A DNA stretch of 64,000 bases, taken from positions 124,001 to 188,000 of the forward strand of contig JAGVTU010000010.1 in the NCBI GenBank assembly GCA_019136655.1, written 5' to 3'. This DNA is from Bacteroidota bacterium. GTDB lineage: Bacteria > Bacteroidota > Bacteroidia > AKYH767-A > OLB10. The position numbers and the translations under genes were made by a program. The first letter of the stretch is position 1. The number at the start of each line of letters is the position of its first letter. Of the stretch, positions 1 to 64,000 are shown in pieces. Below the pieces are notes generated by a model. It saw only the letters and a list, made by a program, of their open reading frames with translations. It did not search any database and was not told the origin of the DNA.

Positions 1-1
1 G

Positions 2-1027
2 ATTACCTTCGATTATGAGTTGTTCCTCGGTAACCGAAGTGGTTCAGTGAATGATTGTTTAATCACACCCACCGATCAAATTCTTGAAGTCATAGAAAAA
101 CACGGTGAACGAGCTATATTCTTTGTAGATACCACTCACCTGCTCACTCTTGAGAAATATGCAGAAAAATATGATTCTTGCAGAAAAGATTTGGAAACAG
201 TATCTGCACACATTGCGTCTATAAGTAAGAGAGGGCATGAAGTTTTTCCTCACTTGCACCCTCACTGGCTGGATGCAGAATACCTGCCACAAACAAATGA
301 ATGGAAACTGACCAGCACTGATAAATACAGATTTTTTCATTTGAATGAAAATGAAAGAGAGTTGATATTTACCGGATCGGTAGAGTTATTAAATAAAATT
401 ATTAAACCGCATAATCCTTCATATTTGTTGGATGGCTATCGTGCAGGCGGTTGGTGTATTCAGCCATTTTCGGCATTTGAGCCGTATTTCAAAAAGCATA
501 ATATAAAGTATGACTTCAGTGTGCTCGGAAAATTTTATCTGTTTAGTAATGCGCAATATTTTGATTTTTCGGAAGCTCCTGAAAAATCAGTTTATACATT
601 TCAGGATGATATTGTAAAGGAAAATGATAAAGGATCATTCAAGGAGTTAAATATATCTTCTGTTTTTATTCCTCAACATCTTCAGTTCTTCAATAAAATC
701 TTTCAGAAATTCTACTTTAAACTTACTGGAGATCATAGCTTCAATCGTGGAGAAGGACAAATTGCAGTGAAGATAGACCCTTCGCTAGTGAAGCCACAAA
801 CTACGGGATATGATATTTTGAATTCGAACTGGGAGCGTGTGGCTATTGAATTAATGTCGCAGGTAAAAATGTCGGTTTATAAGAAGTTTATTCGCGAACA
901 GGATTATATGCATTTTATCTCACACCCAAAAATGCTGACTCAGCATAACATAAGGATGTTTGATAATTTTTTATCTTATGCGGGCAGCAGATATGAAATA
1001 GAAACTGATTTCCGTAAAATGGTCTGA
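2..1027 (+). CDS. Polysaccharide deacetylase-like protein, 5' end outside window
   Basis: The frame is open from base 2, so the true start lies upstream; 341 codons are visible. The first visible residues contain TFDYELFLG, which resembles the first metal-binding motif (a TFDD/TFDYE-type strand) of NodB-fold polysaccharide deacetylases. About 60 residues on, GHEVFPHLHPHW resembles the second, histidine-bearing motif. A late MHFISHPKM segment could supply another active-site histidine. Proteins of this kind act on surface polysaccharides or peptidoglycan sugars, but the substrate cannot be read here. The next gene starts 63 bases downstream behind its own -7 box, so the two are probably separate units. 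The family call is moderately sure; enzymatic activity is inferred. Confidence 0.6.
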   Translation: MTFDYELFLGNRSGSVNDCLITPTDQILEVIEKHGERAIFFVDTTHLLTLEKYAEKYDSCRKDLETVSAHIASISKRGHEVFPHLHPHWLDAEYLPQTNEWKLTSTDKYRFFHLNENERELIFTGSVELLNKIIKPHNPSYLLDGYRAGGWCIQPFSAFEPYFKKHNIKYDFSVLGKFYLFSNAQYFDFSEAPEKSVYTFQDDIVKENDKGSFKELNISSVFIPQHLQFFNKIFQKFYFKLTGDHSFNRGEGQIAVKIDPSLVKPQTTGYDILNSNWERVAIELMSQVKMSVYKKFIREQDYMHFISHPKMLTQHNIRMFDNFLSYAGSRYEIETDFRKMV

Positions 1028-1062
1028 GGATATTTTTACTTCAGATATTTGTAATTGTTTGT

Positions 1063-1070
1063 TATATTTG
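1063..1070 (+). promoter_or_regulatory. Candidate -7 box for the HU-CCDC81/SPOR gene
   Basis: TATATTTG matches the Bacteroidota -7 consensus TAnnTTTG and lies 20 bases before the ATG at 1091. No well-spaced -33 TTG is obvious. Confidence 0.5.
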
Positions 1071-1090
1071 CCCATGTAAAATCCTGACGG

Positions 1091-2278
1091 ATGAAAATTG
1101 GCAATTATATAAATGATCTCCTGCATTATCACGACTGTGTGATAGTTCCGGATTTTGGCGGATTCGTAACCCGTTATCAAAGTGCTGCCATTCATCCAGT
1201 TCAGCATTTATTTACACCTCCATCCAAATCAATAGCATTTAACAGTGAACTGACCACAAATGATGGTTTATTGGCAAATTACATTTGCTCACGGCTATTG
1301 TTAACTTATCCGGATGCCTGTAAAATAATCAATGATTTTGTATTAACCTGCAAAACACAACTTGACAACAACCAGCGATTGGTGATTGACAATGTTGGTG
1401 AATTGTTTTATGACGTTGAAAAAAATCTTCAGTTCACACCCAAAGGTCAGCAAAATTTTCTGCTTGACTCTTTTGGTTTAGCACCGGTACAGTCACCTGC
1501 AATACAACGCGAAAAATCGTTTGATATATTCGACAAACAGGATGCTTCAGTAGTTCCTGCAGAGAAGCATAAAAACTATCTTAAACCACTGTTAAGAATA
1601 ACGGCTGTTGCAGGAATTGCTGCATTGGTTGCATTTGCATATTTCAATCCATTTATATCTTCTAAAATTTCAAAAGGTATTGCAAGTATAATTCCGGTAG
1701 TTAGTCGTTCTTCAGATAACACACATGCCAATGAAACTATAAAAGTAAACCTGCCTGTTAAGGAAGAATTACGCCAGTCAGAGTTAAATCCTGATAAAAA
1801 TATTTTCGAAGAGGGGGACGAAACTTCTAAAAGTATTCCCGAAAATAATCCTTCCGCTGAAACAGATGTTTCCACAACTCAGTCACCTGAACAAAATATA
1901 GCAAGTGAAAATATTTCAGCACCAACTGAAACTAAGCCGAATAAGTTGATCAAAGAAGAAATTCAACCCTCCCCTGCTGTTGCTGTTGCTGCACCTGCAC
2001 CGGTTGAAAATGTATCCGTTTCCAATAGCGATAAAATTTATTATATTATCGGAGGATGTTTTTCTGTATATGAAAACGCTCAAAAACTCAATTCAGAATT
2101 ACAGAGCAAAGGTTATACTTCTTCTCTGATAGGTAAGAATAAAAACGGATTGGAAATGGTGGCTGTTACTTATTTTGCAACACTTTCAGAAGCTGAAGCC
2201 GGTATCCAAAAAATTAAAACCGAAGGATATGCTGATGTTTGGATTTACAAGGGCAAACAAACTCGTACTTCTAATTAA
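1091..2278 (+). CDS. HU-CCDC81 and SPOR domain-containing membrane protein
   Basis: This is a 395-residue protein with three parts. Residues 1 to about 130 match the bacterial HU-CCDC81 tandem domain (MKIGNYINDLLHYHDCVIVP start, then DFGGFV and TTNDGLLANYI). A single hydrophobic segment lies near residues 168-190 (AVAGIAALVAFAYF). After a low-complexity Ser/Glu/Pro/Ala linker, a C-terminal SPOR domain occupies about 317-388 (YYIIGGCFSVYENAQKL to ADVWIYK). SPOR domains bind denuded glycan strands of septal peptidoglycan, so the C-terminus should be periplasmic and the HU-like part cytoplasmic. The architecture suggests a link between the nucleoid or cytoplasm and the cell wall; that role is inference. 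The start is the ATG 20 bases after a TAnnTTTG box. Confidence 0.85.
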   Translation: MKIGNYINDLLHYHDCVIVPDFGGFVTRYQSAAIHPVQHLFTPPSKSIAFNSELTTNDGLLANYICSRLLLTYPDACKIINDFVLTCKTQLDNNQRLVIDNVGELFYDVEKNLQFTPKGQQNFLLDSFGLAPVQSPAIQREKSFDIFDKQDASVVPAEKHKNYLKPLLRITAVAGIAALVAFAYFNPFISSKISKGIASIIPVVSRSSDNTHANETIKVNLPVKEELRQSELNPDKNIFEEGDETSKSIPENNPSAETDVSTTQSPEQNIASENISAPTETKPNKLIKEEIQPSPAVAVAAPAPVENVSVSNSDKIYYIIGGCFSVYENAQKLNSELQSKGYTSSLIGKNKNGLEMVAVTYFATLSEAEAGIQKIKTEGYADVWIYKGKQTRTSN

Positions 2279-2422
2279 ATCCCTCATTTTACTTTAAACT
2301 GATTAAAGCACAATTTAATGCTGTAAAATGTATTTGAATTATTATTCGAATCATAACCAATATTCTTCTCAAAGTCACTTAAGGGTTTTCTTTTAATATT
2401 TAAATTGATTGAAGGTAGTATC

Positions 2423-2454
2423 AAAAAAAAACAGCTCCTTTGAAAGGGAGCTGT
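2423..2454 (-). terminator. Rho-independent terminator of tRNA-Asp
   Basis: A near-perfect hairpin at 2431-2454 (ACAGCTCC arm paired to GGAGCTGT, with a small TTGAAA-like loop) is followed on the minus strand by nine T residues (2431 to 2423). It lies just downstream of the tRNA gene in its direction of transcription. Confidence 0.9.
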
Positions 2455-2464
2455 TATAAATCAG

Positions 2465-2538
2465 CGGTCTGGACGGGACTCGAACCCGCGACCCCATGCG
2501 TGACAGGCATGTATTCTAACCAGCTGAACTACCAGACC
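2465..2538 (-). tRNA. tRNA-Asp (anticodon GTC)
   Basis: The minus strand reads as a complete 74-nt tRNA: a seven-pair acceptor stem GGTCTGG/CCAGACC, a D-arm with AGCTGGTTAGA, an anticodon loop CTGTCAC with anticodon GTC, a T-arm GGGTTCGAGTCCC, and discriminator G, as expected for aspartate. CCA is not encoded. It is followed by a strong terminator and preceded by a TATCTTTG box, so it appears to be a single-gene unit. Confidence 0.97.
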
Positions 2539-2554
2539 TGATTTTTAAGAGGCG

Positions 2555-2562
2555 CAAAGATA
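2555..2562 (-). promoter_or_regulatory. Candidate -7 box of tRNA-Asp
   Basis: The minus strand reads TATCTTTG, a full match to TAnnTTTG, ending 16 bases before the mature tRNA 5' end. It is followed by GCGCCTCTTAAA, a continuation shared with the icd promoter. Confidence 0.6.
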
Positions 2563-2753
2563 TATTTTTTTATTTATCAATAAAATACTTTTCCTTAAAA
2601 AAATATTTTGCAACGAACTATACTTACCTCCTCATTCTGAACGCTTTACTCGACAAAGAAAGCTGCAGTATAAACTTCAAAACACAACCAATAAGCATAT
2701 ATTTTTAAGTAATAACCGAATCATGGCATCTTTAGTTTAAACCATGTTTCATT

Positions 2754-3599
2754 TTAAGAAAGTGAATCGTGCTCATGCACAACTAAGAGAGGTACCTTGG
2801 TGTTGAACGATACTTTCTTAGAAAGGCTTGGCTGATACAAATCCTTAAACAGGTTTCTGTGCCTTGTAAACATCACCAGCGCATCTGCCTTATATTTCTT
2901 TAAAAAGAAATCAATACCTTCTTTAACTGAAATATCAGTACACACAAAACCTGACTGTTTTGGATACTTCACTTTCTTCCTCACAAGAGCTCTGATTTTT
3001 TTAATATCAACGTCATCACCTGAAAGAGTTGTTTTATCTACGTATAAAAAAAGCAATTCACTGTTAAACGCTTTAGCTAAGGGGATTACAGCTTTTACTC
3101 TGTCCAGATTATCATCAGACAGGTCAGTTGCATATACCATTTTACTCAATCCTGAAAACTTTGCATTTGGAGGTATAAGAAAAACTGGGCATGGTGCATT
3201 TCTTGTAACTCTGGCCGCATTGCTTCCAATGAGTATCCGCTCTGCAGCACCTGTACCTGTTGTACCCATTACAATTAAATCAGCTTTTTTCTCGGCAGCT
3301 ACCTCATTGATTCTAGCTGATGCAAGTCCTTGTTGAAGGACTAATTCAACTTTGATGTTACTAAACTTATTTTTAAAAAATTTTTCTTTAAACTTTCTCA
3401 GTTTTTCAGCTGCAGCATCGTGCAATATTTTAAAATCATACTGCATGGTTACAAACGTCACATCCGAATATAAAATTGGTGTTTCGAATGTATGCAAGAG
3501 CAGTAGTCTTGCATTTAGTTTCAGTGCCATTTCAGCAGCATAAGCTACTGCATGAGTTGCATTTTTTGAAAAATCGGTTGGACAAAGAATGGATTTCAT
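2754..3599 (-). CDS. Universal stress protein, two UspA domains
   Basis: This is a 281-residue cytoplasmic protein made of two tandem UspA folds, about residues 1-145 and 155-281. Domain 1 starts SILCPTDFSKNATHAVAYA and ends with the nucleotide-binding pattern G-2x-G-9x-G-S (MGTTGTGAAERILIGSNA). Domain 2 starts KMVYATDLSDDN, but its equivalent segment (TRHRNLFKDLYQPSLSKKV) lacks the glycines. Only domain 1 therefore looks able to bind ATP, an asymmetry common in tandem Usp proteins. It begins 11 bases after the doxX stop codon and is probably cotranscribed with it. The family is certain; the exact stress response is not visible. Confidence 0.92.
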   Translation of the reverse strand: MKSILCPTDFSKNATHAVAYAAEMALKLNARLLLLHTFETPILYSDVTFVTMQYDFKILHDAAAEKLRKFKEKFFKNKFSNIKVELVLQQGLASARINEVAAEKKADLIVMGTTGTGAAERILIGSNAARVTRNAPCPVFLIPPNAKFSGLSKMVYATDLSDDNLDRVKAVIPLAKAFNSELLFLYVDKTTLSGDDVDIKKIRALVRKKVKYPKQSGFVCTDISVKEGIDFFLKKYKADALVMFTRHRNLFKDLYQPSLSKKVSFNTKVPLLVVHEHDSLS

Positions 3600-3610
3600 A
3601 AGTGAATTGT

Positions 3611-4033
3611 TTAATACATGTTAATATAATAGTCGAGTGAATAAATATTCCATGAACTTGGAACAATAAGGAGAAATATCAATAATGCAAATCTCGGGAA
3701 GAAATATTGCATATCCCACATAGGACGAACAACACTGAAAGCTATAGCAGCACCAATAAGATTTAAGCCAAGGACAGCTAACACAACAGGTGTGAATAAT
3801 CCGGGAATCAGAAATATTCCTCCTAAAAATTCAATCCAGGAAGAAATAAAAATGGATGGCCTTATTAAAAAAACAGGAATGCCACGCCTGACTAACTCAG
3901 GTTTGTAAACAGATTCTACACCGGAGGTTTTAAACTTAAATAATTTGTCATATCCCTGAAACAGGAATAACACTCCTAATAAAATTCTGCTCAATAACAA
4001 TGCGAATGCCTCCCACTCTAATATCTGATTCAT
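3611..4033 (-). CDS. DoxX family membrane protein
   Basis: This is a 140-residue, four-helix membrane protein. The N-terminal LLLSRILLGVLFLFQGYDKLFK segment is the typical DoxX signature, followed by helices near ISSWIEFLGGIFLIPGLF, VLAVLGLNLIGAAIAFSVV and FALLIFLLIVP. DoxX proteins are inner-membrane proteins linked to respiratory or redox stress. The gene has a strong Shine-Dalgarno sequence (AAGGAGG at 4050-4044, 10 bases before the ATG), uncommon in this phylum. It is followed 11 bases later by the universal stress gene, which fits a stress operon. The precise activity is unknown. Confidence 0.85.
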   Translation of the reverse strand: MNQILEWEAFALLLSRILLGVLFLFQGYDKLFKFKTSGVESVYKPELVRRGIPVFLIRPSIFISSWIEFLGGIFLIPGLFTPVVLAVLGLNLIGAAIAFSVVRPMWDMQYFFPRFALLIFLLIVPSSWNIYSLDYYINMY

Positions 4034-4043
4034 ACTCTATAAA

Positions 4044-4050
4044 CCTCCTT
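4044..4050 (-). promoter_or_regulatory. Strong Shine-Dalgarno site before doxX
   Basis: The minus strand reads AAGGAGG, 10 bases before the ATG at 4033. Most other genes here have no recognisable Shine-Dalgarno sequence, which makes this site stand out and supports the chosen start. Confidence 0.7.
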
Positions 4051-4148
4051 ACAAAGAAAACCATTTTTATGCAAAAATTGCGTGACTTTTGTCAATCAAA
4101 GAAAAGAACCTTTATCAGTATAATCACTGTAACGAAAAAATAAAATAG

Positions 4149-4156
4149 TAGATTTG
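4149..4156 (+). promoter_or_regulatory. Candidate -7 box for the yitT-like gene
   Basis: TAGATTTG is a full TAnnTTTG match, 15 bases before the ATG at 4172. It overlaps the TTG codon at 4154, so that codon would lie outside the transcript and cannot be the start. Confidence 0.55.
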
Positions 4157-4171
4157 CATGAATCTGAATCT

Positions 4172-5146
4172 ATGTTTGAATACATCTTAGATAAGTTTTT
4201 TCATTTCAGGCGGGATTCCAATGGAAACCGAAAGACACGTTCGCGTTATGTAATTGCTCATGACTATTTTAGGTTTAGGATTGCACTCAGGCAGTCATTA
4301 GTATCATTCTTATTCATATCGTTAGGTGTGCTATCTGCAGGGTTTGGTTTACGTGGCTTTTTACTGCCTAACAAATTTATTGACGGAGGAGTAACCGGAA
4401 TATCACTTCTTGTAAGTTTAAAAACTGCCATTGATGTATCCATTTTGATTGTGGTAATTAATATTCCCTTTCTGATACTGGCATACCGGCAGATTGACTT
4501 AAAATTTTTTGTAAAGAGTATTGTTGCAATTATATGTCTGGCACTGGCAGTACATTATATTCCTTATCCAATTGTAACCAATGACAAATTATTGGTTTCA
4601 ATATTCGGTGGATTTTTTCTGGGTATGGGTATTGGATTTGCCATAAGAGGAGGATCCGTACTTGACGGAACAGAAGTTCTTGCAATCTACATTGGACGCA
4701 AATCCGGTCTTTCCATTGGTGAAATTATATTTGCCTTTAATATAATAATTTTCAGTTTTGCTGCTTTTCTCATTTCAATTGAAGTTGCACTTTACTCCGT
4801 TCTTATTTACATGGCAGCATCACGAACAGTAGATTTTATTGTTGAAGGAGTGGAAGAATATACCGGAGTAACAATCATCTCATCTCATGGTGAGGAAATT
4901 CGCAGGCTCATTACTGAAAAACTAAATATGGGTGTAACCATATACAGCGGTAAAAGAGGTTATGGTAAAAACGGCCACAATCTTTCGGAGATAGAAATAC
5001 TTTATACAGTAATCACTCGGCTTGAAGTAAATAAATTAAAAGTAGAAATAGAACGCATTGACCCGCATGCTTTCATTATTATGAATACTGTAAGAGATAC
5101 TAAAGGGGGGATGATAAAAAAGAGAACAGTAAAGGATTTTAAATAA
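4172..5146 (+). CDS. YitT family membrane protein
   Basis: This is a 324-residue protein with about five to six transmembrane helices in residues 45-215 (for example SLVSFLFISLGVLSAGFGLR and IFGGFFLGMGIGFAIRGGS). The DGGVTGISLL and GGSVLDGTEVLA loops are typical of the YitT/DUF161 family. The C-terminal cytoplasmic domain (about 225-320, GVTIISSHGEEIRRLITEKL) is a DUF2179-type domain. The family is widespread and putatively transport-related, with no settled substrate. The ATG at 4172 is preferred because the upstream in-frame TTG at 4154 overlaps the -7 box. The convergent ompH operon terminator overlaps the stop codon. Confidence 0.85.
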   Translation: MFEYILDKFFHFRRDSNGNRKTRSRYVIAHDYFRFRIALRQSLVSFLFISLGVLSAGFGLRGFLLPNKFIDGGVTGISLLVSLKTAIDVSILIVVINIPFLILAYRQIDLKFFVKSIVAIICLALAVHYIPYPIVTNDKLLVSIFGGFFLGMGIGFAIRGGSVLDGTEVLAIYIGRKSGLSIGEIIFAFNIIIFSFAAFLISIEVALYSVLIYMAASRTVDFIVEGVEEYTGVTIISSHGEEIRRLITEKLNMGVTIYSGKRGYGKNGHNLSEIEILYTVITRLEVNKLKVEIERIDPHAFIIMNTVRDTKGGMIKKRTVKDFK

Positions 5147-5176
5147 AAAGAGGCATCCGGTTCAGGAATGCCTCTT
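5144..5176 (-). terminator. Terminator of the uppS-bamA-ompH operon
   Basis: Inverted arms AAGAGGCAT (5148-5156) and ATGCCTCTT (5168-5176) form a 9-bp stem with an 11-nt loop. On the minus strand the stem is followed by a T run, and it lies 24 bases beyond the second ompH stop codon. It reaches the last codon of the convergent yitT gene. Confidence 0.85.
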
Positions 5177-5199
5177 CAGGTTTTAATCAATCTTTAAAT

Positions 5200-5709
5200 T
5201 TATTTCAACTTCAGTTTTTCTTTTACCAATGGCATGATATCGTCAGAATCGTTGCTGTAAAGCAATACTCCTACTCCGGAATCAAATACATAGGTATATC
5301 CTTTATCTTTAGCCACTGCTTTAATTGCATCCTCCGCTTTCTTAATTATAGGAGAATACACTTCTTCTTTCTTTTTCTGAACAGATGTTTGTGCAGATTC
5401 CTGGAAGTCCTGAATGCGACCGCCTAAATCCTGTATTTCCTTTTCCTTTGCCTTGCGAATAGGATCAGCCATTGATGCTGACTTCTCCTGATACTCCGCA
5501 ATTTTTGAATCGTATTCAGCAGACATTGTTTTCATCTGGTTTTGCAATGTTTCTCCGAATTTCTGAAGGGTGCTGTCAGCAACTTTAGTTTCAGGCATCA
5601 TACTCAGTAACTGAGTGGAATTGATATGTCCTAATTTTACCTGTGCATTAACCACCATCGAACTGCAAGCCAATAAGCCTGCAAATAGTAACTTAACTGG
5701 TTTTGTCAT
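5200..5709 (-). CDS. OmpH/Skp family periplasmic chaperone (second copy)
   Basis: This 169-residue protein has a signal peptide ending near residue 22 (LLACSSMVVNAQ). A short strand, VKLGHINSTQLLSMMPE, comes next. A long charged coiled-coil region (about 45-120: QMKTMSAEYDSKIAEYQEK and KEIQDLGGRIQDFQE) and a C-terminal strand pair (YTYVFDSGVGVLLYSN) follow. This is the trimeric jellyfish fold of Skp, which holds unfolded outer-membrane proteins in the periplasm. It lies 35 bases after the first ompH, last in the operon with bamA, as is usual in Bacteroidota. Family call is confident. Confidence 0.92.
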   Translation of the reverse strand: MTKPVKLLFAGLLACSSMVVNAQVKLGHINSTQLLSMMPETKVADSTLQKFGETLQNQMKTMSAEYDSKIAEYQEKSASMADPIRKAKEKEIQDLGGRIQDFQESAQTSVQKKKEEVYSPIIKKAEDAIKAVAKDKGYTYVFDSGVGVLLYSNDSDDIMPLVKEKLKLK

Positions 5710-5744
5710 GATTAACTTTTATGAATATTTATTTTTATTAGTTT

Positions 5745-6368
5745 TTATTTACCTTCAGTTGGTCTTTGTGGAGCATCCTGCTCACTACCGCCCGTTGTTT
5801 TAGCTCCGCTTCCGCTTCCTGACGAACTGCCGCCAACACTACCTTCAGTAACCTTAGCTTTATATCCCATAGCTTTCAGAATTTCATCACTTTTGTCATA
5901 CTTAGGGTTTGTATAAAGCATAATTAAGTCACTCGATTTGTCAAAAATTACGGCATAGCTCTGATCAACAGCCATCTTTTTAACTGCATTGTAAATTTTA
6001 TCCTGAATAGGTTTTACAAGCTCCTGTTTCTTTCTGAATAATTCTCCTTCATATCCAAATTTAGATTTTTGGAATTCTTTCACCTCTTTTTCTTTAGTTG
6101 TGATTTCAGCTTCACGCTTGCGTTTCATGTCTTCTGTGAGAAGAATTTGCTCAGCCTGATAATCTTTGTACAATTTATCAATAGCTGCATATTTAGTTTC
6201 AATTTCTTTCTGCCAGTTCACTGAAATCTGATCCAGTTGTTGCATAGCAGCCTTGTATTCAGGAATATTCTCCAGAATATACTCGGTATTTACATAAGCA
6301 TATTTCTGTGCCAGAGCAGATAATGCAGTGCCGGCAACTAATGATAAAACAAGAATGACCTTTTTCAT
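5745..6368 (-). CDS. OmpH/Skp family periplasmic chaperone (first copy)
   Basis: This is a 207-residue Skp-like protein. I chose the ATG at 6368 because it begins a clean signal peptide (MKKVILVLSLVAGTALSALA); an upstream in-frame ATG at 6458 would add 30 unrelated residues and span the -7 box at 6392-6399. The mature part starts KYAYVNTEYILENIPEYK, followed by a coiled coil (about 45-115) and a C-terminal strand segment (SYAVIFDKSSDLIMLYTN). Unlike its neighbour it ends in a Gly/Ser-rich tail (GGSSSGSGSG). It lies between bamA and the second ompH and probably escorts barrel proteins to BamA. Confidence 0.92.
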   Translation of the reverse strand: MKKVILVLSLVAGTALSALAQKYAYVNTEYILENIPEYKAAMQQLDQISVNWQKEIETKYAAIDKLYKDYQAEQILLTEDMKRKREAEITTKEKEVKEFQKSKFGYEGELFRKKQELVKPIQDKIYNAVKKMAVDQSYAVIFDKSSDLIMLYTNPKYDKSDEILKAMGYKAKVTEGSVGGSSSGSGSGAKTTGGSEQDAPQRPTEGK

Positions 6369-6391
6369 AATACTCTTATTTTTAAAGTTTG

Positions 6392-6399
6392 CAAAGATA
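6392..6399 (-). promoter_or_regulatory. Candidate internal -7 box before the first ompH
   Basis: The minus strand reads TATCTTTG, a full TAnnTTTG match, in the gap of about 106 bases between bamA and ompH, 23 bases before the ATG at 6368. It could drive the chaperone pair independently of uppS-bamA. Confidence 0.5.
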
Positions 6400-6474
6400 T
6401 AATTTTCGCTTAAAGTATCACTAAATACCGTACCAATTAATCTGCAAGCAGTGAACAACGGATGAATGTCAAAA

Positions 6475-8973
6475 TCAGAATTGCTGGCCTATGACAAACG
6501 AGAAACGTCCAATACCTGTGCGAGAGTCATCAGGCTGCGGATCAAGGCGCCAGCCATAATCAAGTCCCAGCAGACCAAACATAGGCAGGAACACACGCAA
6601 GCCTACGCCTGTAGAACGTTTTATGCTGAAAGGAGCAAACTCACGAAAAGTGCTCCATGTATTTCCACCTTCAAAAAATCCGAGAACATAGATTGTTGCA
6701 CTTGGATTTAAAGAAACCGGATAACGTAGTTCCGTAACAAACTTGTCGAATATGGTTCCACCAACTGTATTGCCTAAGTTGTCTGTTGGTGTAAGAGCAT
6801 AGTTTTCATAACCACGCAATGCAATAATCTCACGACCATCAAGAGCGTAACCTGACAAACCATCACCTCCCAGATAAAATCTTTCAAATGGCGACTGGCC
6901 AATGGTACGGTTGTAGAAACCAAGAAATCCAAACTGAAGTTTGTTGTACATTACAAGATTACCCATCAGTTTGGTGTACCAGCCCACACTGTACTTCCAT
7001 TTATGATACTCAATCCACTTGTATTTTTCTTTTGAATCGAGATTGGTGTAATCTTTATTATTAAATGCTGAATATGGTGGAGTTAATTGCAGAGAGAAAC
7101 TTATTTCAGATCCTTTTCGCGGATAAATTGGCTGATCTACACTGCTACGAGTGAGGTTGAGTTCAAAGGATATATTGTTGGATGTACCGTCTGTAAAAAG
7201 AAATGTTGACTGATAATTCTTCAATGTATAAAGCTGATAATTCACACCGGTATAAAGCATAAAGTAATCATCAGGCCATTTGAGTCTGCGCTGCAAACCA
7301 ACAGTAGCTCCGGATATGGTAATAGCCTGCCTGTTGTTATTGCTTTTCTTCAGTCCGTTTGTTTGTAATGAATGGTAAAGCGATACGGTGAGTGCATTTG
7401 GTTTTTTACCACCAAGCCAAGGCTCAGTAAATGATGCATTGTATGATTGATAATAAATACCATTGGTAGTAGCTCTTACACTCAGTCTTTGTCCGTCACC
7501 TGCAGGAAGAGGTCTCCAGGCTTTGCTGTTAAATATATTGCGGGCAGAAAAATTGTTGAATGTAACACCGAGAGTACCTACAATCTGGTTGGCACCCCAA
7601 CCACCTGATAATTCCACCTGATCATTCGGCCGTTCTTCTACTTCATACTCTATGTCCACTGTTCCATCCACAGGGTTTGGTTTGGGATTGACTCCCATTT
7701 TTTCAGGGTTGAAATATCCTAACTGCGACAATTCGCGCTGCGTTCTGATGATATCGCTTCGGCTGAAAAGTTCTCCGGGCTTGGTACGTATTTCACGCAT
7801 AATAACGCGGTCATTGGTTTTTGTGTTTCCTTTAACGGTAACATGGTTTATACGTGCCTGCTTTCCTTCGTAAATACGCATTTCAAGATCTATAGAATCA
7901 TTTTCGGCAGAAACTTCTACAGGATCAATATTAAAAAACAGATAACCGTCATCCATATAAAGCGAAGTGATGTCGCGGCTGCTCTCACTCATATACAAAG
8001 CACTTTCGAGGCGTTTGGCATTATACACATCGCCTGATTTTATTCCCAATACTTTACTCAGTTCTGCAGAAGTATATTTAGTGTTGCCAAGCCATGTGAT
8101 ATTGCGAAAATAATAACGGTTACCTTCATCCACTTTAATATCAATATCAATTTTTCTTTTGTTATAAGTATAAACCGAATCTGACAAAATACGTGCATCG
8201 CGGTAACCTTTCTCATTGTATTTGGAAATAAGATTCGCTTTATCCTCTGCATATTTATCATCATCATATTTTTTAGAGTTGAAAAAGTAACGCCATGTAT
8301 TTTCACGGGTTCCTTTCATAGCTCGCTTCAGTTTTACTGCTGAAACTTCTTTATTGCCGATAATATGAATACGATGTATTTTTATTCTGTTACCTTTATT
8401 TACATCAATAAACAAAATTTCGCTATTAATCTCACTGGTATCGGGAACAGTACGCAGGTTTACCTGAGCATTTAAAAATCCTTTCTCTCTGTAAAAAGCC
8501 AGCACATCGGACTTGACACCCTGAAGTGCATTTTCAGAGAGCACTTTACCCTTGGTGATTTTAATTTTTTCGCGAAGTTTATCTGCATGTCCTTTGCGCA
8601 CTCCGTTAAATGCAAATTTGCTGAGTCGTGGTTTTTCCTGAAGCTGCAGATCAATAAAAATAAGATTACCCTGAATGCGGGTGGCCACAATTTTAATGTC
8701 GGTAAGCAAACCCTGTTTCCAGAGGTTTTCTATTGCTTTCGAAAATTTTTCTCCCGGCACTTTTACTTTCTCCCCTACACTCAGACCTGAAAGAATTTTA
8801 AGTGCATTTTTATCAAGGTAGGTTATTCCACTCACAGTTATTGCACCAATCTCATATTCTTTGGGGTTGCCATAATCAATATTTATGGAGTCGGCACCAA
8901 GAGAAACCTGTGCAGTTGAAGCTTTAACTAGAAATAAAAACAAAAAGAAAAAAAGTACAATTTTTTTAAGCAT
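6475..8973 (-). CDS. bamA: Outer membrane protein assembly factor BamA
   Basis: This is an 832-residue Omp85 protein. A signal peptide (about 1-21, IVLFFFLFLFLVKASTA) is followed by five POTRA domains (about 37-440; examples IGAITVSGITYLDKNALKIL, KIHRIHIIGNKEVSAVKLKR and INHVTVKGNTKTNDRVIMRE). The C-terminal 16-strand barrel (about 450-832) ends in phenylalanine (FSFVIGQQF), the usual outer-membrane signal. BamA folds and inserts beta-barrel proteins. The ATG overlaps the end of uppS by 8 bases, so the two are translationally coupled. The position before two ompH genes confirms the call. Confidence 0.96.
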   Translation of the reverse strand: MLKKIVLFFFLFLFLVKASTAQVSLGADSINIDYGNPKEYEIGAITVSGITYLDKNALKILSGLSVGEKVKVPGEKFSKAIENLWKQGLLTDIKIVATRIQGNLIFIDLQLQEKPRLSKFAFNGVRKGHADKLREKIKITKGKVLSENALQGVKSDVLAFYREKGFLNAQVNLRTVPDTSEINSEILFIDVNKGNRIKIHRIHIIGNKEVSAVKLKRAMKGTRENTWRYFFNSKKYDDDKYAEDKANLISKYNEKGYRDARILSDSVYTYNKRKIDIDIKVDEGNRYYFRNITWLGNTKYTSAELSKVLGIKSGDVYNAKRLESALYMSESSRDITSLYMDDGYLFFNIDPVEVSAENDSIDLEMRIYEGKQARINHVTVKGNTKTNDRVIMREIRTKPGELFSRSDIIRTQRELSQLGYFNPEKMGVNPKPNPVDGTVDIEYEVEERPNDQVELSGGWGANQIVGTLGVTFNNFSARNIFNSKAWRPLPAGDGQRLSVRATTNGIYYQSYNASFTEPWLGGKKPNALTVSLYHSLQTNGLKKSNNNRQAITISGATVGLQRRLKWPDDYFMLYTGVNYQLYTLKNYQSTFLFTDGTSNNISFELNLTRSSVDQPIYPRKGSEISFSLQLTPPYSAFNNKDYTNLDSKEKYKWIEYHKWKYSVGWYTKLMGNLVMYNKLQFGFLGFYNRTIGQSPFERFYLGGDGLSGYALDGREIIALRGYENYALTPTDNLGNTVGGTIFDKFVTELRYPVSLNPSATIYVLGFFEGGNTWSTFREFAPFSIKRSTGVGLRVFLPMFGLLGLDYGWRLDPQPDDSRTGIGRFSFVIGQQF

Positions 8974-9718
8974 GTCCGGTAGCTGTTGACTCGTTTACAC
9001 CGCCAAATCTGCGATCGCGGTTTTGATAATTTACAATGGCTTCATAAAGATCCTCACGTCTGAAATCAGGCCACAATTTTGAGGTAAAATAAAATTCGCT
9101 GTAGGCAATTTGCCAGAGGAGGAAATTACTGATGCGGTATTCGCCACTCGTACGAATGAGCAATTCAGGGTCAGGAATACCTGCTGTTGAAAGGTATTTT
9201 TCTAAAAGGCTGTCGTTAATGTGATCTGGTGATATTTTTCCTGCTTTCACATCAGCAGCAATATTTTTGATGGCATGAGTTATTTCCCAACGTGCGCTGT
9301 AGCTTAAAGCAAGTGTCAGTGTCATTCTGTTGTTGGCATCTGTTTTCTTTATTGCTTCAAGGAGGTTTTTATGGCAGCGCCCGGGGAGACTTTCGAGATC
9401 GCCAATGGCATTGAGCCGAATATTGTTGTCCATAAGTGTTTTGGTTTCCTTATGGATGGTATTGATGAGTAATTCCATCAAGGCATTGACTTCTAATTTT
9501 GGGCGATTCCAGTTCTCTGTACTGAAGGCATAAAGTGTCATAAACTTTACTCCCAGCTCAGCCCCTGCCTCTACTGTATCGCGAACAGCAGCCACTCCAT
9601 TCTGATGTCCGAAGACTCTCAGTTTGCCCTGCTTCTTTGCCCAACGACCATTACCATCCATAATTATTGCTATATGACTTGGCAACCTGTTGAGGTCTAT
9701 CTGTTCTTTAAATCCCAT
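8966..9718 (-). CDS. uppS: Isoprenyl transferase (undecaprenyl diphosphate synthase)
   Basis: This 250-residue cis-prenyltransferase makes the C55 lipid carrier for peptidoglycan and surface glycans from farnesyl-PP and isopentenyl-PP. Visible motifs are HIAIIMDGNGRWAKK with the catalytic Asp at residue 21, TLYAFSTENWNRP, and the C-terminal pair LLIRTSGEYRISNFLLWQ and AYSEFYF, ending WPDF. The usual GGRxEI motif reads SARWEI here, a conservative variant. The length is normal. It is the first gene of the uppS-bamA-ompH-ompH operon and is preceded by a TAnnTTTG box. Confidence 0.96.
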   Translation of the reverse strand: MGFKEQIDLNRLPSHIAIIMDGNGRWAKKQGKLRVFGHQNGVAAVRDTVEAGAELGVKFMTLYAFSTENWNRPKLEVNALMELLINTIHKETKTLMDNNIRLNAIGDLESLPGRCHKNLLEAIKKTDANNRMTLTLALSYSARWEITHAIKNIAADVKAGKISPDHINDSLLEKYLSTAGIPDPELLIRTSGEYRISNFLLWQIAYSEFYFTSKLWPDFRREDLYEAIVNYQNRDRRFGGVNESTATGHA

Positions 9719-10054
9719 TTACCTGAAACGAAGGCGCAAATTTAGAATTTTACCCGAACTGAAGGACAGGCTGGCACCCAAGTATCCCCATGTTTTTACT
9801 GCTCATGGAAATTTCAGCAGATTGGTGAATAATTAAGCATATTTGAGTCGTAAAAAACCACTTTCTCCTGCCCTTCACTTGCAAATAATTACATTAAACT
9901 TCAAAAAATAAGGAGTTTTAACAAATTGAAAACATACTGTCGCATCCTCCTTGTTGAAGAGTTAACGAAAGTGTTTGTTAATTATTTCAACTATACACTA
10001 AGTCATCTTTAGTTTAAGCCATTCAATCATCTTAAAGAAAGAAACATTCTGTCA
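9719..10054 (-). other. Intergenic region between cphA and uppS (336 bases)
   Basis: The uppS promoter box lies at one end (9737-9744). Near the cphA end is a 19-base segment (10004-10022) almost identical to one downstream of uspA. The rest shows no convincing gene, RNA or terminator. A 28-codon TTG frame at 9926-10012 was considered and not accepted. Confidence 0.6.
9737..9744 (-). promoter_or_regulatory. Candidate -7 box of the uppS operon
   Basis: The minus strand reads TAAATTTG, then GCGCC, 18 bases before the uppS ATG. The TTTGCGCC extension is shared with the tRNA-Asp and icd promoters. Confidence 0.6.
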
Positions 10055-12703
10055 TTACCTCTGATTTGGTATATCCTCAGGAGTCATTTCAAATTTATCT
10101 TCTTTCTCTTTGTATTTCATAATCTGATCTAGTGCATCAGGAATAACATCACTGCAGATGACAATGAACGAACCTTTCTTACCGTTTTGAATAGCATGGT
10201 CAATTGCTTCGCGCTCCAAAGGAATTACCGTTACTTTCATCTCAGGATTTACATTTTTTATTCCTTCCAGCATGAGATCAATTATTTCCTGTTCTGTTCT
10301 TCCACGTAAGTTTCTGTCCTGGCGGATGATAATTTCGTCAAACATTTTAGCTGCAAGTGAGCCGAGTGCTACAATGTCTTCATCACGTCTGTCGCCCACA
10401 CCTGCAATAACACCTACCTTGGGTTTTGCCTCCACTTTTTCGAGGAAACGCGAAATTGCCTGGAATCCTGCCGGGTTATGTGCATAGTCAACCATTACCG
10501 TAAACTTGCGGAACTGGAAGATGTTCATACGTCCGGGAGTCTGAACCGGTGAAGGAATAAAGGTTTCGAGAGCCAGTCGGATATCTTCCATTTTGAAGTT
10601 GCGGATAAATGCTGCAAGTATTGTTGGAAGTATATTCTGAATCATAAATACTGCCTTACCTGAAAAAGTAAGCGGAATATTAATCACCTTATGCACGCGT
10701 AACTTCCATGTTCCTTTACAAATGGTAACATAACCGTTTTCAAGAATGGCGGCAAGGCCACCGCTTTCACAATGTTTTTTAATAAGAGCATTATTCTCGT
10801 CCAGGCTGAAATATGCAACGTTACAATCGAGGTTACGTGCCATAGATGCAACGAGTTCATCATCTGCATTGAGAATTGCATAGCCATTTGGCAACACACT
10901 CTCAGGCACCACTGCTTTCACTTTGGCCATCTCATCAAGCGTGTTTATGCCTTTAAGTCCGAGATGGTCAGCAGCTACATTGGTAACTATGGCAATGTCG
11001 CAATTATGGAATCCAAGACCTGCACGCAAAATTCCTCCGCGTGCTGTTTCGAGTACAGCAAAGTCAACTGTAGGATCTTTCAACACAAACTCTGCACTCT
11101 GCGGTCCTGTACAGTCACCACGTTGCAACATTTCGTGCTGAATATAAATTCCATCAGTTGTAGTGAATCCTACTTTATGTCCACATGTTTTGGCAATGTG
11201 GGCCATCAGTCGTGTGGTAGTAGTTTTGCCATTGGTTCCTGTAACTGCAATGATAGGAATACGATAAGCAGTGCCCGGAGGATAAAGCATATCCACAACA
11301 GGTTCGGCAACGTTACGTGGCAATCCATCTGTAGGAGCAATGTGCATTCGGAAACCGGGTGCTGCATTTACTTCGAGAACTGCTCCGCCAATTTCGGTGA
11401 GTGGTTCGCTGATATCGGGAGTCATAATATCTATCCCACAAATGTCGAGACCAATAATGCGTGCAATACGTTCGCACATGAACACATTGTAGGGATGAAC
11501 AACATCAGTAACATCAGTTGCAGTGCCACCTGTACTGAGGTTAGCAGTACGTTTCAGAAAAAGTTCTTCTCCTTTTTTGAGAACACTTTGCAGGGTGAGA
11601 TTTTTCTCGAGCAGAATATTCTCTGTCATCTCGTCCACCTTAATGGCAGTAAGTACTTTTTCATGACCATAGCCTCTGCGTGGGTCTTCGTTTACTTTAT
11701 CAATGAGTTGCTGAATAGTGCTTTTGCCATCTCCTACAACAGCAGCCGGCTTGCGTTGAGCAGCACAGATAAATTTGTAGTTGATAACCAAAATCCGATG
11801 ATCGTAACCGGTAATATATTTTTCGACAATAACGGAGCGTGATATTTTTTTGGCGATGGCAAGTGCTTCCACAGCCTGCTCATAATTACGTATGTTGATG
11901 GTTGCACCCCGTCCATGATTGCCACTGAGCGGCTTGATTACGAGAGGGAATCCCAAATCTTCAATTGCATCTTTAAGCCCATCCTCATCGCGCACAATTT
12001 TTCCTTTAGGCACAGGGATAGACTGAGCTTCGAGGAGGTTTTTGGTATCTTCTTTATCACATGCAATTTCTACAGCAATGCTGCTGGTGGTGCTTGCAAC
12101 TGTTGCCTGAATTCTGCGCTGATTGATGCCGTATCCAAGTTGCACGAGTGAATGACGATTGAGTCTTATCCACGGAATACCTCTTGAGGCAGCCACATCA
12201 ACAATAGAACCTGTGCTTGGTCCAAGTCGCTCGTCTTCGCGAATTTCGCGCAGCTGCTGAATGTCTTCAGCCAAATCATATTCTTTATTGTCAACAAGTG
12301 CCTGTGCAATGCGCACTGCTGCACGAGCAGCATACACACCGGCTTTCTCTTCGATATAAGAAAACACTACATGATACACTCCATGTTCGCCCGTGCCGCG
12401 TGTACGGCCAAAACCGGTATCCATACCTGCCAGTGTCTGAAGTTCGAGAGCGATATGTTCTATGACATGCCCCATCCAGGTACCTTCCTCTACGCGGTGA
12501 AAAAATCCACCTTCGTAATCCTCGCTGCAACGATGTGAATACATGGAAGGAAACATAGTTTTCAGTCTCTCTAAAAAACCCGGAATCTTATCGGTAGGTT
12601 TCTCCTCCAGTTCTTCCAGATCGAGCTTCATTACAATAAGCTTATGCCGTCTGATGCTCCAAAAGTTTGGCCCACGCATGGGGCGAATCTCAAGTACTCT
12701 CAT
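10055..12703 (-). CDS. cphA: Cyanophycin synthetase
   Basis: This 882-residue protein has the full CphA1 layout. An N-terminal domain (1 to about 160; MRVLEIRPMRGPNFWSIRRH) is followed by an ATP-grasp domain (about 215-480; FPLVIKPLSGNHGRGATINI and LEVNAAPGFRMH) and a Mur-ligase-like domain (about 485-880) with P-loop GTNGKTTTTR near residue 488 and MVDYAHNPAGF. CphA makes multi-L-arginyl-poly-L-aspartate, adding Asp with the ATP-grasp site and Arg with the Mur-ligase site. The product is a cytoplasmic nitrogen reserve. No cyanophycinase gene is adjacent. The ATG sits directly after a hairpin and a run of eight T residues, and no ribosome site is visible. Length and motifs make the family certain; polymer formation in this organism is inference. 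Confidence 0.93.
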   Translation of the reverse strand: MRVLEIRPMRGPNFWSIRRHKLIVMKLDLEELEEKPTDKIPGFLERLKTMFPSMYSHRCSEDYEGGFFHRVEEGTWMGHVIEHIALELQTLAGMDTGFGRTRGTGEHGVYHVVFSYIEEKAGVYAARAAVRIAQALVDNKEYDLAEDIQQLREIREDERLGPSTGSIVDVAASRGIPWIRLNRHSLVQLGYGINQRRIQATVASTTSSIAVEIACDKEDTKNLLEAQSIPVPKGKIVRDEDGLKDAIEDLGFPLVIKPLSGNHGRGATINIRNYEQAVEALAIAKKISRSVIVEKYITGYDHRILVINYKFICAAQRKPAAVVGDGKSTIQQLIDKVNEDPRRGYGHEKVLTAIKVDEMTENILLEKNLTLQSVLKKGEELFLKRTANLSTGGTATDVTDVVHPYNVFMCERIARIIGLDICGIDIMTPDISEPLTEIGGAVLEVNAAPGFRMHIAPTDGLPRNVAEPVVDMLYPPGTAYRIPIIAVTGTNGKTTTTRLMAHIAKTCGHKVGFTTTDGIYIQHEMLQRGDCTGPQSAEFVLKDPTVDFAVLETARGGILRAGLGFHNCDIAIVTNVAADHLGLKGINTLDEMAKVKAVVPESVLPNGYAILNADDELVASMARNLDCNVAYFSLDENNALIKKHCESGGLAAILENGYVTICKGTWKLRVHKVINIPLTFSGKAVFMIQNILPTILAAFIRNFKMEDIRLALETFIPSPVQTPGRMNIFQFRKFTVMVDYAHNPAGFQAISRFLEKVEAKPKVGVIAGVGDRRDEDIVALGSLAAKMFDEIIIRQDRNLRGRTEQEIIDLMLEGIKNVNPEMKVTVIPLEREAIDHAIQNGKKGSFIVICSDVIPDALDQIMKYKEKEDKFEMTPEDIPNQR

Positions 12704-12760
12704 AAAAAAAACGTTTGGTTATGGCACTAATATAAATGATTCGCACGAAACCAAACGTTT
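12704..12760 (-). terminator. Hairpin plus T-tract abutting the cphA start codon
   Basis: A perfect 12-bp inverted repeat (AAACGTTTGGTT at 12709-12720 and its complement at 12749-12760) encloses 28 bases. On the minus strand the second arm runs into a T tract and then at once the cphA ATG. It lies 17 bases after the stop codon of the CUB protein gene. It could terminate that transcript, attenuate cphA, or be a regulator site (each arm contains the palindrome AAACGTTT). Confidence 0.6.
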
Positions 12761-12777
12761 AATGAAGCTGGTTTTGT

Positions 12778-15700
12778 TTACTGAATAATAAGTTTTTTCA
12801 TTACCGATTTATCCTGAGAAGAAATTTTTACCAGATAAAGGCCGGGAGCATAGTCGAGCTTTGTGCTCACATACTTATTGCGTGTAGTGAATTTTTGAAG
12901 TTGTTTGCCTGACACTTCCAATATTTCAACTGAAGCCTCATTGTTATTCAATGCATTTAAGTCAATCTGAATATAATGCGATGCCGGATTCGGATAAACA
13001 GAAACCTGATTCAGGAGTGCTTCTGTTTCATTTACACCTGTGTAATAACAATTGCTGTTTGAACTTATGGCTGCCACCCACCCTGTTGAGTTAAATCCAG
13101 TGTTTGTTTTTATCTCGAAGGTAAGGCTGCCATCAGCGGCTGTAGAAGAAAAACTGGTGTCGGTTGCATCGGCTTTAAGAACAGCCAACAAAGGTGCATT
13201 GGTTGAATTGCCATTGAAGATTCTTATGGAATCAGAACTGTTATAATTATAAAAGTAGTTGAAGTTAACAGTCAGGTAAGCACCGGATTGTTGTGGTGTA
13301 ACAGTTATCACGTCATTTGTATTATCGTTATAATTAATATCGGGACCACCATTATCTATTAAGAATCCGTTATCGCAAATGTAATTCCCTGTCATAGAAA
13401 AAATTTTAGGTGCTGCATTAACCGTAACATAACCCGACCACCCTGATTGATTAAAACCGTTATTGGTGATTGTTTGAATAGTGAGGCATCCGGTGGGATG
13501 TGTTGAAACAATGGTACCGTAACCGCCATCACTTCCTAACTTTGCAATAACGGGGTCGGTTACTGAAGGTCCATCATGTACTTCGATAAAATCATTGTTG
13601 TCGTAATGTTTAAATCGTGAGAAAACAATACTAACCTTATCGCCTGCATTCAATGGCCGTAAAAAAGTTACTGTGTTTTCATTATCGGTATAGTTTGCAT
13701 GAGGTCCTCCCTGATCGTAAAAAGCCTTTGGCTCATTGATGGTGTAAGTGCCGGGCATTGATATCACCTCGGGTAATGAATCGGTGTTTAATATTGCTAC
13801 CCATCCTGAGGAATTAAAACCATTATCAGAAACAAATTTTACAGTTAGACTTCCAGTAGTGTTTGAGGCTGAAGCTTTAATAGAACCGTGGCCGGTACTA
13901 TTATTTAATACTGCAATTATGGGGTCGGTTATGGATGGCCCGTCATGTATTTCCAAAAAATCATTAGCATTATAAGTACTCAGGAAAACAAACTTAAGTG
14001 AAGCTTTATCCAGTGCAGAAACGGGAGTAAACGTAAATATATGATTATACTGATCGGTATAATTACCACCATTGCCACCTGCATCCATAAACATACCCTC
14101 ATTAGCTACATACGTACCCGGTAATGAAAATACCTGAGGTATAACTGTTGATGATAAATATGCAGCCCATCCTCCACTATTAAAGCCTCCATTGGAAACA
14201 AACCGAAAGGTGAGGCAACCTGCACTGTTGGTAGCTTTAAGTGTGCCATAAGCTGCCCTGTTATAAAGTTTTGCAAGCAATGGAGCGGTAAATACATTGT
14301 CACCATCATATACTTCAAGGTAGTCATCAATACTGTAAGTATCAAAATAAGTAAATGACACACTAAGTTTTTCATTTGAATTTACAGGAAAGAAGGTAAC
14401 CACACTGGTTAATCCTGAGTTGTCAGAATAGTTGGCATTTGGCCCTCCGTTATCATAAAAAAAAGCAGAAGAAGTTGTGTAGTTTGCCGAAGTGTTTAAA
14501 GGCATGTTGTAACTCTGAATACCTGAAGTACAATTTACTGTTGCAAACCAGCCGGTATTATTTCCACTGGTATTAGAAACAAACTTAAAAGTTAAACTAC
14601 CTGTTGCATGTGTTGATTCCAATGAAAAAGAATTCAAGGTGCCTGTATAGCTTCCCAATAAAGTGCTGTTGGTATCGGGACCATCATAAACATACAGATA
14701 ATCATTTGCTGATAATACAAATGAATGAAATGTAATATTCAGTTTATCGGTAGCACTTGAAGGGAAAAGTGTTGTTACACAATTCTTAGCGTTGGCATAG
14801 TTATCAACCGTACCACCATTATCATAAAACCGTGCAAAACAGTTTACCACAAAACTTTGGTTGGCTAACATAGTTATTTCCTCAACGGTATTAAAGGTTG
14901 TAACAGATGCAATCCATCCTGCTGCATTGCCTGATGCATTGGTTACAAACCTGAAGGTAAGCGCCCCTGTTGCATTGGATGCATGAACCGTTCCGGTATT
15001 CAGTCCGGTAATTACAGCAATGGGAGTTGCTGTTACGTTATCGGCATCAAAAACTTCAAGATAATCACCAGAAGCAATATCACATTCATGAAATGTAACA
15101 GAAATTTTTTCGCCTGCATTTTTTGGTAAAATAGTGGTAACAGCAGTGTTGGCACCTGCAGGGTAATTGCTGAATGCACCTCCGCTATCCATAAACCTAC
15201 CTGTAGAAACACTATATACTCCATTGGCCAAAGTGGTAATATCTTCAGGTTGATAATTGGTAATTATAGATGCTGTCCAACCTGCGTTATTACCTGATGC
15301 ATTTGAAGTAAACACAAAAGTGAGCGAACCATCGGCTGCTGATGAAGTAACGGTTCCATAATTTACTGCTGAACCTGTAATCTGACCGATTTGGTTCACG
15401 CCTGCTGCAGAGCCATCAAAAATGGTTAAGATATCGCCTTGACTAATATTACATTCATTAAAAACCACACTTATTTTATCACCGGGATTTTTAGGAAAAA
15501 TTGTTGTCGTAACATTTGCATTGTTTTCGTAATTATTGTTTGGGCCGCCACTGTCGAAAAAACGACCACCGGAGGTGTACCATTTACCTGAAGCTATCAT
15601 GGTGATATCATCGGGCAGGGTATCCAGTGTAACTGAAGCAAACCATCCTTCAGCATTTGATGTATTATTGGAGTGGAACAATAATGTAAGACTGCCATCC

Positions 15701-16047
15701 GCAGCGGTTGATTTAATGCTTCCATATTTTACACCACCGGTCAATTCCTTAATCAAAGGTGCTGCTACGGAATTGCCATCGTAAACGCGCAGATAGTCAT
15801 TTATATTTTCTACATTAAACTTATGAAACGTAACACAAATTTTTGCATTGGGCAGATTGGCAGGAGGATATATGGTAAGTGTGTCCTGCAGGTTATTTGC
15901 ATAATTATTTGCAGGTCCTCCCTGATCGTATAAATTTGCCAAACACGTGTAAACAACACCTGAGTGCATATTAATACCATTGCCACAAAGGGCAGGTAAC
16001 GTAAACCACCAACACAAGGTTGCCAAGAGTAAGAGTTGCTTTTTCAT
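12778..16047 (-). CDS. Secreted protein with eight CUB-like repeats and T9SS type A sorting domain
   Basis: This 1089-residue protein has a signal peptide (about 1-21, LLLLATLCWWFTLPALC). Eight tandem repeats of about 118-125 residues follow. Each has the order DxGGpxxNY, tvtxxP, aSVxFxxF, DyLxVyDG, a GTxxS element, GSLTfxFvSN and GWxA, the CUB pattern. The tail, about 1010-1089, is a T9SS type A sorting domain (VSVYPNPASHYIQIDL to GLYLVKISSQDKSVMKKLIIQ). CUB domains bind protein or glycan partners, often with calcium, so a surface or extracellular binding role is likely. No catalytic domain is visible. The repeats diverge in sequence, so the expansion is old. Confidence 0.88.
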   Translation of the reverse strand: MKKQLLLLATLCWWFTLPALCGNGINMHSGVVYTCLANLYDQGGPANNYANNLQDTLTIYPPANLPNAKICVTFHKFNVENINDYLRVYDGNSVAAPLIKELTGGVKYGSIKSTAADGSLTLLFHSNNTSNAEGWFASVTLDTLPDDITMIASGKWYTSGGRFFDSGGPNNNYENNANVTTTIFPKNPGDKISVVFNECNISQGDILTIFDGSAAGVNQIGQITGSAVNYGTVTSSAADGSLTFVFTSNASGNNAGWTASIITNYQPEDITTLANGVYSVSTGRFMDSGGAFSNYPAGANTAVTTILPKNAGEKISVTFHECDIASGDYLEVFDADNVTATPIAVITGLNTGTVHASNATGALTFRFVTNASGNAAGWIASVTTFNTVEEITMLANQSFVVNCFARFYDNGGTVDNYANAKNCVTTLFPSSATDKLNITFHSFVLSANDYLYVYDGPDTNSTLLGSYTGTLNSFSLESTHATGSLTFKFVSNTSGNNTGWFATVNCTSGIQSYNMPLNTSANYTTSSAFFYDNGGPNANYSDNSGLTSVVTFFPVNSNEKLSVSFTYFDTYSIDDYLEVYDGDNVFTAPLLAKLYNRAAYGTLKATNSAGCLTFRFVSNGGFNSGGWAAYLSSTVIPQVFSLPGTYVANEGMFMDAGGNGGNYTDQYNHIFTFTPVSALDKASLKFVFLSTYNANDFLEIHDGPSITDPIIAVLNNSTGHGSIKASASNTTGSLTVKFVSDNGFNSSGWVAILNTDSLPEVISMPGTYTINEPKAFYDQGGPHANYTDNENTVTFLRPLNAGDKVSIVFSRFKHYDNNDFIEVHDGPSVTDPVIAKLGSDGGYGTIVSTHPTGCLTIQTITNNGFNQSGWSGYVTVNAAPKIFSMTGNYICDNGFLIDNGGPDINYNDNTNDVITVTPQQSGAYLTVNFNYFYNYNSSDSIRIFNGNSTNAPLLAVLKADATDTSFSSTAADGSLTFEIKTNTGFNSTGWVAAISSNSNCYYTGVNETEALLNQVSVYPNPASHYIQIDLNALNNNEASVEILEVSGKQLQKFTTRNKYVSTKLDYAPGLYLVKISSQDKSVMKKLIIQ

Positions 16048-16119
16048 TTTGATATATTTTAATTGATTAAGAGTTATAATTTATTTCAGAGGATTAGTAT
16101 TACGATTTGATAATTGGAA

Positions 16120-16716
16120 TTACTTCAATGATGATGTATATTTTCTTGACAGTTCTTCTATTGGTGTTACTTTATTTTTAACCTTATAGCTTTTATCTAA
16201 TACATAGTGTGAATGCTTCCACACATACACCGGGAAATCAAATCCCGGACCTCCTACCTGAATTGCAGGCATTGCATTAGTGCCATCATAAATTAATTCA
16301 GGAATACCGGGCAGCGACAAAACAGATTCGAATTGATTATTTTCGTCTTTCATCAACAGCGTAAAGCCCTGCCCTGTATTACCATATAAAAACATACTAA
16401 AAGTAATGATGAACAGGTCTTCCTTCTTGTCGTTATTCAGGTCCAATGGCATCAACTGCACTTCGGTGTCTTCTCCTTCCATCTGAAATTTTCCTGTTTC
16501 ATTATTGACTACCAGTCCCGATATTTTCAACACCTGATTTTTTTCCTGAGGAGTAAGCGTTGACTTAACACTGCGAAACATTAATTCAGCATCCATTGAA
16601 GAGACATCATCTTTATTCACTTGTCCGCCATCATCTTTAGAACTACATGCACAGATTACTAAAATGAGCATGCACCAGGCAATCAGGCCAAACGGAGTTT
16701 GTATAATCGTTTTCAT
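16120..16716 (-). CDS. Putative lipoprotein of unknown function
   Basis: This is a 198-residue protein with a lipoprotein signal: hydrophobic GLIAWCMLILVICA, then Cys24, then SSKDDGG. Asp follows soon but not at +2, which fits membrane anchoring. The mature part has a Q/E-rich stretch and a segment (LMPLDLNNDKKEDLFIITF) with the Asp-rich FG-GAP/integrin-like repeat look, suggesting a single calcium loop. It then continues as VGGPGFDFPVYVWKHSHY. I do not recognise the family. It lies just upstream of the CUB protein in the same direction (72 bases apart), so the two may be transcribed together. Confidence 0.65.
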   Translation of the reverse strand: MKTIIQTPFGLIAWCMLILVICACSSKDDGGQVNKDDVSSMDAELMFRSVKSTLTPQEKNQVLKISGLVVNNETGKFQMEGEDTEVQLMPLDLNNDKKEDLFIITFSMFLYGNTGQGFTLLMKDENNQFESVLSLPGIPELIYDGTNAMPAIQVGGPGFDFPVYVWKHSHYVLDKSYKVKNKVTPIEELSRKYTSSLK

Positions 16717-16908
16717 ATCATTATTTACTATTGGTAATGTTATTCCTCAATGAGAAGTCAAAAAGTTTGATAGAGGACTTTTGCATATAACCTTATCTTT
16801 TAATTTTCGACCAAAAATAAATTGGCATTACAGGGCGCGAAAGCTACATTTATCAATTGACGGGGAACATTGAGTATTTGCAGGCTTTCATTTATTAACT
16901 GCAATGCG

Positions 16909-16916
16909 TAGATTTG
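16909..16916 (+). promoter_or_regulatory. Candidate -7 box of the TPR kinase-LytTR operon
   Basis: TAGATTTG, a full TAnnTTTG match, lies 20 bases before the ATG at 16937. A correctly spaced -33 element is not clear. Confidence 0.5.
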
Positions 16917-16936
16917 ACCTGTGAAACCAAGTTCTC

Positions 16937-19018
16937 ATGAGAAACCTAATACTAACCTTGTTAAGTATTGCAGCCTCCTTTGCTTTTGGCCAGACTAATA
17001 GGTTAGATTCCCTGTTAGTACAAGCAAAGCAATACAGAGTGGAAGATACCAGCCGGGCATCCATACTTAACGAGCTTTCCATTCAGTTAAGCAATTCAGA
17101 TTTTGATAAAGGGATGGCGTATGCCGATAGTTCCATTGCGCTCTGCACACGCATAAAATCAGATGTAAAGTTGGCAACAGCCTATTATGCCAAAGCACGT
17201 AACTTGAGCTCTGATGGTCAGGACTCTCTGGCCATAGTGAATTATCAAATTGCCTATGACCTCAACAAGAAAGTCGGAAAAGAACTTGCATGCGGAACCA
17301 TGTTATATAATATGGGAATTTCGTTCTATAACCTTTCATACTATAAAAAGGCAACAGAGATGCACACAAAAGCTCTTGCTATTTTTAAAAAACTGAAAAA
17401 TGAAAAAGGAATCTCTGCTGCGCTTAACAGCCTGGGTATTGTTGCCATGGAGCTATCCGACTATTCACACGCTATTGAATATTATCTCGAAAGTCTTGAT
17501 TTAGCCAAACGTAATAACGATTCAACAGTAATGGCTAACACATTAATGAATATCGGCATTGTATATAAAAACATAGGCGATTTAAACAAAGCTATTACGT
17601 ATATGAATAATGCGTTACGAATCTATCAGCAGCAAAGTAACAACCTGTATATCGCAAAAGCCTTTAATAATATTGCTAATGTTTATGGTGAAATGAAACA
17701 ACCTGCAAAAGCATTGGAATATTATGATAAAGCACTTGAAATAAATAAGCAATCAGACTATGAATACGGTATTGCAAGCAATTATATCAATATGGGTATT
17801 GAATTGCGCCAACTAAACAGGTTTACGCAAGCTTACCAATCGCTGCAAAAAGCTGAAGCCTTGTTTTTTAAAATAGATGACAAAAACAATTATGCTATTG
17901 CATTAAAAACAAAAGCTTCATTATTATTGGCTGCACCAGACTCCACATTACTTCAGTTAGGAATTGCATCACCACAAAAAACAGCAATAGTCAAATCGTT
18001 ACTTAATCAGGCAAAAGATATATTTATAATTACTGAAGACTATGCATCGCTTGCTGATGTAAATGATGACTTATGCCGCTTGTACGAAAACAGTGGTGAT
18101 TATAAAAACGCATTTACACATTACAAACAATATGTGGCATGCCGTGATTGTGTGCTGATTGATGAACATAAAATTGAAATTGAAAAACGTGAAATGAAAT
18201 ATGATTTTGATTTGCGTGAACAGGAGTTAAAAGTTGCCAACATTCAAAAACAAGCCGAACTGGAATACGAACAAGTGAATCGCCAATACACATTGGCCGG
18301 AGGTATAGCACTTTTGTTGATTTCGGGTGGATTTTTCATTTCATATAAAAGAAGAAAGGATGCTTTGCATAAACGAAAAGAAGCCGAGTTAAATGCAAGC
18401 AGGGTGGAATCAGAATTAAAAGCATTACGACTACAGATGAATCCACATTTTATGTTCAATTCACTCAACTCCATCACCAATTTTATTGATCAGCATAAAA
18501 CAGAAACAGCATCAAACTATTCGGTAAAATTTGCAAAACTGATGCGCATGGTTCTCGAAAATTCAGAAAGCCCGGAAGTGCCACTGGCAGACGAGCTTCA
18601 GTCCACTGAGCTTTATTTATCACTTGAAGCACTCCGGCTAAAGCCTAAACTCACTTATACCATAAACATGGAATCTTCACTGGATGCAGAAAACATTATG
18701 ATACCATCCATGCTGCTCCAACCTTTTGTCGAAAACAGTATTATACATGGCATCTCTCCATTGAGTGACGGAGGCACTGTTTCTATTTCCATCAGGCAAC
18801 AGGAACAATGGTTATTTATAAATATTGATGATAATGGTGTAGGCATATCGCCCGAAAAACCTGCTATGACAGAAAGAAAATCAATGGCAATAAGAATCAG
18901 TAACGACAGAATAGCACTGTTTAATGAGAGACATCAAACACATGCTTCAATTGAATATGAACAACTCAACCCGGGCACCAGGGTTGTAATTAAAATACCA
19001 CTTACTTTACAATTCTGA
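16937..19018 (+). CDS. TPR-containing LytS-type sensor histidine kinase
   Basis: This is a 693-residue membrane sensor. A signal peptide (about 1-18, LTLLSIAASFAFG) precedes a periplasmic TPR array (about 35-400; repeats such as KATEMHTKALAIFKKL and KALEYYDKALEINKQ). A coiled coil, one transmembrane helix (about 451-470, LAGGIALLLISGGFFISY), a second coil and the kinase domain follow. The histidine box is LQMNPHFMFNSLNSI (His near residue 503), typical of the His_kinase/LytS family, and the ATPase N- and G-boxes are FVENSIIHG and IDDNGVGI. The next gene, 14 bases on, is its LytTR response regulator. The signal sensed is unknown. Confidence 0.9.
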   Translation: MRNLILTLLSIAASFAFGQTNRLDSLLVQAKQYRVEDTSRASILNELSIQLSNSDFDKGMAYADSSIALCTRIKSDVKLATAYYAKARNLSSDGQDSLAIVNYQIAYDLNKKVGKELACGTMLYNMGISFYNLSYYKKATEMHTKALAIFKKLKNEKGISAALNSLGIVAMELSDYSHAIEYYLESLDLAKRNNDSTVMANTLMNIGIVYKNIGDLNKAITYMNNALRIYQQQSNNLYIAKAFNNIANVYGEMKQPAKALEYYDKALEINKQSDYEYGIASNYINMGIELRQLNRFTQAYQSLQKAEALFFKIDDKNNYAIALKTKASLLLAAPDSTLLQLGIASPQKTAIVKSLLNQAKDIFIITEDYASLADVNDDLCRLYENSGDYKNAFTHYKQYVACRDCVLIDEHKIEIEKREMKYDFDLREQELKVANIQKQAELEYEQVNRQYTLAGGIALLLISGGFFISYKRRKDALHKRKEAELNASRVESELKALRLQMNPHFMFNSLNSITNFIDQHKTETASNYSVKFAKLMRMVLENSESPEVPLADELQSTELYLSLEALRLKPKLTYTINMESSLDAENIMIPSMLLQPFVENSIIHGISPLSDGGTVSISIRQQEQWLFINIDDNGVGISPEKPAMTERKSMAIRISNDRIALFNERHQTHASIEYEQLNPGTRVVIKIPLTLQF

Positions 19019-19032
19019 TACCTATATACAAG

Positions 19033-19776
19033 ATGATTAAAGCTGTAATTATTGATGATGAACAACACTGTATTGACCGATTATGCAGCTTGTTGTCTGC
19101 AATAAAAAATCCTGACATTCAACTGGCAGGCACAGCACAAACTGTTGATGAAGGGTTAGCACTTATCAGTAAACATCAGCCGCAATTGGTATTTTTAGAT
19201 GTTCAGATTGCTGATAAAACCGGTTTTGATTTATTGAAAGCAATTCCTGATGCTCAATTTCAGGTAATTTTTACAACAGCACATGACAGGTATGCGCTGC
19301 AGGCATTTCGATTTTGTGCACTTGATTATTTGCTCAAGCCTGTAGATGCCGATGAGTTGCAAAATGCACTGATGAAAGTAACATCAATGAAAAATAACAA
19401 CGGAATCAGTGAGCAAATCAGCGAACTACTGAAAGGAATGAGTAACAAGCCGCGTAAAATTGGCGTTCCCACACTTAATGGAATTGTGTTTATACCGGTA
19501 TCGGAAATCATACGTTGTCATGCTGACGGTAATTATACAGAGTTGCATCTGGCAGGTAAAAAACAAATGGTAGTTTCAAAAACACTGAAAGAGTTCGAAA
19601 ATCTGTTGGCTGATTATTCCTTTTTCAGAGTTCATCACTCCGACCTGGTAAATCTTGATTATGTAAAAAGTTACAACAAGGGTAAAGGAGGATATTTGAT
19701 ATTGGATGACAGTTCATCGGTAGAAGTATCATCGCGCAGGAAAGAAGAACTGCTGAAAAAATTGGGCGGCATGTAA
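19033..19776 (+). CDS. LytTR family response regulator
   Basis: This 247-residue two-domain protein has an N-terminal receiver (about 1-120) with acidic pair DDEQ, phosphoacceptor Asp in LVFLDVQIADKTGFD (near residue 56), Thr in IFTTAHD and Lys in YLLKPVD. The C-terminal LytTR DNA-binding domain (about 145-245) has IRCHADGNYTELHL, KTLKEFE and FFRVHHSDLVNLDYV. It is the output half of a LytS/LytR pair with the preceding gene, probably cotranscribed. Target genes cannot be read from the window. Confidence 0.93.
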   Translation: MIKAVIIDDEQHCIDRLCSLLSAIKNPDIQLAGTAQTVDEGLALISKHQPQLVFLDVQIADKTGFDLLKAIPDAQFQVIFTTAHDRYALQAFRFCALDYLLKPVDADELQNALMKVTSMKNNNGISEQISELLKGMSNKPRKIGVPTLNGIVFIPVSEIIRCHADGNYTELHLAGKKQMVVSKTLKEFENLLADYSFFRVHHSDLVNLDYVKSYNKGKGGYLILDDSSSVEVSSRRKEELLKKLGGM

Positions 19777-19820
19777 TTGTTGAACCTGTTAAATAACTAT
19801 TTTTCGGCATTTCGTAATTG

Positions 19821-21173
19821 ATGATGATAGAATTTCCTGCTGATTTTTTGTCAATGCTTCCTCTGCCGGAAGAAGAAAAAACAAAGTTTGTTCATTCTTT
19901 AAATGAACCGTCTTTAACTTCTATCCGCAAAAATCCACTAAAGAATATAACCTTACCTGAGGGCAATCCTGTTTCATGGAGCCGCTATGGATCTTATCTG
20001 CAGCAGCGCCCTGTTTTTACATTAGATCCTTTGTTTCATGCAGGCGCTTATTATGTGCAGGAAGCCAGCAGTATGTTTGTTGAACAGGTCATCATGCAAC
20101 TGTCGCTGAACGAAAAACCGATTCGCATACTTGATGCCTGTGCATCTCCGGGAGGCAAAACCACCCATTTACTTTCGCTGTTGCATCAGGAGTCATTGGT
20201 TGTTGCCAATGAATCTATCCGCTCGCGCCAGCAGGCATTGATACACAATGTATGCAAATGGGGATACAACAATGTAGTAGTTACACAAACTGATGTAAGC
20301 CGTTTTGCTTCATTAGGCGAATATTTTGATGTGATACTTTGTGATGCTCCCTGTTCGGGTGAGGGATTGTTTCGGAAAGATGAGCAAGCAGTAAAACTGT
20401 GGAGCAAAGAAAATGTGATGCACTGTGCCTTGCGCCAACAAAGAATAGTGAATGATTTATGGCCTTCACTGAAGACGGGAGGTTTGTTGATTTATTCGAC
20501 CTGCACCTATAACGAAGAAGAAAACGAAAAAAATATTTCACGATTTGCAAGTGAGCCGGATGCTACATGTATAAAACTGAACATTGAAAATTTTACGGGT
20601 GTTGAAGAACGTATTAAAGGCAACACTATCACTTATCGTTTTTTTCCTCACAAAACACAAGGCGAAGGATTTACAGTATGTGTGCTGCGTAAAAACAACA
20701 GCGAGGGAAAATCTATACTCAACAGAAGTAATAAAATTGAAGAAGCCGAAGCAAATATCCGTAAACAGGCGGCTGACTATATCAAAAATACTGATGAGTC
20801 TTATTTTTTTATGCATCAGCAGTCTGTACGATTTTTTCCTCTTTCACTGAAACGGGATTTGGCCTTACTCACTGGAATGAACATCACTCATGCAGGCACA
20901 GCCATAGCCACCATCAAAGGTAAGGACTGGATTCCATCAGCAGAAATTGCATTGTCCACAGCACTCAAGGCAGACTTTAACACTGAAGAAGTTGACAGGG
21001 AAACTGCATTACGGTTGCTCAAAGGTGATACACAACTGAATACTGCGCATCCGGAAGGATACATTCTGGTAACTTATCAGCAATTACCACTTATGTTTGT
21101 TAAAAAAACAGGCAGGCGCATCAACAATCTTTATCCGCGGGAGTGGTATATTCGCATGAAGCTTGAACAATGA
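19821..21173 (+). CDS. RsmF-like 16S rRNA (cytosine-C5)-methyltransferase, NOP2/Sun family
   Basis: This 450-residue S-adenosylmethionine-dependent RNA m5C methyltransferase has motif I ILDACASPGGKTTHLL, motif IV DVILCDAPCSGEGLF with its Pro-Cys, and motif VI LIYSTCTYNEEEN with the Thr-Cys nucleophile. These three together define the RsmB/RsmF/NOP2 group. The C-terminus (about 385-450; TAHPEGYILVTYQQLPLMF and NNLYPREWYIRM) resembles the RsmF-specific tail. The ATG at 19821 is used; an adjacent TTG in frame is less likely. Position-specific substrate (for example C1407 of 16S rRNA) is inferred from family only. Confidence 0.87.
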   Translation: MMIEFPADFLSMLPLPEEEKTKFVHSLNEPSLTSIRKNPLKNITLPEGNPVSWSRYGSYLQQRPVFTLDPLFHAGAYYVQEASSMFVEQVIMQLSLNEKPIRILDACASPGGKTTHLLSLLHQESLVVANESIRSRQQALIHNVCKWGYNNVVVTQTDVSRFASLGEYFDVILCDAPCSGEGLFRKDEQAVKLWSKENVMHCALRQQRIVNDLWPSLKTGGLLIYSTCTYNEEENEKNISRFASEPDATCIKLNIENFTGVEERIKGNTITYRFFPHKTQGEGFTVCVLRKNNSEGKSILNRSNKIEEAEANIRKQAADYIKNTDESYFFMHQQSVRFFPLSLKRDLALLTGMNITHAGTAIATIKGKDWIPSAEIALSTALKADFNTEEVDRETALRLLKGDTQLNTAHPEGYILVTYQQLPLMFVKKTGRRINNLYPREWYIRMKLEQ

Positions 21174-21201
21174 TTTACACATAAGTTAAAAATCTGAAAC
21201 G

Positions 21202-23307
21202 GTGAATCAGAAGAAAAAAGATAAAAAGCTAATTGCTAAAAAAGAAGAAACACTTAAGGGAACAGAAACCCGTAAGCTTGTAAAATGGCTTTCCTTATTG
21301 CTACCGGTGCTGGCATTTGCGCTGTATGCCAATACCCTTGGAAGCGATTACACTGTTGATGACGGAACCGTCATGCAGAATAACAAAATTGTAAAAAAAG
21401 GAGTAAGTGCCATCCCTGAAATACTTACCACCCCCTACCGCAAAGGATTTTGGGACAGAAATGAGAGTTTGTACAGACCATTGTCCGTAGTGATGTTTGC
21501 TGTAGAATGGCAATTAGCTCCCGGCAATCCCATGCCGGGTCACATCATCAATGTAGCGCTTTACATGCTGACGGCATTCTTACTGTTTCGGTTTTTGTTG
21601 CTTTTGTTTAACCGGAATATACTTTTAGCTTTCAGTGTTGCACTGTTGTATATTGTTCATCCCATACACACCGAAGTGGTTGCCAACATTAAAAGCCGTG
21701 ACGAAATTTTATGCTTTCTGTTTATCATACTTTCCTTTCACCAGTTTTTGAAAGGGTTGCAAAACAATAAACTTTCACATCATGTATATGCAGCTGTGTT
21801 TTTCTTTCTTTCGCTTATGTCAAAGGAAAGTTCTATTACCTGTGTGGCTATATTTCCACTGCTGGCTTATTTTGTTCAGTCGAAGAAACCATTAGAGAGT
21901 CTTCGCACGTCCATCATTGTTTGGTGTGCAGCACTTGCCTATTTAGGAGTCAGATTTATGGTGCTGAAAGGAGTTACAAACTTCACAGAAATTCTGCCAA
22001 TCAACAACTCTCTGGTAAATGCCACCTCCATAACCGACAGGCTGGCAACAGCCATAATGATATTGGGCAAATATTTATGGCTTCTCATAATACCTCAACC
22101 ACTTTCTTTTGATTATTCCTTCAACACTTTTCCGATTGTAAGTTTTGGCGACATGCGTTCACTGGCAGCATTACTGGCTTATATGGCTATTGGCTTTTAT
22201 GCTATACGCAGTTTTGCAAAGCGTAACCTGGCAGGCTTCGGGTTGGTATTTTTCTTAATCACCATAAGCATTGTGAGCAATGTATTTTTCCTGATAGAGT
22301 CGGTAATGGCTGAACGATTCACCTATCTGCCATCGCTGGGAATATGTATTGCAGGCGTTATGTTGTTGGCTCAATGGCTCAATCCACAATACAAAGGTGG
22401 TAACTTCGTAAATGTGTCGTCCGTAGTTTCTTCCAATAAAACTTTTTTTATCATTTTATTTTCCATTTCTTTTTTATATTCTGTAAAAACCATAGCACGC
22501 AACTTCGACTGGAAAAACAACCTTACGTTATTGGCTACTGATGTAAAAACCTGTCCTGAGAGTGCACGCATACGCTATGCATACGGAAGTGCCATACTGA
22601 TTGAACAGGCACTTAAAGAAAAGGACCGTGATAAAAAAATGAACCTCCTCGACAGAAGCATTGAGCAGCTTGAAAAAGGTGTTGCCATACTGCCAACTTA
22701 TTCAGAAGCATATTATCATTTGGGAATAGCTTATAAAGAGCGAGAAAATTATCCTAAGGCCATTGCTGCTTTTGAACAGGCGGCAAAATATAAAACATTT
22801 ACCGACCCTCAGTTCTTTGTATCGTGGGGTGTGGCCTGCGGCAAAGCAGGGAAGTATGATCAAAGCATAAAAGCATTGAATCATGCCATTGACCTTGATC
22901 CGAAAACCACAGATGCTTATCTGAATCTGGGTGTATTTTATGATGAGATGAAAAGATATGATGATGCCATCAGCAGCCTGAAAACTGCACTCAAGCTGGA
23001 TTCATCCTCGTACAATGCATGTTACAACATGGGCAATACGTATGCACATAAAAATAATTTTACTGAGGCCATTAAATGGTATAAAAAAACGCTGGAGCTG
23101 AATCCTTCCAACGAAGATGCTGTGAACAACATAGGCAACAGCTATGCTGCCATGCAGGATTACGCCAATGCCATTATCTATTTCCGAAAAGCAATAGAAA
23201 TGAATCCATCCAATTCAAAAGCACTGAACAACCTTGGCATAACACTCATAATGACAGGAAACCGAGAGGAAGGTGAAAAGTATGTGCAACAGGCCAGACA
23301 GCATTGA
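21202..23307 (+). CDS. TMTC-like membrane protein with C-terminal TPR repeats
   Basis: This is a 701-residue protein with a GTG start. A basic N-terminus (MNQKKKDKKLIAKKEE) precedes about nine transmembrane helices (about 28-430). An acidic first loop (NTLGSDYTVDDGTVMQNN) and the RNESLYRPLSVV segment resemble the catalytic loop of GT-C type O-mannosyltransferases. Residues about 455-700 are six or so TPR units (for example AIAAFEQAAKY, SIKALNHAIDLDP and AISSLKTALKLD). Eukaryotic TMTC1-4 and bacterial relatives share this layout. Protein O-glycosylation is therefore a fair guess, but activity is unproven. It follows the methyltransferase by 28 bases. Confidence 0.7.
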   Translation: MNQKKKDKKLIAKKEETLKGTETRKLVKWLSLLLPVLAFALYANTLGSDYTVDDGTVMQNNKIVKKGVSAIPEILTTPYRKGFWDRNESLYRPLSVVMFAVEWQLAPGNPMPGHIINVALYMLTAFLLFRFLLLLFNRNILLAFSVALLYIVHPIHTEVVANIKSRDEILCFLFIILSFHQFLKGLQNNKLSHHVYAAVFFFLSLMSKESSITCVAIFPLLAYFVQSKKPLESLRTSIIVWCAALAYLGVRFMVLKGVTNFTEILPINNSLVNATSITDRLATAIMILGKYLWLLIIPQPLSFDYSFNTFPIVSFGDMRSLAALLAYMAIGFYAIRSFAKRNLAGFGLVFFLITISIVSNVFFLIESVMAERFTYLPSLGICIAGVMLLAQWLNPQYKGGNFVNVSSVVSSNKTFFIILFSISFLYSVKTIARNFDWKNNLTLLATDVKTCPESARIRYAYGSAILIEQALKEKDRDKKMNLLDRSIEQLEKGVAILPTYSEAYYHLGIAYKERENYPKAIAAFEQAAKYKTFTDPQFFVSWGVACGKAGKYDQSIKALNHAIDLDPKTTDAYLNLGVFYDEMKRYDDAISSLKTALKLDSSSYNACYNMGNTYAHKNNFTEAIKWYKKTLELNPSNEDAVNNIGNSYAAMQDYANAIIYFRKAIEMNPSNSKALNNLGITLIMTGNREEGEKYVQQARQH

Positions 23308-23365
23308 CCAATTGCCGCAGGTTTAGGAGATTTTCTTATTTAAAAGCAGAAGACTAAGTTTTTTT

Positions 23366-23977
23366 TCAGTTCAATTGCCTTTCATATTTTCCGTCAGGCA
23401 ACTTCGTAAATCCCAGAAGGGTTAAAAATTTTGCATGGCCTGCATGTGATACTTTATCATAGCTTATCTTTTTCACGCCCTGGGTAAGTAGTTTTTCCTT
23501 TTCCTGACCAAAAATAAACTTGCCTACTTTATAATCTCTGTACTTGGGTATGGTATAATTTATCAGCACGTTTGCCTCTCCTTCTCCCTTCATTCTGAAG
23601 ATAAATAAATTGGCCACGGTGAGGTCGCGCAAGGTTACAAAAGCTTTATCACCGCTGTTTGATTCAGCAAACTCTGGGAAATAAGATTCAATTTCTTTTT
23701 TGTTACGCCTGATAAAACATGAAATCAGCTCGTCATGAGTACTTATCTGTACTAAATCGAAAGCTTCCTGTATCTGATACAAACGAACCATCTGGATGAT
23801 ATTTATGACAAGCAAAATGCCATTTGCAATAACAACAGGCATGGCGTTAATCATAAAGCCGTAAATAATAAAGGTTACTTGCCCGCCAAGGCTATACCAT
23901 CTGAACTTAAAAGCATTGGATACAACCAGTGAGGCAGCAAGAAAGGCTGATGCAAGATAACCTATAAATAATGCCAA
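23366..23977 (-). CDS. YgjV-like inner membrane protein with GNAT-like tail
   Basis: This is a 203-residue protein. The N-terminal about 85 residues form three membrane helices (MALFIGYLASAFLAASLVVS, WYSLGGQVTFIIYGFMI and VVIANGILLVINIIQMVRLY) matching the YgjV family. The soluble C-terminal half (about 100-200) has YTIPKYRDYKVGKFIF followed by KISYDKVSHAGHAKFLTLLG, which resembles a reduced GNAT acetyltransferase fold (pantetheine-binding loop and last strands). The frame starts at TTG 23977; a TAA lies five codons upstream and the next Met is residue 42 inside a helix, so TTG is the only sensible start. The acetyltransferase function is a guess. Confidence 0.6.
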   Translation of the reverse strand: MALFIGYLASAFLAASLVVSNAFKFRWYSLGGQVTFIIYGFMINAMPVVIANGILLVINIIQMVRLYQIQEAFDLVQISTHDELISCFIRRNKKEIESYFPEFAESNSGDKAFVTLRDLTVANLFIFRMKGEGEANVLINYTIPKYRDYKVGKFIFGQEKEKLLTQGVKKISYDKVSHAGHAKFLTLLGFTKLPDGKYERQLN

Positions 23978-24102
23978 GAGATTCTTACTTTATTTGAATG
24001 TAACTACGAATAAAATTTTCTACGATAAAAACCGAGCAAATTCAGTGTATCAAAATAATTAACCACTGAAAAAAATAATACCAGCAAAAAAGTTATCAAT
24101 CC

Positions 24103-25140
24103 TTATTTGATATCCCACACTTCACTTCCTCTGAGAAGTTTATCAAGGTTTCCTTTGCCTTTTGCAGCAATAACCTGATTCACCTGATCTTCCATCACAT
24201 CTTCGTAGCATGGTCTGTCTTCTTCGTAAAACACTCCAAACGGACGTGGATAATGGCCTTCTTTTTCAGGACTGTCAAAGAAGCGTGACAGAATTCCTGC
24301 TTTCACACGATCGGATGTATCATGAACCCAAATATCGTTTATGCTGTTGCCATTTTCATTGATATTGACAACAACAGGTTTGAATCCATCAAGTTTAATT
24401 CCTAACTCATTATTCTGTCCAAACAACAATGGTTTGCCAGTTTCAACAAACAGTGCCTCCTGCTTTTTGGTCGCCTTCTCAGTAAACATTTCGAAAGTAC
24501 CATCATTAAACACGTTGCAGTTCTGATAAATTTCAAGGAATGAAGTTCCTTTGTGTGCAGCAGACTTGCGAAGCATTTCTTTGAGGTGAACAGGGTCTCT
24601 GTCCATACTGCGTGCAATGAAAGTTCCATCGGCACCCATAGCAAGTGCAATTGGGTTAAACGGATGGTCAATAGAACCGTAGGGGGTTGACTTGGTAACT
24701 TTTCCCTCTTCGGAAGTTGGAGAGTATTGACCCTTTGTCAAACCATAAATCTGGTTGTTAAACAGAAGCACATTAACATTGAGGTTTCTTCTCAAGAGGT
24801 GAATAAAATGATTTCCTCCAATTGACATAGAGTCACCATCACCTGTTACAATCCAAACACTGAGGTCCTTGCGTGTTGCTCTTAATCCGCTGGCAATGGC
24901 AGTAGCACGTCCGTGAATTGAGTGCATGCCATACGTTTCCATATAATACGGAAAACGGGATGAGCAACCGATACCTGAGATAAAAACAAATTTCTCACGT
25001 GGTATTCCAAGCTCAGGAATTACGGTTTGTACTTGTTTCAATATGGAATAATCACCGCATCCGGGACACCATCTTACTTCCTGGTCGGTAACGAGTTCTT
25101 TTGAGGTAAATAATGGAGCAGAAGTTGTTGCTGTATCCAT
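24103..25140 (-). CDS. korB: 2-oxoacid:ferredoxin oxidoreductase, beta subunit
   Basis: This is the 345-residue thiamine diphosphate-binding subunit. Cluster ligands are visible as CPGCGDY, FISGIGCSSRFPYY and a later Cys in EIYQNCNVFND, the single [4Fe-4S] arrangement of two-subunit enzymes. The ThDP motif is GDGDSMSIGGNHFIHLLRR ending in LFNNQIYGLTKGQ. With the alpha subunit upstream (45 bases apart) it decarboxylates a 2-oxoacid to the acyl-CoA and reduces ferredoxin. The substrate is probably 2-oxoglutarate in an aerobic Bacteroidota TCA cycle; that is inference. Confidence 0.92.
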   Translation of the reverse strand: MDTATTSAPLFTSKELVTDQEVRWCPGCGDYSILKQVQTVIPELGIPREKFVFISGIGCSSRFPYYMETYGMHSIHGRATAIASGLRATRKDLSVWIVTGDGDSMSIGGNHFIHLLRRNLNVNVLLFNNQIYGLTKGQYSPTSEEGKVTKSTPYGSIDHPFNPIALAMGADGTFIARSMDRDPVHLKEMLRKSAAHKGTSFLEIYQNCNVFNDGTFEMFTEKATKKQEALFVETGKPLLFGQNNELGIKLDGFKPVVVNINENGNSINDIWVHDTSDRVKAGILSRFFDSPEKEGHYPRPFGVFYEEDRPCYEDVMEDQVNQVIAAKGKGNLDKLLRGSEVWDIK

Positions 25141-25185
25141 GTTTTTCTTTATTTATTCAGTTAAATAATTTTTAAAACGTAATGC

Positions 25186-27027
25186 TTACTTACAAAGTTC
25201 AACGATTTTATCTTTTATTTCTCCTGCTGAGAAAGGAATACCCATGATTTTATTTAATCCGATAGCAGGGACAAAGTATTTATCGCGTAAAACTTTCAGC
25301 AACTGACCTGTATTCATTTCAGGAACTAATACTTTGTCGTAATTAAACAACATCTCACCTAAATTTTTAGGGAAAGGTTTGAGATAAGTAATCTGTGCAT
25401 GTGCCACATCATATCCTTCGCTGCGAGCCATTTTACAGGCAGTTTTTATAGCACCATAAGTACTTCCCCATCCTACCACAAGCAGTTTACCTTTTTCAGG
25501 TCCTGAATCCAGAGTCTGTTGCGGAATGTAGTCAGCAATTTTTTCAACCTTAGCTTCGCGCATGCGCACCATGAACTGATGGTTATCGCTGTCGTAGCTG
25601 ATGTTGCCTGTTTCATGTTGTTTTTCCAAGCCACCAATTCTGTGCTCTAATCCTTTGGTTCCGGGTAAAGCCCATGGGCGGGAAAGTTTTTCATCTCTTT
25701 TATAAGGCAGAAAATTTTCTCCGTTTTTCTCTGTTGCAAACTTCACATCTATTTTCTTTAAATCACCTGATGTAGGATATTGCCAAGGCTCTGCACCATT
25801 AGCAATATAGCCGTCAGAGAGCATCATTACAGGAGTCATGTGTTCGAGAGCTATACGACAAGCCTCAAATGCAGTATTAAAACAATTTGCAGGTGAATAA
25901 GCAGCAATCACCGGCATAGGAGCCTCACCGTTTCTTCCGTATAATGCCTGAAGCAAATCACTTTGTTCAGTCTTAGTAGGTAATCCGGTAGAAGGACCAC
26001 CACGCTGCACATTAATAATTACGAGAGGAATTTCGAGCATAATGCCTAAGCCCATGGCTTCACCTTTGAGTGCAATACCCGGACCTGAAGAAGTAGTTAC
26101 TGCGAGAGAGCCACCGAAAGATGCACCTATTGCAGTGCAAATTCCTGCAATCTCGTCTTCTGCCTGAAAAGTTTTAACACCGAAAGATTTATGTTTTGAT
26201 AGTTCGTGTAAAATATCAGATGCAGGAGTAATCGGATAAGTTCCAACAAACAATGGCAATTCTGCCTGATGCGATGCTGCAACTAATCCAATAGCTGTAG
26301 CCTGATTACCCATAATATTACGATAAGATCCTGCAGCCATTTTTGCAGGTTGCACCTGAAATCTTGTTCTGAAAGTTTCTGTAGTGTCGCCATAGTTATA
26401 TCCTGCTCTCAACACTTTAAGATTGGCATCAAGAATAGCCGGTTTTTTCCCGAACTTATCTTCCAAAAATTTAATGGTAATATCTAAAGACCTGTTGTAC
26501 ATCCAATATAAAAATCCAAGTACAAACATGTTTTTAGCGCGGTCAATTTCTTTGGTACCAAGTCCGGAATCCACCAAAGCAGCACGGGTCATTTTGGTTA
26601 CGTCTATGGTGATTACATTATATTTTCCTAATGAATCATCTTCCAACGGGCTTTTACCATCAGGATAATTGGCAAGACGTAAATTTTTTGGATCGAAGCC
26701 ATCACTGTTGGCAATAATAATTCCGCCATCTTTCAGATTCTTAAGATTTGCCTTCAGAGCGGCAGCATTCATTGCCACCAGCACATCACATTTATCTCCG
26801 GGAGTATAAATATTTACACTTCCAAAATGCAACTGATATCCTGAAACTCCTGCAAGAGTGCCCTGCGGAGCGCGAATTTCTGCGGGAAAGTCAGGAAACG
26901 TACTCAGGTCATTTCCAAAAAGTGCAGCAGTATTGGTAAACTGCGTGCCGGTAAGCTGCATACCATCACCTGAGTCGCCTGCAAACTTTATTATTACCTG
27001 CTCTAAAACTTCATTCTGTTTTTCCAT
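25186..27027 (-). CDS. korA: 2-oxoacid:ferredoxin oxidoreductase, fused gamma-alpha subunit
   Basis: This is a 613-residue protein. Residues about 10-200 are the gamma domain ([20 protein letters not shown]). Residues about 225-613 are the alpha domain, with [13 protein letters not shown], the [20 protein letters not shown] pyrimidine-binding segment, [15 protein letters not shown] and [19 protein letters not shown]. The gamma-alpha fusion is the form that pairs with a KorB-type beta subunit, so no separate gamma or delta gene is needed. It is first in the korAB operon, behind a TACTTTTG box. It is cytoplasmic and oxygen tolerance is not visible. Confidence 0.93.
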
Positions 27028-27050
27028 TATAACAACAAATTTTTCAATTA

Positions 27051-27058
27051 CAAAAGTA
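27051..27058 (-). promoter_or_regulatory. Candidate -7 box of korAB
   Basis: The minus strand reads TACTTTTG, a full TAnnTTTG match, 23 bases before the korA ATG. Confidence 0.5.
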
Positions 27059-27117
27059 TAACTTTAAGCGATAAGTTTTAGCTATTATCAGGACAATTTA
27101 TAAACTGCTTTTTGCAG

Positions 27118-27723
27118 CTAAAACCTGTAACCAATGGAAAAGCTAAGCAATTGATAGAAGCCAACATAAAATGTTTCTGATCGTGTATCGGCATTACCAT
27201 CAATCACAGGAATGTCATTTATTTTTTTGAAATTATAATGATACAAAGCAGGGGCTATTTTGGTTGAAAACACAAACCTGTCAAACGGCACATAATAACA
27301 GCCTACTGCAACTGCAATTCCTGTATTATGATAATTACGCAAGGCTCCATTATCGTAAGATCTTTTATTGATAATATGAAAAAAGGTTGAACCATATAAC
27401 ATCCCAAAGACCGGATTAGTTGAACCTGCCAGAATTCCTGCATGAAAACCATAACGAGTAACTCCATCTTTAGCAGGGAACAAAAAATTTATACCTGCTA
27501 AAGCACGAATACGTTCTCCGGCCACGATAGAATACGTAATACTTTCATGCATCAGAAAATCCTGTCCTTGCGGCTTGTTAAAATAAGGAATAACCCTGCT
27601 AACAGTAATATCAATACCATTAAAATGTTGCTTGTGATGTCCGTTTATACGTTGAGCATGCAAACAATATGGAATACTTAGTCCCAAAAACACACTTACC
27701 AAAACGTATCTGATTAAATTCAT
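27118..27723 (-). CDS. Putative small outer-membrane protein, unknown function
   Basis: This is a 201-residue protein starting at ATG 27723, which begins a signal peptide (MNLIRYVLVSVFLGLSIPYC, cleavage after LHAQ). An in-frame ATG ten codons upstream adds a Cys-rich stretch that does not look like part of the signal. The mature part has alternating aromatic/polar segments (ERIRALAGINFLFPAK, YGFHAGILAGSTNP and TGIAVAVGCYYVPFDRFV) and ends LLSFSIGYRF, a terminal Phe pattern of outer-membrane barrels. I do not recognise the family. It lies upstream of korA in the same direction but korA has its own -7 box. Confidence 0.6.
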   Translation of the reverse strand: MNLIRYVLVSVFLGLSIPYCLHAQRINGHHKQHFNGIDITVSRVIPYFNKPQGQDFLMHESITYSIVAGERIRALAGINFLFPAKDGVTRYGFHAGILAGSTNPVFGMLYGSTFFHIINKRSYDNGALRNYHNTGIAVAVGCYYVPFDRFVFSTKIAPALYHYNFKKINDIPVIDGNADTRSETFYVGFYQLLSFSIGYRF

Positions 27724-27854
27724 TCGGAATTTTCTGCAAGTGCAAATATGCACAATTTGATGTTACATGAACAGGCAAAAAGAGGAATGAAAATATTATT
27801 TATAACAGTGAAATAAATCCAAAAATTATAACTCTAAGAACCCGTAAGACTTTA

Positions 27855-29294
27855 TCATTTATAAGCCGGGCAATTTCCGCCTTTGCCTTTTTTGAATCGT
27901 ATATTGTCGTATATATCACTGGTGTACTTAAACCCGAAATAAAAATCCAGGCCATTCATTTCATATAAACCGGGCCACCAACCAAGGTTATCTGTTCCCA
28001 ATACAAACCACTTATAACGAAAAGCTAATCCTGCTCTGAAAAAATTATACTGATATAATGATAAGGGCAAACTAACTTCAACTCTTCTCGTTTCGAAACG
28101 TGGTGTTAATGCAACTTGAGAAGGACGTACAACACTTTTGTCAAAAATCTGAATATTCTGAATTACGGTAAGGTTCAGATAAAATTTAGGAGTAATACTC
28201 CAGTCGGCCTGGCCACTGATAGCAGCAGGAAGAATCATAGTAAATCCGTTTCCTGCCTGCGATTTGGTTGCATCGTTATAGAGATGATAACTGAATGCTG
28301 AATCTATTGATGCTACGTCTTTAAATTTCGTTGTGTCGAAACCCGGCCACTGTGCTGTGCTGTTATTCAGTTCAAACTTACGTGCATTTTCTGAGAATTG
28401 AATAAATCCGATATCCATAAGTGATAAGCCTAAGCGTACATCGTACTTTTTAAGTTTAACGCCTGACATTCCGGGTTTATAGGCCTGCGATTTGTAATTG
28501 TAAAAATGTTGTATTCCTAAATTAACAGAAGCGCCCATACCTCTTGGATGCAGATAATTTTTTCCCTCCCTGTAAGGAATGGCATGACCATAACTGATAT
28601 CTTCTCCGCGTATTATCAACAGCGATTCATCTACAAAGGTGTAGTCAAACACAGATGAGTTCAGATACACTCCGCTCATCCCCAACAGAAAATTAAGCGT
28701 AGCACCACCTGTTGTAATATTCTGTTGCTTCTTACGAATCGTCTTTGCTACTGTCAACCCACCTTCTGCATACACCAGAGCACCCAAGTCAAAAGCTGTA
28801 GATTTCCAGGGTTCATTATGCTGAGGGCTGTAGTCAGACCCTTCCCAAAAAAATTTTGCCAGATGATAAGGCACATCAGTTGCGCTTATCTGACTTCGCA
28901 GTGAAAAGTGAATTCCAAATGCAACATCATCATTACGCCAAACTGCAGAAGGACCTTTTAACAATACGGAACCATAAGCATTTTTAGGAGGCTTTGTATA
29001 ATGATCACTGAAATCTTCGTGCACAAAAGAAGTAAGTCGTGCAAATTTGCCGGTAGGAATTCTTGATGCAGGAAAATAAATGTAATCATTCTGCATAAAA
29101 ACGTCTCCTGAAAGAATATTAAACTCAAAGCGGTAAGGCATTACAGCAATAGAAGCCGGATTCATTTCAATGCCCATATTCCCTGCGAAATTGCTATGAG
29201 CTATACCATTCATCTCCTGAGCAGAGGTTGACGAGCCTGCCATGAGAATGACAGACATAAAAAAATTTAACCTCAATATTCGGGCACAAGTCAT
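27855..29294 (-). CDS. DUF5723 family outer-membrane protein
   Basis: This 479-residue protein has a signal peptide (cleavage near TSAQ at residue 25). It is followed by the DUF5723 opening: HSNFAGNMGIEMNPASIAVM, then FEFNILSGDVFMQNDYIYFP. Repeating amphipathic strands and segments such as LRLGLSLMDIGFIQF and GLDFYFGFKYTSD suggest a beta-barrel related to the PorV/FadL-like group. The biochemical role is unknown. It is divergent from the downstream lipoprotein gene and has a TAATTTTG box. Confidence 0.75.
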   Translation of the reverse strand: MTCARILRLNFFMSVILMAGSSTSAQEMNGIAHSNFAGNMGIEMNPASIAVMPYRFEFNILSGDVFMQNDYIYFPASRIPTGKFARLTSFVHEDFSDHYTKPPKNAYGSVLLKGPSAVWRNDDVAFGIHFSLRSQISATDVPYHLAKFFWEGSDYSPQHNEPWKSTAFDLGALVYAEGGLTVAKTIRKKQQNITTGGATLNFLLGMSGVYLNSSVFDYTFVDESLLIIRGEDISYGHAIPYREGKNYLHPRGMGASVNLGIQHFYNYKSQAYKPGMSGVKLKKYDVRLGLSLMDIGFIQFSENARKFELNNSTAQWPGFDTTKFKDVASIDSAFSYHLYNDATKSQAGNGFTMILPAAISGQADWSITPKFYLNLTVIQNIQIFDKSVVRPSQVALTPRFETRRVEVSLPLSLYQYNFFRAGLAFRYKWFVLGTDNLGWWPGLYEMNGLDFYFGFKYTSDIYDNIRFKKGKGGNCPAYK

Positions 29295-29355
29295 TTTAAG
29301 GTGTGAATGCTAAATAAATAACAGTCTGAAAATAATTCGGTTTATAAAAGAGCGT

Positions 29356-29363
29356 CAAAATTA
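29356..29363 (-). promoter_or_regulatory. Candidate -7 box of the DUF5723 gene
   Basis: The minus strand reads TAATTTTG, a full TAnnTTTG match, about 60 bases before the ATG at 29294. Confidence 0.4.
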
Positions 29364-29448
29364 ACTTTTCATCTATTCGAATGCACCATAAATTATGAAC
29401 GGTCATTTCGGCTTCATATTATTTCATTATTTAATGCACTTTTGCAGT

Positions 29449-29916
29449 ATGAATTTCAGACATTACAAAATTTTAGCGTGTTGCCTATTGTTGTTTACTT
29501 TGAAAGCATGCACATCAAATCAGAATCAAAATTCACTTAACAATCTGGATTGGCTGATAGGTACCTGGCAAGGACAGTCGCGCAGCGGGAATGTGTTTTA
29601 TGAAGAGTGGATAAAAGAAAGTCCGACAGAATTTATTAATCATAATTATCATTTCGAAAATGATTTAAAAATAAAAGGAGGTTCCTCAAAAATTATCCTG
29701 CAGGATAATCATATCTATTACATAAACGATACTGACAGCAGCAAACAATTGCGCTGGAAAGCTACAGATGTACATCCGGCATCTGTAGCTTTCGGCAACG
29801 ATTCTATAAAACCATATTCGCGCATTACTTTTTCATTATCTGCACAAAACACTTGGGATGCCACACTCACAGGCCCCAAAGACACCATCACTTATTCCCT
29901 GAAAAGAATTCGTTGA
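29449..29916 (+). CDS. DUF6265-like lipoprotein
   Basis: This is a 155-residue protein starting at ATG 29449. That start gives a clean lipoprotein signal (ILACCLLLFTLKAC, lipid Cys at residue 21); the upstream in-frame ATG at 29395 would add 18 unrelated residues. The mature part opens NNLDWLIGTWQGQS, the WLxGxW hallmark of DUF6265/lipocalin-like small barrels, with a polar central strand region and a C-terminal DATLTGPKDTITYSLKR. Function unknown. Confidence 0.7.
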   Translation: MNFRHYKILACCLLLFTLKACTSNQNQNSLNNLDWLIGTWQGQSRSGNVFYEEWIKESPTEFINHNYHFENDLKIKGGSSKIILQDNHIYYINDTDSSKQLRWKATDVHPASVAFGNDSIKPYSRITFSLSAQNTWDATLTGPKDTITYSLKRIR

Positions 29917-29943
29917 ATGCGAGAACAATAAGATTATTAACCG

Positions 29944-29966
29944 GCAGATTATGTTAATCTGCTTTT
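29944..29966 (+). terminator. Probable short terminator after the DUF6265 gene
   Basis: A perfect 8-bp stem (GCAGATTA, loop TGT, TAATCTGC) at 29944-29962 is followed by TTTT. It lies 28 bases after the stop codon and 48 before the next gene. Confidence 0.55.
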
Positions 29967-30013
29967 CTGCATTTTTGCACTTTCAATTTTTAAAATATTC
30001 TGACGAAATACGT

Positions 30014-32245
30014 ATGACAAAAAAACTTTTCTTTTTATTGGCAACTCTTTGCCTGCTATCAACAGTAAAAATATCGGCACAAAATTGTATTGAGATTAAC
30101 AGTATTCTGGTAGATGCCTGTGGATTTCCTGAAGGTGAAAACGAAATGGTACGCTTCACAGTAGGAGCAACTCCATTACCCATTAATTTGCTTACTGTAT
30201 CATGGCCAACAACTACACTTAACTTTCTGGGAATTTGTCAGAATGCAAATACTGCACAAAAAGTGGCCGATCTCAATGCCAACATTCAGTCTTGCGGATA
30301 TATTCTTGAACCTGTAGGCGGCACCTTGCCTGCCAACAGCAAGGTGATACTTGTGACCAGCGAAAATATGAGTACAACATTCAATTCGTTTGCCAATCTC
30401 ACCGATACAATTTATATGATATTTCAGTGTGCAGGGAATACACAGGGACATTTCAGAAATTATTCTGCAACTGTATCAACACCTCGCATACTAACTCTTG
30501 ACTTCAGCCCCATCTGCAGTCAGACTGTGAGCTATTATCCAAATCAGTTAGTGAATCAGTTTGGACAACTGGATACTGCACAACAGGATGGATCAAGCGT
30601 AGCTTATGATGCATCAGGAAATGCAACCTATTACAACAACGGCTGTCAGGCACCCATCATTACTCTTACAGCAAACGTGCAGGCTTTGTCAACTACCATT
30701 TGTGCAGGTGATACAGTAACTGTTATAGCATCAAACTTAACCGGAAACTATTCAGGTTATTTCTGGCAAGGTGGACATGGAAATTTTACTCCGCCCAATT
30801 TTTTGAACACCATTTATCATTCGTCATTCAATTATTCAGGCATTGACACTTTATATTTTTCTATGCTGGGACAATGTAATGATACCATAACCTATCCTCT
30901 TTATCTGAACATACAAAATGGTCAGGCAGCAAGTATTTCAGGCCCTACCACATTATGCGCAGGAGATACCATTGTACTTACAGCATCTTCAGGCTCAGGT
31001 TATCAATGGTCGAACGGAGCAACTACACAATCCATTCAGGTTTTACAGGCAGGAACTTACACAGTGACTGTATCAGGTTCATGTGGTTCACCTACAGCAA
31101 GTGTAACTGTAACATCAGGCAGTGCACCTTCTGTAGCGATAACACCCGGTCCAACTGTAACTATCTGCAGTGGTCAGTCAGTTACTTTAACAGCGTCAGG
31201 CAGCACAAACTATTTGTGGTCAACAGGTGAAACAACAGCAGCCATTACCGTAAGTGCAGCAGGAGTATATACAGTTGTTTCATCCAATAATTGCGGTTCG
31301 GATTCTGCAAGTGTTACTGTTACCGTTACAAATGTGCCAACAGTAAACATTACTGCATCAGCAACATCTCTTTGTGCAGGACAAACTGCAACACTGACTG
31401 CATCAGGAGCATCAACTTATCTGTGGTCAAACGGGCAAACGACTTCTTCTATTACTGTTAATGCACCGGGCACTTACACCGTAACAGGAACCAGCAGCTG
31501 CGGTACTGCCACTGCAACACAAACCATCACTGCAGGCACTTTACCTGTTGCACAAATTTCTTCACCGTCCACTATACTTTGCCCGGGTACATCTCTTACT
31601 CTGTCTGCATCAGGTGGCGACAATTATACATGGAGCAACGGAACTACAGGAAGCCAGAACACCATCACACAGGCCGGACAATATTTTGTTTATGCAACTA
31701 ATGCATGTGGCAGCGATACTGCTGATATTACTGTTAATCAAAGTAACATCTTCGCCAACTTTGTGCCTGATATTACTTCAGGCCTCGCTCCACTGACAGT
31801 TAACTTTAACAATACAAGCACAGCATTCACATCAGGCACATGGAATTTTGGAGATGGATCTACCTCTGATGTTATCAACCCTCAGCATACATTTAATTTT
31901 GGTGGAAATTTCACGGTATGGTTGACCATAGCTGATGACAACGGTTGTCAGGACAGTGTATCAGCAAATATTTTGGTTGATGACAGTCAGTTATTCATTC
32001 CAAATGCAATTACTCCTAATAACGATGGAAAAAATGATGTATTTACATTTAACAGCACTTCCATCAAAAGTGCAACAGTGACAATATTCAATCGCTGGGG
32101 CAACAAAGTAACTTCCTATACCGATTGGGTAAGAGGCTGGGATGGTTCAAATGTGATTGCCGGAGTTTATTATTATGTTATCGAAATAGAACAACATAAT
32201 GGTGAGAAAAAAACATTGCATGGCTCATTGAATGTGATCAAATAA
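30014..32245 (+). CDS. T9SS type B secreted protein with Ig-like and PKD domains
   Basis: This is a 743-residue protein. The ATG at 30014 starts a clean signal peptide (LFFLLATLCLLSTVKISAQ); an upstream in-frame ATG at 29951 lies inside the preceding terminator hairpin. Residues about 25-200 form an N-terminal globular domain (CIEINSILVDACGFPEGENE). About 230-580 are four or so Ig-like repeats, each with a LCAGdTvtLTASG-like opening and a YxWSnGxTTqsIxV core. About 590-660 is a PKD domain (SGLAPLTVNFNN, TWNFGDGSTSD). The C-terminus is a gliding-motility-type (type B) sorting domain with FIPNAITPNNDGKNDVF and IFNRWGNKV. It should be exported by T9SS and stay on the surface. The role is otherwise unknown. 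Confidence 0.88.
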   Translation: MTKKLFFLLATLCLLSTVKISAQNCIEINSILVDACGFPEGENEMVRFTVGATPLPINLLTVSWPTTTLNFLGICQNANTAQKVADLNANIQSCGYILEPVGGTLPANSKVILVTSENMSTTFNSFANLTDTIYMIFQCAGNTQGHFRNYSATVSTPRILTLDFSPICSQTVSYYPNQLVNQFGQLDTAQQDGSSVAYDASGNATYYNNGCQAPIITLTANVQALSTTICAGDTVTVIASNLTGNYSGYFWQGGHGNFTPPNFLNTIYHSSFNYSGIDTLYFSMLGQCNDTITYPLYLNIQNGQAASISGPTTLCAGDTIVLTASSGSGYQWSNGATTQSIQVLQAGTYTVTVSGSCGSPTASVTVTSGSAPSVAITPGPTVTICSGQSVTLTASGSTNYLWSTGETTAAITVSAAGVYTVVSSNNCGSDSASVTVTVTNVPTVNITASATSLCAGQTATLTASGASTYLWSNGQTTSSITVNAPGTYTVTGTSSCGTATATQTITAGTLPVAQISSPSTILCPGTSLTLSASGGDNYTWSNGTTGSQNTITQAGQYFVYATNACGSDTADITVNQSNIFANFVPDITSGLAPLTVNFNNTSTAFTSGTWNFGDGSTSDVINPQHTFNFGGNFTVWLTIADDNGCQDSVSANILVDDSQLFIPNAITPNNDGKNDVFTFNSTSIKSATVTIFNRWGNKVTSYTDWVRGWDGSNVIAGVYYYVIEIEQHNGEKKTLHGSLNVIK

Positions 32246-32259
32246 ATGACTTTAACTGA

Positions 32260-32297
32260 AAAAGAAAAGGCAACATTTTTATGTTGCCTTTTCTTTT
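32260..32297. terminator. Bidirectional terminator between convergent genes
   Basis: A 17-bp perfect stem (left arm 32260-32276, right arm 32281-32297) has a TTTT loop. The GGCAACAT core is flanked by A-rich sequence on the left and T-rich on the right, so it can stop transcription in both directions. It lies between the T9SS gene stop and the regulator gene stop. Confidence 0.92.
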
Positions 32298-32311
32298 AAG
32301 TTAAATTTTAA

Positions 32312-33475
32312 TTAAAGGAAATTGATTCTGTTCATAAACACTTCCTTATAGCTTTTGCCAACAGGAATAGTTTTTTCCTTAATCACTACAGCACCTTCGT
32401 CCATTGCACTTATTTTATCCAGAGCAATGATATAAGAACGGTGCACGCGCAAAAATTTATCAGATGGCAGTTTGGTTTCAATGTCTTTCATGGTAGCATG
32501 AATGACAAACTGATCTTCTTTTGTCTGAATAATGACATAATTATCCATTGCCTGCAACCAATAAATATTTTCGAGAAAAACTTTCACAAGCATAGATCCT
32601 CTTTTTACGAAAAACGAATTCTGTATCACCTGATTTTCGAGAGGGTTAGATGCCGTTTCAGCCGGTTTTGATTCAGGAGCTTTTGCTGGTCGTTCTTCAG
32701 CATTTGATTTCTTTGCAGGAGAATCAGCTTTGTTTATAACAATGGCATATCCCAGCAAATGATCTTTTTCGTCACGTATAGGTGAGCAAACGAAGCTCGC
32801 TTTAATATTGGAATAATCGCGCAAAACAGTAATTGTACACTCAGGAATATCCAGTACATCACCTTGTTTCATGTGTTTGGCAAGAGAGTCGGTATTTACA
32901 ATTTCATATTCATCGCTTTCAAGTTTTATCAGCTTAAAGAGATTCATCCCCTGAGCACTTACATTGCCAAATCCGGTAATACTCTCAGCTTTGGGATTCA
33001 GAAAAGAAACGCGACATTCCATATCGGTAACAAGAATTGCATCTTCTACATTGGTGAGTGCATTGGCAAAACGTTTTTCGTTCTCGCGGCTTTGCAAATC
33101 TTTTTTAAACTTATACAATGCCATTTCAACAGTAGTCTGCAGGTCTGACTCATTAAAAGGTTTTACGAGGTAACCATAAGGTTCAGTCACTTTAGCTCTG
33201 TCGAGTGTATTCTTATCCACAAATGATGTGAGAAAAATAACAGGAATATCATATTTCTGACGAATATGTTCTGCCACGTGAATTCCATCCTGTTCACCTT
33301 TCAGTTTAATATCCAGAAAAACAAGATCCGGATCGTACTCTTCGAGTTTGGCAAATGCATTAGGTGCTGACGAAGCAGTTGCCGGCACATCGTAACCTAA
33401 TCTAATCAGTGTCTGCTGAATATCTTTGGCAACGATGCTTTCATCTTCTACTACTAAAATTCTGACTTTATCCAT
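32312..33475 (-). CDS. Response regulator, receiver-PAS-LytTR
   Basis: This 387-residue protein has a receiver domain (about 1-125: EDES acidic pair, LVFLDIKLKGEQDG with Asp near 57, FLTSFVD, YLVKPFN). A PAS domain (about 135-245: ANALTNVEDAILVTDMECRV, FLNPKAESITGFGN) comes next. After an Ala/Pro/Lys-rich linker comes a LytTR DNA-binding domain (about 285-387: IYWLQAMDNYVIIQTKEDQF, KFLRVHRSYIIALDKI). The kinase gene ends 21 bases upstream, so this is its likely partner. A PAS domain between receiver and LytTR is uncommon and could add a second input, such as a small molecule or redox. Confidence 0.92.
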   Translation of the reverse strand: MDKVRILVVEDESIVAKDIQQTLIRLGYDVPATASSAPNAFAKLEEYDPDLVFLDIKLKGEQDGIHVAEHIRQKYDIPVIFLTSFVDKNTLDRAKVTEPYGYLVKPFNESDLQTTVEMALYKFKKDLQSRENEKRFANALTNVEDAILVTDMECRVSFLNPKAESITGFGNVSAQGMNLFKLIKLESDEYEIVNTDSLAKHMKQGDVLDIPECTITVLRDYSNIKASFVCSPIRDEKDHLLGYAIVINKADSPAKKSNAEERPAKAPESKPAETASNPLENQVIQNSFFVKRGSMLVKVFLENIYWLQAMDNYVIIQTKEDQFVIHATMKDIETKLPSDKFLRVHRSYIIALDKISAMDEGAVVIKEKTIPVGKSYKEVFMNRINFL

Positions 33476-33496
33476 GTTGAAATTGATTTGTCTGTG

Positions 33497-36400
33497 TTAA
33501 AATTCAATTTTTATTTCAAATCCATTCGTCTGATTCACTGATATTTTTCCATCTATCTGTTCTGTAAGCACATTCACCAACTGAAAACCCAATGTATCAG
33601 CAGAGGCAATATCAAAATTAGCAGGCAATCCTACACCATTGTCTGCAATGATTAAAACGTGTTTACCTGATTCATTCATCTTAAATGTAATTTTAATTTC
33701 ACCATTTCTATCAGTAAATGCATGTTTGATGGCGTTACTTACAAGCTCATTAATAATTAAGCCGCAAGGAACAGCCGTATCAATGTCCAAAGATATTTTA
33801 TCTGCATCAATTAGCAAACCGATTTTATTTTTATCGGCACCCTGAGACTGGAAAATGGTGTCGCAAAGCCGTTTAATGTAATCGTCAAAATCAATTCTTG
33901 AGGTACCGTCACTCTGATAAAACCTGTCGTGTATGAGTGCCATGGAACGAATGCGGTCCTGCCCTTCTCTGATCACTTTATTCGATTCCTTATCATGAAT
34001 ATAGGCACTTTGCAGATTGAACAGGCTGACAATAATCTGAAGGTTATTTTTTACGCGGTGATGAATTTCTTTGAGCAAAATATTTTTCTCTTCGAGTGAC
34101 TCACGAATTTGCTGCTCCATTGTTTTCCTGAGAGTAATATCAGTATCAATCACAACAATATTTGTCAATTCACCGGTGCCTGAATAAACAGGAGTAATGG
34201 TACTTGAAGTCCAAAGTTCCTTTCCATCTTTACGTACTGTCTTTGATTCGTATATAATGGAATTTTTCTCATCCAGTGCATCTTTGATTATTTCATTTAT
34301 ATTCTCATTGTATGACATCTGTTGAAGTTTGCCCCCTCTTAATCTGACAATTTCTTCCATATTATAACCTGTCATACGCATAAAACTTTCGTTAGCATAT
34401 TCCAAATTGAAATTCTTATCAAATATCAAAACAGCATTTCCGGTTTCGCTGGCCACAATGGAGAGTTTGGCCAGTTCCTCATTTTTTTCTCTAAGCTGTG
34501 CTGTGCGTTCATTGATTTTCTGCCGAAGACTTAATTGTGCTTGTCTGAGACTTCTTGTTCTCAATTTCATAATAAGCCAAACTAACCCTACTGCCGAAAT
34601 CAAATACAGGAAATAAAAGAAGTTCGTTCGCCACAATGGAGCCTTTATGCTGAAATTATATTCAAGTGATGGACTCCAGTCTCTTTCATTTACTGAGGCC
34701 TGAACCATGAATGTATAATTTCCTGGTGGTATGTTTGAATAATTGGCAACATTAAAAGGAGTTGAAGGAACCCAGTAGTCATCAAACCCCCTGAGTTTCC
34801 ATCTGTATTTTATTTCTCCGGGTGCAGAAAAATAAATTCCTGTGAAGTGAAAATTAAGATTGTTGTAACCATAAGGCAATAATGGATTCACAGGTAATCC
34901 TGAAGTACTGTCAATAGCATAACCTTGCTCTGCCCAGTTTACTTTGCGCAAATAAGCTGTAATAGATTGCAGCAACATGACAGGTGTAACACTCTTGCTG
35001 TAGCCATAGCCCGGATTGTAACGAATGGCACCATTGACAGAGGCAAACCACAAATATCCATTCTTATCATAGGAGGCTGAACTGGTTTCCACACCATAAT
35101 AGCCATTGCTTTTGTCGAAGTGAATGATGTTTACAAACTCTCGTTTGAGATAGGTATTCCAGTCAATTCGATCAACACCATCAGGTGTACCGAGCCACAG
35201 ATAATTCTGATCTGAAGCCATACATAAAATGCGATTATTTATTAAACCGCTTTTAGTATCCAAATGACGGAATGCCATTTGCTTATTGGTTTTTGAAAAA
35301 ACCGAAATTCCAAAATCATAATTCGAAAACAGAATATTGTCGTTCAAATCCTGAGTGATAGCCGTAACCGGAGTTTTGTTAATTCGCAGCAAATCATTCA
35401 ATGAAACTGCATCATCGCCATTCATAAAATACAAGCCTTGCATGGTACCAATCCATACCAAACCCTGACGATCCTGAAAAAGAAAACGTATGTTGTCATT
35501 TGCAAGTCCATTGAGTTTATTGATAATCTTAAACGAATTATTGCTGTATTTATAAATACCCCTGTCTGTCCCCATCCAGATACTTCCGTCAGTATGTGCA
35601 AGTATGGTATAGATAATTTTGTTGCTTAAAATTTCAAACGGATAGTACAATTTCTCCAAATCAGCTGTAACCACAACAGGGCCTCCAGAAGTTCCCATCC
35701 AGATATTTCCTGCATGATCCTGCGTTATACTCCAAATTGTTGACTTGCTGAGAGAAGATGCAACCGGTACATTTTTTACAACATTATTTTCAATGTAATT
35801 AACACCTCCATTCACCATTCCTATCCAGACTCTATTAGAATTATCACAATATGAAGTCAGCAAACGATTATCATTTAATCCATCTTCAGAAGAAAATGTA
35901 ACGAAACGGCCTCCTGAGTATCGGCATAACCCTTTGGAAGTACCCATCCAGATGTTGCCTTCATTGTCCTCTTCCATACACTGAACATTATTGTCCAGCA
36001 ACCCTTCATCAGTAGTAAGAGTAAAAAATGCGCCATGGTCTATCTGACAAATACCATTGCCATAAGTAGAAAACCACAAATTCTTTTTGTAATCCATTAT
36101 GATGGAAGTAACTTTTTTGACACTTACTCCATAACTGATGTTCATTTCGGCAATGCCTTTACCGTTAAATACACCAATACCTTCATTGGTACCAATCCAA
36201 ATATTTCCGCCTTCCATTTCGCGTATGCAATACACAATGCTTCCGGGCAATCCTTCGTTGATGGTATAATTTGTAAAACCGGTGCTGCTGTAGCAACTTA
36301 ATCCATTGGTAGTTCCTACCCATAAACGTCCTTTAGAATCTGTTGACAGGCAGGTTACTTCATTGCTCACCAAACCTTTCAATATTGTAAAACTTACAAA

Positions 36401-36874
36401 TTTTTTTCCGTCATACTTGCTCAGTCCCTCTGTGGTTCCAATCCAGTAATTTCCCTGTGCATCCTGAGTGATTGCATTAACGTTATTACTTAACAGTCCA
36501 TCATCTATTGTAAAGATTTTTTTCTTCAACCCATTGAAAACCCCTACTCCACTACGTGTTGCCATCCACAGGTTACCTTCTTTGTCTTCATAAATAGATT
36601 TTACCGGATTAGATGCTGCAGGATTATCCTGCTCGAATCGGTAAAAACGTTGGCCGTCAAACCAGCAGGCACCATTCATGGTTGCTACCCACAGTCGTCC
36701 GTATTTATCCTGATGTACATCATTCACATGATTACTTGGTAAGCCATTTGCAATGGTATATCCTGAAAAATTATAGCGTTGAGCAGAAGCAGGCAACACA
36801 GCCATCAGTATCCATGCTATTGCAGGTATGAATATTTGACATGCTGAAAATTTAAACCGGATAATTGATTTCAC
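33497..36874 (-). CDS. Two-component sensor with Reg_prop propeller, PAS and HisKA_2 kinase
   Basis: This is a 1125-residue membrane sensor with a GTG start (an in-frame TAG lies eight codons upstream and no earlier ATG is available). A signal peptide (about 1-31, ending LPASAQ) precedes two seven-bladed propellers of Reg_prop repeats (about 35-680; the NIWMGTSKGLCRYS-like motif recurs). A Y_Y_Y domain (about 685-740) and one transmembrane helix (about 745-768, FFYFLYLISAVGLVWLIM) follow. A coiled coil, a PAS domain (about 800-920) and a HisKA_2 box (KEIHHRVKNNLQIIVSLFN, near 938) lead to an ATPase domain with NELVSNAIKHAF and IIADNGVGLP. In gut Bacteroides such propellers sense glycan fragments; the ligand here is unknown. 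Confidence 0.92.
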   Translation of the reverse strand: MKSIIRFKFSACQIFIPAIAWILMAVLPASAQRYNFSGYTIANGLPSNHVNDVHQDKYGRLWVATMNGACWFDGQRFYRFEQDNPAASNPVKSIYEDKEGNLWMATRSGVGVFNGLKKKIFTIDDGLLSNNVNAITQDAQGNYWIGTTEGLSKYDGKKFVSFTILKGLVSNEVTCLSTDSKGRLWVGTTNGLSCYSSTGFTNYTINEGLPGSIVYCIREMEGGNIWIGTNEGIGVFNGKGIAEMNISYGVSVKKVTSIIMDYKKNLWFSTYGNGICQIDHGAFFTLTTDEGLLDNNVQCMEEDNEGNIWMGTSKGLCRYSGGRFVTFSSEDGLNDNRLLTSYCDNSNRVWIGMVNGGVNYIENNVVKNVPVASSLSKSTIWSITQDHAGNIWMGTSGGPVVVTADLEKLYYPFEILSNKIIYTILAHTDGSIWMGTDRGIYKYSNNSFKIINKLNGLANDNIRFLFQDRQGLVWIGTMQGLYFMNGDDAVSLNDLLRINKTPVTAITQDLNDNILFSNYDFGISVFSKTNKQMAFRHLDTKSGLINNRILCMASDQNYLWLGTPDGVDRIDWNTYLKREFVNIIHFDKSNGYYGVETSSASYDKNGYLWFASVNGAIRYNPGYGYSKSVTPVMLLQSITAYLRKVNWAEQGYAIDSTSGLPVNPLLPYGYNNLNFHFTGIYFSAPGEIKYRWKLRGFDDYWVPSTPFNVANYSNIPPGNYTFMVQASVNERDWSPSLEYNFSIKAPLWRTNFFYFLYLISAVGLVWLIMKLRTRSLRQAQLSLRQKINERTAQLREKNEELAKLSIVASETGNAVLIFDKNFNLEYANESFMRMTGYNMEEIVRLRGGKLQQMSYNENINEIIKDALDEKNSIIYESKTVRKDGKELWTSSTITPVYSGTGELTNIVVIDTDITLRKTMEQQIRESLEEKNILLKEIHHRVKNNLQIIVSLFNLQSAYIHDKESNKVIREGQDRIRSMALIHDRFYQSDGTSRIDFDDYIKRLCDTIFQSQGADKNKIGLLIDADKISLDIDTAVPCGLIINELVSNAIKHAFTDRNGEIKITFKMNESGKHVLIIADNGVGLPANFDIASADTLGFQLVNVLTEQIDGKISVNQTNGFEIKIEF

Positions 36875-36932
36875 TGACGTTAAATACTGTGTATGCTATT
36901 ATGTTTTTACTGAATTAACAGTAAGGTTGTTA

Positions 36933-36940
36933 CAAAAATA
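36933..36940 (-). promoter_or_regulatory. Candidate -7 box of the propeller sensor operon
   Basis: The minus strand reads TATTTTTG, a full TAnnTTTG match, about 58 bases before the GTG at 36874. Confidence 0.4.
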
Positions 36941-37018
36941 AGGTATTAAATTCATGTAAAATCATTCTTGACAAAGCATTCTGTTTTTCCATAAAATAAA
37001 GCCTTAATTTCATGTGAT

Positions 37019-38014
37019 TTATGGCTTAATAAGTTCCATTCCGATGAAATCGAAAGTTTCGTGGCTGAATGAGTGGAGGATGTTAAAAAAGTTTTGCTGA
37101 GCATGGTTCAGCTTTTTATCCTTCCAAATGGTACATAAATGATCGTAAATAAAAATAGACCTTAAAGTCATTATAAGAGGTATTCCCTTTAAATCTTCAT
37201 CAGCTATTTTGTTTTCGCTCTGATAACCCTCCCAGTAATAATCCATAAAATATCGGATATGTCCTGTAAGTTTTCCGTTGGGGTCATTCTGAAAATACTG
37301 CACAACATAAAGTAAGGTCAGTGCAATATCAGCAACAAACCATGAGTAAGCACAATCAGCAGTATCAAAAAGGCAAATGCGCCCGTTATGAATAAACATA
37401 TTACCACGGTTAATGTCATTATGAATAAGGCCATAATGATCTCTTGTCCTGGGTAAATAACTGAGTGTGTCCACCAACTTAAGCATTCGTGCTGTGAACT
37501 GTTCATCATGCATTTCCTTGTGCGACATTACCCTTGCCACTTCAGTCTCAACTAAGTCTGAACGGGGAATGACATGATTGCCCGGTTTATAATCCTTTGT
37601 AATTCTATGCAGTTGTCCTGTTACTCTGCCTATTTCTTTAAAGACAGGTTCATTCCAGTTAAACCGGTCTATTTTTTTTCCTTTGGCTTCGGTATATACT
37701 GTTGCTGTAAAATATGTATCTCCTGAATTTGCAACTTCAATCAGATTTCCGTTTAATGACTCTATAGGTGCTGAAACATTTGCATCATTCTGCTGCAGAA
37801 AATGCAGCCAATCAACTTCTGATTGTAACTCTTCGAGTTTTTGAACAGAGCTATGGGTAATGCGTAAAATAAACTTATTTCCACTTTTACGATAAGCATA
37901 AATAAGGTTTACGTTATCACGAAGAAGTTGCAGGTCTGAAAATTTAATTCCAAATGATTTGGTGATATCAGAAATTACCTGCGGGGTAAAATATTTTTCA
38001 ATAAAAGGGGTCAT
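37019..38014 (-). CDS. Phosphotransferase (APH/choline kinase-like fold)
   Basis: This is a 331-residue protein of the aminoglycoside phosphotransferase/choline-homoserine kinase superfamily. The N-lobe has NLIYAYRKSGNKFILRITHS (a lysine-bearing strand) and the C-lobe has the catalytic loop YGLIHNDINRGNMFI, with Asp and Asn of the HxDxxxxN motif, then ICLFDTADCAYSWFVADIAL. The substrate cannot be read; small hydroxyl compounds or sugars are usual. It starts 19 bases after the glycosyltransferase stop codon and is probably in its operon, suggesting a glycan-related substrate, though that is inference. Confidence 0.8.
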   Translation of the reverse strand: MTPFIEKYFTPQVISDITKSFGIKFSDLQLLRDNVNLIYAYRKSGNKFILRITHSSVQKLEELQSEVDWLHFLQQNDANVSAPIESLNGNLIEVANSGDTYFTATVYTEAKGKKIDRFNWNEPVFKEIGRVTGQLHRITKDYKPGNHVIPRSDLVETEVARVMSHKEMHDEQFTARMLKLVDTLSYLPRTRDHYGLIHNDINRGNMFIHNGRICLFDTADCAYSWFVADIALTLLYVVQYFQNDPNGKLTGHIRYFMDYYWEGYQSENKIADEDLKGIPLIMTLRSIFIYDHLCTIWKDKKLNHAQQNFFNILHSFSHETFDFIGMELIKP

Positions 38015-38033
38015 TGTTTTTCGTTAAGGATAT

Positions 38034-39212
38034 TTACCTGTAAAGATTATATACCTTTTGCAACTGTTCAGAACAAGGGTGAATATCATATGCCGTCAAA
38101 ACATGCTGCCGTGCAGCACCGGCAAACTGCTGATAAGTTGAATTATCCATCTGATAAAAAGTTGTTATTGAAGCAGCAAGAGCATCAACATCTTTTTCTG
38201 GAGTAAGGAGTCCTGTTTTGTTATGAATTACTTCCTCAGGAATATCACAGTGAGTTGTAGAAATTACCGGCATACCGGTGCACTGGGCATCGAGCAGTAC
38301 TATAGGAGCTCCTCCTTCGCAATCGCGGTTGTCGGCATAGCAACTTGGATGAATAAACACATGATACTCTCCAAAAAACTGATAGAGTTTTGAAAATTCA
38401 ACAAATGGAATAAATTGAACTTTATCACCAACCTGATGCTCTTTGATCACTTCTTCGAGTTTGCTTTTTACATTTTCGAGTTCGTTACCTACAAAAGTCA
38501 AACTCATTTCAGGACAACTTTTCAATGCCTGAATGAATGCATTCAATGTATAGATATGTCCCTTTTTCTGACTGTAATTTGCAAGTTGGAGCAGTTTAAG
38601 TTCACCGGGATTTTTAGTTCTTGAAACAGCCGGAATTTTTGATGTCTCAACACCCAAGTGCACGATGTGTATCTTATCTGCCTTACAACCTTGCTTTTGC
38701 AACAATTCGGCACCATGTGGTCCTTCACAAATGAATCCATCAGCAACGTCATACAACTCAGCATATCTTCTTTTCCAAAGTGGAAACTGAAAAGGGAGGC
38801 TTTCGTAATCAAACCCATAAAACGAAACCAGATAAGGCAATCCTGAAAGCTGTTTCAGTTTTAGAAATTGCCAACCCATGTTTGCAAAATGCACATGCAT
38901 CAAATCTATTTTATTCTGCCTGCTCCAGTCGGCTATGTATTTAAAAAATAATTCGTTTTTATGTCGGTTCGAAATTCTTTTAAAAACTTTTTCTATAAAA
39001 TTTTTTGCACCATCACGTCCTTCCAGCAAATTTAATCCAACATAATCAGGCAATGGCAGCAACTTCATTTTTGAAGTAACAAACTGCTCATTGTAATATC
39101 GGTAAGCAGCAATACTAAGATCAGTATCAGGCAGATTATTTAATATTCTAAATGCCCAGTTCTGAGCATTAGGAAGATAGCTTTCAAATAATTGAAGAGA
39201 TTTAACAGTCAT
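38034..39212 (-). CDS. Family 4 glycosyltransferase
   Basis: This 392-residue GT-B enzyme has an N-terminal acceptor lobe with IDLMHVHFANMGWQF. The C-terminal nucleotide-sugar lobe starts LKLLQLANYSQKKGHIYTLN and carries the GT4 signature GGAPIVLLDAQCTGMPVISTT then IPEEVIHNKTGLLTP (the EX7E-type region). It is typical of polysaccharide or capsule assembly (WcaL-like). It is divergent from dnaX and upstream of the phosphotransferase, with which it probably shares a transcript. The acceptor is unknown. Confidence 0.85.
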   Translation of the reverse strand: MTVKSLQLFESYLPNAQNWAFRILNNLPDTDLSIAAYRYYNEQFVTSKMKLLPLPDYVGLNLLEGRDGAKNFIEKVFKRISNRHKNELFFKYIADWSRQNKIDLMHVHFANMGWQFLKLKQLSGLPYLVSFYGFDYESLPFQFPLWKRRYAELYDVADGFICEGPHGAELLQKQGCKADKIHIVHLGVETSKIPAVSRTKNPGELKLLQLANYSQKKGHIYTLNAFIQALKSCPEMSLTFVGNELENVKSKLEEVIKEHQVGDKVQFIPFVEFSKLYQFFGEYHVFIHPSCYADNRDCEGGAPIVLLDAQCTGMPVISTTHCDIPEEVIHNKTGLLTPEKDVDALAASITTFYQMDNSTYQQFAGAARQHVLTAYDIHPCSEQLQKVYNLYR

Positions 39213-39340
39213 TCAAATAAAAATTCATATTTATACTTTAGATTTTCGCTAAATAAAACAATTTTATCATTTGAACACAACGAATTGACCAATGTTTATT
39301 AAAATCACATTGTTGATAGGTTTTATTCGCAATATTCGTC

Positions 39341-39348
39341 TAAATTTG
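39341..39348 (+). promoter_or_regulatory. Candidate -7 box of dnaX
   Basis: TAAATTTG, a full TAnnTTTG match, lies 20 bases before the ATG at 39369. A TTG about 25 bases further upstream is too distant for a confident -33 element. Confidence 0.5.
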
Positions 39349-39368
39349 CATTGAATTTAAAACCGGAC

Positions 39369-41120
39369 ATGAGTAATTTTGTAGTATCTGCACGCAAATA
39401 TCGTCCAGCAACATTTGACACTGTTGTTGGACAACAACATATAACCACAACATTAAAAAATGCCATCCGAAGCCATCATCTTGCTCAGGCATTTTTGTTT
39501 TGTGGACCGCGTGGCGTTGGCAAAACAACCTGTGCACGTATTCTTGCTAAGACAATTAACTGCTCCAATCTCAGCCCTGAAATTGAAGCATGTAACCAAT
39601 GTGAATCGTGTATCTCTTTCAACAACAGCCAATCACTGAATATATTTGAATTAGATGCGGCCAGCAACAACTCCGTTGATGATATTCGCTCGCTTGTTGA
39701 GCAGGTTCGATTTGCTCCTCCCAACGGGAAATATAAAATTTACATCATTGATGAGGTACACATGTTATCTCAGGGTGCATTTAATGCCTTTCTGAAAACA
39801 CTGGAAGAACCTCCACCCTATGCCATATTTATTCTTGCTACAACTGAAAAGCATAAGATTATTCCTACCATTCTTTCGCGCTGTCAGATTTTTGATTTCA
39901 ACCGCATTCAGGTGGATGATATTTCAAAACATCTTTTGTCCATTGCTGAAAAAGAAGGAATAGAAGCCGAGCCTGATGCATTGCATATTATTGCTCAAAA
40001 AGCTGAAGGTGCATTGCGCGATGCTCTTTCAATTTTTGATCAGATGGTAACTTTTTCGGGGAATAAGGTTACTTACAAAGATGTTATCACCAATCTTAAT
40101 GTACTAGATTACGAATATTATTTCCGAATTACCGATCAGATAATTCCCGGAAATATTTCATCAGTATTACTCACCTTTAATGAACTGATGAAGTACGGAT
40201 TTGATGCACATCATTTTATTACAGGGCTGGCAAGCCACTTTAGAGATTTGCTGGTGTCTAAAGACGAAGCAACAACACAATTACTCGATGTGACTCCGGG
40301 TGTGAGAGAAAAGTACAAACAGCAGAGTAAAAATATTGAACTCAGCACGCTGCTTAAACTCATTGACATTTGCAATGCCTGCGACCTGAGTTATAAAAGT
40401 GCCCGCAACCAACATTTGCATGTGGAAATTGCATTGATGAAAATGTGCAGCATCAGCGGCAATCTTATAATCAATGAGAATGCTGTTTCGGCAAAACCTG
40501 TAATCATTGAAAAAACTTCAGGAGATATTTCTTCAACTACTCCTTCTGTTAAGGTAAGTCCTGTCAATACTTCGCAAACTAAACCGTCAGAAAATACAAT
40601 CGTTACACCTGCGTCAGCACCAAAGAAAACGGATACAGGTACTGCAACAACGCGTTCAACGATTACACCAAGTCTTTCAAGTCTGGCACAACCAAAACCA
40701 TCTAAAACTGCAAACGAAGACCAGACTGATACAGACGAAAAAAAAAACAATAAACCGGTAAGCACCGATGAAATTATTTCATGCTGGAAAAGATTTGCAG
40801 AGCAATTAGATGACAAAGGAAATACCAATTTGTCTAAAGCACTTTTAAGACGTGACCCTGAACTGAAAAACGAGACTGAAATACATTTTTTACTCGACAA
40901 TCAGGTTTTGGAAGATGACTTGAAGGAAATCCGAACTGACTTTCTTTCATATCTGAAATCAGAGTTACAAAACAGTTATCTGACATTACATACTCAGGTG
41001 ACAGATGTGCCTCTTACACAAAACAAACCATATACTGCCAGAGAAAAATTTCAAAAAATGGCTGAGAAGAACCCTTCTCTTGAAAAACTACGCCAACAAT
41101 TTGATCTTAACTTCGACTAA
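39369..41120 (+). CDS. dnaX: DNA polymerase III subunits gamma and tau
   Basis: This is the 583-residue clamp-loader ATPase. Motifs are KYRPATFDTVVGQQH, Walker A GPRGVGKTTCARIL, a four-Cys zinc module (CSNLSPEIEACNQCESC), Walker B IYIIDEVHMLSQGAFNAFLK and sensor-1 FILATTEKHKIIPTILSRCQ. The linker (about 375-470) is Ser/Thr/Pro/Lys-rich and the C-terminus is a tau-like segment. A TTG six codons earlier also opens the frame, but the ATG at 39369 gives the usual MSNFVVSARKYRP start. It loads the beta clamp at the fork. Confidence 0.96.
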   Translation: MSNFVVSARKYRPATFDTVVGQQHITTTLKNAIRSHHLAQAFLFCGPRGVGKTTCARILAKTINCSNLSPEIEACNQCESCISFNNSQSLNIFELDAASNNSVDDIRSLVEQVRFAPPNGKYKIYIIDEVHMLSQGAFNAFLKTLEEPPPYAIFILATTEKHKIIPTILSRCQIFDFNRIQVDDISKHLLSIAEKEGIEAEPDALHIIAQKAEGALRDALSIFDQMVTFSGNKVTYKDVITNLNVLDYEYYFRITDQIIPGNISSVLLTFNELMKYGFDAHHFITGLASHFRDLLVSKDEATTQLLDVTPGVREKYKQQSKNIELSTLLKLIDICNACDLSYKSARNQHLHVEIALMKMCSISGNLIINENAVSAKPVIIEKTSGDISSTTPSVKVSPVNTSQTKPSENTIVTPASAPKKTDTGTATTRSTITPSLSSLAQPKPSKTANEDQTDTDEKKNNKPVSTDEIISCWKRFAEQLDDKGNTNLSKALLRRDPELKNETEIHFLLDNQVLEDDLKEIRTDFLSYLKSELQNSYLTLHTQVTDVPLTQNKPYTAREKFQKMAEKNPSLEKLRQQFDLNFD

Positions 41121-41155
41121 CATCATTCAACAATTTATATAATTACACCCAATAC

Positions 41156-42040
41156 ATGATTATTGATCCATCGCAGATAAAGACCAGTGATTTTCACAGT
41201 TACATGCTTAGTGCTGTTGCGCCACGACCAATTGCATTTGCAAGTACAATAGATGAAAACGGAAATCCCAATTTGAGTCCATTTAGTTTTTACAATGCAT
41301 TTGGAAGCAAGCCTCCGATTCTCATATTCAGTCCTGCAAGAAGAGTGCGCGACAATACCACTAAACACACACTTGACAATGTGATTAAAACCAAAGAGGT
41401 AGTAATAGGTGCAGTAAATTATAACATCGTTCAGCAGGCATCGCTTTCAAGTTGCGAATATGCTGAAGGTGTAAATGAATTTATCAAAGCAGGCCTTACT
41501 CCTTTGAAAGCTGAGCGCGTGAAGCCATTTTTGATAAAAGAATCTCCAGTAAATTTTGAATGTAAAGTGCGTCATGTAATTGAAACCGGAGATCAGGGAG
41601 GTGCCGCCAATCTGATAATCTGCGAAATTTTACTGATGCATATTGATGATTCCGTTTTAAATGCTGAACAAAAAATAGATCCCCATAAAATAGATTTAGT
41701 GGCACGAATGGGATTTGACTATTATTGCCGAGCATCAGGTAATGCAGTATTTACCGTGCCTAAACCAAATCATAAATTAGGTATTGGCTTTGATTCTTTA
41801 CCTGAATTTATCAGAACGAGTGAAGTACTTACAGGCAATGACCTTGCATTATTAGCCAATGAAGAACAAATTCCGGAAGCAGAAGAAGTTAAAGCCTACA
41901 ACAATTCTGCTGACCTTTCTAAATTTAATGCAGCACTATCTTCAGACAAACAAAATGCAATGCTTGCAAGACATCTGGCAGCACGCGAATTGATTCATGC
42001 AGGTAAAATTAAGGAAGCCTGGATGCTGTTGCTTGGATAA
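41156..42040 (+). CDS. Flavin reductase-like FMN-binding protein
   Basis: This 294-residue protein of the split-barrel flavin reductase group has the FMN-site features VAPRPIAFASTIDENGNPNL, SPFSFYNAFGSKPPILIFSP and VIGAVNYNIVQQASLSSCEY. It is longer than the minimal NTAB-type flavin reductase because of a C-terminal extension (about 200-294) ending EAWMLLLG, common in Bacteroidota members. It is cytoplasmic; the partner oxygenase is not nearby. It lies 35 bases after dnaX in the same direction. Confidence 0.82.
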   Translation: MIIDPSQIKTSDFHSYMLSAVAPRPIAFASTIDENGNPNLSPFSFYNAFGSKPPILIFSPARRVRDNTTKHTLDNVIKTKEVVIGAVNYNIVQQASLSSCEYAEGVNEFIKAGLTPLKAERVKPFLIKESPVNFECKVRHVIETGDQGGAANLIICEILLMHIDDSVLNAEQKIDPHKIDLVARMGFDYYCRASGNAVFTVPKPNHKLGIGFDSLPEFIRTSEVLTGNDLALLANEEQIPEAEEVKAYNNSADLSKFNAALSSDKQNAMLARHLAARELIHAGKIKEAWMLLLG

Positions 42041-42070
42041 AAAAAATTCCGCACCACTAATGGTGCGGAA
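42040..42070 (-). terminator. Terminator of the adhesin operon
   Basis: A perfect 10-bp stem (TTCCGCACCA at 42047-42056 and TGGTGCGGAA at 42061-42070, loop CTAA) is followed on the minus strand by seven T residues. It lies 24 bases after the OmpA-like stop codon and overlaps the last base of the convergent flavin reductase gene. Confidence 0.92.
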
Positions 42071-42094
42071 TCAATTCTCTCTGTATATTTAATT

Positions 42095-44233
42095 CTATTT
42101 TACTTTGAGTACTTTGAACTCTGTTCTTCTGTTGAGCTGATGTTCCTCTTCTGAACAAGGTACTACTTGTTTACCTTCACATTCACAATGATTAATCAAT
42201 TGCGATTCGCCATAACCTTTGTAAATCATTCTGGAAGCTTCTATACCTTTTTTAACCAAGTATTCCACTGCTGATTTAGCACGTTTATGCGAAAGGTCCA
42301 TGTTGTATTTGTTGCTTGCACGACAATCGGTGTGTGAGCCCAATTCAATTTCCATCTTCGGATATTTTTTCATTATTTCAACCAACTTATCAAGCTCCTT
42401 AGCTGCATCAGGACGAATATTCCATTTTGCTAAATCATAATAGATGTTGTCAATTCGGATAACGTCACCCTGACAGAAAAATCCAAAATCAGCTTTTAAT
42501 ACTGTTGATTTTTTCAACCCTACAGTGGAGCGATCTGCAAAATTATCTGCACAATTTTCTCTGAATGACATCACTTTATAGTTTGTTTCCGGTTCAAGAT
42601 CGAAATGGTAATTTCCTGCACCGTCAGTGAGTGTTTCTTTCTCTTCATTCGTACGAAGGTTAATCAGCTTTACAGGATGATTAGGCAATGCTGATTTATC
42701 TTCCTCTAAATAAACATGTCCTTCGAGTGCAAAAACAGGTACCTGCGACAATGGAATTTTGATTGATTGAGGTTCATCACTTACATCTTTAATTTCTCCA
42801 CTACCATTGTGATATCCTTCTTTTGATGCCATGAAACTATAATTCTGTCCTATTGATAAGCATGCTGTAAACTTACCCTTGTCATCTGTTGTAACATCAG
42901 CAAAAGAATTTCCGGCTTCTGAAATTTTTACAGTTGCATTAGCAATCGGAAGATTGGTTTCTTTATCGTACACCAATCCATCCAAAGGCACGCAATTTTT
43001 TCGGAACATATACAAATCGTCATTCTCATTTTTTGAATCTCGATTGGATGACAGATAACCACAACGGTTTTTCTTGTCATATACGTAAGCAAAATCATCG
43101 TAGGTGGTATTAAGAGGTGCTCCAATATTTTCAGGAGTAGAAAATATTCCATTCTCAACATGTGACTTATAAATGTCCAAACCACCCAATCCTACACGAC
43201 CATTAGAGGCAAAGTATAAATTACCCTCATGATCAATATAAGGGAATAATTCGTTTCCGGAAGTGTTGATTGCTGATCCGAGGTTTACTGGTTTATCCCA
43301 TTCGCCATTTACTTTATTACACACCCATAAATCCATTCCGCCTTTTCCACCGGGCATATCACTTGCAAAATAAAGTTTGTTACCATCAGCAGAAAGGCAT
43401 GGATGAGCACAGGAATATGTTTTGTCATTGTATTTAAAACCTTTGAATTCAGAAAACTTTCCATTCACATTCTTGGCGATTTCAATTTTTAAACGAACAA
43501 TACGATTCTTGTCTCTTACAATCTTTCCATTCTCTTCGTAGTTACGGGTAATGTACATCTCATTGCCGTCAGCAGAAAATGCTACCGGGCCATCATTGAA
43601 CTTTGATTTATCTGCCAATTCTAACTGTACAGGAGTGCTTAGTTTATCTTCCTTACCCTGACTGAACCATAATGACAAATAGGGCTTTGAAGTCCAGTCC
43701 TGATTTTTAGACTTACCATCTTCGCGTGAAGATGCAAAAACAATCCCGTCCTTATATGGAGTTGCGCACATATCACCGTTGAGAGAATTTATAGTAAGTC
43801 TTTTCACAATCCACAAATCTTTACCCGAAGAAAGATTGTTGCTGCTAAGTGCGTCAAGCTGTGCTTTTACTTCCACATCATCGGGTTTTTTGTCGAGATA
43901 TTTTTTCATCTGAGCAGCTGCTTTATCTTTCTTACCTAGACTCGTCAGCACTCCTGAGTAAAGCAAGTGTTCCTGACCGGTGGCAATAGAATCAGCTGTT
44001 ACACGCTCATACCATTTTTCAGCTTCTTTATACTGATTGTTTCTTCGATAACAATCAGCTAGTTTGGCCGCTGTTTCATGATTATACTTTTTTGAAAGTA
44101 TTTTCTCATATAATGGAATTGCTTTGCCAAAACTATATTTAGAATACAACTGATTGGCCAGTACTAAATCGTCTTGCTGCGCAAAAGCAACTGACGAAGC
44201 TATCAGTGCTATGATTAATAATATTGGTTTCAT
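42095..44233 (-). CDS. PorE-like OmpA family protein (TPR, propeller, CRD, OmpA)
   Basis: This 712-residue protein has a signal peptide (LLIIALIASSVAFAQ), a TPR region (about 20-130), a PD40/WD40-like propeller (about 155-410; APVSLGSAIN-type blades such as PCLSADGNKLYFASDMPGG), and a carboxypeptidase-regulatory-like pair (about 415-575). The C-terminal OmpA peptidoglycan-binding domain (about 590-712) has DNIYYDLAKWNIRPDAAKEL, ELGSHTDCRASNKYN and LNRRTEFKV. This domain order is that of Porphyromonas PorE, which links the T9SS attachment complex to peptidoglycan. ATG 44233 is chosen since it starts the signal; a slightly earlier ATG at 44248 is possible. It is third in the adhesin operon, 31 bases after the PorP-like gene. 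Confidence 0.9.
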   Translation of the reverse strand: MKPILLIIALIASSVAFAQQDDLVLANQLYSKYSFGKAIPLYEKILSKKYNHETAAKLADCYRRNNQYKEAEKWYERVTADSIATGQEHLLYSGVLTSLGKKDKAAAQMKKYLDKKPDDVEVKAQLDALSSNNLSSGKDLWIVKRLTINSLNGDMCATPYKDGIVFASSREDGKSKNQDWTSKPYLSLWFSQGKEDKLSTPVQLELADKSKFNDGPVAFSADGNEMYITRNYEENGKIVRDKNRIVRLKIEIAKNVNGKFSEFKGFKYNDKTYSCAHPCLSADGNKLYFASDMPGGKGGMDLWVCNKVNGEWDKPVNLGSAINTSGNELFPYIDHEGNLYFASNGRVGLGGLDIYKSHVENGIFSTPENIGAPLNTTYDDFAYVYDKKNRCGYLSSNRDSKNENDDLYMFRKNCVPLDGLVYDKETNLPIANATVKISEAGNSFADVTTDDKGKFTACLSIGQNYSFMASKEGYHNGSGEIKDVSDEPQSIKIPLSQVPVFALEGHVYLEEDKSALPNHPVKLINLRTNEEKETLTDGAGNYHFDLEPETNYKVMSFRENCADNFADRSTVGLKKSTVLKADFGFFCQGDVIRIDNIYYDLAKWNIRPDAAKELDKLVEIMKKYPKMEIELGSHTDCRASNKYNMDLSHKRAKSAVEYLVKKGIEASRMIYKGYGESQLINHCECEGKQVVPCSEEEHQLNRRTEFKVLKVK

Positions 44234-44264
44234 AATACGAATTGTCATAATCAGAAATTTTAAG

Positions 44265-45206
44265 TTAGAAGAACCTTGGAGTTAACACACCTGTTTTTTG
44301 GAGAGGAAAGTCATAACCCAATGTAATCTCATGGGTTCCTGAATTGTATTTATTCAATCGGTTGGTAGTATAGTCATAAGAATAACCCAGACGTAATTGC
44401 TTGGTAATATTTATCTGAGCATAAACTGATGCAGCTGCAGCAGTACGATAAGTTAAACCAATCCAGAATACTTCATTGAAATATGCGGCCAATGAAATGT
44501 CTGCCTGAATCGTTGCTCCATCCGAAGCACGAATCATAGTCATTGGTTTGAGTTTAATTTCAGGACTTACATCAAACACATATCCACTTGTGAGAAAGTA
44601 ATGAAAATTACGCTGAGAAATCCTGTTCTTGATATCTCCTCCATTAACAGAGTCAATATAATTCTCAACCAATCTCGGGATTGAAAAGCCGGCATAAAAA
44701 CGTTTGCTGTTATAATAAATTCCGAACCCTGCATTGGGAACAAGTTTAGTCACATTTTGACTAAACTGAATGTCATTAGGATCATGAGTCACAACATCAA
44801 GATAGTTCTCACGCATATGAATTAACCCTGCCTGTAATCCAAATGCCAGACGACCATTATCACTGGTTTGAATACGATAAGCATAGTTTGTAAAGAATCC
44901 TACCTTTTTTTCTACACCGATGGATTCATTCATAAACGACAAACCTAAACCAATCTTTTTGTTCTTCACCGGTCCATGAATAGAAAGTGTCTGTGTTTTT
45001 GGAGCACCTTCCATTCCTACCCATTGATTACGGTACAATGCCGTTGCTGAAATAACATCACGTGAACCAGCATATGCAGGATTGATAAATGTTTCATTAA
45101 ACATATACTGTGTAAAAAGTGGATCATACTGAGCATTGGCTTTGTTCAGGCTTAGACCTGTAATCAGACAGGCTAACGCAATCAGTTTTTTTACATGTGT
45201 ATTCAT
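44265..45206 (-). CDS. PorP/SprF family type IX secretion membrane protein
   Basis: This 313-residue outer-membrane protein has a signal peptide (KKLIALACLITGLSLNKANAQ) followed by the PorP signature YDPLFTQYMFNETFINPAYAG, then NQWVGMEGAPKTQTLSIH. The rest is barrel strands ending LTPRFF. In Flavobacterium johnsoniae SprF is needed for export of SprB, and PorP-like proteins anchor type B cargo. ATG 45206 begins the signal; an in-frame ATG at 45257 adds a charged 17-residue stretch. It follows the adhesin by about 55 bases and lies in the same operon. Confidence 0.93.
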   Translation of the reverse strand: MNTHVKKLIALACLITGLSLNKANAQYDPLFTQYMFNETFINPAYAGSRDVISATALYRNQWVGMEGAPKTQTLSIHGPVKNKKIGLGLSFMNESIGVEKKVGFFTNYAYRIQTSDNGRLAFGLQAGLIHMRENYLDVVTHDPNDIQFSQNVTKLVPNAGFGIYYNSKRFYAGFSIPRLVENYIDSVNGGDIKNRISQRNFHYFLTSGYVFDVSPEIKLKPMTMIRASDGATIQADISLAAYFNEVFWIGLTYRTAAAASVYAQINITKQLRLGYSYDYTTNRLNKYNSGTHEITLGYDFPLQKTGVLTPRFF

Positions 45207-45260
45207 TGTTTTTAAATTTTCGTTTTTATTACAAATATTTTTTCTCCTGTCCATCATTGC

Positions 45261-48200
45261 TTATCGTTTAAGAGTGAGGAATCCTTGCAATGGTTTTTTA
45301 CCATCATTCAGATCGAGAATATAATAGTATGTACCATTTGGCAGCTGTTGTCCAATATATACTCCTGCAACATTGGATGTACCATCCCAATTATTGTCGT
45401 AATCGCGTTTCTTATAAACCAGATTGCCCCAACGGTTGTAGATGTACAGAATGTTGCCCGGATATTTACTCAATCCATCAATCACATAAGTGTCATTCAC
45501 TGCATTACCATCAGGAGAGAAACCGGTTGGAATAAAGAGTGTATCACAGGTTACTGTTACCATTACTTCAGAAGTAGCTTCACATCCTTCAGCAGAACGA
45601 ACAACCACTGTATATTTTGTAGAAATCTTTGGTACTGCAATCGGATTTGCAATAGTTGAGTCATTCAGACCTTCGCCAGGATTCCACAGATACCATGAAC
45701 CTCCGGTAGCAAACAACTGAGCTTGTTCTCCATCCTTTGGACATATCATAATATTAGGGCTTACTGTGAAGTTTCCAACTGAATTAACTTTTACTTCTAC
45801 TGGATTTGACATAAAGTTTCCGCAACTGTTTGTCAATGATACGGTGTATGTTCCTGCTGCAGGGGTAGTAAATGTTGGTGATGTTGCACCTGTTAAAGGT
45901 TGTCCGTTTACATACCACTGATATGATCCACCAGGTACAATCATTGCATTCAATGTAACCGTTCCTCCGATACAGAACTCAGTTGGTCCCTCAGCGTTCA
46001 TATCAAAAGTCGAAACATCATTTACAATCTGAGTTATTTGTGTAGTACAACCATTGGCATCTGTAACAGTGAGCGAGTAAGTTCCTGCACCAACACCTGT
46101 CAGATCCTGATATTGTGAACCATCACTCCACAGGTACTGATATGGTTGTGTACCACCATTCACTATCACATCTACATTTGCACCCACACCGGTGAGACAG
46201 TTTGCATCATTTGCAGAAGATGTTGCAGTAAGTGCAGCTGATGGTTCTGTAATTGTTACTGAATGCTGATCGGTACATCCACCCTGATCGGTTACAGTAA
46301 GATTGTAAACACCGGGTGAAAGATTGCTCAACGATGCAGTGGTTGCTCCATTACTCCACAGATAAGTGTAAGCCGGAGAACCTCCCATTGTAGTCACAGT
46401 TATGCTACCATTGGCCAGACCAAAACATGTTACCTGCGAAATATTCAGATTGTTCGACAAACCTGAATCAGGTTGAATAATCTGGAATGTTGTATCCAAC
46501 ACACAATTATAACTGTCGGTAACTGTGACTGTATAAATTCCTGCTGCAAGATTTGAAATCGAAGAAGTTGTGCTACCATTCGACCATAGATAACTGTAAG
46601 GTGGAATACCTCCGGTTGCTTTTATTGATGCATATCCTGTTGCCATATTATAACAGTTGACATCCTGTTGCTGACCTGTTATTTCAAGTTGTTGAGTAGG
46701 TCCGTTGATTGTTAATGTATCATTGAATACACAACCTGCACTGTCTGTAATCACTACAGTATAAGTTCCTGCTCCAATATTTATCAGATTCTGAGTAGTA
46801 TCGCCATTACTCCATACGTAAGTATATGGTGCTGTTCCTCCCATAGTATTCATAGATATCGAACCTGAAGTTACAGACTGACAATTTACATGCGTTAATG
46901 AAGCATAAGATACTAAGGCACCCTCAGGTGAAGGAATGTAAGCAGAAGCCTGAGCCACACAGTTATTGGCATCTACAACAAACACAGAGTAAGAACCGCC
47001 TGTCATGTTTACAAGATTTTGTGTAGTATCGCCATTGCTCCAGTAGTATGAATAAGGTTGTGTACCACCTGTAACAGTAAGATTAATTGCACCCGTTGAG
47101 TCCGCAAAACAACCTACAGGAGTAATTGCTACTGCAGGTGATAATGGTGACAATGGTTGCGTAACTGTTGCTGTCATATTAAACATACATCCGTTGGCAT
47201 CAGTAACTGTTAATGTATAATTTCCTGCGGCAACACCGGTAAGATCTTCTGTGCTCATACCATTACTCCACTGGTAAGTGTATGGCATTGTACCACCTGT
47301 TACTGTTACATCAACAGCACCATCATTGCCTCCGTAGCAGAATACTGCCGAAGTCATAACATAGGATGCATTCAATGCTGCAGCAGGCTGAGCAATTTCT
47401 ACTGAGTCAGTAGCAGTACAACCATTGGCATCAGTTACTGTAAGCTGATAAACACCTGCAGTGAGTGAGTCAATTGTTGTTGTGGTGGCACCGTTACTCC
47501 AGTAATAGGTGTAAGGTGAAGTACCTCCGTTAACTACTGAAGTGGCAGAACCATTGTTTCCACTGAAACAGTTTACATTTTGCTGAACAGATAAACTATT
47601 TGATAACGGAGCAGCAGGCTGACCAACTACTGCACTTACGCTGTAAGTACAACCATTGGCATCGGTAACCAGAACATTATAATTTCCTGCCGCAACATTT
47701 TGCTGATCTTCGTTAGTGCTTCCGTTGCTCCAGTTGTAAGTATAAGGTGAAGTACCTCCGATAATTGTAATATCAATATTACCGGTAGCATTTCCAAAAC
47801 ATCCTACACTATCCACAGATGAAACACCTCCTGAAATACTGTCCTGAGGCTGAGAAATAGTGACAGACTGTGATGACGAACATCCATTGGCATCGGTAAC
47901 CAAAACATTATATGTACCTGCTGAAAGTGCAGATTGATTTTGTGATGATGATCCGTTACTCCACTGTATTGTATATGGAGTAGTTCCTCCCTGTATATCG
48001 AGGTTTGCTGTACCTGTTGTTCCACCATAACACAATGCCGGACTGGATGATATTATTGATGTAGCCAGTGCAGCTGATGGCTGAGAGATAGTAATTGTTT
48101 GCGTAGCTGAACAACCATTCACATCAGTTACGGAAACAGTATAACTTCCTGCGCCTAATCCCGAAATATCTTCGGTAGTAGCACCATTGCTCCAGTTGTA

Positions 48201-51200
48201 AGTGTAAGGAGAAGTACCACCATTCACAGTTAAGTCAATACTTCCTGTAAGATTGCTGTAACACAACACATTTTGCATTGCAGAAACGGAAGCAGTAAGA
48301 GTAGCTGCCGGTTGAGTGATTGTTGCTGTCTGATTATTATAACAACCATTTGCATCAGTAACAGTTACTGTATAAGTGCCCGCTGACAGATTTGAAATAT
48401 CTTCAGTGGTAGCACCATTGCTCCATGCAAATGTATAAGGTGCAGTACCGCCAGATGCAGTTAAGTCAATACTTCCGGTTGAGTTGCTGAAACAATCAAC
48501 ATTTTGTGTAGATTGAATTGAAGTAGCAAGACTTGATGCAGGCTGGGCTACTGTTTCCGTTAAACTATAAGTACATCCGTTGGCATCGGTAATGGTTACA
48601 GAATAAGAACCTGTTGCAAGTCCTGAAATATCTTCGCTTGTTGCTCCATTGCTCCAGTTAAACTGATAAGGCATGGTTCCTCCAGTAACTGTAATATCTA
48701 TTGCGCCATTGCCACCACCGGTACAAGCTACGTTCTGAGAAGAAGATACCGTTGCAGCAAGTGAATCAGCAGGCTGACTAACAGCAAGACCTGTAATGGA
48801 TGCTGTACATCCGTTGGCATCGGTAATACTTACCGAATAAGTTCCTGCTTCAACGTTCATCAGATTTTGTGATGTTGCACCAATACTCCACAGATAGGTG
48901 TATGGTGTTGTTCCTCCACTCACATTGATAAGGATTGCTGCCGTGCTATTGCCATAGCAGCTAACGTTAGTAATATTATTTACAGAAGTTGAAAGTGATG
49001 CTGATGGCTGTGTTATTGTTGCTGACTGCACTTCTGTACAACCGTTAGCATCAGTTACTGTAACAATGTAAACTCCTGCTGTTATTGAAGAAATATTCTG
49101 AGTAGTGGCTCCATTGCTCCAGTTGTAGCTGTATGGAGATGTACCTCCGTTTACAGTTAATTGCACACTTGCATTGTTGCCACCAAAACAATTTACATTT
49201 TGAGTGGATGAAACCGATGCTGCCAGTCCTGCTGATGGCTGAGTGATTACTTCCGATACACTGTAAGTACATCCATTGGCATCAGTAACAGTTACCGAAT
49301 AACTTCCTGAGCTAAGTCCGGAAATATCTTCTGTAGTGGCACCATTGCTCCAGTTGAATGAATAAGGTGATGTACCACCGCTCACATTTAAGTCAATTGC
49401 TCCATTGGCACCTGCATTACATGATACATTGGATGTGGATGCCACACTTGCAAACAATACTGCTGCAGGTTCTGCAACTACAATTGCATTAATAGTTGTT
49501 GAACAGTTGTTGGCATCCGTTACAGTTACTGAATAACTTCCTGCCGATAAGTTTGACAGGTTTTGCGTTACTGCACCATTGCTCCAGTTATAACTATATG
49601 GCGATGTACCACCACTTACATTCAGGTTGATTGCTCCGGTGCTTTGTCCGTAACAGTTTACATTTTGCATTCCTGATACTGAAGCTGCTAATGCTCCTGC
49701 AGGTTGCTGAATGGTAATTGCAGATAAGAATGTGCTGCAATTATTAGCATCCGTTACAGTAACTGAATAAGTTCCCGCAGGAATATTTAAAAGATTTTGT
49801 GTTGTAGCTCCATTGCTCCAGTTGAAAGTGTAAGGTGCAGTACCTGCACTTACAGTTAAGGTTATTGAACCTGTTGTATTTCCAAAACAACTTACATCCT
49901 GTGATGAGGCCACCTGTGCATTCAAAGCTCCTGCAGGCTGACCTACATTGATACTTGCTGAAGTGCTGATACATCCGTTTGCATCGGTAACTGTAACCAC
50001 ATAATTTCCTGAAGCAATACCATTCAGGTCTTCAGTAACAGCACCATTGCTCCAGTTATAGCTGTAAGGAGCTGTTCCGCCATTAACAGTTAAGTCAATG
50101 CTTCCAGTATTGTTTCCAAAGCATCCTGCTTCAGTAGTGGTGTTACTTAAGGTAAGTGCTGCAGCAGGTTGTGATAATGTTACACTTCCTGTTGAAGCAG
50201 TACATCCGTTGGCATCAGTTACTGTAAGAGTGTATGTGCCTGCACCAACTGATGTGAGATTTTGTGTTGAAGCTCCGTTGCTCCAGTTATAAGTATATGG
50301 TGAAGTTCCACCGCTTACATTTACTGAAACGGATCCGGTATTATCACCAAAACAATTTATATTCTGAGAACTAAAGGACGTTTGTAATGCTGCTGACGGT
50401 TGAGAAACCTGAATCGCTGAAGAAGCAAAAGTACATCCGTTGGCATCAGTTACAGTTACTGAATAAGTACCTGCCTGAATATTAATAAGATTTTGTGTTG
50501 AAGCTCCGTTGCTCCAGTTATAAGAGTAAGGCGATGTACCTCCGCTTACATTCAGCGCAACAGAACCTGTATTGTTGTTGTAACAATCTACTGCAGTTGT
50601 CTGCGAAGTTGCAGATAACTGTTCAGCAGGTTGTGTAAGTATGATTCCATTCAAAGTAAATGTACAGTTGTTAGTATCGGTAACTACAACACTGTAGGTT
50701 CCGGCTCCAACATTGGTCAAATCCTGTGTTGTGGCACCGTTACTCCAGTTATAAGTAAATGGAGCTGTACCACCCGTAACAGTTACATCAATGCTGCCGG
50801 TGCTTTGTGCATAGCAAAGAATATTCTGAGATGCTGCTATCGTTGCATTCAATGCCCCCGAAGGTTGCGAAATAACTACTGACGACTGGCTAATACATCC
50901 GTTGGCATCTGTAACTGTTACAGCATAATTTCCTGCAGATAAACCGTTCAGATTTTGTGTAGTTGCTCCGTTGCTCCAGTTGTAGCTGTAAGGTGCTGTT
51001 CCACCTGTTACTGCAAGTTGAACTGAACCATTGTTGCCACCATAACATAAGATATCTACTGATGATGAAACTGAAGATGTTAAAGCACCTGCTGGCTGAG
51101 AAACAACACCTGTTGCTGTTGCTGTACATCCATTGGCATCAGTTATAGAAACATTGTATGTTCCTGCATAAAGTCCTGAAATATTTTGTGTAGTTGCACC

Positions 51201-54200
51201 ATTACTCCAGTTAAAAGTATATGGCAAAGTTCCTCCGTCAACATTCAGCGTGAGCGAGCCGTTACCCCCACCGCTACATGCAACATTACCTGTAGAAGCA
51301 ATGCTGGTTGTTAATGTAGCGTCAGGCTGATTCACCAGTATTCCTGAAATGGATGTTGTACAGTTGTGAGCATCCGTAACTGTAACACTGTACACACCTG
51401 CAACAATTCCATTCAGGTTTTGTGTGGTTGCACCGTTGCTCCAGTTATAACTGTAAGGAGCAGTTCCTCCGTTAACATTCAATGATAATGCTCCATTATT
51501 ACCACCAAAGCAGAGTACAGATGTGTTATTTGCAACGGAAGCATTCAGTGCTGCAGAAGGTTCATTCACTGTAATTCCTGTCTGTGCAGCTGTACAGCCG
51601 TTAGCGTCTGTTACAGTTACTGTATATGTTCCTGCAGCAACTGCGGTAATGCCTGATGTGGTGGCTCCTGTATTCCACAAATAAGTGTAAGGAGTTGTAC
51701 CACCGGTAACCGTTGTTGAAATGGCTCCGCTGAGGTTGCTATGACATGCTACATCAGTAACTGATGCAACAGCAGCAAGTGAAGCAGAAGGCTGAGAAAT
51801 GATAATTCCGTTTAATGCCATTGTACATCCGTTGGCATCCGTTACAGTCACAGAATAACTTCCTGCAGTAATGTTGGATAAATTTTGTGATGAAGCACCA
51901 TTACTCCAGTTATAACTATAAGGAGATGTTCCGCCATTTACAGTCAGATTGATTGCACCATTATTTTCTCCATGACAACTTACATTCTGCGATGAAGATA
52001 CCGATGCAGCTAGTGCAGCAGCAGGTTGCGATATTGTTTGAGATACATTGGTTGCACAACCATTGGCATCGGTTACAGTTACAGTGTATGATCCTGCAGT
52101 AAGTCCTGATACGTTTTGAGTTGTTGCTCCATTGCTCCAGTTATAGTTATATGGTGCGGTACCGCCATTTACAGTTAGCTGAATTGATGCATTATTGCCT
52201 CCAAAACAATTCACATTCTGTGAAGACTGTACAGAAGCACCTAATGCCATAGCAGGTTGTGTAATGGTAGCTGATTTTTCACTTGTACATCCGTTGGCAT
52301 CAGTTACAGACACTGTGTAAGTTCCGGCAGTAAGCCCTGAAATATTCTGCGTGGTAGCTCCATTGCTCCAGTTATAACTATAAGGTGAAGTACCTCCTGT
52401 TACATTCAGATTCAGTGAACCATTGGACAATCCATAGCATGATACATTGCTTGCAGTTGAAATGGAGGTGTTAAGTGTAGCTGCCGGTTGTGTTAATGTT
52501 GCATTGGCAGTTGCAGTACATCCGTTTGCATCTGTCACAGTTACTGTATAAGTTCCGGCCTGCAATCCTGAAATATTTTGCGTAGTAGCACCATTGCTCC
52601 ACAAATAACTGTATGCAGTAGTTCCACCACTTACAGAGAGATTGATGCTTCCGTTAGGAACATCATAACATGAAATGTTTTGTGCTGAAGAAATAGATGC
52701 ATTGAGTGCCTGTGCAGGTTGAGAAATTGTCTGCACTGCATTGGCAGTACATCCGTTTGCATCTGTTACTGTTACAGTGTATGTTCCGGAAGTAAGCCCG
52801 GTAATATTCTGAGTGGTTGCTCCATTACTCCAGTTATAGTTATAAGGTGCAGTACCGCCATTTACAGTTAATGTAACAGAAGCATTATTACCTCCGAAAC
52901 AATTTACATTTTGCGAAGAAGATACTGATGCATTCAATGCAGCTGATGGTTGCGTGATGGTATGTGATGTTGATGTTGTACATCCGTTAGCATCTGTTAC
53001 AGATACAGTATAGGTTCCTGCAGATAAATTCGTCAGGTTTTGTGTGGTAGCTCCGTTACTCCAGTTATAACTGTAAGGTGTAGTACCACCGCTTACCGTT
53101 AGATTTAATGAAGCATCACTTCCGCCAAAGCAGTTTACATTTTGTGAAGATGCAACTGATGAGCTTAATACTGCAGAAGGCTGCGCGATAGTCTGACTGA
53201 TAGTTGTTGTACAGTTCAGGTCATCAGTAACAGTTACTGTGTAAGTTCCTGCAACCAGTCCAGAAATATTTTGTGTGGTAGCACCATTACTCCATACATA
53301 ATTATAAGGAGCTGTACCACCAACAACATTAAGATTAACAGTTCCGTTGCTCAGTCCGTAGCAAGTAACATCAGCTGAAGAAGCAACTGAAGCACTCAGT
53401 GCACCCGAAGGTTGCGTAATTGTTTTACTGATAGTATAAATACATGAATTTGCATCGGTGATGGTTACGGAATAAGATCCTGCGGCAAGATTGCTCAGGT
53501 TCTGAGTGGTTGCTCCATTGCTCCAGTTGAATGAATAAGGTGCAGTACCTCCTGTAACATTCAGGTTGATGAATGCATTATTTCCGCCATAACAGAAAAC
53601 ATTCTGTGTAGATGATATTGTTGCTGACAATGCATTGGCAGGTTGCGAAACTACTCCTGTGGCTTCTAATGTACATCCATTAGCATCGGTAATTGTTACA
53701 TTATATACTCCAGAATTAAGACCTGAAATATCTTTTGTAGTTGCACCGTTATTCCACAGATAGGTATAAGGTGAAGTTCCTCCGCTAACAGTCAATGTAA
53801 GTGCGCCATTGCCACCACCGTTACATGAAACGTTTTGCGTTGACTGAACTGAAGCACTTAAAGTGGCTGAAGGCTGACTAATTGTTATTGAGTTCATGCT
53901 GCTGGTACATCCATTTGCATCCGTTACAGTTACACTGTAAGTTCCTGCTGCCAGATTTTGCAGATTTTGTGTTGAAGCACCGTTGCTCCAGTTGAAAGTA
54001 TAAGGTGAAGTTCCTCCTGCTACTGTCAGGTTAATTTGTCCTGTTGACTGACCAAAACATAAAACATTCGTTTTAGAATCAAGTGAGCTGCTAAGTGCCG
54101 CAGAAGGTTGTGTTACCGCTATAGCATTTTGCGCAGAAGTACATCCGTTTGCATCAGTTACAGTAACGGTATAAGTTCCTGCTCCAATTGCTGAAAGGTT

Positions 54201-57185
54201 TTGTGTTGTAGCTCCGTTGCTCCAGTTATAACTGTAAGGAGCTGTACCACCACTCACAGTAAGATTAACAGCACCTGTTGCATCGCCAAAACAATTTACC
54301 TGAGTTGAACTTGCTGATGAAGTAAGTGCCGCAGTTGGTTGAGTAACCGAAATTGCACTCTGTGTTGTTGTACATCCTTTAGCATCAGTGATGGTTACTG
54401 AATAAGTTCCTGCAGCAACATTGCTCAGGTTTTGAGTTGTTGCTCCGTTGTTCCAAACATAAGTATATGGAGATGTTCCGCCATTAACAGTAAGTGTAAC
54501 AGATCCGGTAGAGTTTCCGAAACAATCTACATTGCTTACTGATGTACCTGAAGATAATGCTGCAGAAGGTTGTGTAACTGCAATAGCTGCCTGTGTTGAA
54601 GTACAACCTTTGGCATCAGTAACTGTTACTGTATAATTTCCGGCTGCTAAACCTGATTGATTCTGATTAGTTGATCCATTGCTCCATGCATAAGTATAAG
54701 GTCCTGTACCACCACTTACTGTAAGGTTAATTGAACCTGTAGCGTTTCCATAGCAATTTACCTCTGATGCTGCCGGCACTACTGAAAGTGCTGCAGCAGG
54801 CTGAGAGATGGAAATTGCAGACTGTACTGAAGTACATCCGTTGGCATCGGTAACAGTAACAGAATAACTTCCTGCCGATAATCCTGAGATATTTGCAGTT
54901 GTTGCTCCGTTGCTCCATGCATAAGTATAAGGAGAAGTACCTCCTGTAACAGTTAAATTTACAGAACCATTATTACCGCCAAAGCAACTTACATTCACTT
55001 TTGTATTAGAAACTGCTAATGCAGCTACAGGTTGTGTAACGCTGATAGAATTCTGAGTACTTGTACAACCATTTGCATCAGTAACAGTAACCGAATAAGT
55101 TCCTGCTGCAACATTGCTCAGGTTTTGAGTAGTTGCTCCATTGCTCCATGAATAATTATAAGGCCCGGTACCTCCGTTAACAGAAAGGTTCACTGCTCCG
55201 GTAGCCTGACCAAAGCAACTCACTGCCACGGCTGTTGCTGTTGAAGTGAGTGCTGATGTTGGTTGAGTAATGGTTGCAGTTGCAGTAGCCGTACACCCTT
55301 GCGAACTGGTAACAGTAACTGTATAATTACCGGCAGCAACATTTGTTATGTTTTGTGTCGAAGCACCATTGCTCCAGGCATAAGTATAAGGTGCAACTCC
55401 GTTAGACACAGAAATATTTACTGATCCGGTTGATTGCCCGTAACAATTTACATTGGTAGCTGTGGCTGAAGCCTGAGGAATTTTTCGCAGATTTAATGTC
55501 AATGTGTCCTTAGCAAGGGCACATAAATATTTTGGGTAAAGCACCAACTTAACAGAGCCTGCATTTATATCTGCTGTAGAAGGAACATAAATTGCATTTC
55601 TTGTAGAATCATTCGGAATAAATTGTCCGGTTCCTGTGGTAGTCCATTTTGTAGCTCCGGTAAATGGTGATTGTGAATAAGCAATAGAGCCTGACAATTG
55701 AATTGAGTCCTGGCTACTTCCTTTTGTACACACATTCAAATCACTTCCTGCATTGTTTACCAGATAATCCGGCATTTGCAGTGTTGTTTTCTGACTTAAC
55801 CTGTTTGCAAACCACCATGTGTTAATGGTATTGCTCTCACCTATTGTATTCTGATCGGTATTGGCCGGACTTGATGTCCAGGTATGACAAGGTGATGAAC
55901 AACCTATCAGATTGGTTGAACCACCAACCAACACATCATCATAAAAGAGTGAATCTACAAAATTTGCACTGCTAGGCCTTATAACAGACATTGAAAATCC
56001 TGTTTCATGATTTTCCACGTCATACATTGGAAGATTTACCAATCCTGTTTCAACACTTAAAATTAAGGATACACTGTTTCCTACAGGTATATAATTGCCG
56101 AATCCATCTTTTGCATCCCAATATAAACAACTGCTTCCGGCAGGCACGTTCTGAAAAACCATTCTTCGGTCAGCAGTACCGGCATCATATTTATCATTAT
56201 TATTTCGGTCAATCAAAACGGTTACATCAGATGATTTCACGAGATTTACATTGATACATACTGAATCTTTTACACATCTTTCAAATGCAGGCGGGCCGCC
56301 AAGGAACTGCATATTTCCACTCGGAAATGCTACATGATCAGGATCTGTAAGAAATAATTTATATTCATCAGGCACTGAAAATCCAATTTTAGAACGTCTG
56401 TCGTTAGTAGGGTTACCTGTATTTGCTGTTCCGAAACGATTACAAGAAACTCGGAACTTGTATGGTTTGATACCATTCATATCAACCTTAGTCACTGAAC
56501 TATCCTGACCATATATAAAGAAGTATCCAAAAAAGGGATTTGAATATGACTCAGTGTTAAATCCCCAGTTCTTAGAAAACAAACGACCGGTTACGGCAGT
56601 ATTACTGGAAGTGTTGACAACTGTAACGTCAAATATACCGAGACTTAACTCAGTATTTGTTGAAACACTTGTTCCGCTGTTTCTATTGAATTCAATATAA
56701 TACTCTCCTGCAAGCCCAGCTGTTGGATTACAACTGAATCCATTATACCCTTGCGGATTTACTACATTAGGACCGGCAATAGCCTGTTTGTGATAGTTGA
56801 TAAAACCCGTTCCGGTTGTTGTTGGCAACAACTGAGGCCCAAAAATTATATTTCCATTAGGGTCTTTTATACGAACATACCAGTTGCTATTGGATGATCG
56901 CTGACCAATACCGAAATAAATTTTTTCCTGCGCTGGATTATTAATTCTGATATACAACCTTTCTTTATCGGTTGCAGAGTAACCTGCAAATGTTCCGTAA
57001 GTAGATTGCTGATTAATAATCATCAGGTTAGTAGCCTTGGTAGTGTCAGGCCTGAACTGTGGAGATCCGTCAGCCAATGCTTTCTCATTGACGATGATTC
57101 CCATGAATAAAACAGCCCAAATAAGGACTGATTGTCTCCATAAAATAGAGTTGATTTTTTGAATTGCTGATAACATCTTTCCCAT
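45261..57185 (-). CDS. Giant SprB-repeat surface adhesin, T9SS type B
   Basis: This is a 3974-residue protein. A signal peptide (about 1-38, SVLIWAVLFMGIIV then ALA) precedes a unique N-terminal region to about residue 577. About 41 SprB repeats of about 77 residues (about 578-3724) follow, each with an NVxCFGgxxG opening, GGTsPYxYxWSNGATTqnlsnl, aGtYtVtVTDANGC and a tISQPxxAL closing. Two Ig-like segments (about 3725-3885) and a type B sorting domain (FIPTGFSPDGNAVNDTY and YIYNRWGNLVYKK) end the protein. Each repeat has two Cys, so disulfides are possible. SprB of F. johnsoniae, 6497 residues, is the mobile gliding adhesin; this is a shorter relative, and a gliding or attachment role is inferred. 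ATG 57176 is an alternative start. Confidence 0.93.
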   Translation of the reverse strand: MGKMLSAIQKINSILWRQSVLIWAVLFMGIIVNEKALADGSPQFRPDTTKATNLMIINQQSTYGTFAGYSATDKERLYIRINNPAQEKIYFGIGQRSSNSNWYVRIKDPNGNIIFGPQLLPTTTGTGFINYHKQAIAGPNVVNPQGYNGFSCNPTAGLAGEYYIEFNRNSGTSVSTNTELSLGIFDVTVVNTSSNTAVTGRLFSKNWGFNTESYSNPFFGYFFIYGQDSSVTKVDMNGIKPYKFRVSCNRFGTANTGNPTNDRRSKIGFSVPDEYKLFLTDPDHVAFPSGNMQFLGGPPAFERCVKDSVCINVNLVKSSDVTVLIDRNNNDKYDAGTADRRMVFQNVPAGSSCLYWDAKDGFGNYIPVGNSVSLILSVETGLVNLPMYDVENHETGFSMSVIRPSSANFVDSLFYDDVLVGGSTNLIGCSSPCHTWTSSPANTDQNTIGESNTINTWWFANRLSQKTTLQMPDYLVNNAGSDLNVCTKGSSQDSIQLSGSIAYSQSPFTGATKWTTTGTGQFIPNDSTRNAIYVPSTADINAGSVKLVLYPKYLCALAKDTLTLNLRKIPQASATATNVNCYGQSTGSVNISVSNGVAPYTYAWSNGASTQNITNVAAGNYTVTVTSSQGCTATATATITQPTSALTSTATAVAVSCFGQATGAVNLSVNGGTGPYNYSWSNGATTQNLSNVAAGTYSVTVTDANGCTSTQNSISVTQPVAALAVSNTKVNVSCFGGNNGSVNLTVTGGTSPYTYAWSNGATTANISGLSAGSYSVTVTDANGCTSVQSAISISQPAAALSVVPAASEVNCYGNATGSINLTVSGGTGPYTYAWSNGSTNQNQSGLAAGNYTVTVTDAKGCTSTQAAIAVTQPSAALSSGTSVSNVDCFGNSTGSVTLTVNGGTSPYTYVWNNGATTQNLSNVAAGTYSVTITDAKGCTTTQSAISVTQPTAALTSSASSTQVNCFGDATGAVNLTVSGGTAPYSYNWSNGATTQNLSAIGAGTYTVTVTDANGCTSAQNAIAVTQPSAALSSSLDSKTNVLCFGQSTGQINLTVAGGTSPYTFNWSNGASTQNLQNLAAGTYSVTVTDANGCTSSMNSITISQPSATLSASVQSTQNVSCNGGGNGALTLTVSGGTSPYTYLWNNGATTKDISGLNSGVYNVTITDANGCTLEATGVVSQPANALSATISSTQNVFCYGGNNAFINLNVTGGTAPYSFNWSNGATTQNLSNLAAGSYSVTITDANSCIYTISKTITQPSGALSASVASSADVTCYGLSNGTVNLNVVGGTAPYNYVWSNGATTQNISGLVAGTYTVTVTDDLNCTTTISQTIAQPSAVLSSSVASSQNVNCFGGSDASLNLTVSGGTTPYSYNWSNGATTQNLTNLSAGTYTVSVTDANGCTTSTSHTITQPSAALNASVSSSQNVNCFGGNNASVTLTVNGGTAPYNYNWSNGATTQNITGLTSGTYTVTVTDANGCTANAVQTISQPAQALNASISSAQNISCYDVPNGSINLSVSGGTTAYSYLWSNGATTQNISGLQAGTYTVTVTDANGCTATANATLTQPAATLNTSISTASNVSCYGLSNGSLNLNVTGGTSPYSYNWSNGATTQNISGLTAGTYTVSVTDANGCTSEKSATITQPAMALGASVQSSQNVNCFGGNNASIQLTVNGGTAPYNYNWSNGATTQNVSGLTAGSYTVTVTDANGCATNVSQTISQPAAALAASVSSSQNVSCHGENNGAINLTVNGGTSPYSYNWSNGASSQNLSNITAGSYSVTVTDANGCTMALNGIIISQPSASLAAVASVTDVACHSNLSGAISTTVTGGTTPYTYLWNTGATTSGITAVAAGTYTVTVTDANGCTAAQTGITVNEPSAALNASVANNTSVLCFGGNNGALSLNVNGGTAPYSYNWSNGATTQNLNGIVAGVYSVTVTDAHNCTTSISGILVNQPDATLTTSIASTGNVACSGGGNGSLTLNVDGGTLPYTFNWSNGATTQNISGLYAGTYNVSITDANGCTATATGVVSQPAGALTSSVSSSVDILCYGGNNGSVQLAVTGGTAPYSYNWSNGATTQNLNGLSAGNYAVTVTDANGCISQSSVVISQPSGALNATIAASQNILCYAQSTGSIDVTVTGGTAPFTYNWSNGATTQDLTNVGAGTYSVVVTDTNNCTFTLNGIILTQPAEQLSATSQTTAVDCYNNNTGSVALNVSGGTSPYSYNWSNGASTQNLINIQAGTYSVTVTDANGCTFASSAIQVSQPSAALQTSFSSQNINCFGDNTGSVSVNVSGGTSPYTYNWSNGASTQNLTSVGAGTYTLTVTDANGCTASTGSVTLSQPAAALTLSNTTTEAGCFGNNTGSIDLTVNGGTAPYSYNWSNGAVTEDLNGIASGNYVVTVTDANGCISTSASINVGQPAGALNAQVASSQDVSCFGNTTGSITLTVSAGTAPYTFNWSNGATTQNLLNIPAGTYSVTVTDANNCSTFLSAITIQQPAGALAASVSGMQNVNCYGQSTGAINLNVSGGTSPYSYNWSNGAVTQNLSNLSAGSYSVTVTDANNCSTTINAIVVAEPAAVLFASVASTSNVSCNAGANGAIDLNVSGGTSPYSFNWSNGATTEDISGLSSGSYSVTVTDANGCTYSVSEVITQPSAGLAASVSSTQNVNCFGGNNASVQLTVNGGTSPYSYNWSNGATTQNISSITAGVYIVTVTDANGCTEVQSATITQPSASLSTSVNNITNVSCYGNSTAAILINVSGGTTPYTYLWSIGATSQNLMNVEAGTYSVSITDANGCTASITGLAVSQPADSLAATVSSSQNVACTGGGNGAIDITVTGGTMPYQFNWSNGATSEDISGLATGSYSVTITDANGCTYSLTETVAQPASSLATSIQSTQNVDCFSNSTGSIDLTASGGTAPYTFAWSNGATTEDISNLSAGTYTVTVTDANGCYNNQTATITQPAATLTASVSAMQNVLCYSNLTGSIDLTVNGGTSPYTYNWSNGATTEDISGLGAGSYTVSVTDVNGCSATQTITISQPSAALATSIISSSPALCYGGTTGTANLDIQGGTTPYTIQWSNGSSSQNQSALSAGTYNVLVTDANGCSSSQSVTISQPQDSISGGVSSVDSVGCFGNATGNIDITIIGGTSPYTYNWSNGSTNEDQQNVAAGNYNVLVTDANGCTYSVSAVVGQPAAPLSNSLSVQQNVNCFSGNNGSATSVVNGGTSPYTYYWSNGATTTTIDSLTAGVYQLTVTDANGCTATDSVEIAQPAAALNASYVMTSAVFCYGGNDGAVDVTVTGGTMPYTYQWSNGMSTEDLTGVAAGNYTLTVTDANGCMFNMTATVTQPLSPLSPAVAITPVGCFADSTGAINLTVTGGTQPYSYYWSNGDTTQNLVNMTGGSYSVFVVDANNCVAQASAYIPSPEGALVSYASLTHVNCQSVTSGSISMNTMGGTAPYTYVWSNGDTTQNLINIGAGTYTVVITDSAGCVFNDTLTINGPTQQLEITGQQQDVNCYNMATGYASIKATGGIPPYSYLWSNGSTTSSISNLAAGIYTVTVTDSYNCVLDTTFQIIQPDSGLSNNLNISQVTCFGLANGSITVTTMGGSPAYTYLWSNGATTASLSNLSPGVYNLTVTDQGGCTDQHSVTITEPSAALTATSSANDANCLTGVGANVDVIVNGGTQPYQYLWSDGSQYQDLTGVGAGTYSLTVTDANGCTTQITQIVNDVSTFDMNAEGPTEFCIGGTVTLNAMIVPGGSYQWYVNGQPLTGATSPTFTTPAAGTYTVSLTNSCGNFMSNPVEVKVNSVGNFTVSPNIMICPKDGEQAQLFATGGSWYLWNPGEGLNDSTIANPIAVPKISTKYTVVVRSAEGCEATSEVMVTVTCDTLFIPTGFSPDGNAVNDTYVIDGLSKYPGNILYIYNRWGNLVYKKRDYDNNWDGTSNVAGVYIGQQLPNGTYYYILDLNDGKKPLQGFLTLKR
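46014..55454 (-). repeat. SprB repeat array, about 41 units of about 230 bases
   Basis: Codons from NVNCYG (residue 578) to the end of the last unit cover about 9441 bases. By-eye counting gives 41 units, so about 230 bases or 77 residues each. Units are divergent at the DNA level but share a recurring GTTGCTCCATTGCTCCAGTT-like segment (minus strand, encoding NWSNGAT). Units 7-9, 18-20 and 29-30 are more alike than neighbours, with the GGGNG unit recurring at 53823, 51276 and 48723. Confidence 0.85.
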
Positions 57186-57337
57186 AACTTGGTGTTATTT
57201 ATAAGCACATTCAACGACAACTTCATTTTCAGGGTTTCATAATTAAGCCGAAATTTTAAAATATAATGATTTTTCTGATTTTTTGTAACCCTTTGCATTA
57301 TTGTTCGTAACAACCATATTTAAAATTCAAAAAAACT

Positions 57338-57724
57338 ATGCATAAGCGATTCATACAAACATTGGTTTTAATTATGTTTTCAGTTCTTTCAACCGGTGTA
57401 TTTGCACAATCACAAATAGTAGGGAAAGTAGATGCTGATGGTGTACCTCACCTCTCTGCTTCAAAATCCGATTGCATCAACGAATTGAATAAAGTTGCAG
57501 CAACAAAAGGAACATTTGCTTCAATGAAAATGAATGATGTAAGTTTCACTCAAATGCCTCAAGGACAATATTGCCTTACGGCATACGAGAAAGATGCTTC
57601 CGGAAAAACTCTGCGCGGAATTCGTATTGAATGCAAACAAGATGATGACAACAATTTAATTTTAACATCAAAATCAAAAGTGGAAACTGTTACCGGAAAA
57701 AGTTTCACATCATCCACTCTTTAA
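57338..57724 (+). CDS. Small secreted protein of unknown function
   Basis: This 128-residue protein has a clear signal peptide (FIQTLVLIMFSVLSTGVFA, cleavage before QSQ). The mature part has two cysteines (DCINELNK and QYCLTAYEK, with a third in IRIECKQDD) and a small beta-rich look. It ends KVETVTGKSFTSSTL with no sorting domain, lipobox or transmembrane helix, so it is probably periplasmic or exported. I do not recognise the family. It is transcribed away from the giant adhesin across a 152-base gap and ends at a bidirectional terminator. Confidence 0.75.
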   Translation: MHKRFIQTLVLIMFSVLSTGVFAQSQIVGKVDADGVPHLSASKSDCINELNKVAATKGTFASMKMNDVSFTQMPQGQYCLTAYEKDASGKTLRGIRIECKQDDDNNLILTSKSKVETVTGKSFTSSTL

Positions 57725-57756
57725 AAATTTTACTTTTAATCGTTTTTTTCATAAAA

Positions 57757-57784
57757 AAAAAAGGAGCCCGTAAGCTCCTTTTTT
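57757..57784. terminator. Bidirectional terminator
   Basis: Arms AAAAGGAGC (57759-57767) and GCTCCTTTT (57774-57782) enclose a six-base loop, with an A run on the left and TTTT on the right. It lies between the convergent small secreted gene and icd and can serve both. Confidence 0.9.
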
Positions 57785-57801
57785 CTTTTTGTTAATGATT
57801 G

Positions 57802-59028
57802 TTACTTGCCTAATTTCACTTTAAGATTTGAATCGAGCACACTCAGAAAATCTTCTGTATTCAAATAGTGCTCAGGTTTGGTTTCACTGCCATAAATGCA
57901 AACGGCAAGATCCTTTGTCATTTTTCCACTTTCAACAGTTTCCACACAAACATCTTCCAGTGCTTTTGCAAAATGAATGAGTGGTTGGTTGTTATCTAAT
58001 TTACCACGGAATTCAAAACCGCGTGTCCATGCAAAAATGGAAGCAATAGGATTTGTAGAAGTCGGTTTCCCCTTCTGATGTTCTCTGAAGTGACGGGTAA
58101 CAGTGCCATGTGCTGCTTCAGCTTCCATAGTTTTTCCATCAGGTGTGAGTAATGTAGATGTCATCAATCCTAAAGAACCAAATCCCTGTGCTACGGTATC
58201 GCTTTGCACATCACCATCATAATTTTTACATGCCCACACAAAATTTCCATTCCACTTCAATGCACTTGCCACCATGTCGTCAATCAACCGGTGTTCGTAA
58301 GTAATTTTCTTAGCATCAAACTGCACCTTAAACTCATTTTCATAAATTGCCTGGAAAACATCTTTAAATCTTCCGTCATACTTTTTCAGAATGGTGTTTT
58401 TTGTTGAAAGATATAAAGGCCATCCTTTTTGTAATGCAACATTAAAGCAGGAACGCGCAAATCCGCTAATTGATTCATCCGTATTATACATTGCCAAAGC
58501 AACTCCATCTCCTTTGAAATTGAAAACTTCGTGTTCAATGACTGAACCATCTTCTCCTTCAAACTTTATGGTCAACTTACCTTTTCCCTTAGTCACAAAA
58601 TCGGTAGCACGATACTGATCACCAAATGCATGACGACCTATACATATCGGGGCTGTCCAGTTGGGAACCAAACGGGGAATATTTTTGCAAACGATAGGCT
58701 CTCTGAAAACTGTTCCATCCAGAATATTTCTGATTGTTCCGTTTGGAGATTTCCACATTTGTTTCAGGTTAAATTCCTTGACACGTGCTTCATCAGGAGT
58801 AATGGTAGCGCACTTGATACCAACATTGTATTTTTTTATTGCTTCAGCAGCTTCAACCGTTACCTGATCATTGGTAGAATCACGATGTTCAATTCCGAGA
58901 TCAAAATATTTTATATCCACATCGAGATATGGCAATATCAATCTGTCTTTTATAAATTTCCAAATCACACGGGTCATTTCATCCCCGTCAAGTTCAACTA
59001 CAGGATTGGCTACTTTAATTTTTTCCAT
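57802..59028 (-). CDS. icd: NADP-dependent isocitrate dehydrogenase
   Basis: This 408-residue enzyme is the eukaryote-like homodimeric isocitrate dehydrogenase (class II). Motifs are [39 protein letters not shown] with the phosphate-binding Ser and Asn, [17 protein letters not shown], and the metal-binding segment [17 protein letters not shown]. It oxidises isocitrate to 2-oxoglutarate with NADP in the TCA cycle and supplies the probable substrate of KorAB. It is a monocistron with a TTTGCGCC-type promoter. Confidence 0.95.
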
Positions 59029-59053
59029 TTTTAAACGTATTTTTTAACAGGCG

Positions 59054-59061
59054 CAAAAATA
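59054..59061 (-). promoter_or_regulatory. Candidate -7 box of icd
   Basis: The minus strand reads TATTTTTG, then GCGCCTGTTAAA, 25 bases before the icd ATG. The extension is nearly the same as at the tRNA-Asp promoter. Confidence 0.6.
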
Positions 59062-59138
59062 GCATTTTAGATAATGAATTTGATCCCTGACTTCGTAAAC
59101 TAATCAACTAAAATTTAACACCTGTAATGAAGGATTAT

Positions 59139-59480
59139 TTACTTATTCGCGTAATCAGGATTAAAGATAAACCAAGCCGCAAGCACAATAAACAAAAAAC
59201 CTACTGCATAATTCCATGTAAACTTTTCACCCAGATACCAAACTGAAAAAACACTGAAAACAACCAGGGTAATAATTTCCTGAATGACCTTAAGCTGAGC
59301 CACCGAAAAAGTGCTGCTCCCTATTCTGTTGGCAGGAACCATAAAACAATACTCTGCAAAAGCAATTAGCCATGAAATGATAATTACTTTCCACAGAGGA
59401 GTTTCTTTAAATTTCAGATGACCATACCAGGCAAACGTCATAAAAATATTGGAGATGAGTAACAGGATTACTGTGCGCAT
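59139..59480 (-). CDS. DUF486/DMT family small membrane protein
   Basis: This 113-residue protein has four transmembrane helices (about 5-20, 33-50, 68-82 and 88-105; for example IIISWLIAFAEYCFMVP and YAVGFLFIVLAAWFIFN). The AFAEYCFMVPANRIGSSTFS and QLKVIQEIITLVVFSVFS segments are typical of DUF486, a small-multidrug-like family. Function unsettled. It is transcribed away from the TonB receptor. Confidence 0.82.
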   Translation of the reverse strand: MRTVILLLISNIFMTFAWYGHLKFKETPLWKVIIISWLIAFAEYCFMVPANRIGSSTFSVAQLKVIQEIITLVVFSVFSVWYLGEKFTWNYAVGFLFIVLAAWFIFNPDYANK

Positions 59481-59500
59481 AAAATTTGGATTTAAGGATG

Positions 59501-59508
59501 CAAATCTA
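59501..59508 (-). promoter_or_regulatory. Candidate -7 box of the DUF486 gene
   Basis: The minus strand reads TAGATTTG, a full TAnnTTTG match, 20 bases before the ATG at 59480. Confidence 0.5.
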
Positions 59509-59801
59509 TTTGAAACTAAAATGCGCCTTAAGCCCTTTTTAAGTGTTATCTGTCTGGTTAAACATGGCGAGGTTTTTCGTTGAATTGTTAAAAAAAATTA
59601 TCTTTTTTAAAAGCTTAATTTACTCCAATCGTAACATCGCTCCCATCATAATAAATCCATGACAAAAAGTAAGTTGTTAGCATTCAAGTGGTTGGTCATG
59701 CTTATTTCTTTTATGATTTTCTTTATTAAACCCTTTCATCAACAAGAGTTTTTACTCACGAATAGTTGCTGACATACTACCATTTGAGAAGCTTAAATAT
59801 T

Positions 59802-59809
59802 TAGCTTTG
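59802..59809 (+). promoter_or_regulatory. Candidate -7 box of the TonB receptor gene
   Basis: TAGCTTTG, a full TAnnTTTG match, lies 18 bases before the ATG at 59828. A TTG 15 bases further upstream is a slightly short-spaced -33 candidate. Confidence 0.55.
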
Positions 59810-59827
59810 CAATCTTAATTTAAAATT

Positions 59828-62614
59828 ATGATGTTTTTTATTCGAAAAGTAATGCTGGCCTTATGCCTTGGTTTACCTCTGGCAGGCTGGTCGCAGACGG
59901 GTATCATCAGAGGTGTTTTGCTCGATGACAAAAGTGTTCCGTTAACTGATGAAACGGTGCTTTTAAGAGGTACCAACAATCAGGCGGTAACAGACAAGGA
60001 TGGCAAGTTTGCAATTGAAAATGTAGCTTACGGAACCTACATGTTAACGGTTCAGGATGTAGCCTACAGCGGGTTTTCAAAAGAAATCAAGGTGAGCGAA
60101 GCCGAAACTGATCTGGGAGAAATTAAACTCACCTACACTCCGGGTGCACAAACCAATGAAGCAGATATTCCTGTGGTGACACTGGATGAGGATGAGGTTC
60201 AGTCATCATCAGCACAAGCCAGTGTATCGAGTGTACTTGGTGCTGCACGTGATGCATTTCAGTCAGCTGCCAATTTCAACTTCAGTATTGCGCGGTTTAA
60301 AACACGCGGATATGAAAGTGAAAACTTCCCTACGCTGATGAACGGAATTGCAGAAGAAGATTTGACAAATGGCCGCACTGCTTACTCGAGCTGGTCAGGA
60401 TTAAATGATGTGTTGCGCTCAAGAGAATCAACATCAGGACTTAACCCTGCCAATTATGCTTTTGGTGGTGTTGGCGGTTCTTACGCCATTGACTCCAGAG
60501 CATCACGTCAGCGAAAACAAATTCAGGCAACTTATTCTTTGACCAACCGAACCTATAACAACAGACTGATGCTTACTTACGGAAGCGGATTCAATAAAAA
60601 AGGTTGGGCCTTTGCAGCATCTATTTCTAAAAGATGGGCTAAAGAAGGATATATTAAAGGAACTTACTACGATGGATTTGCTTACTATCTGGGTGTTTCA
60701 AAACTTATAGACAGACATGAAATTGATTTTACAATCTTAGGAAGTCAGTCAGAGAGTGCGCGTTCATCAACCAATACACAGGAAGTATATGACATTACCG
60801 GTGATCATTACTATAACTCCAACTGGGGTTATCAGAATGGTAAAATCCGCAATGCCAACATCGGAAGAAATCATCAGCCTGTATTTATTTTGAATCATGA
60901 GTATAAGGTAAATAATTCCACTTCATGGTTTACATCCATGTCGTTTACTACAGGCAAGAGAGAAAGCACTGCTCTAAACTGGTTTGCTGCTGACCCTCGT
61001 CCAACTTATTACCGCAACCTGCCTTCATGGCAAACAGACTCTACACTTGCTACAGAGGTTTATAATACTTTAAAAGAAAATCCATCTTTATTGCAGCTTA
61101 ACTGGGATAACATGATTTTGGGTAACAGCGAAAATATCCAGACCGTTACCAATGCAAATGGAATTGCCGGTGAAACCGTTACAGGCAAACAGGCTTTGTA
61201 TCTGATTGAAAACAGAATTATTCAAACCAACCGCTTTAGTGTAAGCACCAACATGAATACCATCGTTAACGATAATGTAACTATCAGCAGTGGATTATCT
61301 TATCAGAAACAAACATCACGCTATTATAAAGAAGCAGAAGATTTGTTAGGTGCAGATTTTTTTGTTGACATTGACAAATTTGCTGATCAGGATTTTCAGG
61401 ACGAACAACTCAGCCAGAGCGACCTGAACAATCCAAACAGAATTGTAAAAGAAGGCGACCGTTTTGGTTATGATTACGAAGCACACATCACACATGCCGA
61501 AGCATGGTCGCAGGCAGTTGCCAAATACAGCCGCATAGATTTATTCGGTGCAATTAAAGCTGCTTACACTTCAGTATATCGTCAGGGTAATTACAGAAAT
61601 GGTTTGTTCCCTGATGACTCTTATGGCAAATCAAAAACTTATGTTTTTCCTGACATCGGAATTAAAGGCGGAATCACCTATAAAATTAATGGCCGTAATT
61701 ATGTATTTGCCAATGCAGGTTATATGACTCAGGCACCATTCTTCAATAACATGTATTTGTCGCCACGTTCGCGCAGCACCGTTGTTGCAAATCCTACAAG
61801 CGAAAAAATAAGTTCTGTTGAAGGAGGTTATTTATTTACTGCTCCTAAAGTAAAAGGAAAACTCAAACTGTATTACACTAATTTTAAAGATGGAACTGAA
61901 ACCCGCTCTTATTATCTGCAGGGATTTGGAACCAACAGTTATGTGAATTATACCATGAGCGATATTGAAAAAGTACATACAGGTACTGAAATTTCAGTAG
62001 ATGCAAATCTGGGTATGGGATTCTCTGCCATTGCAGTGGCTGCCATCGGACAATATTATTACAGCAGTCGCCCCAATGCAACTATTACTGTGGATAACAC
62101 AAACACCGTTCAATCAAGCGGCAATGTTATCTATATGAAAAACCTTCATGTTGACAACACTCCTCAGAATGCATACAGCTTTGGTATCAACTATCGTTCT
62201 AAGAAATTCTGGTATGTAAATCTGAACGCCAACTATTTCACAAATATGTATGTGGATGTGACTCCGGCACGCAGAACAGCAGATGTAATTGACGGATTGG
62301 ATGAAAACAGCCAGGTGCGCGAACAGATACTTAGCCAACAGCGTTATGACAATCAGTTTACACTCGATTTGAATGGTGGTTGGTCAATGAAACTGAACAA
62401 CAAAATAAAAGCACTTAAGCGTAATTCCTTCCTGTTGCTGAATGTAAGTATCAACAACCTGTTGGATAATAAAGACATTATCAACTATGGTTATGAGCAA
62501 GGTCGTATTGACAAAGCAGCTTTGCTTACAAGAGGTGTAGATGTGTTTGCGCCTAAATACAGCTATGCTTTCGGCAGAACTTATATGCTGAATATAATAC
62601 TCAGATTTAATTAA
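59828..62614 (+). CDS. TonB-dependent receptor with carboxypeptidase-like N-domain
   Basis: This 928-residue outer-membrane receptor has a signal peptide (ALCLGLPLAGWSQ), then a carboxypeptidase-regulatory-like domain (about 25-105: IIRGVLLDDKSVPLTDETVL and YGTYMLTV). A plug-like segment follows (about 125-230, SVLGAARDAFQSAANFNFS, RGYESENFPTLMNG). A long beta-barrel ends near LNIILRFN. It takes up a ligand through the outer membrane with TonB energy. The substrate is not visible, and no SusD-like gene is seen; the partner here is a DUF5689 lipoprotein 39 bases downstream. Confidence 0.85.
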   Translation: MMFFIRKVMLALCLGLPLAGWSQTGIIRGVLLDDKSVPLTDETVLLRGTNNQAVTDKDGKFAIENVAYGTYMLTVQDVAYSGFSKEIKVSEAETDLGEIKLTYTPGAQTNEADIPVVTLDEDEVQSSSAQASVSSVLGAARDAFQSAANFNFSIARFKTRGYESENFPTLMNGIAEEDLTNGRTAYSSWSGLNDVLRSRESTSGLNPANYAFGGVGGSYAIDSRASRQRKQIQATYSLTNRTYNNRLMLTYGSGFNKKGWAFAASISKRWAKEGYIKGTYYDGFAYYLGVSKLIDRHEIDFTILGSQSESARSSTNTQEVYDITGDHYYNSNWGYQNGKIRNANIGRNHQPVFILNHEYKVNNSTSWFTSMSFTTGKRESTALNWFAADPRPTYYRNLPSWQTDSTLATEVYNTLKENPSLLQLNWDNMILGNSENIQTVTNANGIAGETVTGKQALYLIENRIIQTNRFSVSTNMNTIVNDNVTISSGLSYQKQTSRYYKEAEDLLGADFFVDIDKFADQDFQDEQLSQSDLNNPNRIVKEGDRFGYDYEAHITHAEAWSQAVAKYSRIDLFGAIKAAYTSVYRQGNYRNGLFPDDSYGKSKTYVFPDIGIKGGITYKINGRNYVFANAGYMTQAPFFNNMYLSPRSRSTVVANPTSEKISSVEGGYLFTAPKVKGKLKLYYTNFKDGTETRSYYLQGFGTNSYVNYTMSDIEKVHTGTEISVDANLGMGFSAIAVAAIGQYYYSSRPNATITVDNTNTVQSSGNVIYMKNLHVDNTPQNAYSFGINYRSKKFWYVNLNANYFTNMYVDVTPARRTADVIDGLDENSQVREQILSQQRYDNQFTLDLNGGWSMKLNNKIKALKRNSFLLLNVSINNLLDNKDIINYGYEQGRIDKAALLTRGVDVFAPKYSYAFGRTYMLNIILRFN

Positions 62615-62653
62615 TAAATAAAAAAATTACATAACTCGAAAATTCAAAATACA

Positions 62654-64000
62654 ATGATAAAAGCAATTAAAACATTCACAGCCTTTGCTCTTTTGGCAGT
62701 AATGGTAAGCACAGTTTCATGTGTTAAAAAAGATGATTTTGACAATGCCCCTACCACCAATATAGATCCGGACATTGTAACCAACACAACAGTAGCCAAT
62801 GTGGTTGCACTTACAAATCCTTCAGCTCCGCAAATGATTACTAATGACATGGTATTTTCTGCTATAGTGGTAGCTGATGACAAATCAGGAAACTATTATA
62901 AAGAAATGATTGTGCAGGACAGCACGGCAGGTATCAGTATTTTGCTCGACCAGCCATCATACTTTACATCTTTCTTCATTGGAAGACGTGTGTTTGTAAA
63001 AGCAAAAGGTTTATACATTCAATCCGTGAACGGTACTCCTAAAATTGGTGTGTTGAATAACGGTTCTGTCTCGGCTATTCCTGCAACACTTATCGGAAAT
63101 TATATAGTAGGTGGCAAATGGGGATTGACTGTTATTCCGGCAAAACGTAATCTGAACACACTTACCGATGCTGACCTCAACACACTGGTACAGTTTGATT
63201 CAGTTGGATTCAGCCCTGCCGATGTAGGACTGACCTATGCTGATGCTGCCAATAAATTAACAGTAAACCGCACAGTGAAAGATTGCAACAACAATTCACT
63301 GATTGTTCGCACGAGTGGTTACGCAAATTTTGCTTCTTCTGTAATTCCATGTAAAGGCGGAAACCTTACAGCCATTTATCAGAAATATAACACCACAGCT
63401 CAGGTATTTATCCGCGATGAAAATGATTTTACAGCAAATCAGGAACGTTGTGATGGAATGGTTTGCACAATCACTTACCTGAGCATTGACAGTTTGCGTA
63501 ATATGTTTGCCGCAGGCACAACAACCATTCCCGGAGGAATTCATATCAAAGCAACCGTTACATCTGACTATACTACCAATGCACTGGCAACAGGTAATAT
63601 TATTTTTCAGGATGCTACTGCCGGAATTTGTATTCGTTTCACCTCTACTCCAAACTATACGCTGGGTACACAGGTTGACCTGAATGTTGGCGGATTGAGT
63701 TTATCGGAACATTATGGATGGTTGCAAATCAATAATGCTGCTGCAGGAACCATTATCAGTGGATTACCTTCTATAACTCCAACAGAAATTACTCTTGCAG
63801 ATGCAACTGCTAATTTTGAGAAATATGAATCTATGCTGATAAAAGTAGTTAACGTTACCATCAACAACGGAACAGCAACTACTTATTATGATGCATCATC
63901 AGGTAAACTTACAATAAGTGATGGTACTACGCCAAATTCAATTGTGCTTTACACCAGAAGTGCAGCAACCTTTGCAAGTTCAAGCACACCTACAACACCT
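62654..64000 (+). CDS. DUF5689-type lipoprotein, 3' end outside window
   Basis: From ATG 62654 the frame is open to the last base (449 codons), so the gene continues beyond. A lipoprotein signal (AFALLAVMVSTVSC, lipid Cys23) is followed by Lys-Lys-Asp-Asp. The visible part holds two tandem domains (about 45-200 and 265-425), each of the form (I/V)xATVxxDxxxGNxxxxxxxQDxTAGIxI, the OB-like pattern of DUF5689. In other Bacteroidota such proteins are encoded beside TonB receptors, often with a nuclease/phosphatase gene; the neighbour beyond the edge is not visible. Surface binding of a ligand for the receptor is an inference. Confidence 0.75.
   Translation, partial: MIKAIKTFTAFALLAVMVSTVSCVKKDDFDNAPTTNIDPDIVTNTTVANVVALTNPSAPQMITNDMVFSAIVVADDKSGNYYKEMIVQDSTAGISILLDQPSYFTSFFIGRRVFVKAKGLYIQSVNGTPKIGVLNNGSVSAIPATLIGNYIVGGKWGLTVIPAKRNLNTLTDADLNTLVQFDSVGFSPADVGLTYADAANKLTVNRTVKDCNNNSLIVRTSGYANFASSVIPCKGGNLTAIYQKYNTTAQVFIRDENDFTANQERCDGMVCTITYLSIDSLRNMFAAGTTTIPGGIHIKATVTSDYTTNALATGNIIFQDATAGICIRFTSTPNYTLGTQVDLNVGGLSLSEHYGWLQINNAAAGTIISGLPSITPTEITLADATANFEKYESMLIKVVNVTINNGTATTYYDASSGKLTISDGTTPNSIVLYTRSAATFASSSTPTTP

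Follow-up and report, generated by a model that had tools for sequence, protein, structure and literature searches.

The 74-nt gap between a CUB-domain gene and the cyanophycin synthetase gene cphA is likely to hold a fused element on the minus strand, in which the terminator of the CUB gene carries the promoter of cphA nested inside it. One 57-base stretch probably does both the stop and the start job in a small group of uncultured Bacteroidota. Positions refer to the window, i.e. the whole 64,000 nt of DNA that were analysed, which come from a Bacteroidota genome of 2.96 Mb in 27 contigs (G000). The nearest relatives belong to the same genus (Bacteroidetes bacterium OLB10, G001; SZAS-1, G003; UBA6661, G002), and the genus comparison covers these four genomes, one per species. 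The features of the locus are:

12778–16047, minus strand: CUB gene; its product of 1089 aa is secreted and carries CUB domains plus a C-terminal sorting domain of the T9SS
12778–12780, minus strand: stop codon of the CUB gene
12749–12760, minus strand: hairpin arm 1, AAACGTTTGGTT, beginning 17 nt past the CUB stop codon
12735–12748, minus strand: 5' half of the loop, TCGTGCGAATCATT, inner-stem partner of the -7 box region in OLB10 and SZAS-1, weak here
12727–12734, minus strand: predicted -7 box of cphA, TATATTAG, inside the loop (TATATTCG in the three sister species)
12721–12726, minus strand: 3' part of the loop, TGCCAT, identical across the three hairpin-bearing species
12709–12720, minus strand: hairpin arm 2, AACCAAACGTTT, which makes up most of the cphA leader (19 nt, predicted)
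12704–12711, minus strand: T tract of 8 T (three of them inside arm 2), which would serve as U-tract of the terminator and closes the predicted cphA leader
12703–12701, minus strand: ATG of cphA
10055–12703, minus strand: cphA, encoding an 882-aa cyanophycin synthetase (TIGR02068)
8966–9718, minus strand: uppS
6475–8973, minus strand: bamA

Read along the minus strand, the order is CUB/T9SS gene, 74-nt gap, cphA, 336-nt gap, uppS and bamA. The cphA product scores 1286 bits against TIGR02068 (cut-off 850), and protein comparison indicates that its start codon is correct, since the N-terminus M[KR]..[ED]I..M.GP is common to nearly all of the 30 relatives compared.

The original prediction described a perfect 12-bp inverted repeat, a T run and then ATG, and placed them at 12704–12760. 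This interval proved exact, and the arrangement was confirmed by a repeat search, Markov controls and RNA folding. The arms (12709–12720 and 12749–12760) are 100% complementary with 28 nt between them, and on the minus strand arm 2, the T tract and the cphA ATG are contiguous. A run of eight or nine T adjoins the stem in all three hairpin-bearing species, its first three T lying within the stem. In the window, three inverted repeats are perfect over 12 bp or more and have arms no farther than 40 nt apart; twelve first-order Markov sequences as long as the window yielded 0, 0, 0, 0, 0, 0, 0, 0, 1, 0, 0 and 1, and none of these had a T tail. The 81-nt RNA folds with a minimum free energy of -16 kcal/mol, compared with an average of -9.05 for shuffled versions (z -2.71), of which 1 in 200 does as well. 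The inverted repeat with its T tract is thus beyond chance expectation; it is absent from the output of a simple terminator scan because that scan has a loop limit of 8. Two features go beyond what was originally described: the loop itself folds in OLB10 and SZAS-1, and a promoter box sits in the loop. Elsewhere in the window, an inverted repeat that is perfect over 17 bp and has the loop TTTT (32260–32297) lies between two convergent genes and is probably a bidirectional terminator, and another, perfect over 14 bp and with 9 nt in its loop (29757–29793), lies inside a plus-strand ORF of 173 aa.

The upstream regions of cphA were compared at 30 loci, the window's own included. Both arms were found only in the window genome, OLB10 and SZAS-1, and within the same 30 regions only these three species have a perfect repeat of at least 10 bp adjoining the ATG; one further locus (L010) has an unrelated perfect repeat farther upstream of cphA. 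Lack of conservation of the arms had been named beforehand as an outcome that would count against the original prediction, and the comparison showed the opposite in these three species. Arm 1 differs from that of the window genome at 0 of 12 positions in OLB10 and at 1 of 12 in SZAS-1, compared with 138/399 and 215/387 fourfold-degenerate sites of cphA (35–56%), which gives Fisher p values, uncorrected and based on short stretches in three related species, of 0.007 and 0.001, respectively. Against its own flanks the uncorrected values for arm 1 are 0.001 (window genome and SZAS-1) and 0.08 (the closer OLB10), and the contrast is weaker against the loop half alone (0.03 for the window genome and SZAS-1, 0.06 for OLB10 and SZAS-1, 0.54 for the window genome and OLB10). 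Between the window genome and SZAS-1 the differences number 12/16 in the stretch from the CUB stop codon to arm 1, 7/14 in the 5' half of the loop, 1/8 in the box, 0/6 in the 3' part of the loop and 0/12 in arm 2. By this comparison, arm 1 is an island of conservation.

The 28-nt spacing of the arms is unchanged in the three hairpin-bearing species. The single SZAS-1 change in arm 1, A to G, converts an A-U pair to G-U and so keeps the pairing; this one change is the whole of the support for pairing among the three species, in which double compensatory changes number zero. In UBA6661 arm 1 is missing and the sequence from the box to the ATG is kept (TATATTCGTGCCACAACCAAATGGTTTTTTTATG), and the string TATATT(A/C)GTGCCA(T/C)AACCAAA is present in all four species, even without arm 1. 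In another genus (L006 of G015), some 25–65 nt upstream of cphA, CGAATCATTT precedes a likely -7 box, TTTCTTTG, in the absence of arms; this spacer may thus predate the hairpin. A different element, ACGAAACTATT..TATTTTCA or near it, is shared 40–110 nt upstream of cphA in other genera (L011, L012 and L013, less exactly L009 and L016). Its GAAA and TTTC ends stand in inverted order, and it is possibly a promoter or operator of those cphA genes.

The terminators of the same genome were sampled in the window and 395 kb of other stretches, with 156 gene ends. A hairpin followed by T occurs at 29 of these (5.8 in shuffles), with a score of at least 16 at 25 (1.2 in shuffles), and the usual terminator stands 13–35 nt past the stop codon with a stem of 9–16 bp and a loop of mostly 3–9 nt. 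As in an intrinsic (Rho-independent) terminator, the stem of the CUB/cphA hairpin is followed at once by the U tract, and its position (17 nt past the stop codon) and stem length (12 bp) are those usual for this genome. It differs in that its T tract runs up to the start codon of the following gene, its stem is AU-rich (only 4 G-C pairs in the window genome) and its 28-nt loop holds a promoter box. The loop is an outlier, as loops of at least 20 nt occur in only two of the 25 good terminators, the other having 21 nt. Hairpin energies are -15.5 kcal/mol in the window genome, -23.2 in OLB10 and -23.1 in SZAS-1. Other hairpins of the sample range from -7.8 to -26.5 kcal/mol, counting 24 of the other 28 (four with loops of at least 20 nt were left out); six of the 24 are weaker than that of the window genome, and the OLB10 and SZAS-1 values lie in the upper part of the range.

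In these two species the 5' half of the loop pairs with the box region in an inner stem, of 8 bp in OLB10 and 9 bp in SZAS-1, which shortens the loop to 7 and 3 nt, respectively. The inner stems form despite 6 differences between the two 5' halves over their 14 positions. An equally stable pairing arises in 0.8% and 1.3% of shuffled 5' halves (OLB10 and SZAS-1) and in 4.0% and 5.7% of random 14-mers of genomic composition. The loop of the window genome has no structure beyond chance (67% of shuffles are as good), the inner stem having been lost there through a change of C to A in the box.

The distribution of the upstream gene follows that of arm 1. A search of 41 genomes found full-length CUB orthologs in the window genome, OLB10 and SZAS-1 (100, 92 and 81% identity), and none in the other 38, UBA6661 included, where there were partial domain matches only. 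The CUB ortholog and arm 1 thus co-occur in three of three species, and both are missing in the fourth, UBA6661. There a different gene, of 273 aa, precedes cphA and is followed, upstream of the cphA promoter, by a 12-bp hairpin of its own with a short loop and a T-rich tail. Across the four species arm 1 goes with the upstream gene and the box stays with cphA, so that the arm behaves like part of a terminator and the box like part of a promoter. The suggestion that the hairpin terminates the CUB transcript gains support from its position after the stop codon, the T tract, the conserved pairing and the co-occurrence with the CUB gene.

It had also been proposed that cphA would be left without a leader unless a promoter lies inside the hairpin, and with a predicted -7 box in the loop a promoter is very probably there. 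A scan for E. coli sigma-70 promoters gave 52 sites against 47.0 in shuffles (sd 6.9), i.e. no excess, and the Bacteroidota box was used instead. For the primary sigma factor of Bacteroidota (sigma-ABfr or sigma-A) this box is given as TAnnTTTG at -12 to -5, with a -33 motif described as weak or absent in Flavobacterium, short leaders (median 24 nt in F. psychrophilum) and, as the norm, no Shine-Dalgarno sequence (PMC6847099, PMC9723704, PMC7366714). The predicted cphA promoter is alike in the usual spacing between the ATG and its candidate box, TATATT(A/C)G, in its short predicted leader and in its lack of a Shine-Dalgarno sequence; it is unlike the consensus in having one box mismatch and in the placement of the box between hairpin arms. 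The remark that no ribosome site is visible was correct, and describes the normal state in Bacteroidota (PMC6847099).

The candidate cphA box lies 31 nt before the ATG and matches five of the six consensus bases of TAnnTTTG, with the one mismatch in all four species. The consensus itself was examined at 120 gene starts of the same genome whose gap is 60 nt or longer, where it peaks at -26 to -35 before the ATG (20 matches, compared with 3 on the reverse strand). At promoter distance TAnnTTAG occurs four times, cphA included, against 0.46 expected, and C at the seventh base twice against 0.55; of the well-counted single deviations, the change to A at this base shows the strongest enrichment. 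Under the T-12 to G-5 box rule taken from PMC6847099, transcription of cphA is predicted to start at 12722, 19 nt before the ATG, with a leader composed of AT, arm 2 and T5. Adenines at -12, -13, -3 and -6 are listed as positive for initiation in F. johnsoniae; those at -12 and -13 are present at cphA and those at -3 and -6 are missing.

The nested terminator-promoter is the best explanation of these observations. From the sequence, its conservation, the positional fit and the co-occurrence with the CUB gene we infer termination, a start site and insulation as follows. RNA made by polymerase leaving the CUB gene would form the 12-bp hairpin with U8, with the inner stem in addition in OLB10 and SZAS-1, and the CUB transcript would end at the start codon of cphA or immediately before it. 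Between the arms, the DNA would carry a sigma-A type -7 box from which transcription of cphA begins about 19 nt before the ATG, just upstream of arm 2, and the mRNA with this short leader would be translated without a Shine-Dalgarno sequence. Since this leader contains arm 2 only, the cphA mRNA would be unable to form the hairpin, and the overlap would insulate cphA from CUB read-through inside the 74-nt gap. In computed folding, the last 18 nt before the AUG have an unpaired probability of 0.43, 0.28 and 0.19 in read-through RNA (window genome, OLB10 and SZAS-1, respectively) and of 0.62, 0.67 and 0.69 in the short cphA mRNA; around the AUG of the window genome the values are 0.56 and 0.59, almost no difference. 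As the read-through RNA is less open before the AUG, the folding suggests that it would be translated somewhat less, a small effect.

A rather unlikely alternative is that no real termination takes place: the -7 box and leader would drive cphA and the arms would be incidental, arm 2 being kept as start region and leader and arm 1 as an upstream promoter element. It would account for UBA6661, which keeps the box and arm 2 without arm 1, and for the AU-rich stem and long loop. Arm 1 also contains TTTG 17 nt upstream of the box, a distance that is the spacing of a -33 element. Such an element is not evident at 30 other boxes of the genome, which leaves it unsupported as the cause of the conservation of arm 1, and it is likewise described as not evident in F. 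johnsoniae (PMC6847099). Moreover, the conservation extends beyond TTTG to all 12 bases of arm 1, which are the exact complement of arm 2, and arm 1 accompanies the CUB gene rather than cphA.

The arms, whose centres are 40 bp apart, could instead be a pair of DNA sites (core AAACGTTT) that flank the promoter and bind a LacI-type or other regulator, which is very unlikely. The palindrome in each arm resembles the centre of LacI-family operators, and the retained 28-nt distance would suit such a pair. A regulon operator is made unlikely by the occurrence of the exact arm sequence only three times in the 2.96-Mb genome, two of them here (the reversed control occurs four times), and the other matches to AAACGTTTGG in 459 kb lie outside promoter-like places. 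SZAS-1 retains the pairing, as G-U, with a disrupted arm-1 palindrome, and UBA6661 lacks arm 1 and has an altered arm-2 palindrome. The proposed regulator site thus found no support as a regulon site; an operator private to this locus, though unlikely, would be compatible with these counts. Last, a riboswitch-like leader or attenuator, in which conditional termination within the cphA leader would control the gene, was suggested by the hairpin and T tract directly before a biosynthetic gene, but is most improbable: the predicted cphA start falls between the arms, so that its mRNA would hold the second arm only, the 17 nt from the CUB stop codon to arm 1 leave too little room for a promoter and sensor of their own, a search of Rfam found no family (one chance match on the other strand, E 0.63) and the hairpin is missing from cphA of other genera among the 30 upstream regions.

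Each part of the nested terminator-promoter is ordinary, and the nesting is rare in the sample. A box at -46 to -24 precedes 45 of 170 gene starts in the genome sample and lies inside a T-tailed hairpin only at cphA, and among 441 gene starts in 80 loci of relatives there are three nested cases, both counts being based on longest-ORF gene calls, in which some starts are wrong. Two of the three are the OLB10 and SZAS-1 counterparts of this locus, and the third is weak and not downstream of a co-directional gene. None of the other 15 of 16 co-directional terminators has a box inside the hairpin, and seven of the 16 have no box in the gap. At two loci (L133 and L136) the tail of a terminator overlaps a following box-like sequence. 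In L136, upstream of the ORF at 17569–18324 of that locus, the T tract after a short ACAGAGT/ACTCTGT inverted repeat runs directly into a TATTTTTG box 32 nt before the start codon, another close coupling in the same genome. A thin search of the literature, covering titles and the beginnings of abstracts, found no natural bacterial promoter and terminator embedded or overlapping in this way, and passages of PMC3890552 and PMC4245973 contain no comparable nested example.

A further reading, which we consider unlikely, is that the terminator wraps the promoter so that polymerase terminating the CUB transcript is re-used at cphA and any read-through RNA hides the cphA start. Reinitiation by recycled RNA polymerase after a terminator has been described in vitro for E. 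coli (PMC6978380). The present locus resembles that system in having a promoter within reach of a just-terminated polymerase, and differs in that the E. coli promoter lies outside the terminator, whereas here the -7 box is inside and recycling is hypothetical. If it occurred, polymerase would be set free some 20 bp past the cphA -7 box and reinitiate there, CUB transcription would feed cphA without a shared mRNA, and the complementarity of the box to the 5' loop half, seen in OLB10 and SZAS-1, would be a built-in device that makes one sequence both terminator stem and promoter.

If the nesting is correct, a gap of 74 nt would hold a complete terminator and a complete promoter. The locus would also be a natural object on which to ask whether just-terminated polymerase supplies a promoter that lies within the terminator, a question prompted by in vitro single-molecule work. 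For annotation it suggests caution, since a hairpin and T tract reaching right up to a start codon may be something other than an attenuator.

Follow-up and report, generated by a model that had tools for sequence, protein, structure and literature searches.

A type B T9SS adhesin operon with a PorE-like gene in a Bacteroidota genome, and a candidate docking motif at the end of its PorP/SprF barrel

Introduction

The closest described counterparts of the locus presented here are five operons of F. johnsoniae, each of which is reported to combine a PorE homologue, a type B substrate of the T9SS and an SprF-like shuttle (PMC12618676). One of the substrates, Fjoh_3952, was seen as static foci, while SprB and Fjoh_4750 showed helical movement, and anchoring through the PorE-like protein was proposed; the mobile substrates have no porE-like neighbour (PMC12618676). 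SprF itself carries a CxC C-terminal tail that is disulfide-bonded to GldK (PMC12635249). From P. gingivalis a complex of PorE, PorP and the cargo PG1035 has been isolated (PMC9143113), and in PorE the residues D576, N584 and R591 are reported to hold the stem peptide (PMC7192894). In the parts of the literature on PorE/SprF-type shuttles available to us, we found no discussion of PorP tails that have no cysteine.

The present locus resembles each of these systems. It has the gene order of the Fjoh_3952-3951-3950 type of operon (PMC12618676), with a type B cargo followed by an SprF-like shuttle and a PorE-like gene; there the cargo is reported as static foci. Our locus differs in that its cargo is a giant SprB-repeat protein of 3974 residues. 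With PorE-PorP-PG1035 (PMC9143113) it shares a type B cargo, a PorP barrel and a TPR-propeller-CRD-OmpA protein in which the peptidoglycan triad is identical. P. gingivalis PorE, however, is described as an outer-membrane lipoprotein and a core T9SS component, while the protein found here has no lipobox, is encoded in an operon with a cargo and occurs beside a separate PorE proper. An SprB-repeat type B cargo with its own SprF-type shuttle is also the arrangement of SprB-SprF (PMC12635249), but that shuttle has the GldK-bonded CxC tail and no porE neighbour, whereas the one described here ends LTPRFF. We consider it likely that the locus belongs to the static, PorE-linked class of T9SS type B adhesin operons, and propose that its PorE-like protein docks on the PR[FY]F end of the barrel.

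Results

The three-gene operon

The window, by which we mean the whole stretch of 64,000 nucleotides that was analysed, comes from a nearly complete Bacteroidota genome of 2.96 Mb. Three neighbouring open reading frames lie on its minus strand, at 57185-45261 (3974 residues), 45257-44265 (330 residues) and 44248-42095 (717 residues), in the order type B, SprF-like, PorE-like. The original prediction had named these three consecutive genes, and both their presence and their coordinates were borne out. Clean signal-peptide starts are found at an ATG at 45206 for the PorP gene and at an ATG at 44233 for the third gene. Counted from these, the intergenic gaps are 54 and 31 bases, in agreement with the predicted values of about 55 and 31; counted from the longest open reading frames they are 3 and 16 bases. 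The single terminator that had been proposed is a hairpin at 42072-42045 on the minus strand, 3' of the last stop, with a stem of 12 base pairs, a 4-base loop and a T-run, and was graded strong. The proposed domains were likewise recovered by Pfam in all three proteins. A sigma-70 promoter scan gave no excess over shuffled sequences and no promoter is therefore claimed. The same three genes occur in the same order in three genus-mates (L265, L266 and L267), and dN/dS against L266 is about 0.07 for the adhesin, 0.04 for the third gene and 0.04 for the PorP, values that are rough, with dS above 1. Given this conservation in three genus-mates, and a dN/dS that stays under 0.1 in each of the genes, the unit is not a chance arrangement.

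The first gene (45261-57185, minus strand) encodes a hydrophobic N-terminus with a signal peptide, an N-terminal region of about 540 residues, an array of 41 SprB repeats, an Ig-like region and a type B T9SS sorting domain. The repeats, of about 77 residues each and spaced at 75-79 residues, are seen by Pfam as 41 SprB stretches (1397 bits) and cover residues 576-3730 (45996-55460, minus strand). The sorting domain at residues 3885-3974 (45264-45533, minus strand) matches CHU_C at 87 bits and TIGR04131 at 53.8 bits, over the cut-off of 35, which together with the signal peptide marks the protein as a type B substrate. In the genus-mates the adhesin is 3974, 3974 and 3975 residues long, though identity falls to 71.5% overall, and the SprB repeats align one to one with those of the focal protein, apart from one repeat of L267 that did not align. 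Variation in repeat number, whether by phase variation or by assembly collapse, was considered and rejected because the four genomes agree in length while the repeats have diverged from one another. Judged on this comparison the array did not arise as an artefact of assembly, and the number of repeats looks frozen rather than phase-variable. Across the four species-level genomes both the length (3974-3975 residues) and the orthology of the 41 repeats are kept down to about 70% repeat identity.

The second gene encodes a PorP/SprF-family outer-membrane barrel, the putative shuttle and anchor, of 313 residues from the signal-peptide start (44265-45206, minus strand), which exceeds the cut-off of TIGR03519 (290 bits against 90.55) and that of PF11751 (283.6 bits). 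An AlphaFold model of the monomer is a β barrel with a pLDDT of 86.6, and the closest PDB structure to it is 8gl6_F, chain F of the T9SS-RemA CTD complex; a PDB sequence search using the PorP alone gave zero matches. The last strand of the model ends at residue 300, leaving a free, disordered tail of 13 residues (44268-44306, minus strand) that ends ..GVLTPRFF-COOH, with the PR[FY]F motif at 44268-44279. The mature protein contains no cysteine at all, and the CxC that SprF has in its periplasmic C-terminal tail is absent.

The third gene encodes a predicted periplasmic protein of 712 residues from the signal-peptide start (42095-44233, minus strand), in which Pfam identifies TPR, PD40 (the β-propeller), CarboxypepD_reg (a carboxypeptidase-regulatory-like domain) and OmpA domains in the order found in PorE. 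The AlphaFold model has a pLDDT of 83.4. The OmpA-like domain, at residues 604-693 of the protein (P0001; 42170-42439, minus strand), has as its nearest PDB match 6top, the C-terminal domain of PorE, and its D641, N649 and R656 correspond to the PorE triad with identical spacing. This peptidoglycan-binding triad is invariant among 46 PorE-like proteins, and with the domain order it places the product among them. Against the PorE model NF052230, on the other hand, it scores 370 bits, under the cut-off of 600, while a different gene of the same genome, on contig C5, reaches 607 bits, and the N-terminus (MKPILLIIALIASSVAFAQQDD) has no lipobox cysteine such as an outer-membrane lipoprotein would carry. 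For these three reasons we take the third gene to be PorE-like, the label it was first given, rather than PorE itself, and the C5 gene to be PorE proper. A lipobox is also absent from 47 of 49 operon-borne PorE-like proteins by a crude rule that misses at least one discernible by eye (L056).

PorP tails and their gene context

We compared the last residues of the barrel protein in about 210 relatives. The survey took 118 genomes of the phylum, among which 28 had confident PorP matches, and yielded 148 PorP genes, each with 3-kb flanks; this sample and that of the replication below both favour high-scoring PorPs. A PorE-like gene directly follows the PorP in 50 of the 148, and 44 of these 50 are also immediately preceded by a type B gene. 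The search across relatives that had been suggested brought these 44 complete units to light, spread over 17 of the 28 sampled Bacteroidia genomes and eight families, so the focal locus is a further case of a known kind, which it extends modestly to a giant SprB-repeat cargo.

Amongst unfused PorPs the chain ends in PR[FY]F in 41/50 that are followed by a PorE-like gene and in 1/92 in other contexts (Fisher 1e-25), counts that are not independent events because the shuttles with the motif form essentially one supported clade in a tree inferred after removal of the last 18 residues. By family, the figures are 30/30 against 0/23 in f5 and 11/20 against 1/69 in the remaining families. New genomes from the order of the window gave 29/31 against 0/37, with about half of the 31 PorE-like genes cut by the end of the locus and recognised from their TPR-propeller part. 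A phylogeny-aware independent-pairs sign test on supported branches found only four usable pairs and had no power. Entropy is 0.3-1.1 bits at positions -4 to -1 of the tail and 1.9-3.6 bits over the preceding 12 residues. In the whole focal genome the motif ends only two PorPs, those of the PorE units; two further matches to the pattern are not the ends of such proteins.

There are exceptions. Five PorPs that are followed by a PorE-like gene have a cysteine in the tail, and belong to another clade (L060, L144, L203, L207 and L228), and L208 ends in PRYF yet has no adjacent PorE gene. The rule that a PorE neighbour means no tail cysteine was rejected as an absolute one, since 7/50 have a tail cysteine.

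The tail also varies with other neighbours. A tail cysteine is present in 19/19 PorPs adjacent to GldJ and in 0/33 adjacent to GldK, the latter ending in [PV]R and a further one to three residues in 31/33; by analogy, the cysteine of the GldJ-adjacent PorPs recalls the SprF-GldK disulfide. In many Bacteroidia the gene for a cysteine-tail PorP immediately precedes that for GldJ (L143, L159, L174, L177, L213, L287, L290 and L294-L304), and in the focal genome such a pair on contig C15 (L058:4827-7315) is a candidate for the mobile shuttle of the organism.

Some barrels are naturally fused. An OmpA-like domain follows the barrel in L169 (3001-4722), L184 (3001-4803) and L059 (8157-9653, where the domain is below the Pfam cut-off), and a SPOR domain does so in L183 (2530-3882). 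The PorPs of L229 and L233 carry long low-complexity extensions. None of these six long PorPs is followed by a PorE gene.

SprB repeats are seen in 4/37 cargoes linked to PR[FY]F and in 27/62 others (Fisher 0.0007, uncorrected for relatedness and counting only the visible parts of the cargoes), so the pairing of an SprB giant with a PorE-type anchor is uncommon, though not unique, as it also occurs in L056, L109 and L155. The ends of the type B domains differ by shuttle class as well, being LPxGTYFY..GWIYINR-like with PR[FY]F and TGDITLIR-like with many cysteine-tail shuttles.

Discussion

It would seem likely that the adhesin crosses to the periplasm via Sec and leaves through the SprA translocon, and that its own PorP/SprF barrel takes it over at the surface through the type B domain and stays bound to it, as judged from the SprB-SprF and PG1035-PorP pairs. 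On its periplasmic side the barrel would be bound by the PorE-like protein, whose OmpA domain would grip the stem peptides of the peptidoglycan, and the adhesin would in this way be fixed and not carried along a gliding track. The original reading of the locus as cargo, outer-membrane partner and peptidoglycan tether stands, but not as a new idea, since the model had already been published (PMC12618676, PMC9143113). Nor is the module self-contained, as had been suggested: export depends on SprA and on the GldKLMN motor, both encoded in the focal genome outside the unit. What we would add is the tail. The PorE-like protein may dock at the C-terminal PR[FY]F peptide, which would then take the place of the tail cysteine that makes the SprF-GldK bond in mobile adhesins. 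We infer that PR[FY]F docks the PorE-like protein and marks static adhesins; as the association is largely that of one clade, this is a testable lead and not proof.

The same clade-level distribution, with a pairs test that has no power, would also be expected if PR[FY]F were a mere inherited signature of one PorP paralogue family, for example a signal for outer-membrane assembly, with no relation to PorE binding. We regard this as a serious possibility, though the less probable one. The motif lies beyond the last β strand, and it is in that strand that a BamA β-signal would be. It has been lost in several branches of the same clade where there is no PorE gene (L145/L146/L151, L149, L168, L158 and L152/L172), and L157/L166, within the clade, have CxC tails. 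In addition, a related end, the [PV]R noted above, is kept by the GldK-adjacent PorP, which corresponds to the PorE-binding PorP of P. gingivalis.

The product of the third gene scores better against NF053607, the CHU_0125_OmpA family (430 bits), than against PorE, and might be a general OmpA protein of envelope integrity that is merely co-transcribed. This seems unlikely to us, as the score is under the curated cut-off of that family too (620), and the tight and recurrent linkage to a PorP and a type B cargo argues for a dedicated partner. Also unlikely is a gliding adhesin of SprB type that moves on a track, with a PorE-like protein whose function in the envelope is regulatory or unrelated. 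SprB repeats do characterise the gliding adhesin of F. johnsoniae, and the focal genome encodes GldJ as well as GldKLMN, but the shuttle has no tail cysteine for the GldK bond, SprB repeats are also found beyond cysteine-tail shuttles, the GldJ-adjacent PorP of contig C15 is the better mobile candidate, and the mobile substrates of F. johnsoniae are described as having no porE-like neighbour (PMC12618676). The focal unit is a warning that SprB repeats alone do not imply gliding.

The docking of PR[FY]F to a PorE-like anchor can be put more generally, as a code in which the tail sets the destination. A free PR[FY]F-COOH would dock the PorE-like anchor and fix the adhesin, a cysteine tail would bond the GldK track and make it mobile, and some lineages would bypass both through fusion of an OmpA or SPOR domain to the barrel. 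With essentially a single clade, a powerless sign test and the exceptions described, we hold this code to be evenly balanced between right and wrong. Were it right, swapping the tails should turn a static adhesin mobile and vice versa, fixed and moving adhesins of Bacteroidota could be read from sequence, and the static-versus-mobile question of 2025 would reduce to a tail-swap experiment.

The focal genome has 17 type B matches, 16 of which exceed the cut-off, against 7 PorPs, and an orphan type B protein with PKD and CHU_C domains is encoded in the window at 29951-32245 on the plus strand, with no adjoining PorP. A further unit of type B, PorP and TPR-propeller genes lies on contig C9 (L061:6918-12297), where an OmpA domain is missing from the third gene and the shuttle carries the cysteine tail PPCPVY. 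On the minus strand of the window are also a cyanophycin-synthetase-like gene (10055-12703) and a gene for a CUB-domain protein that bears a type A T9SS signal (12778-16047).
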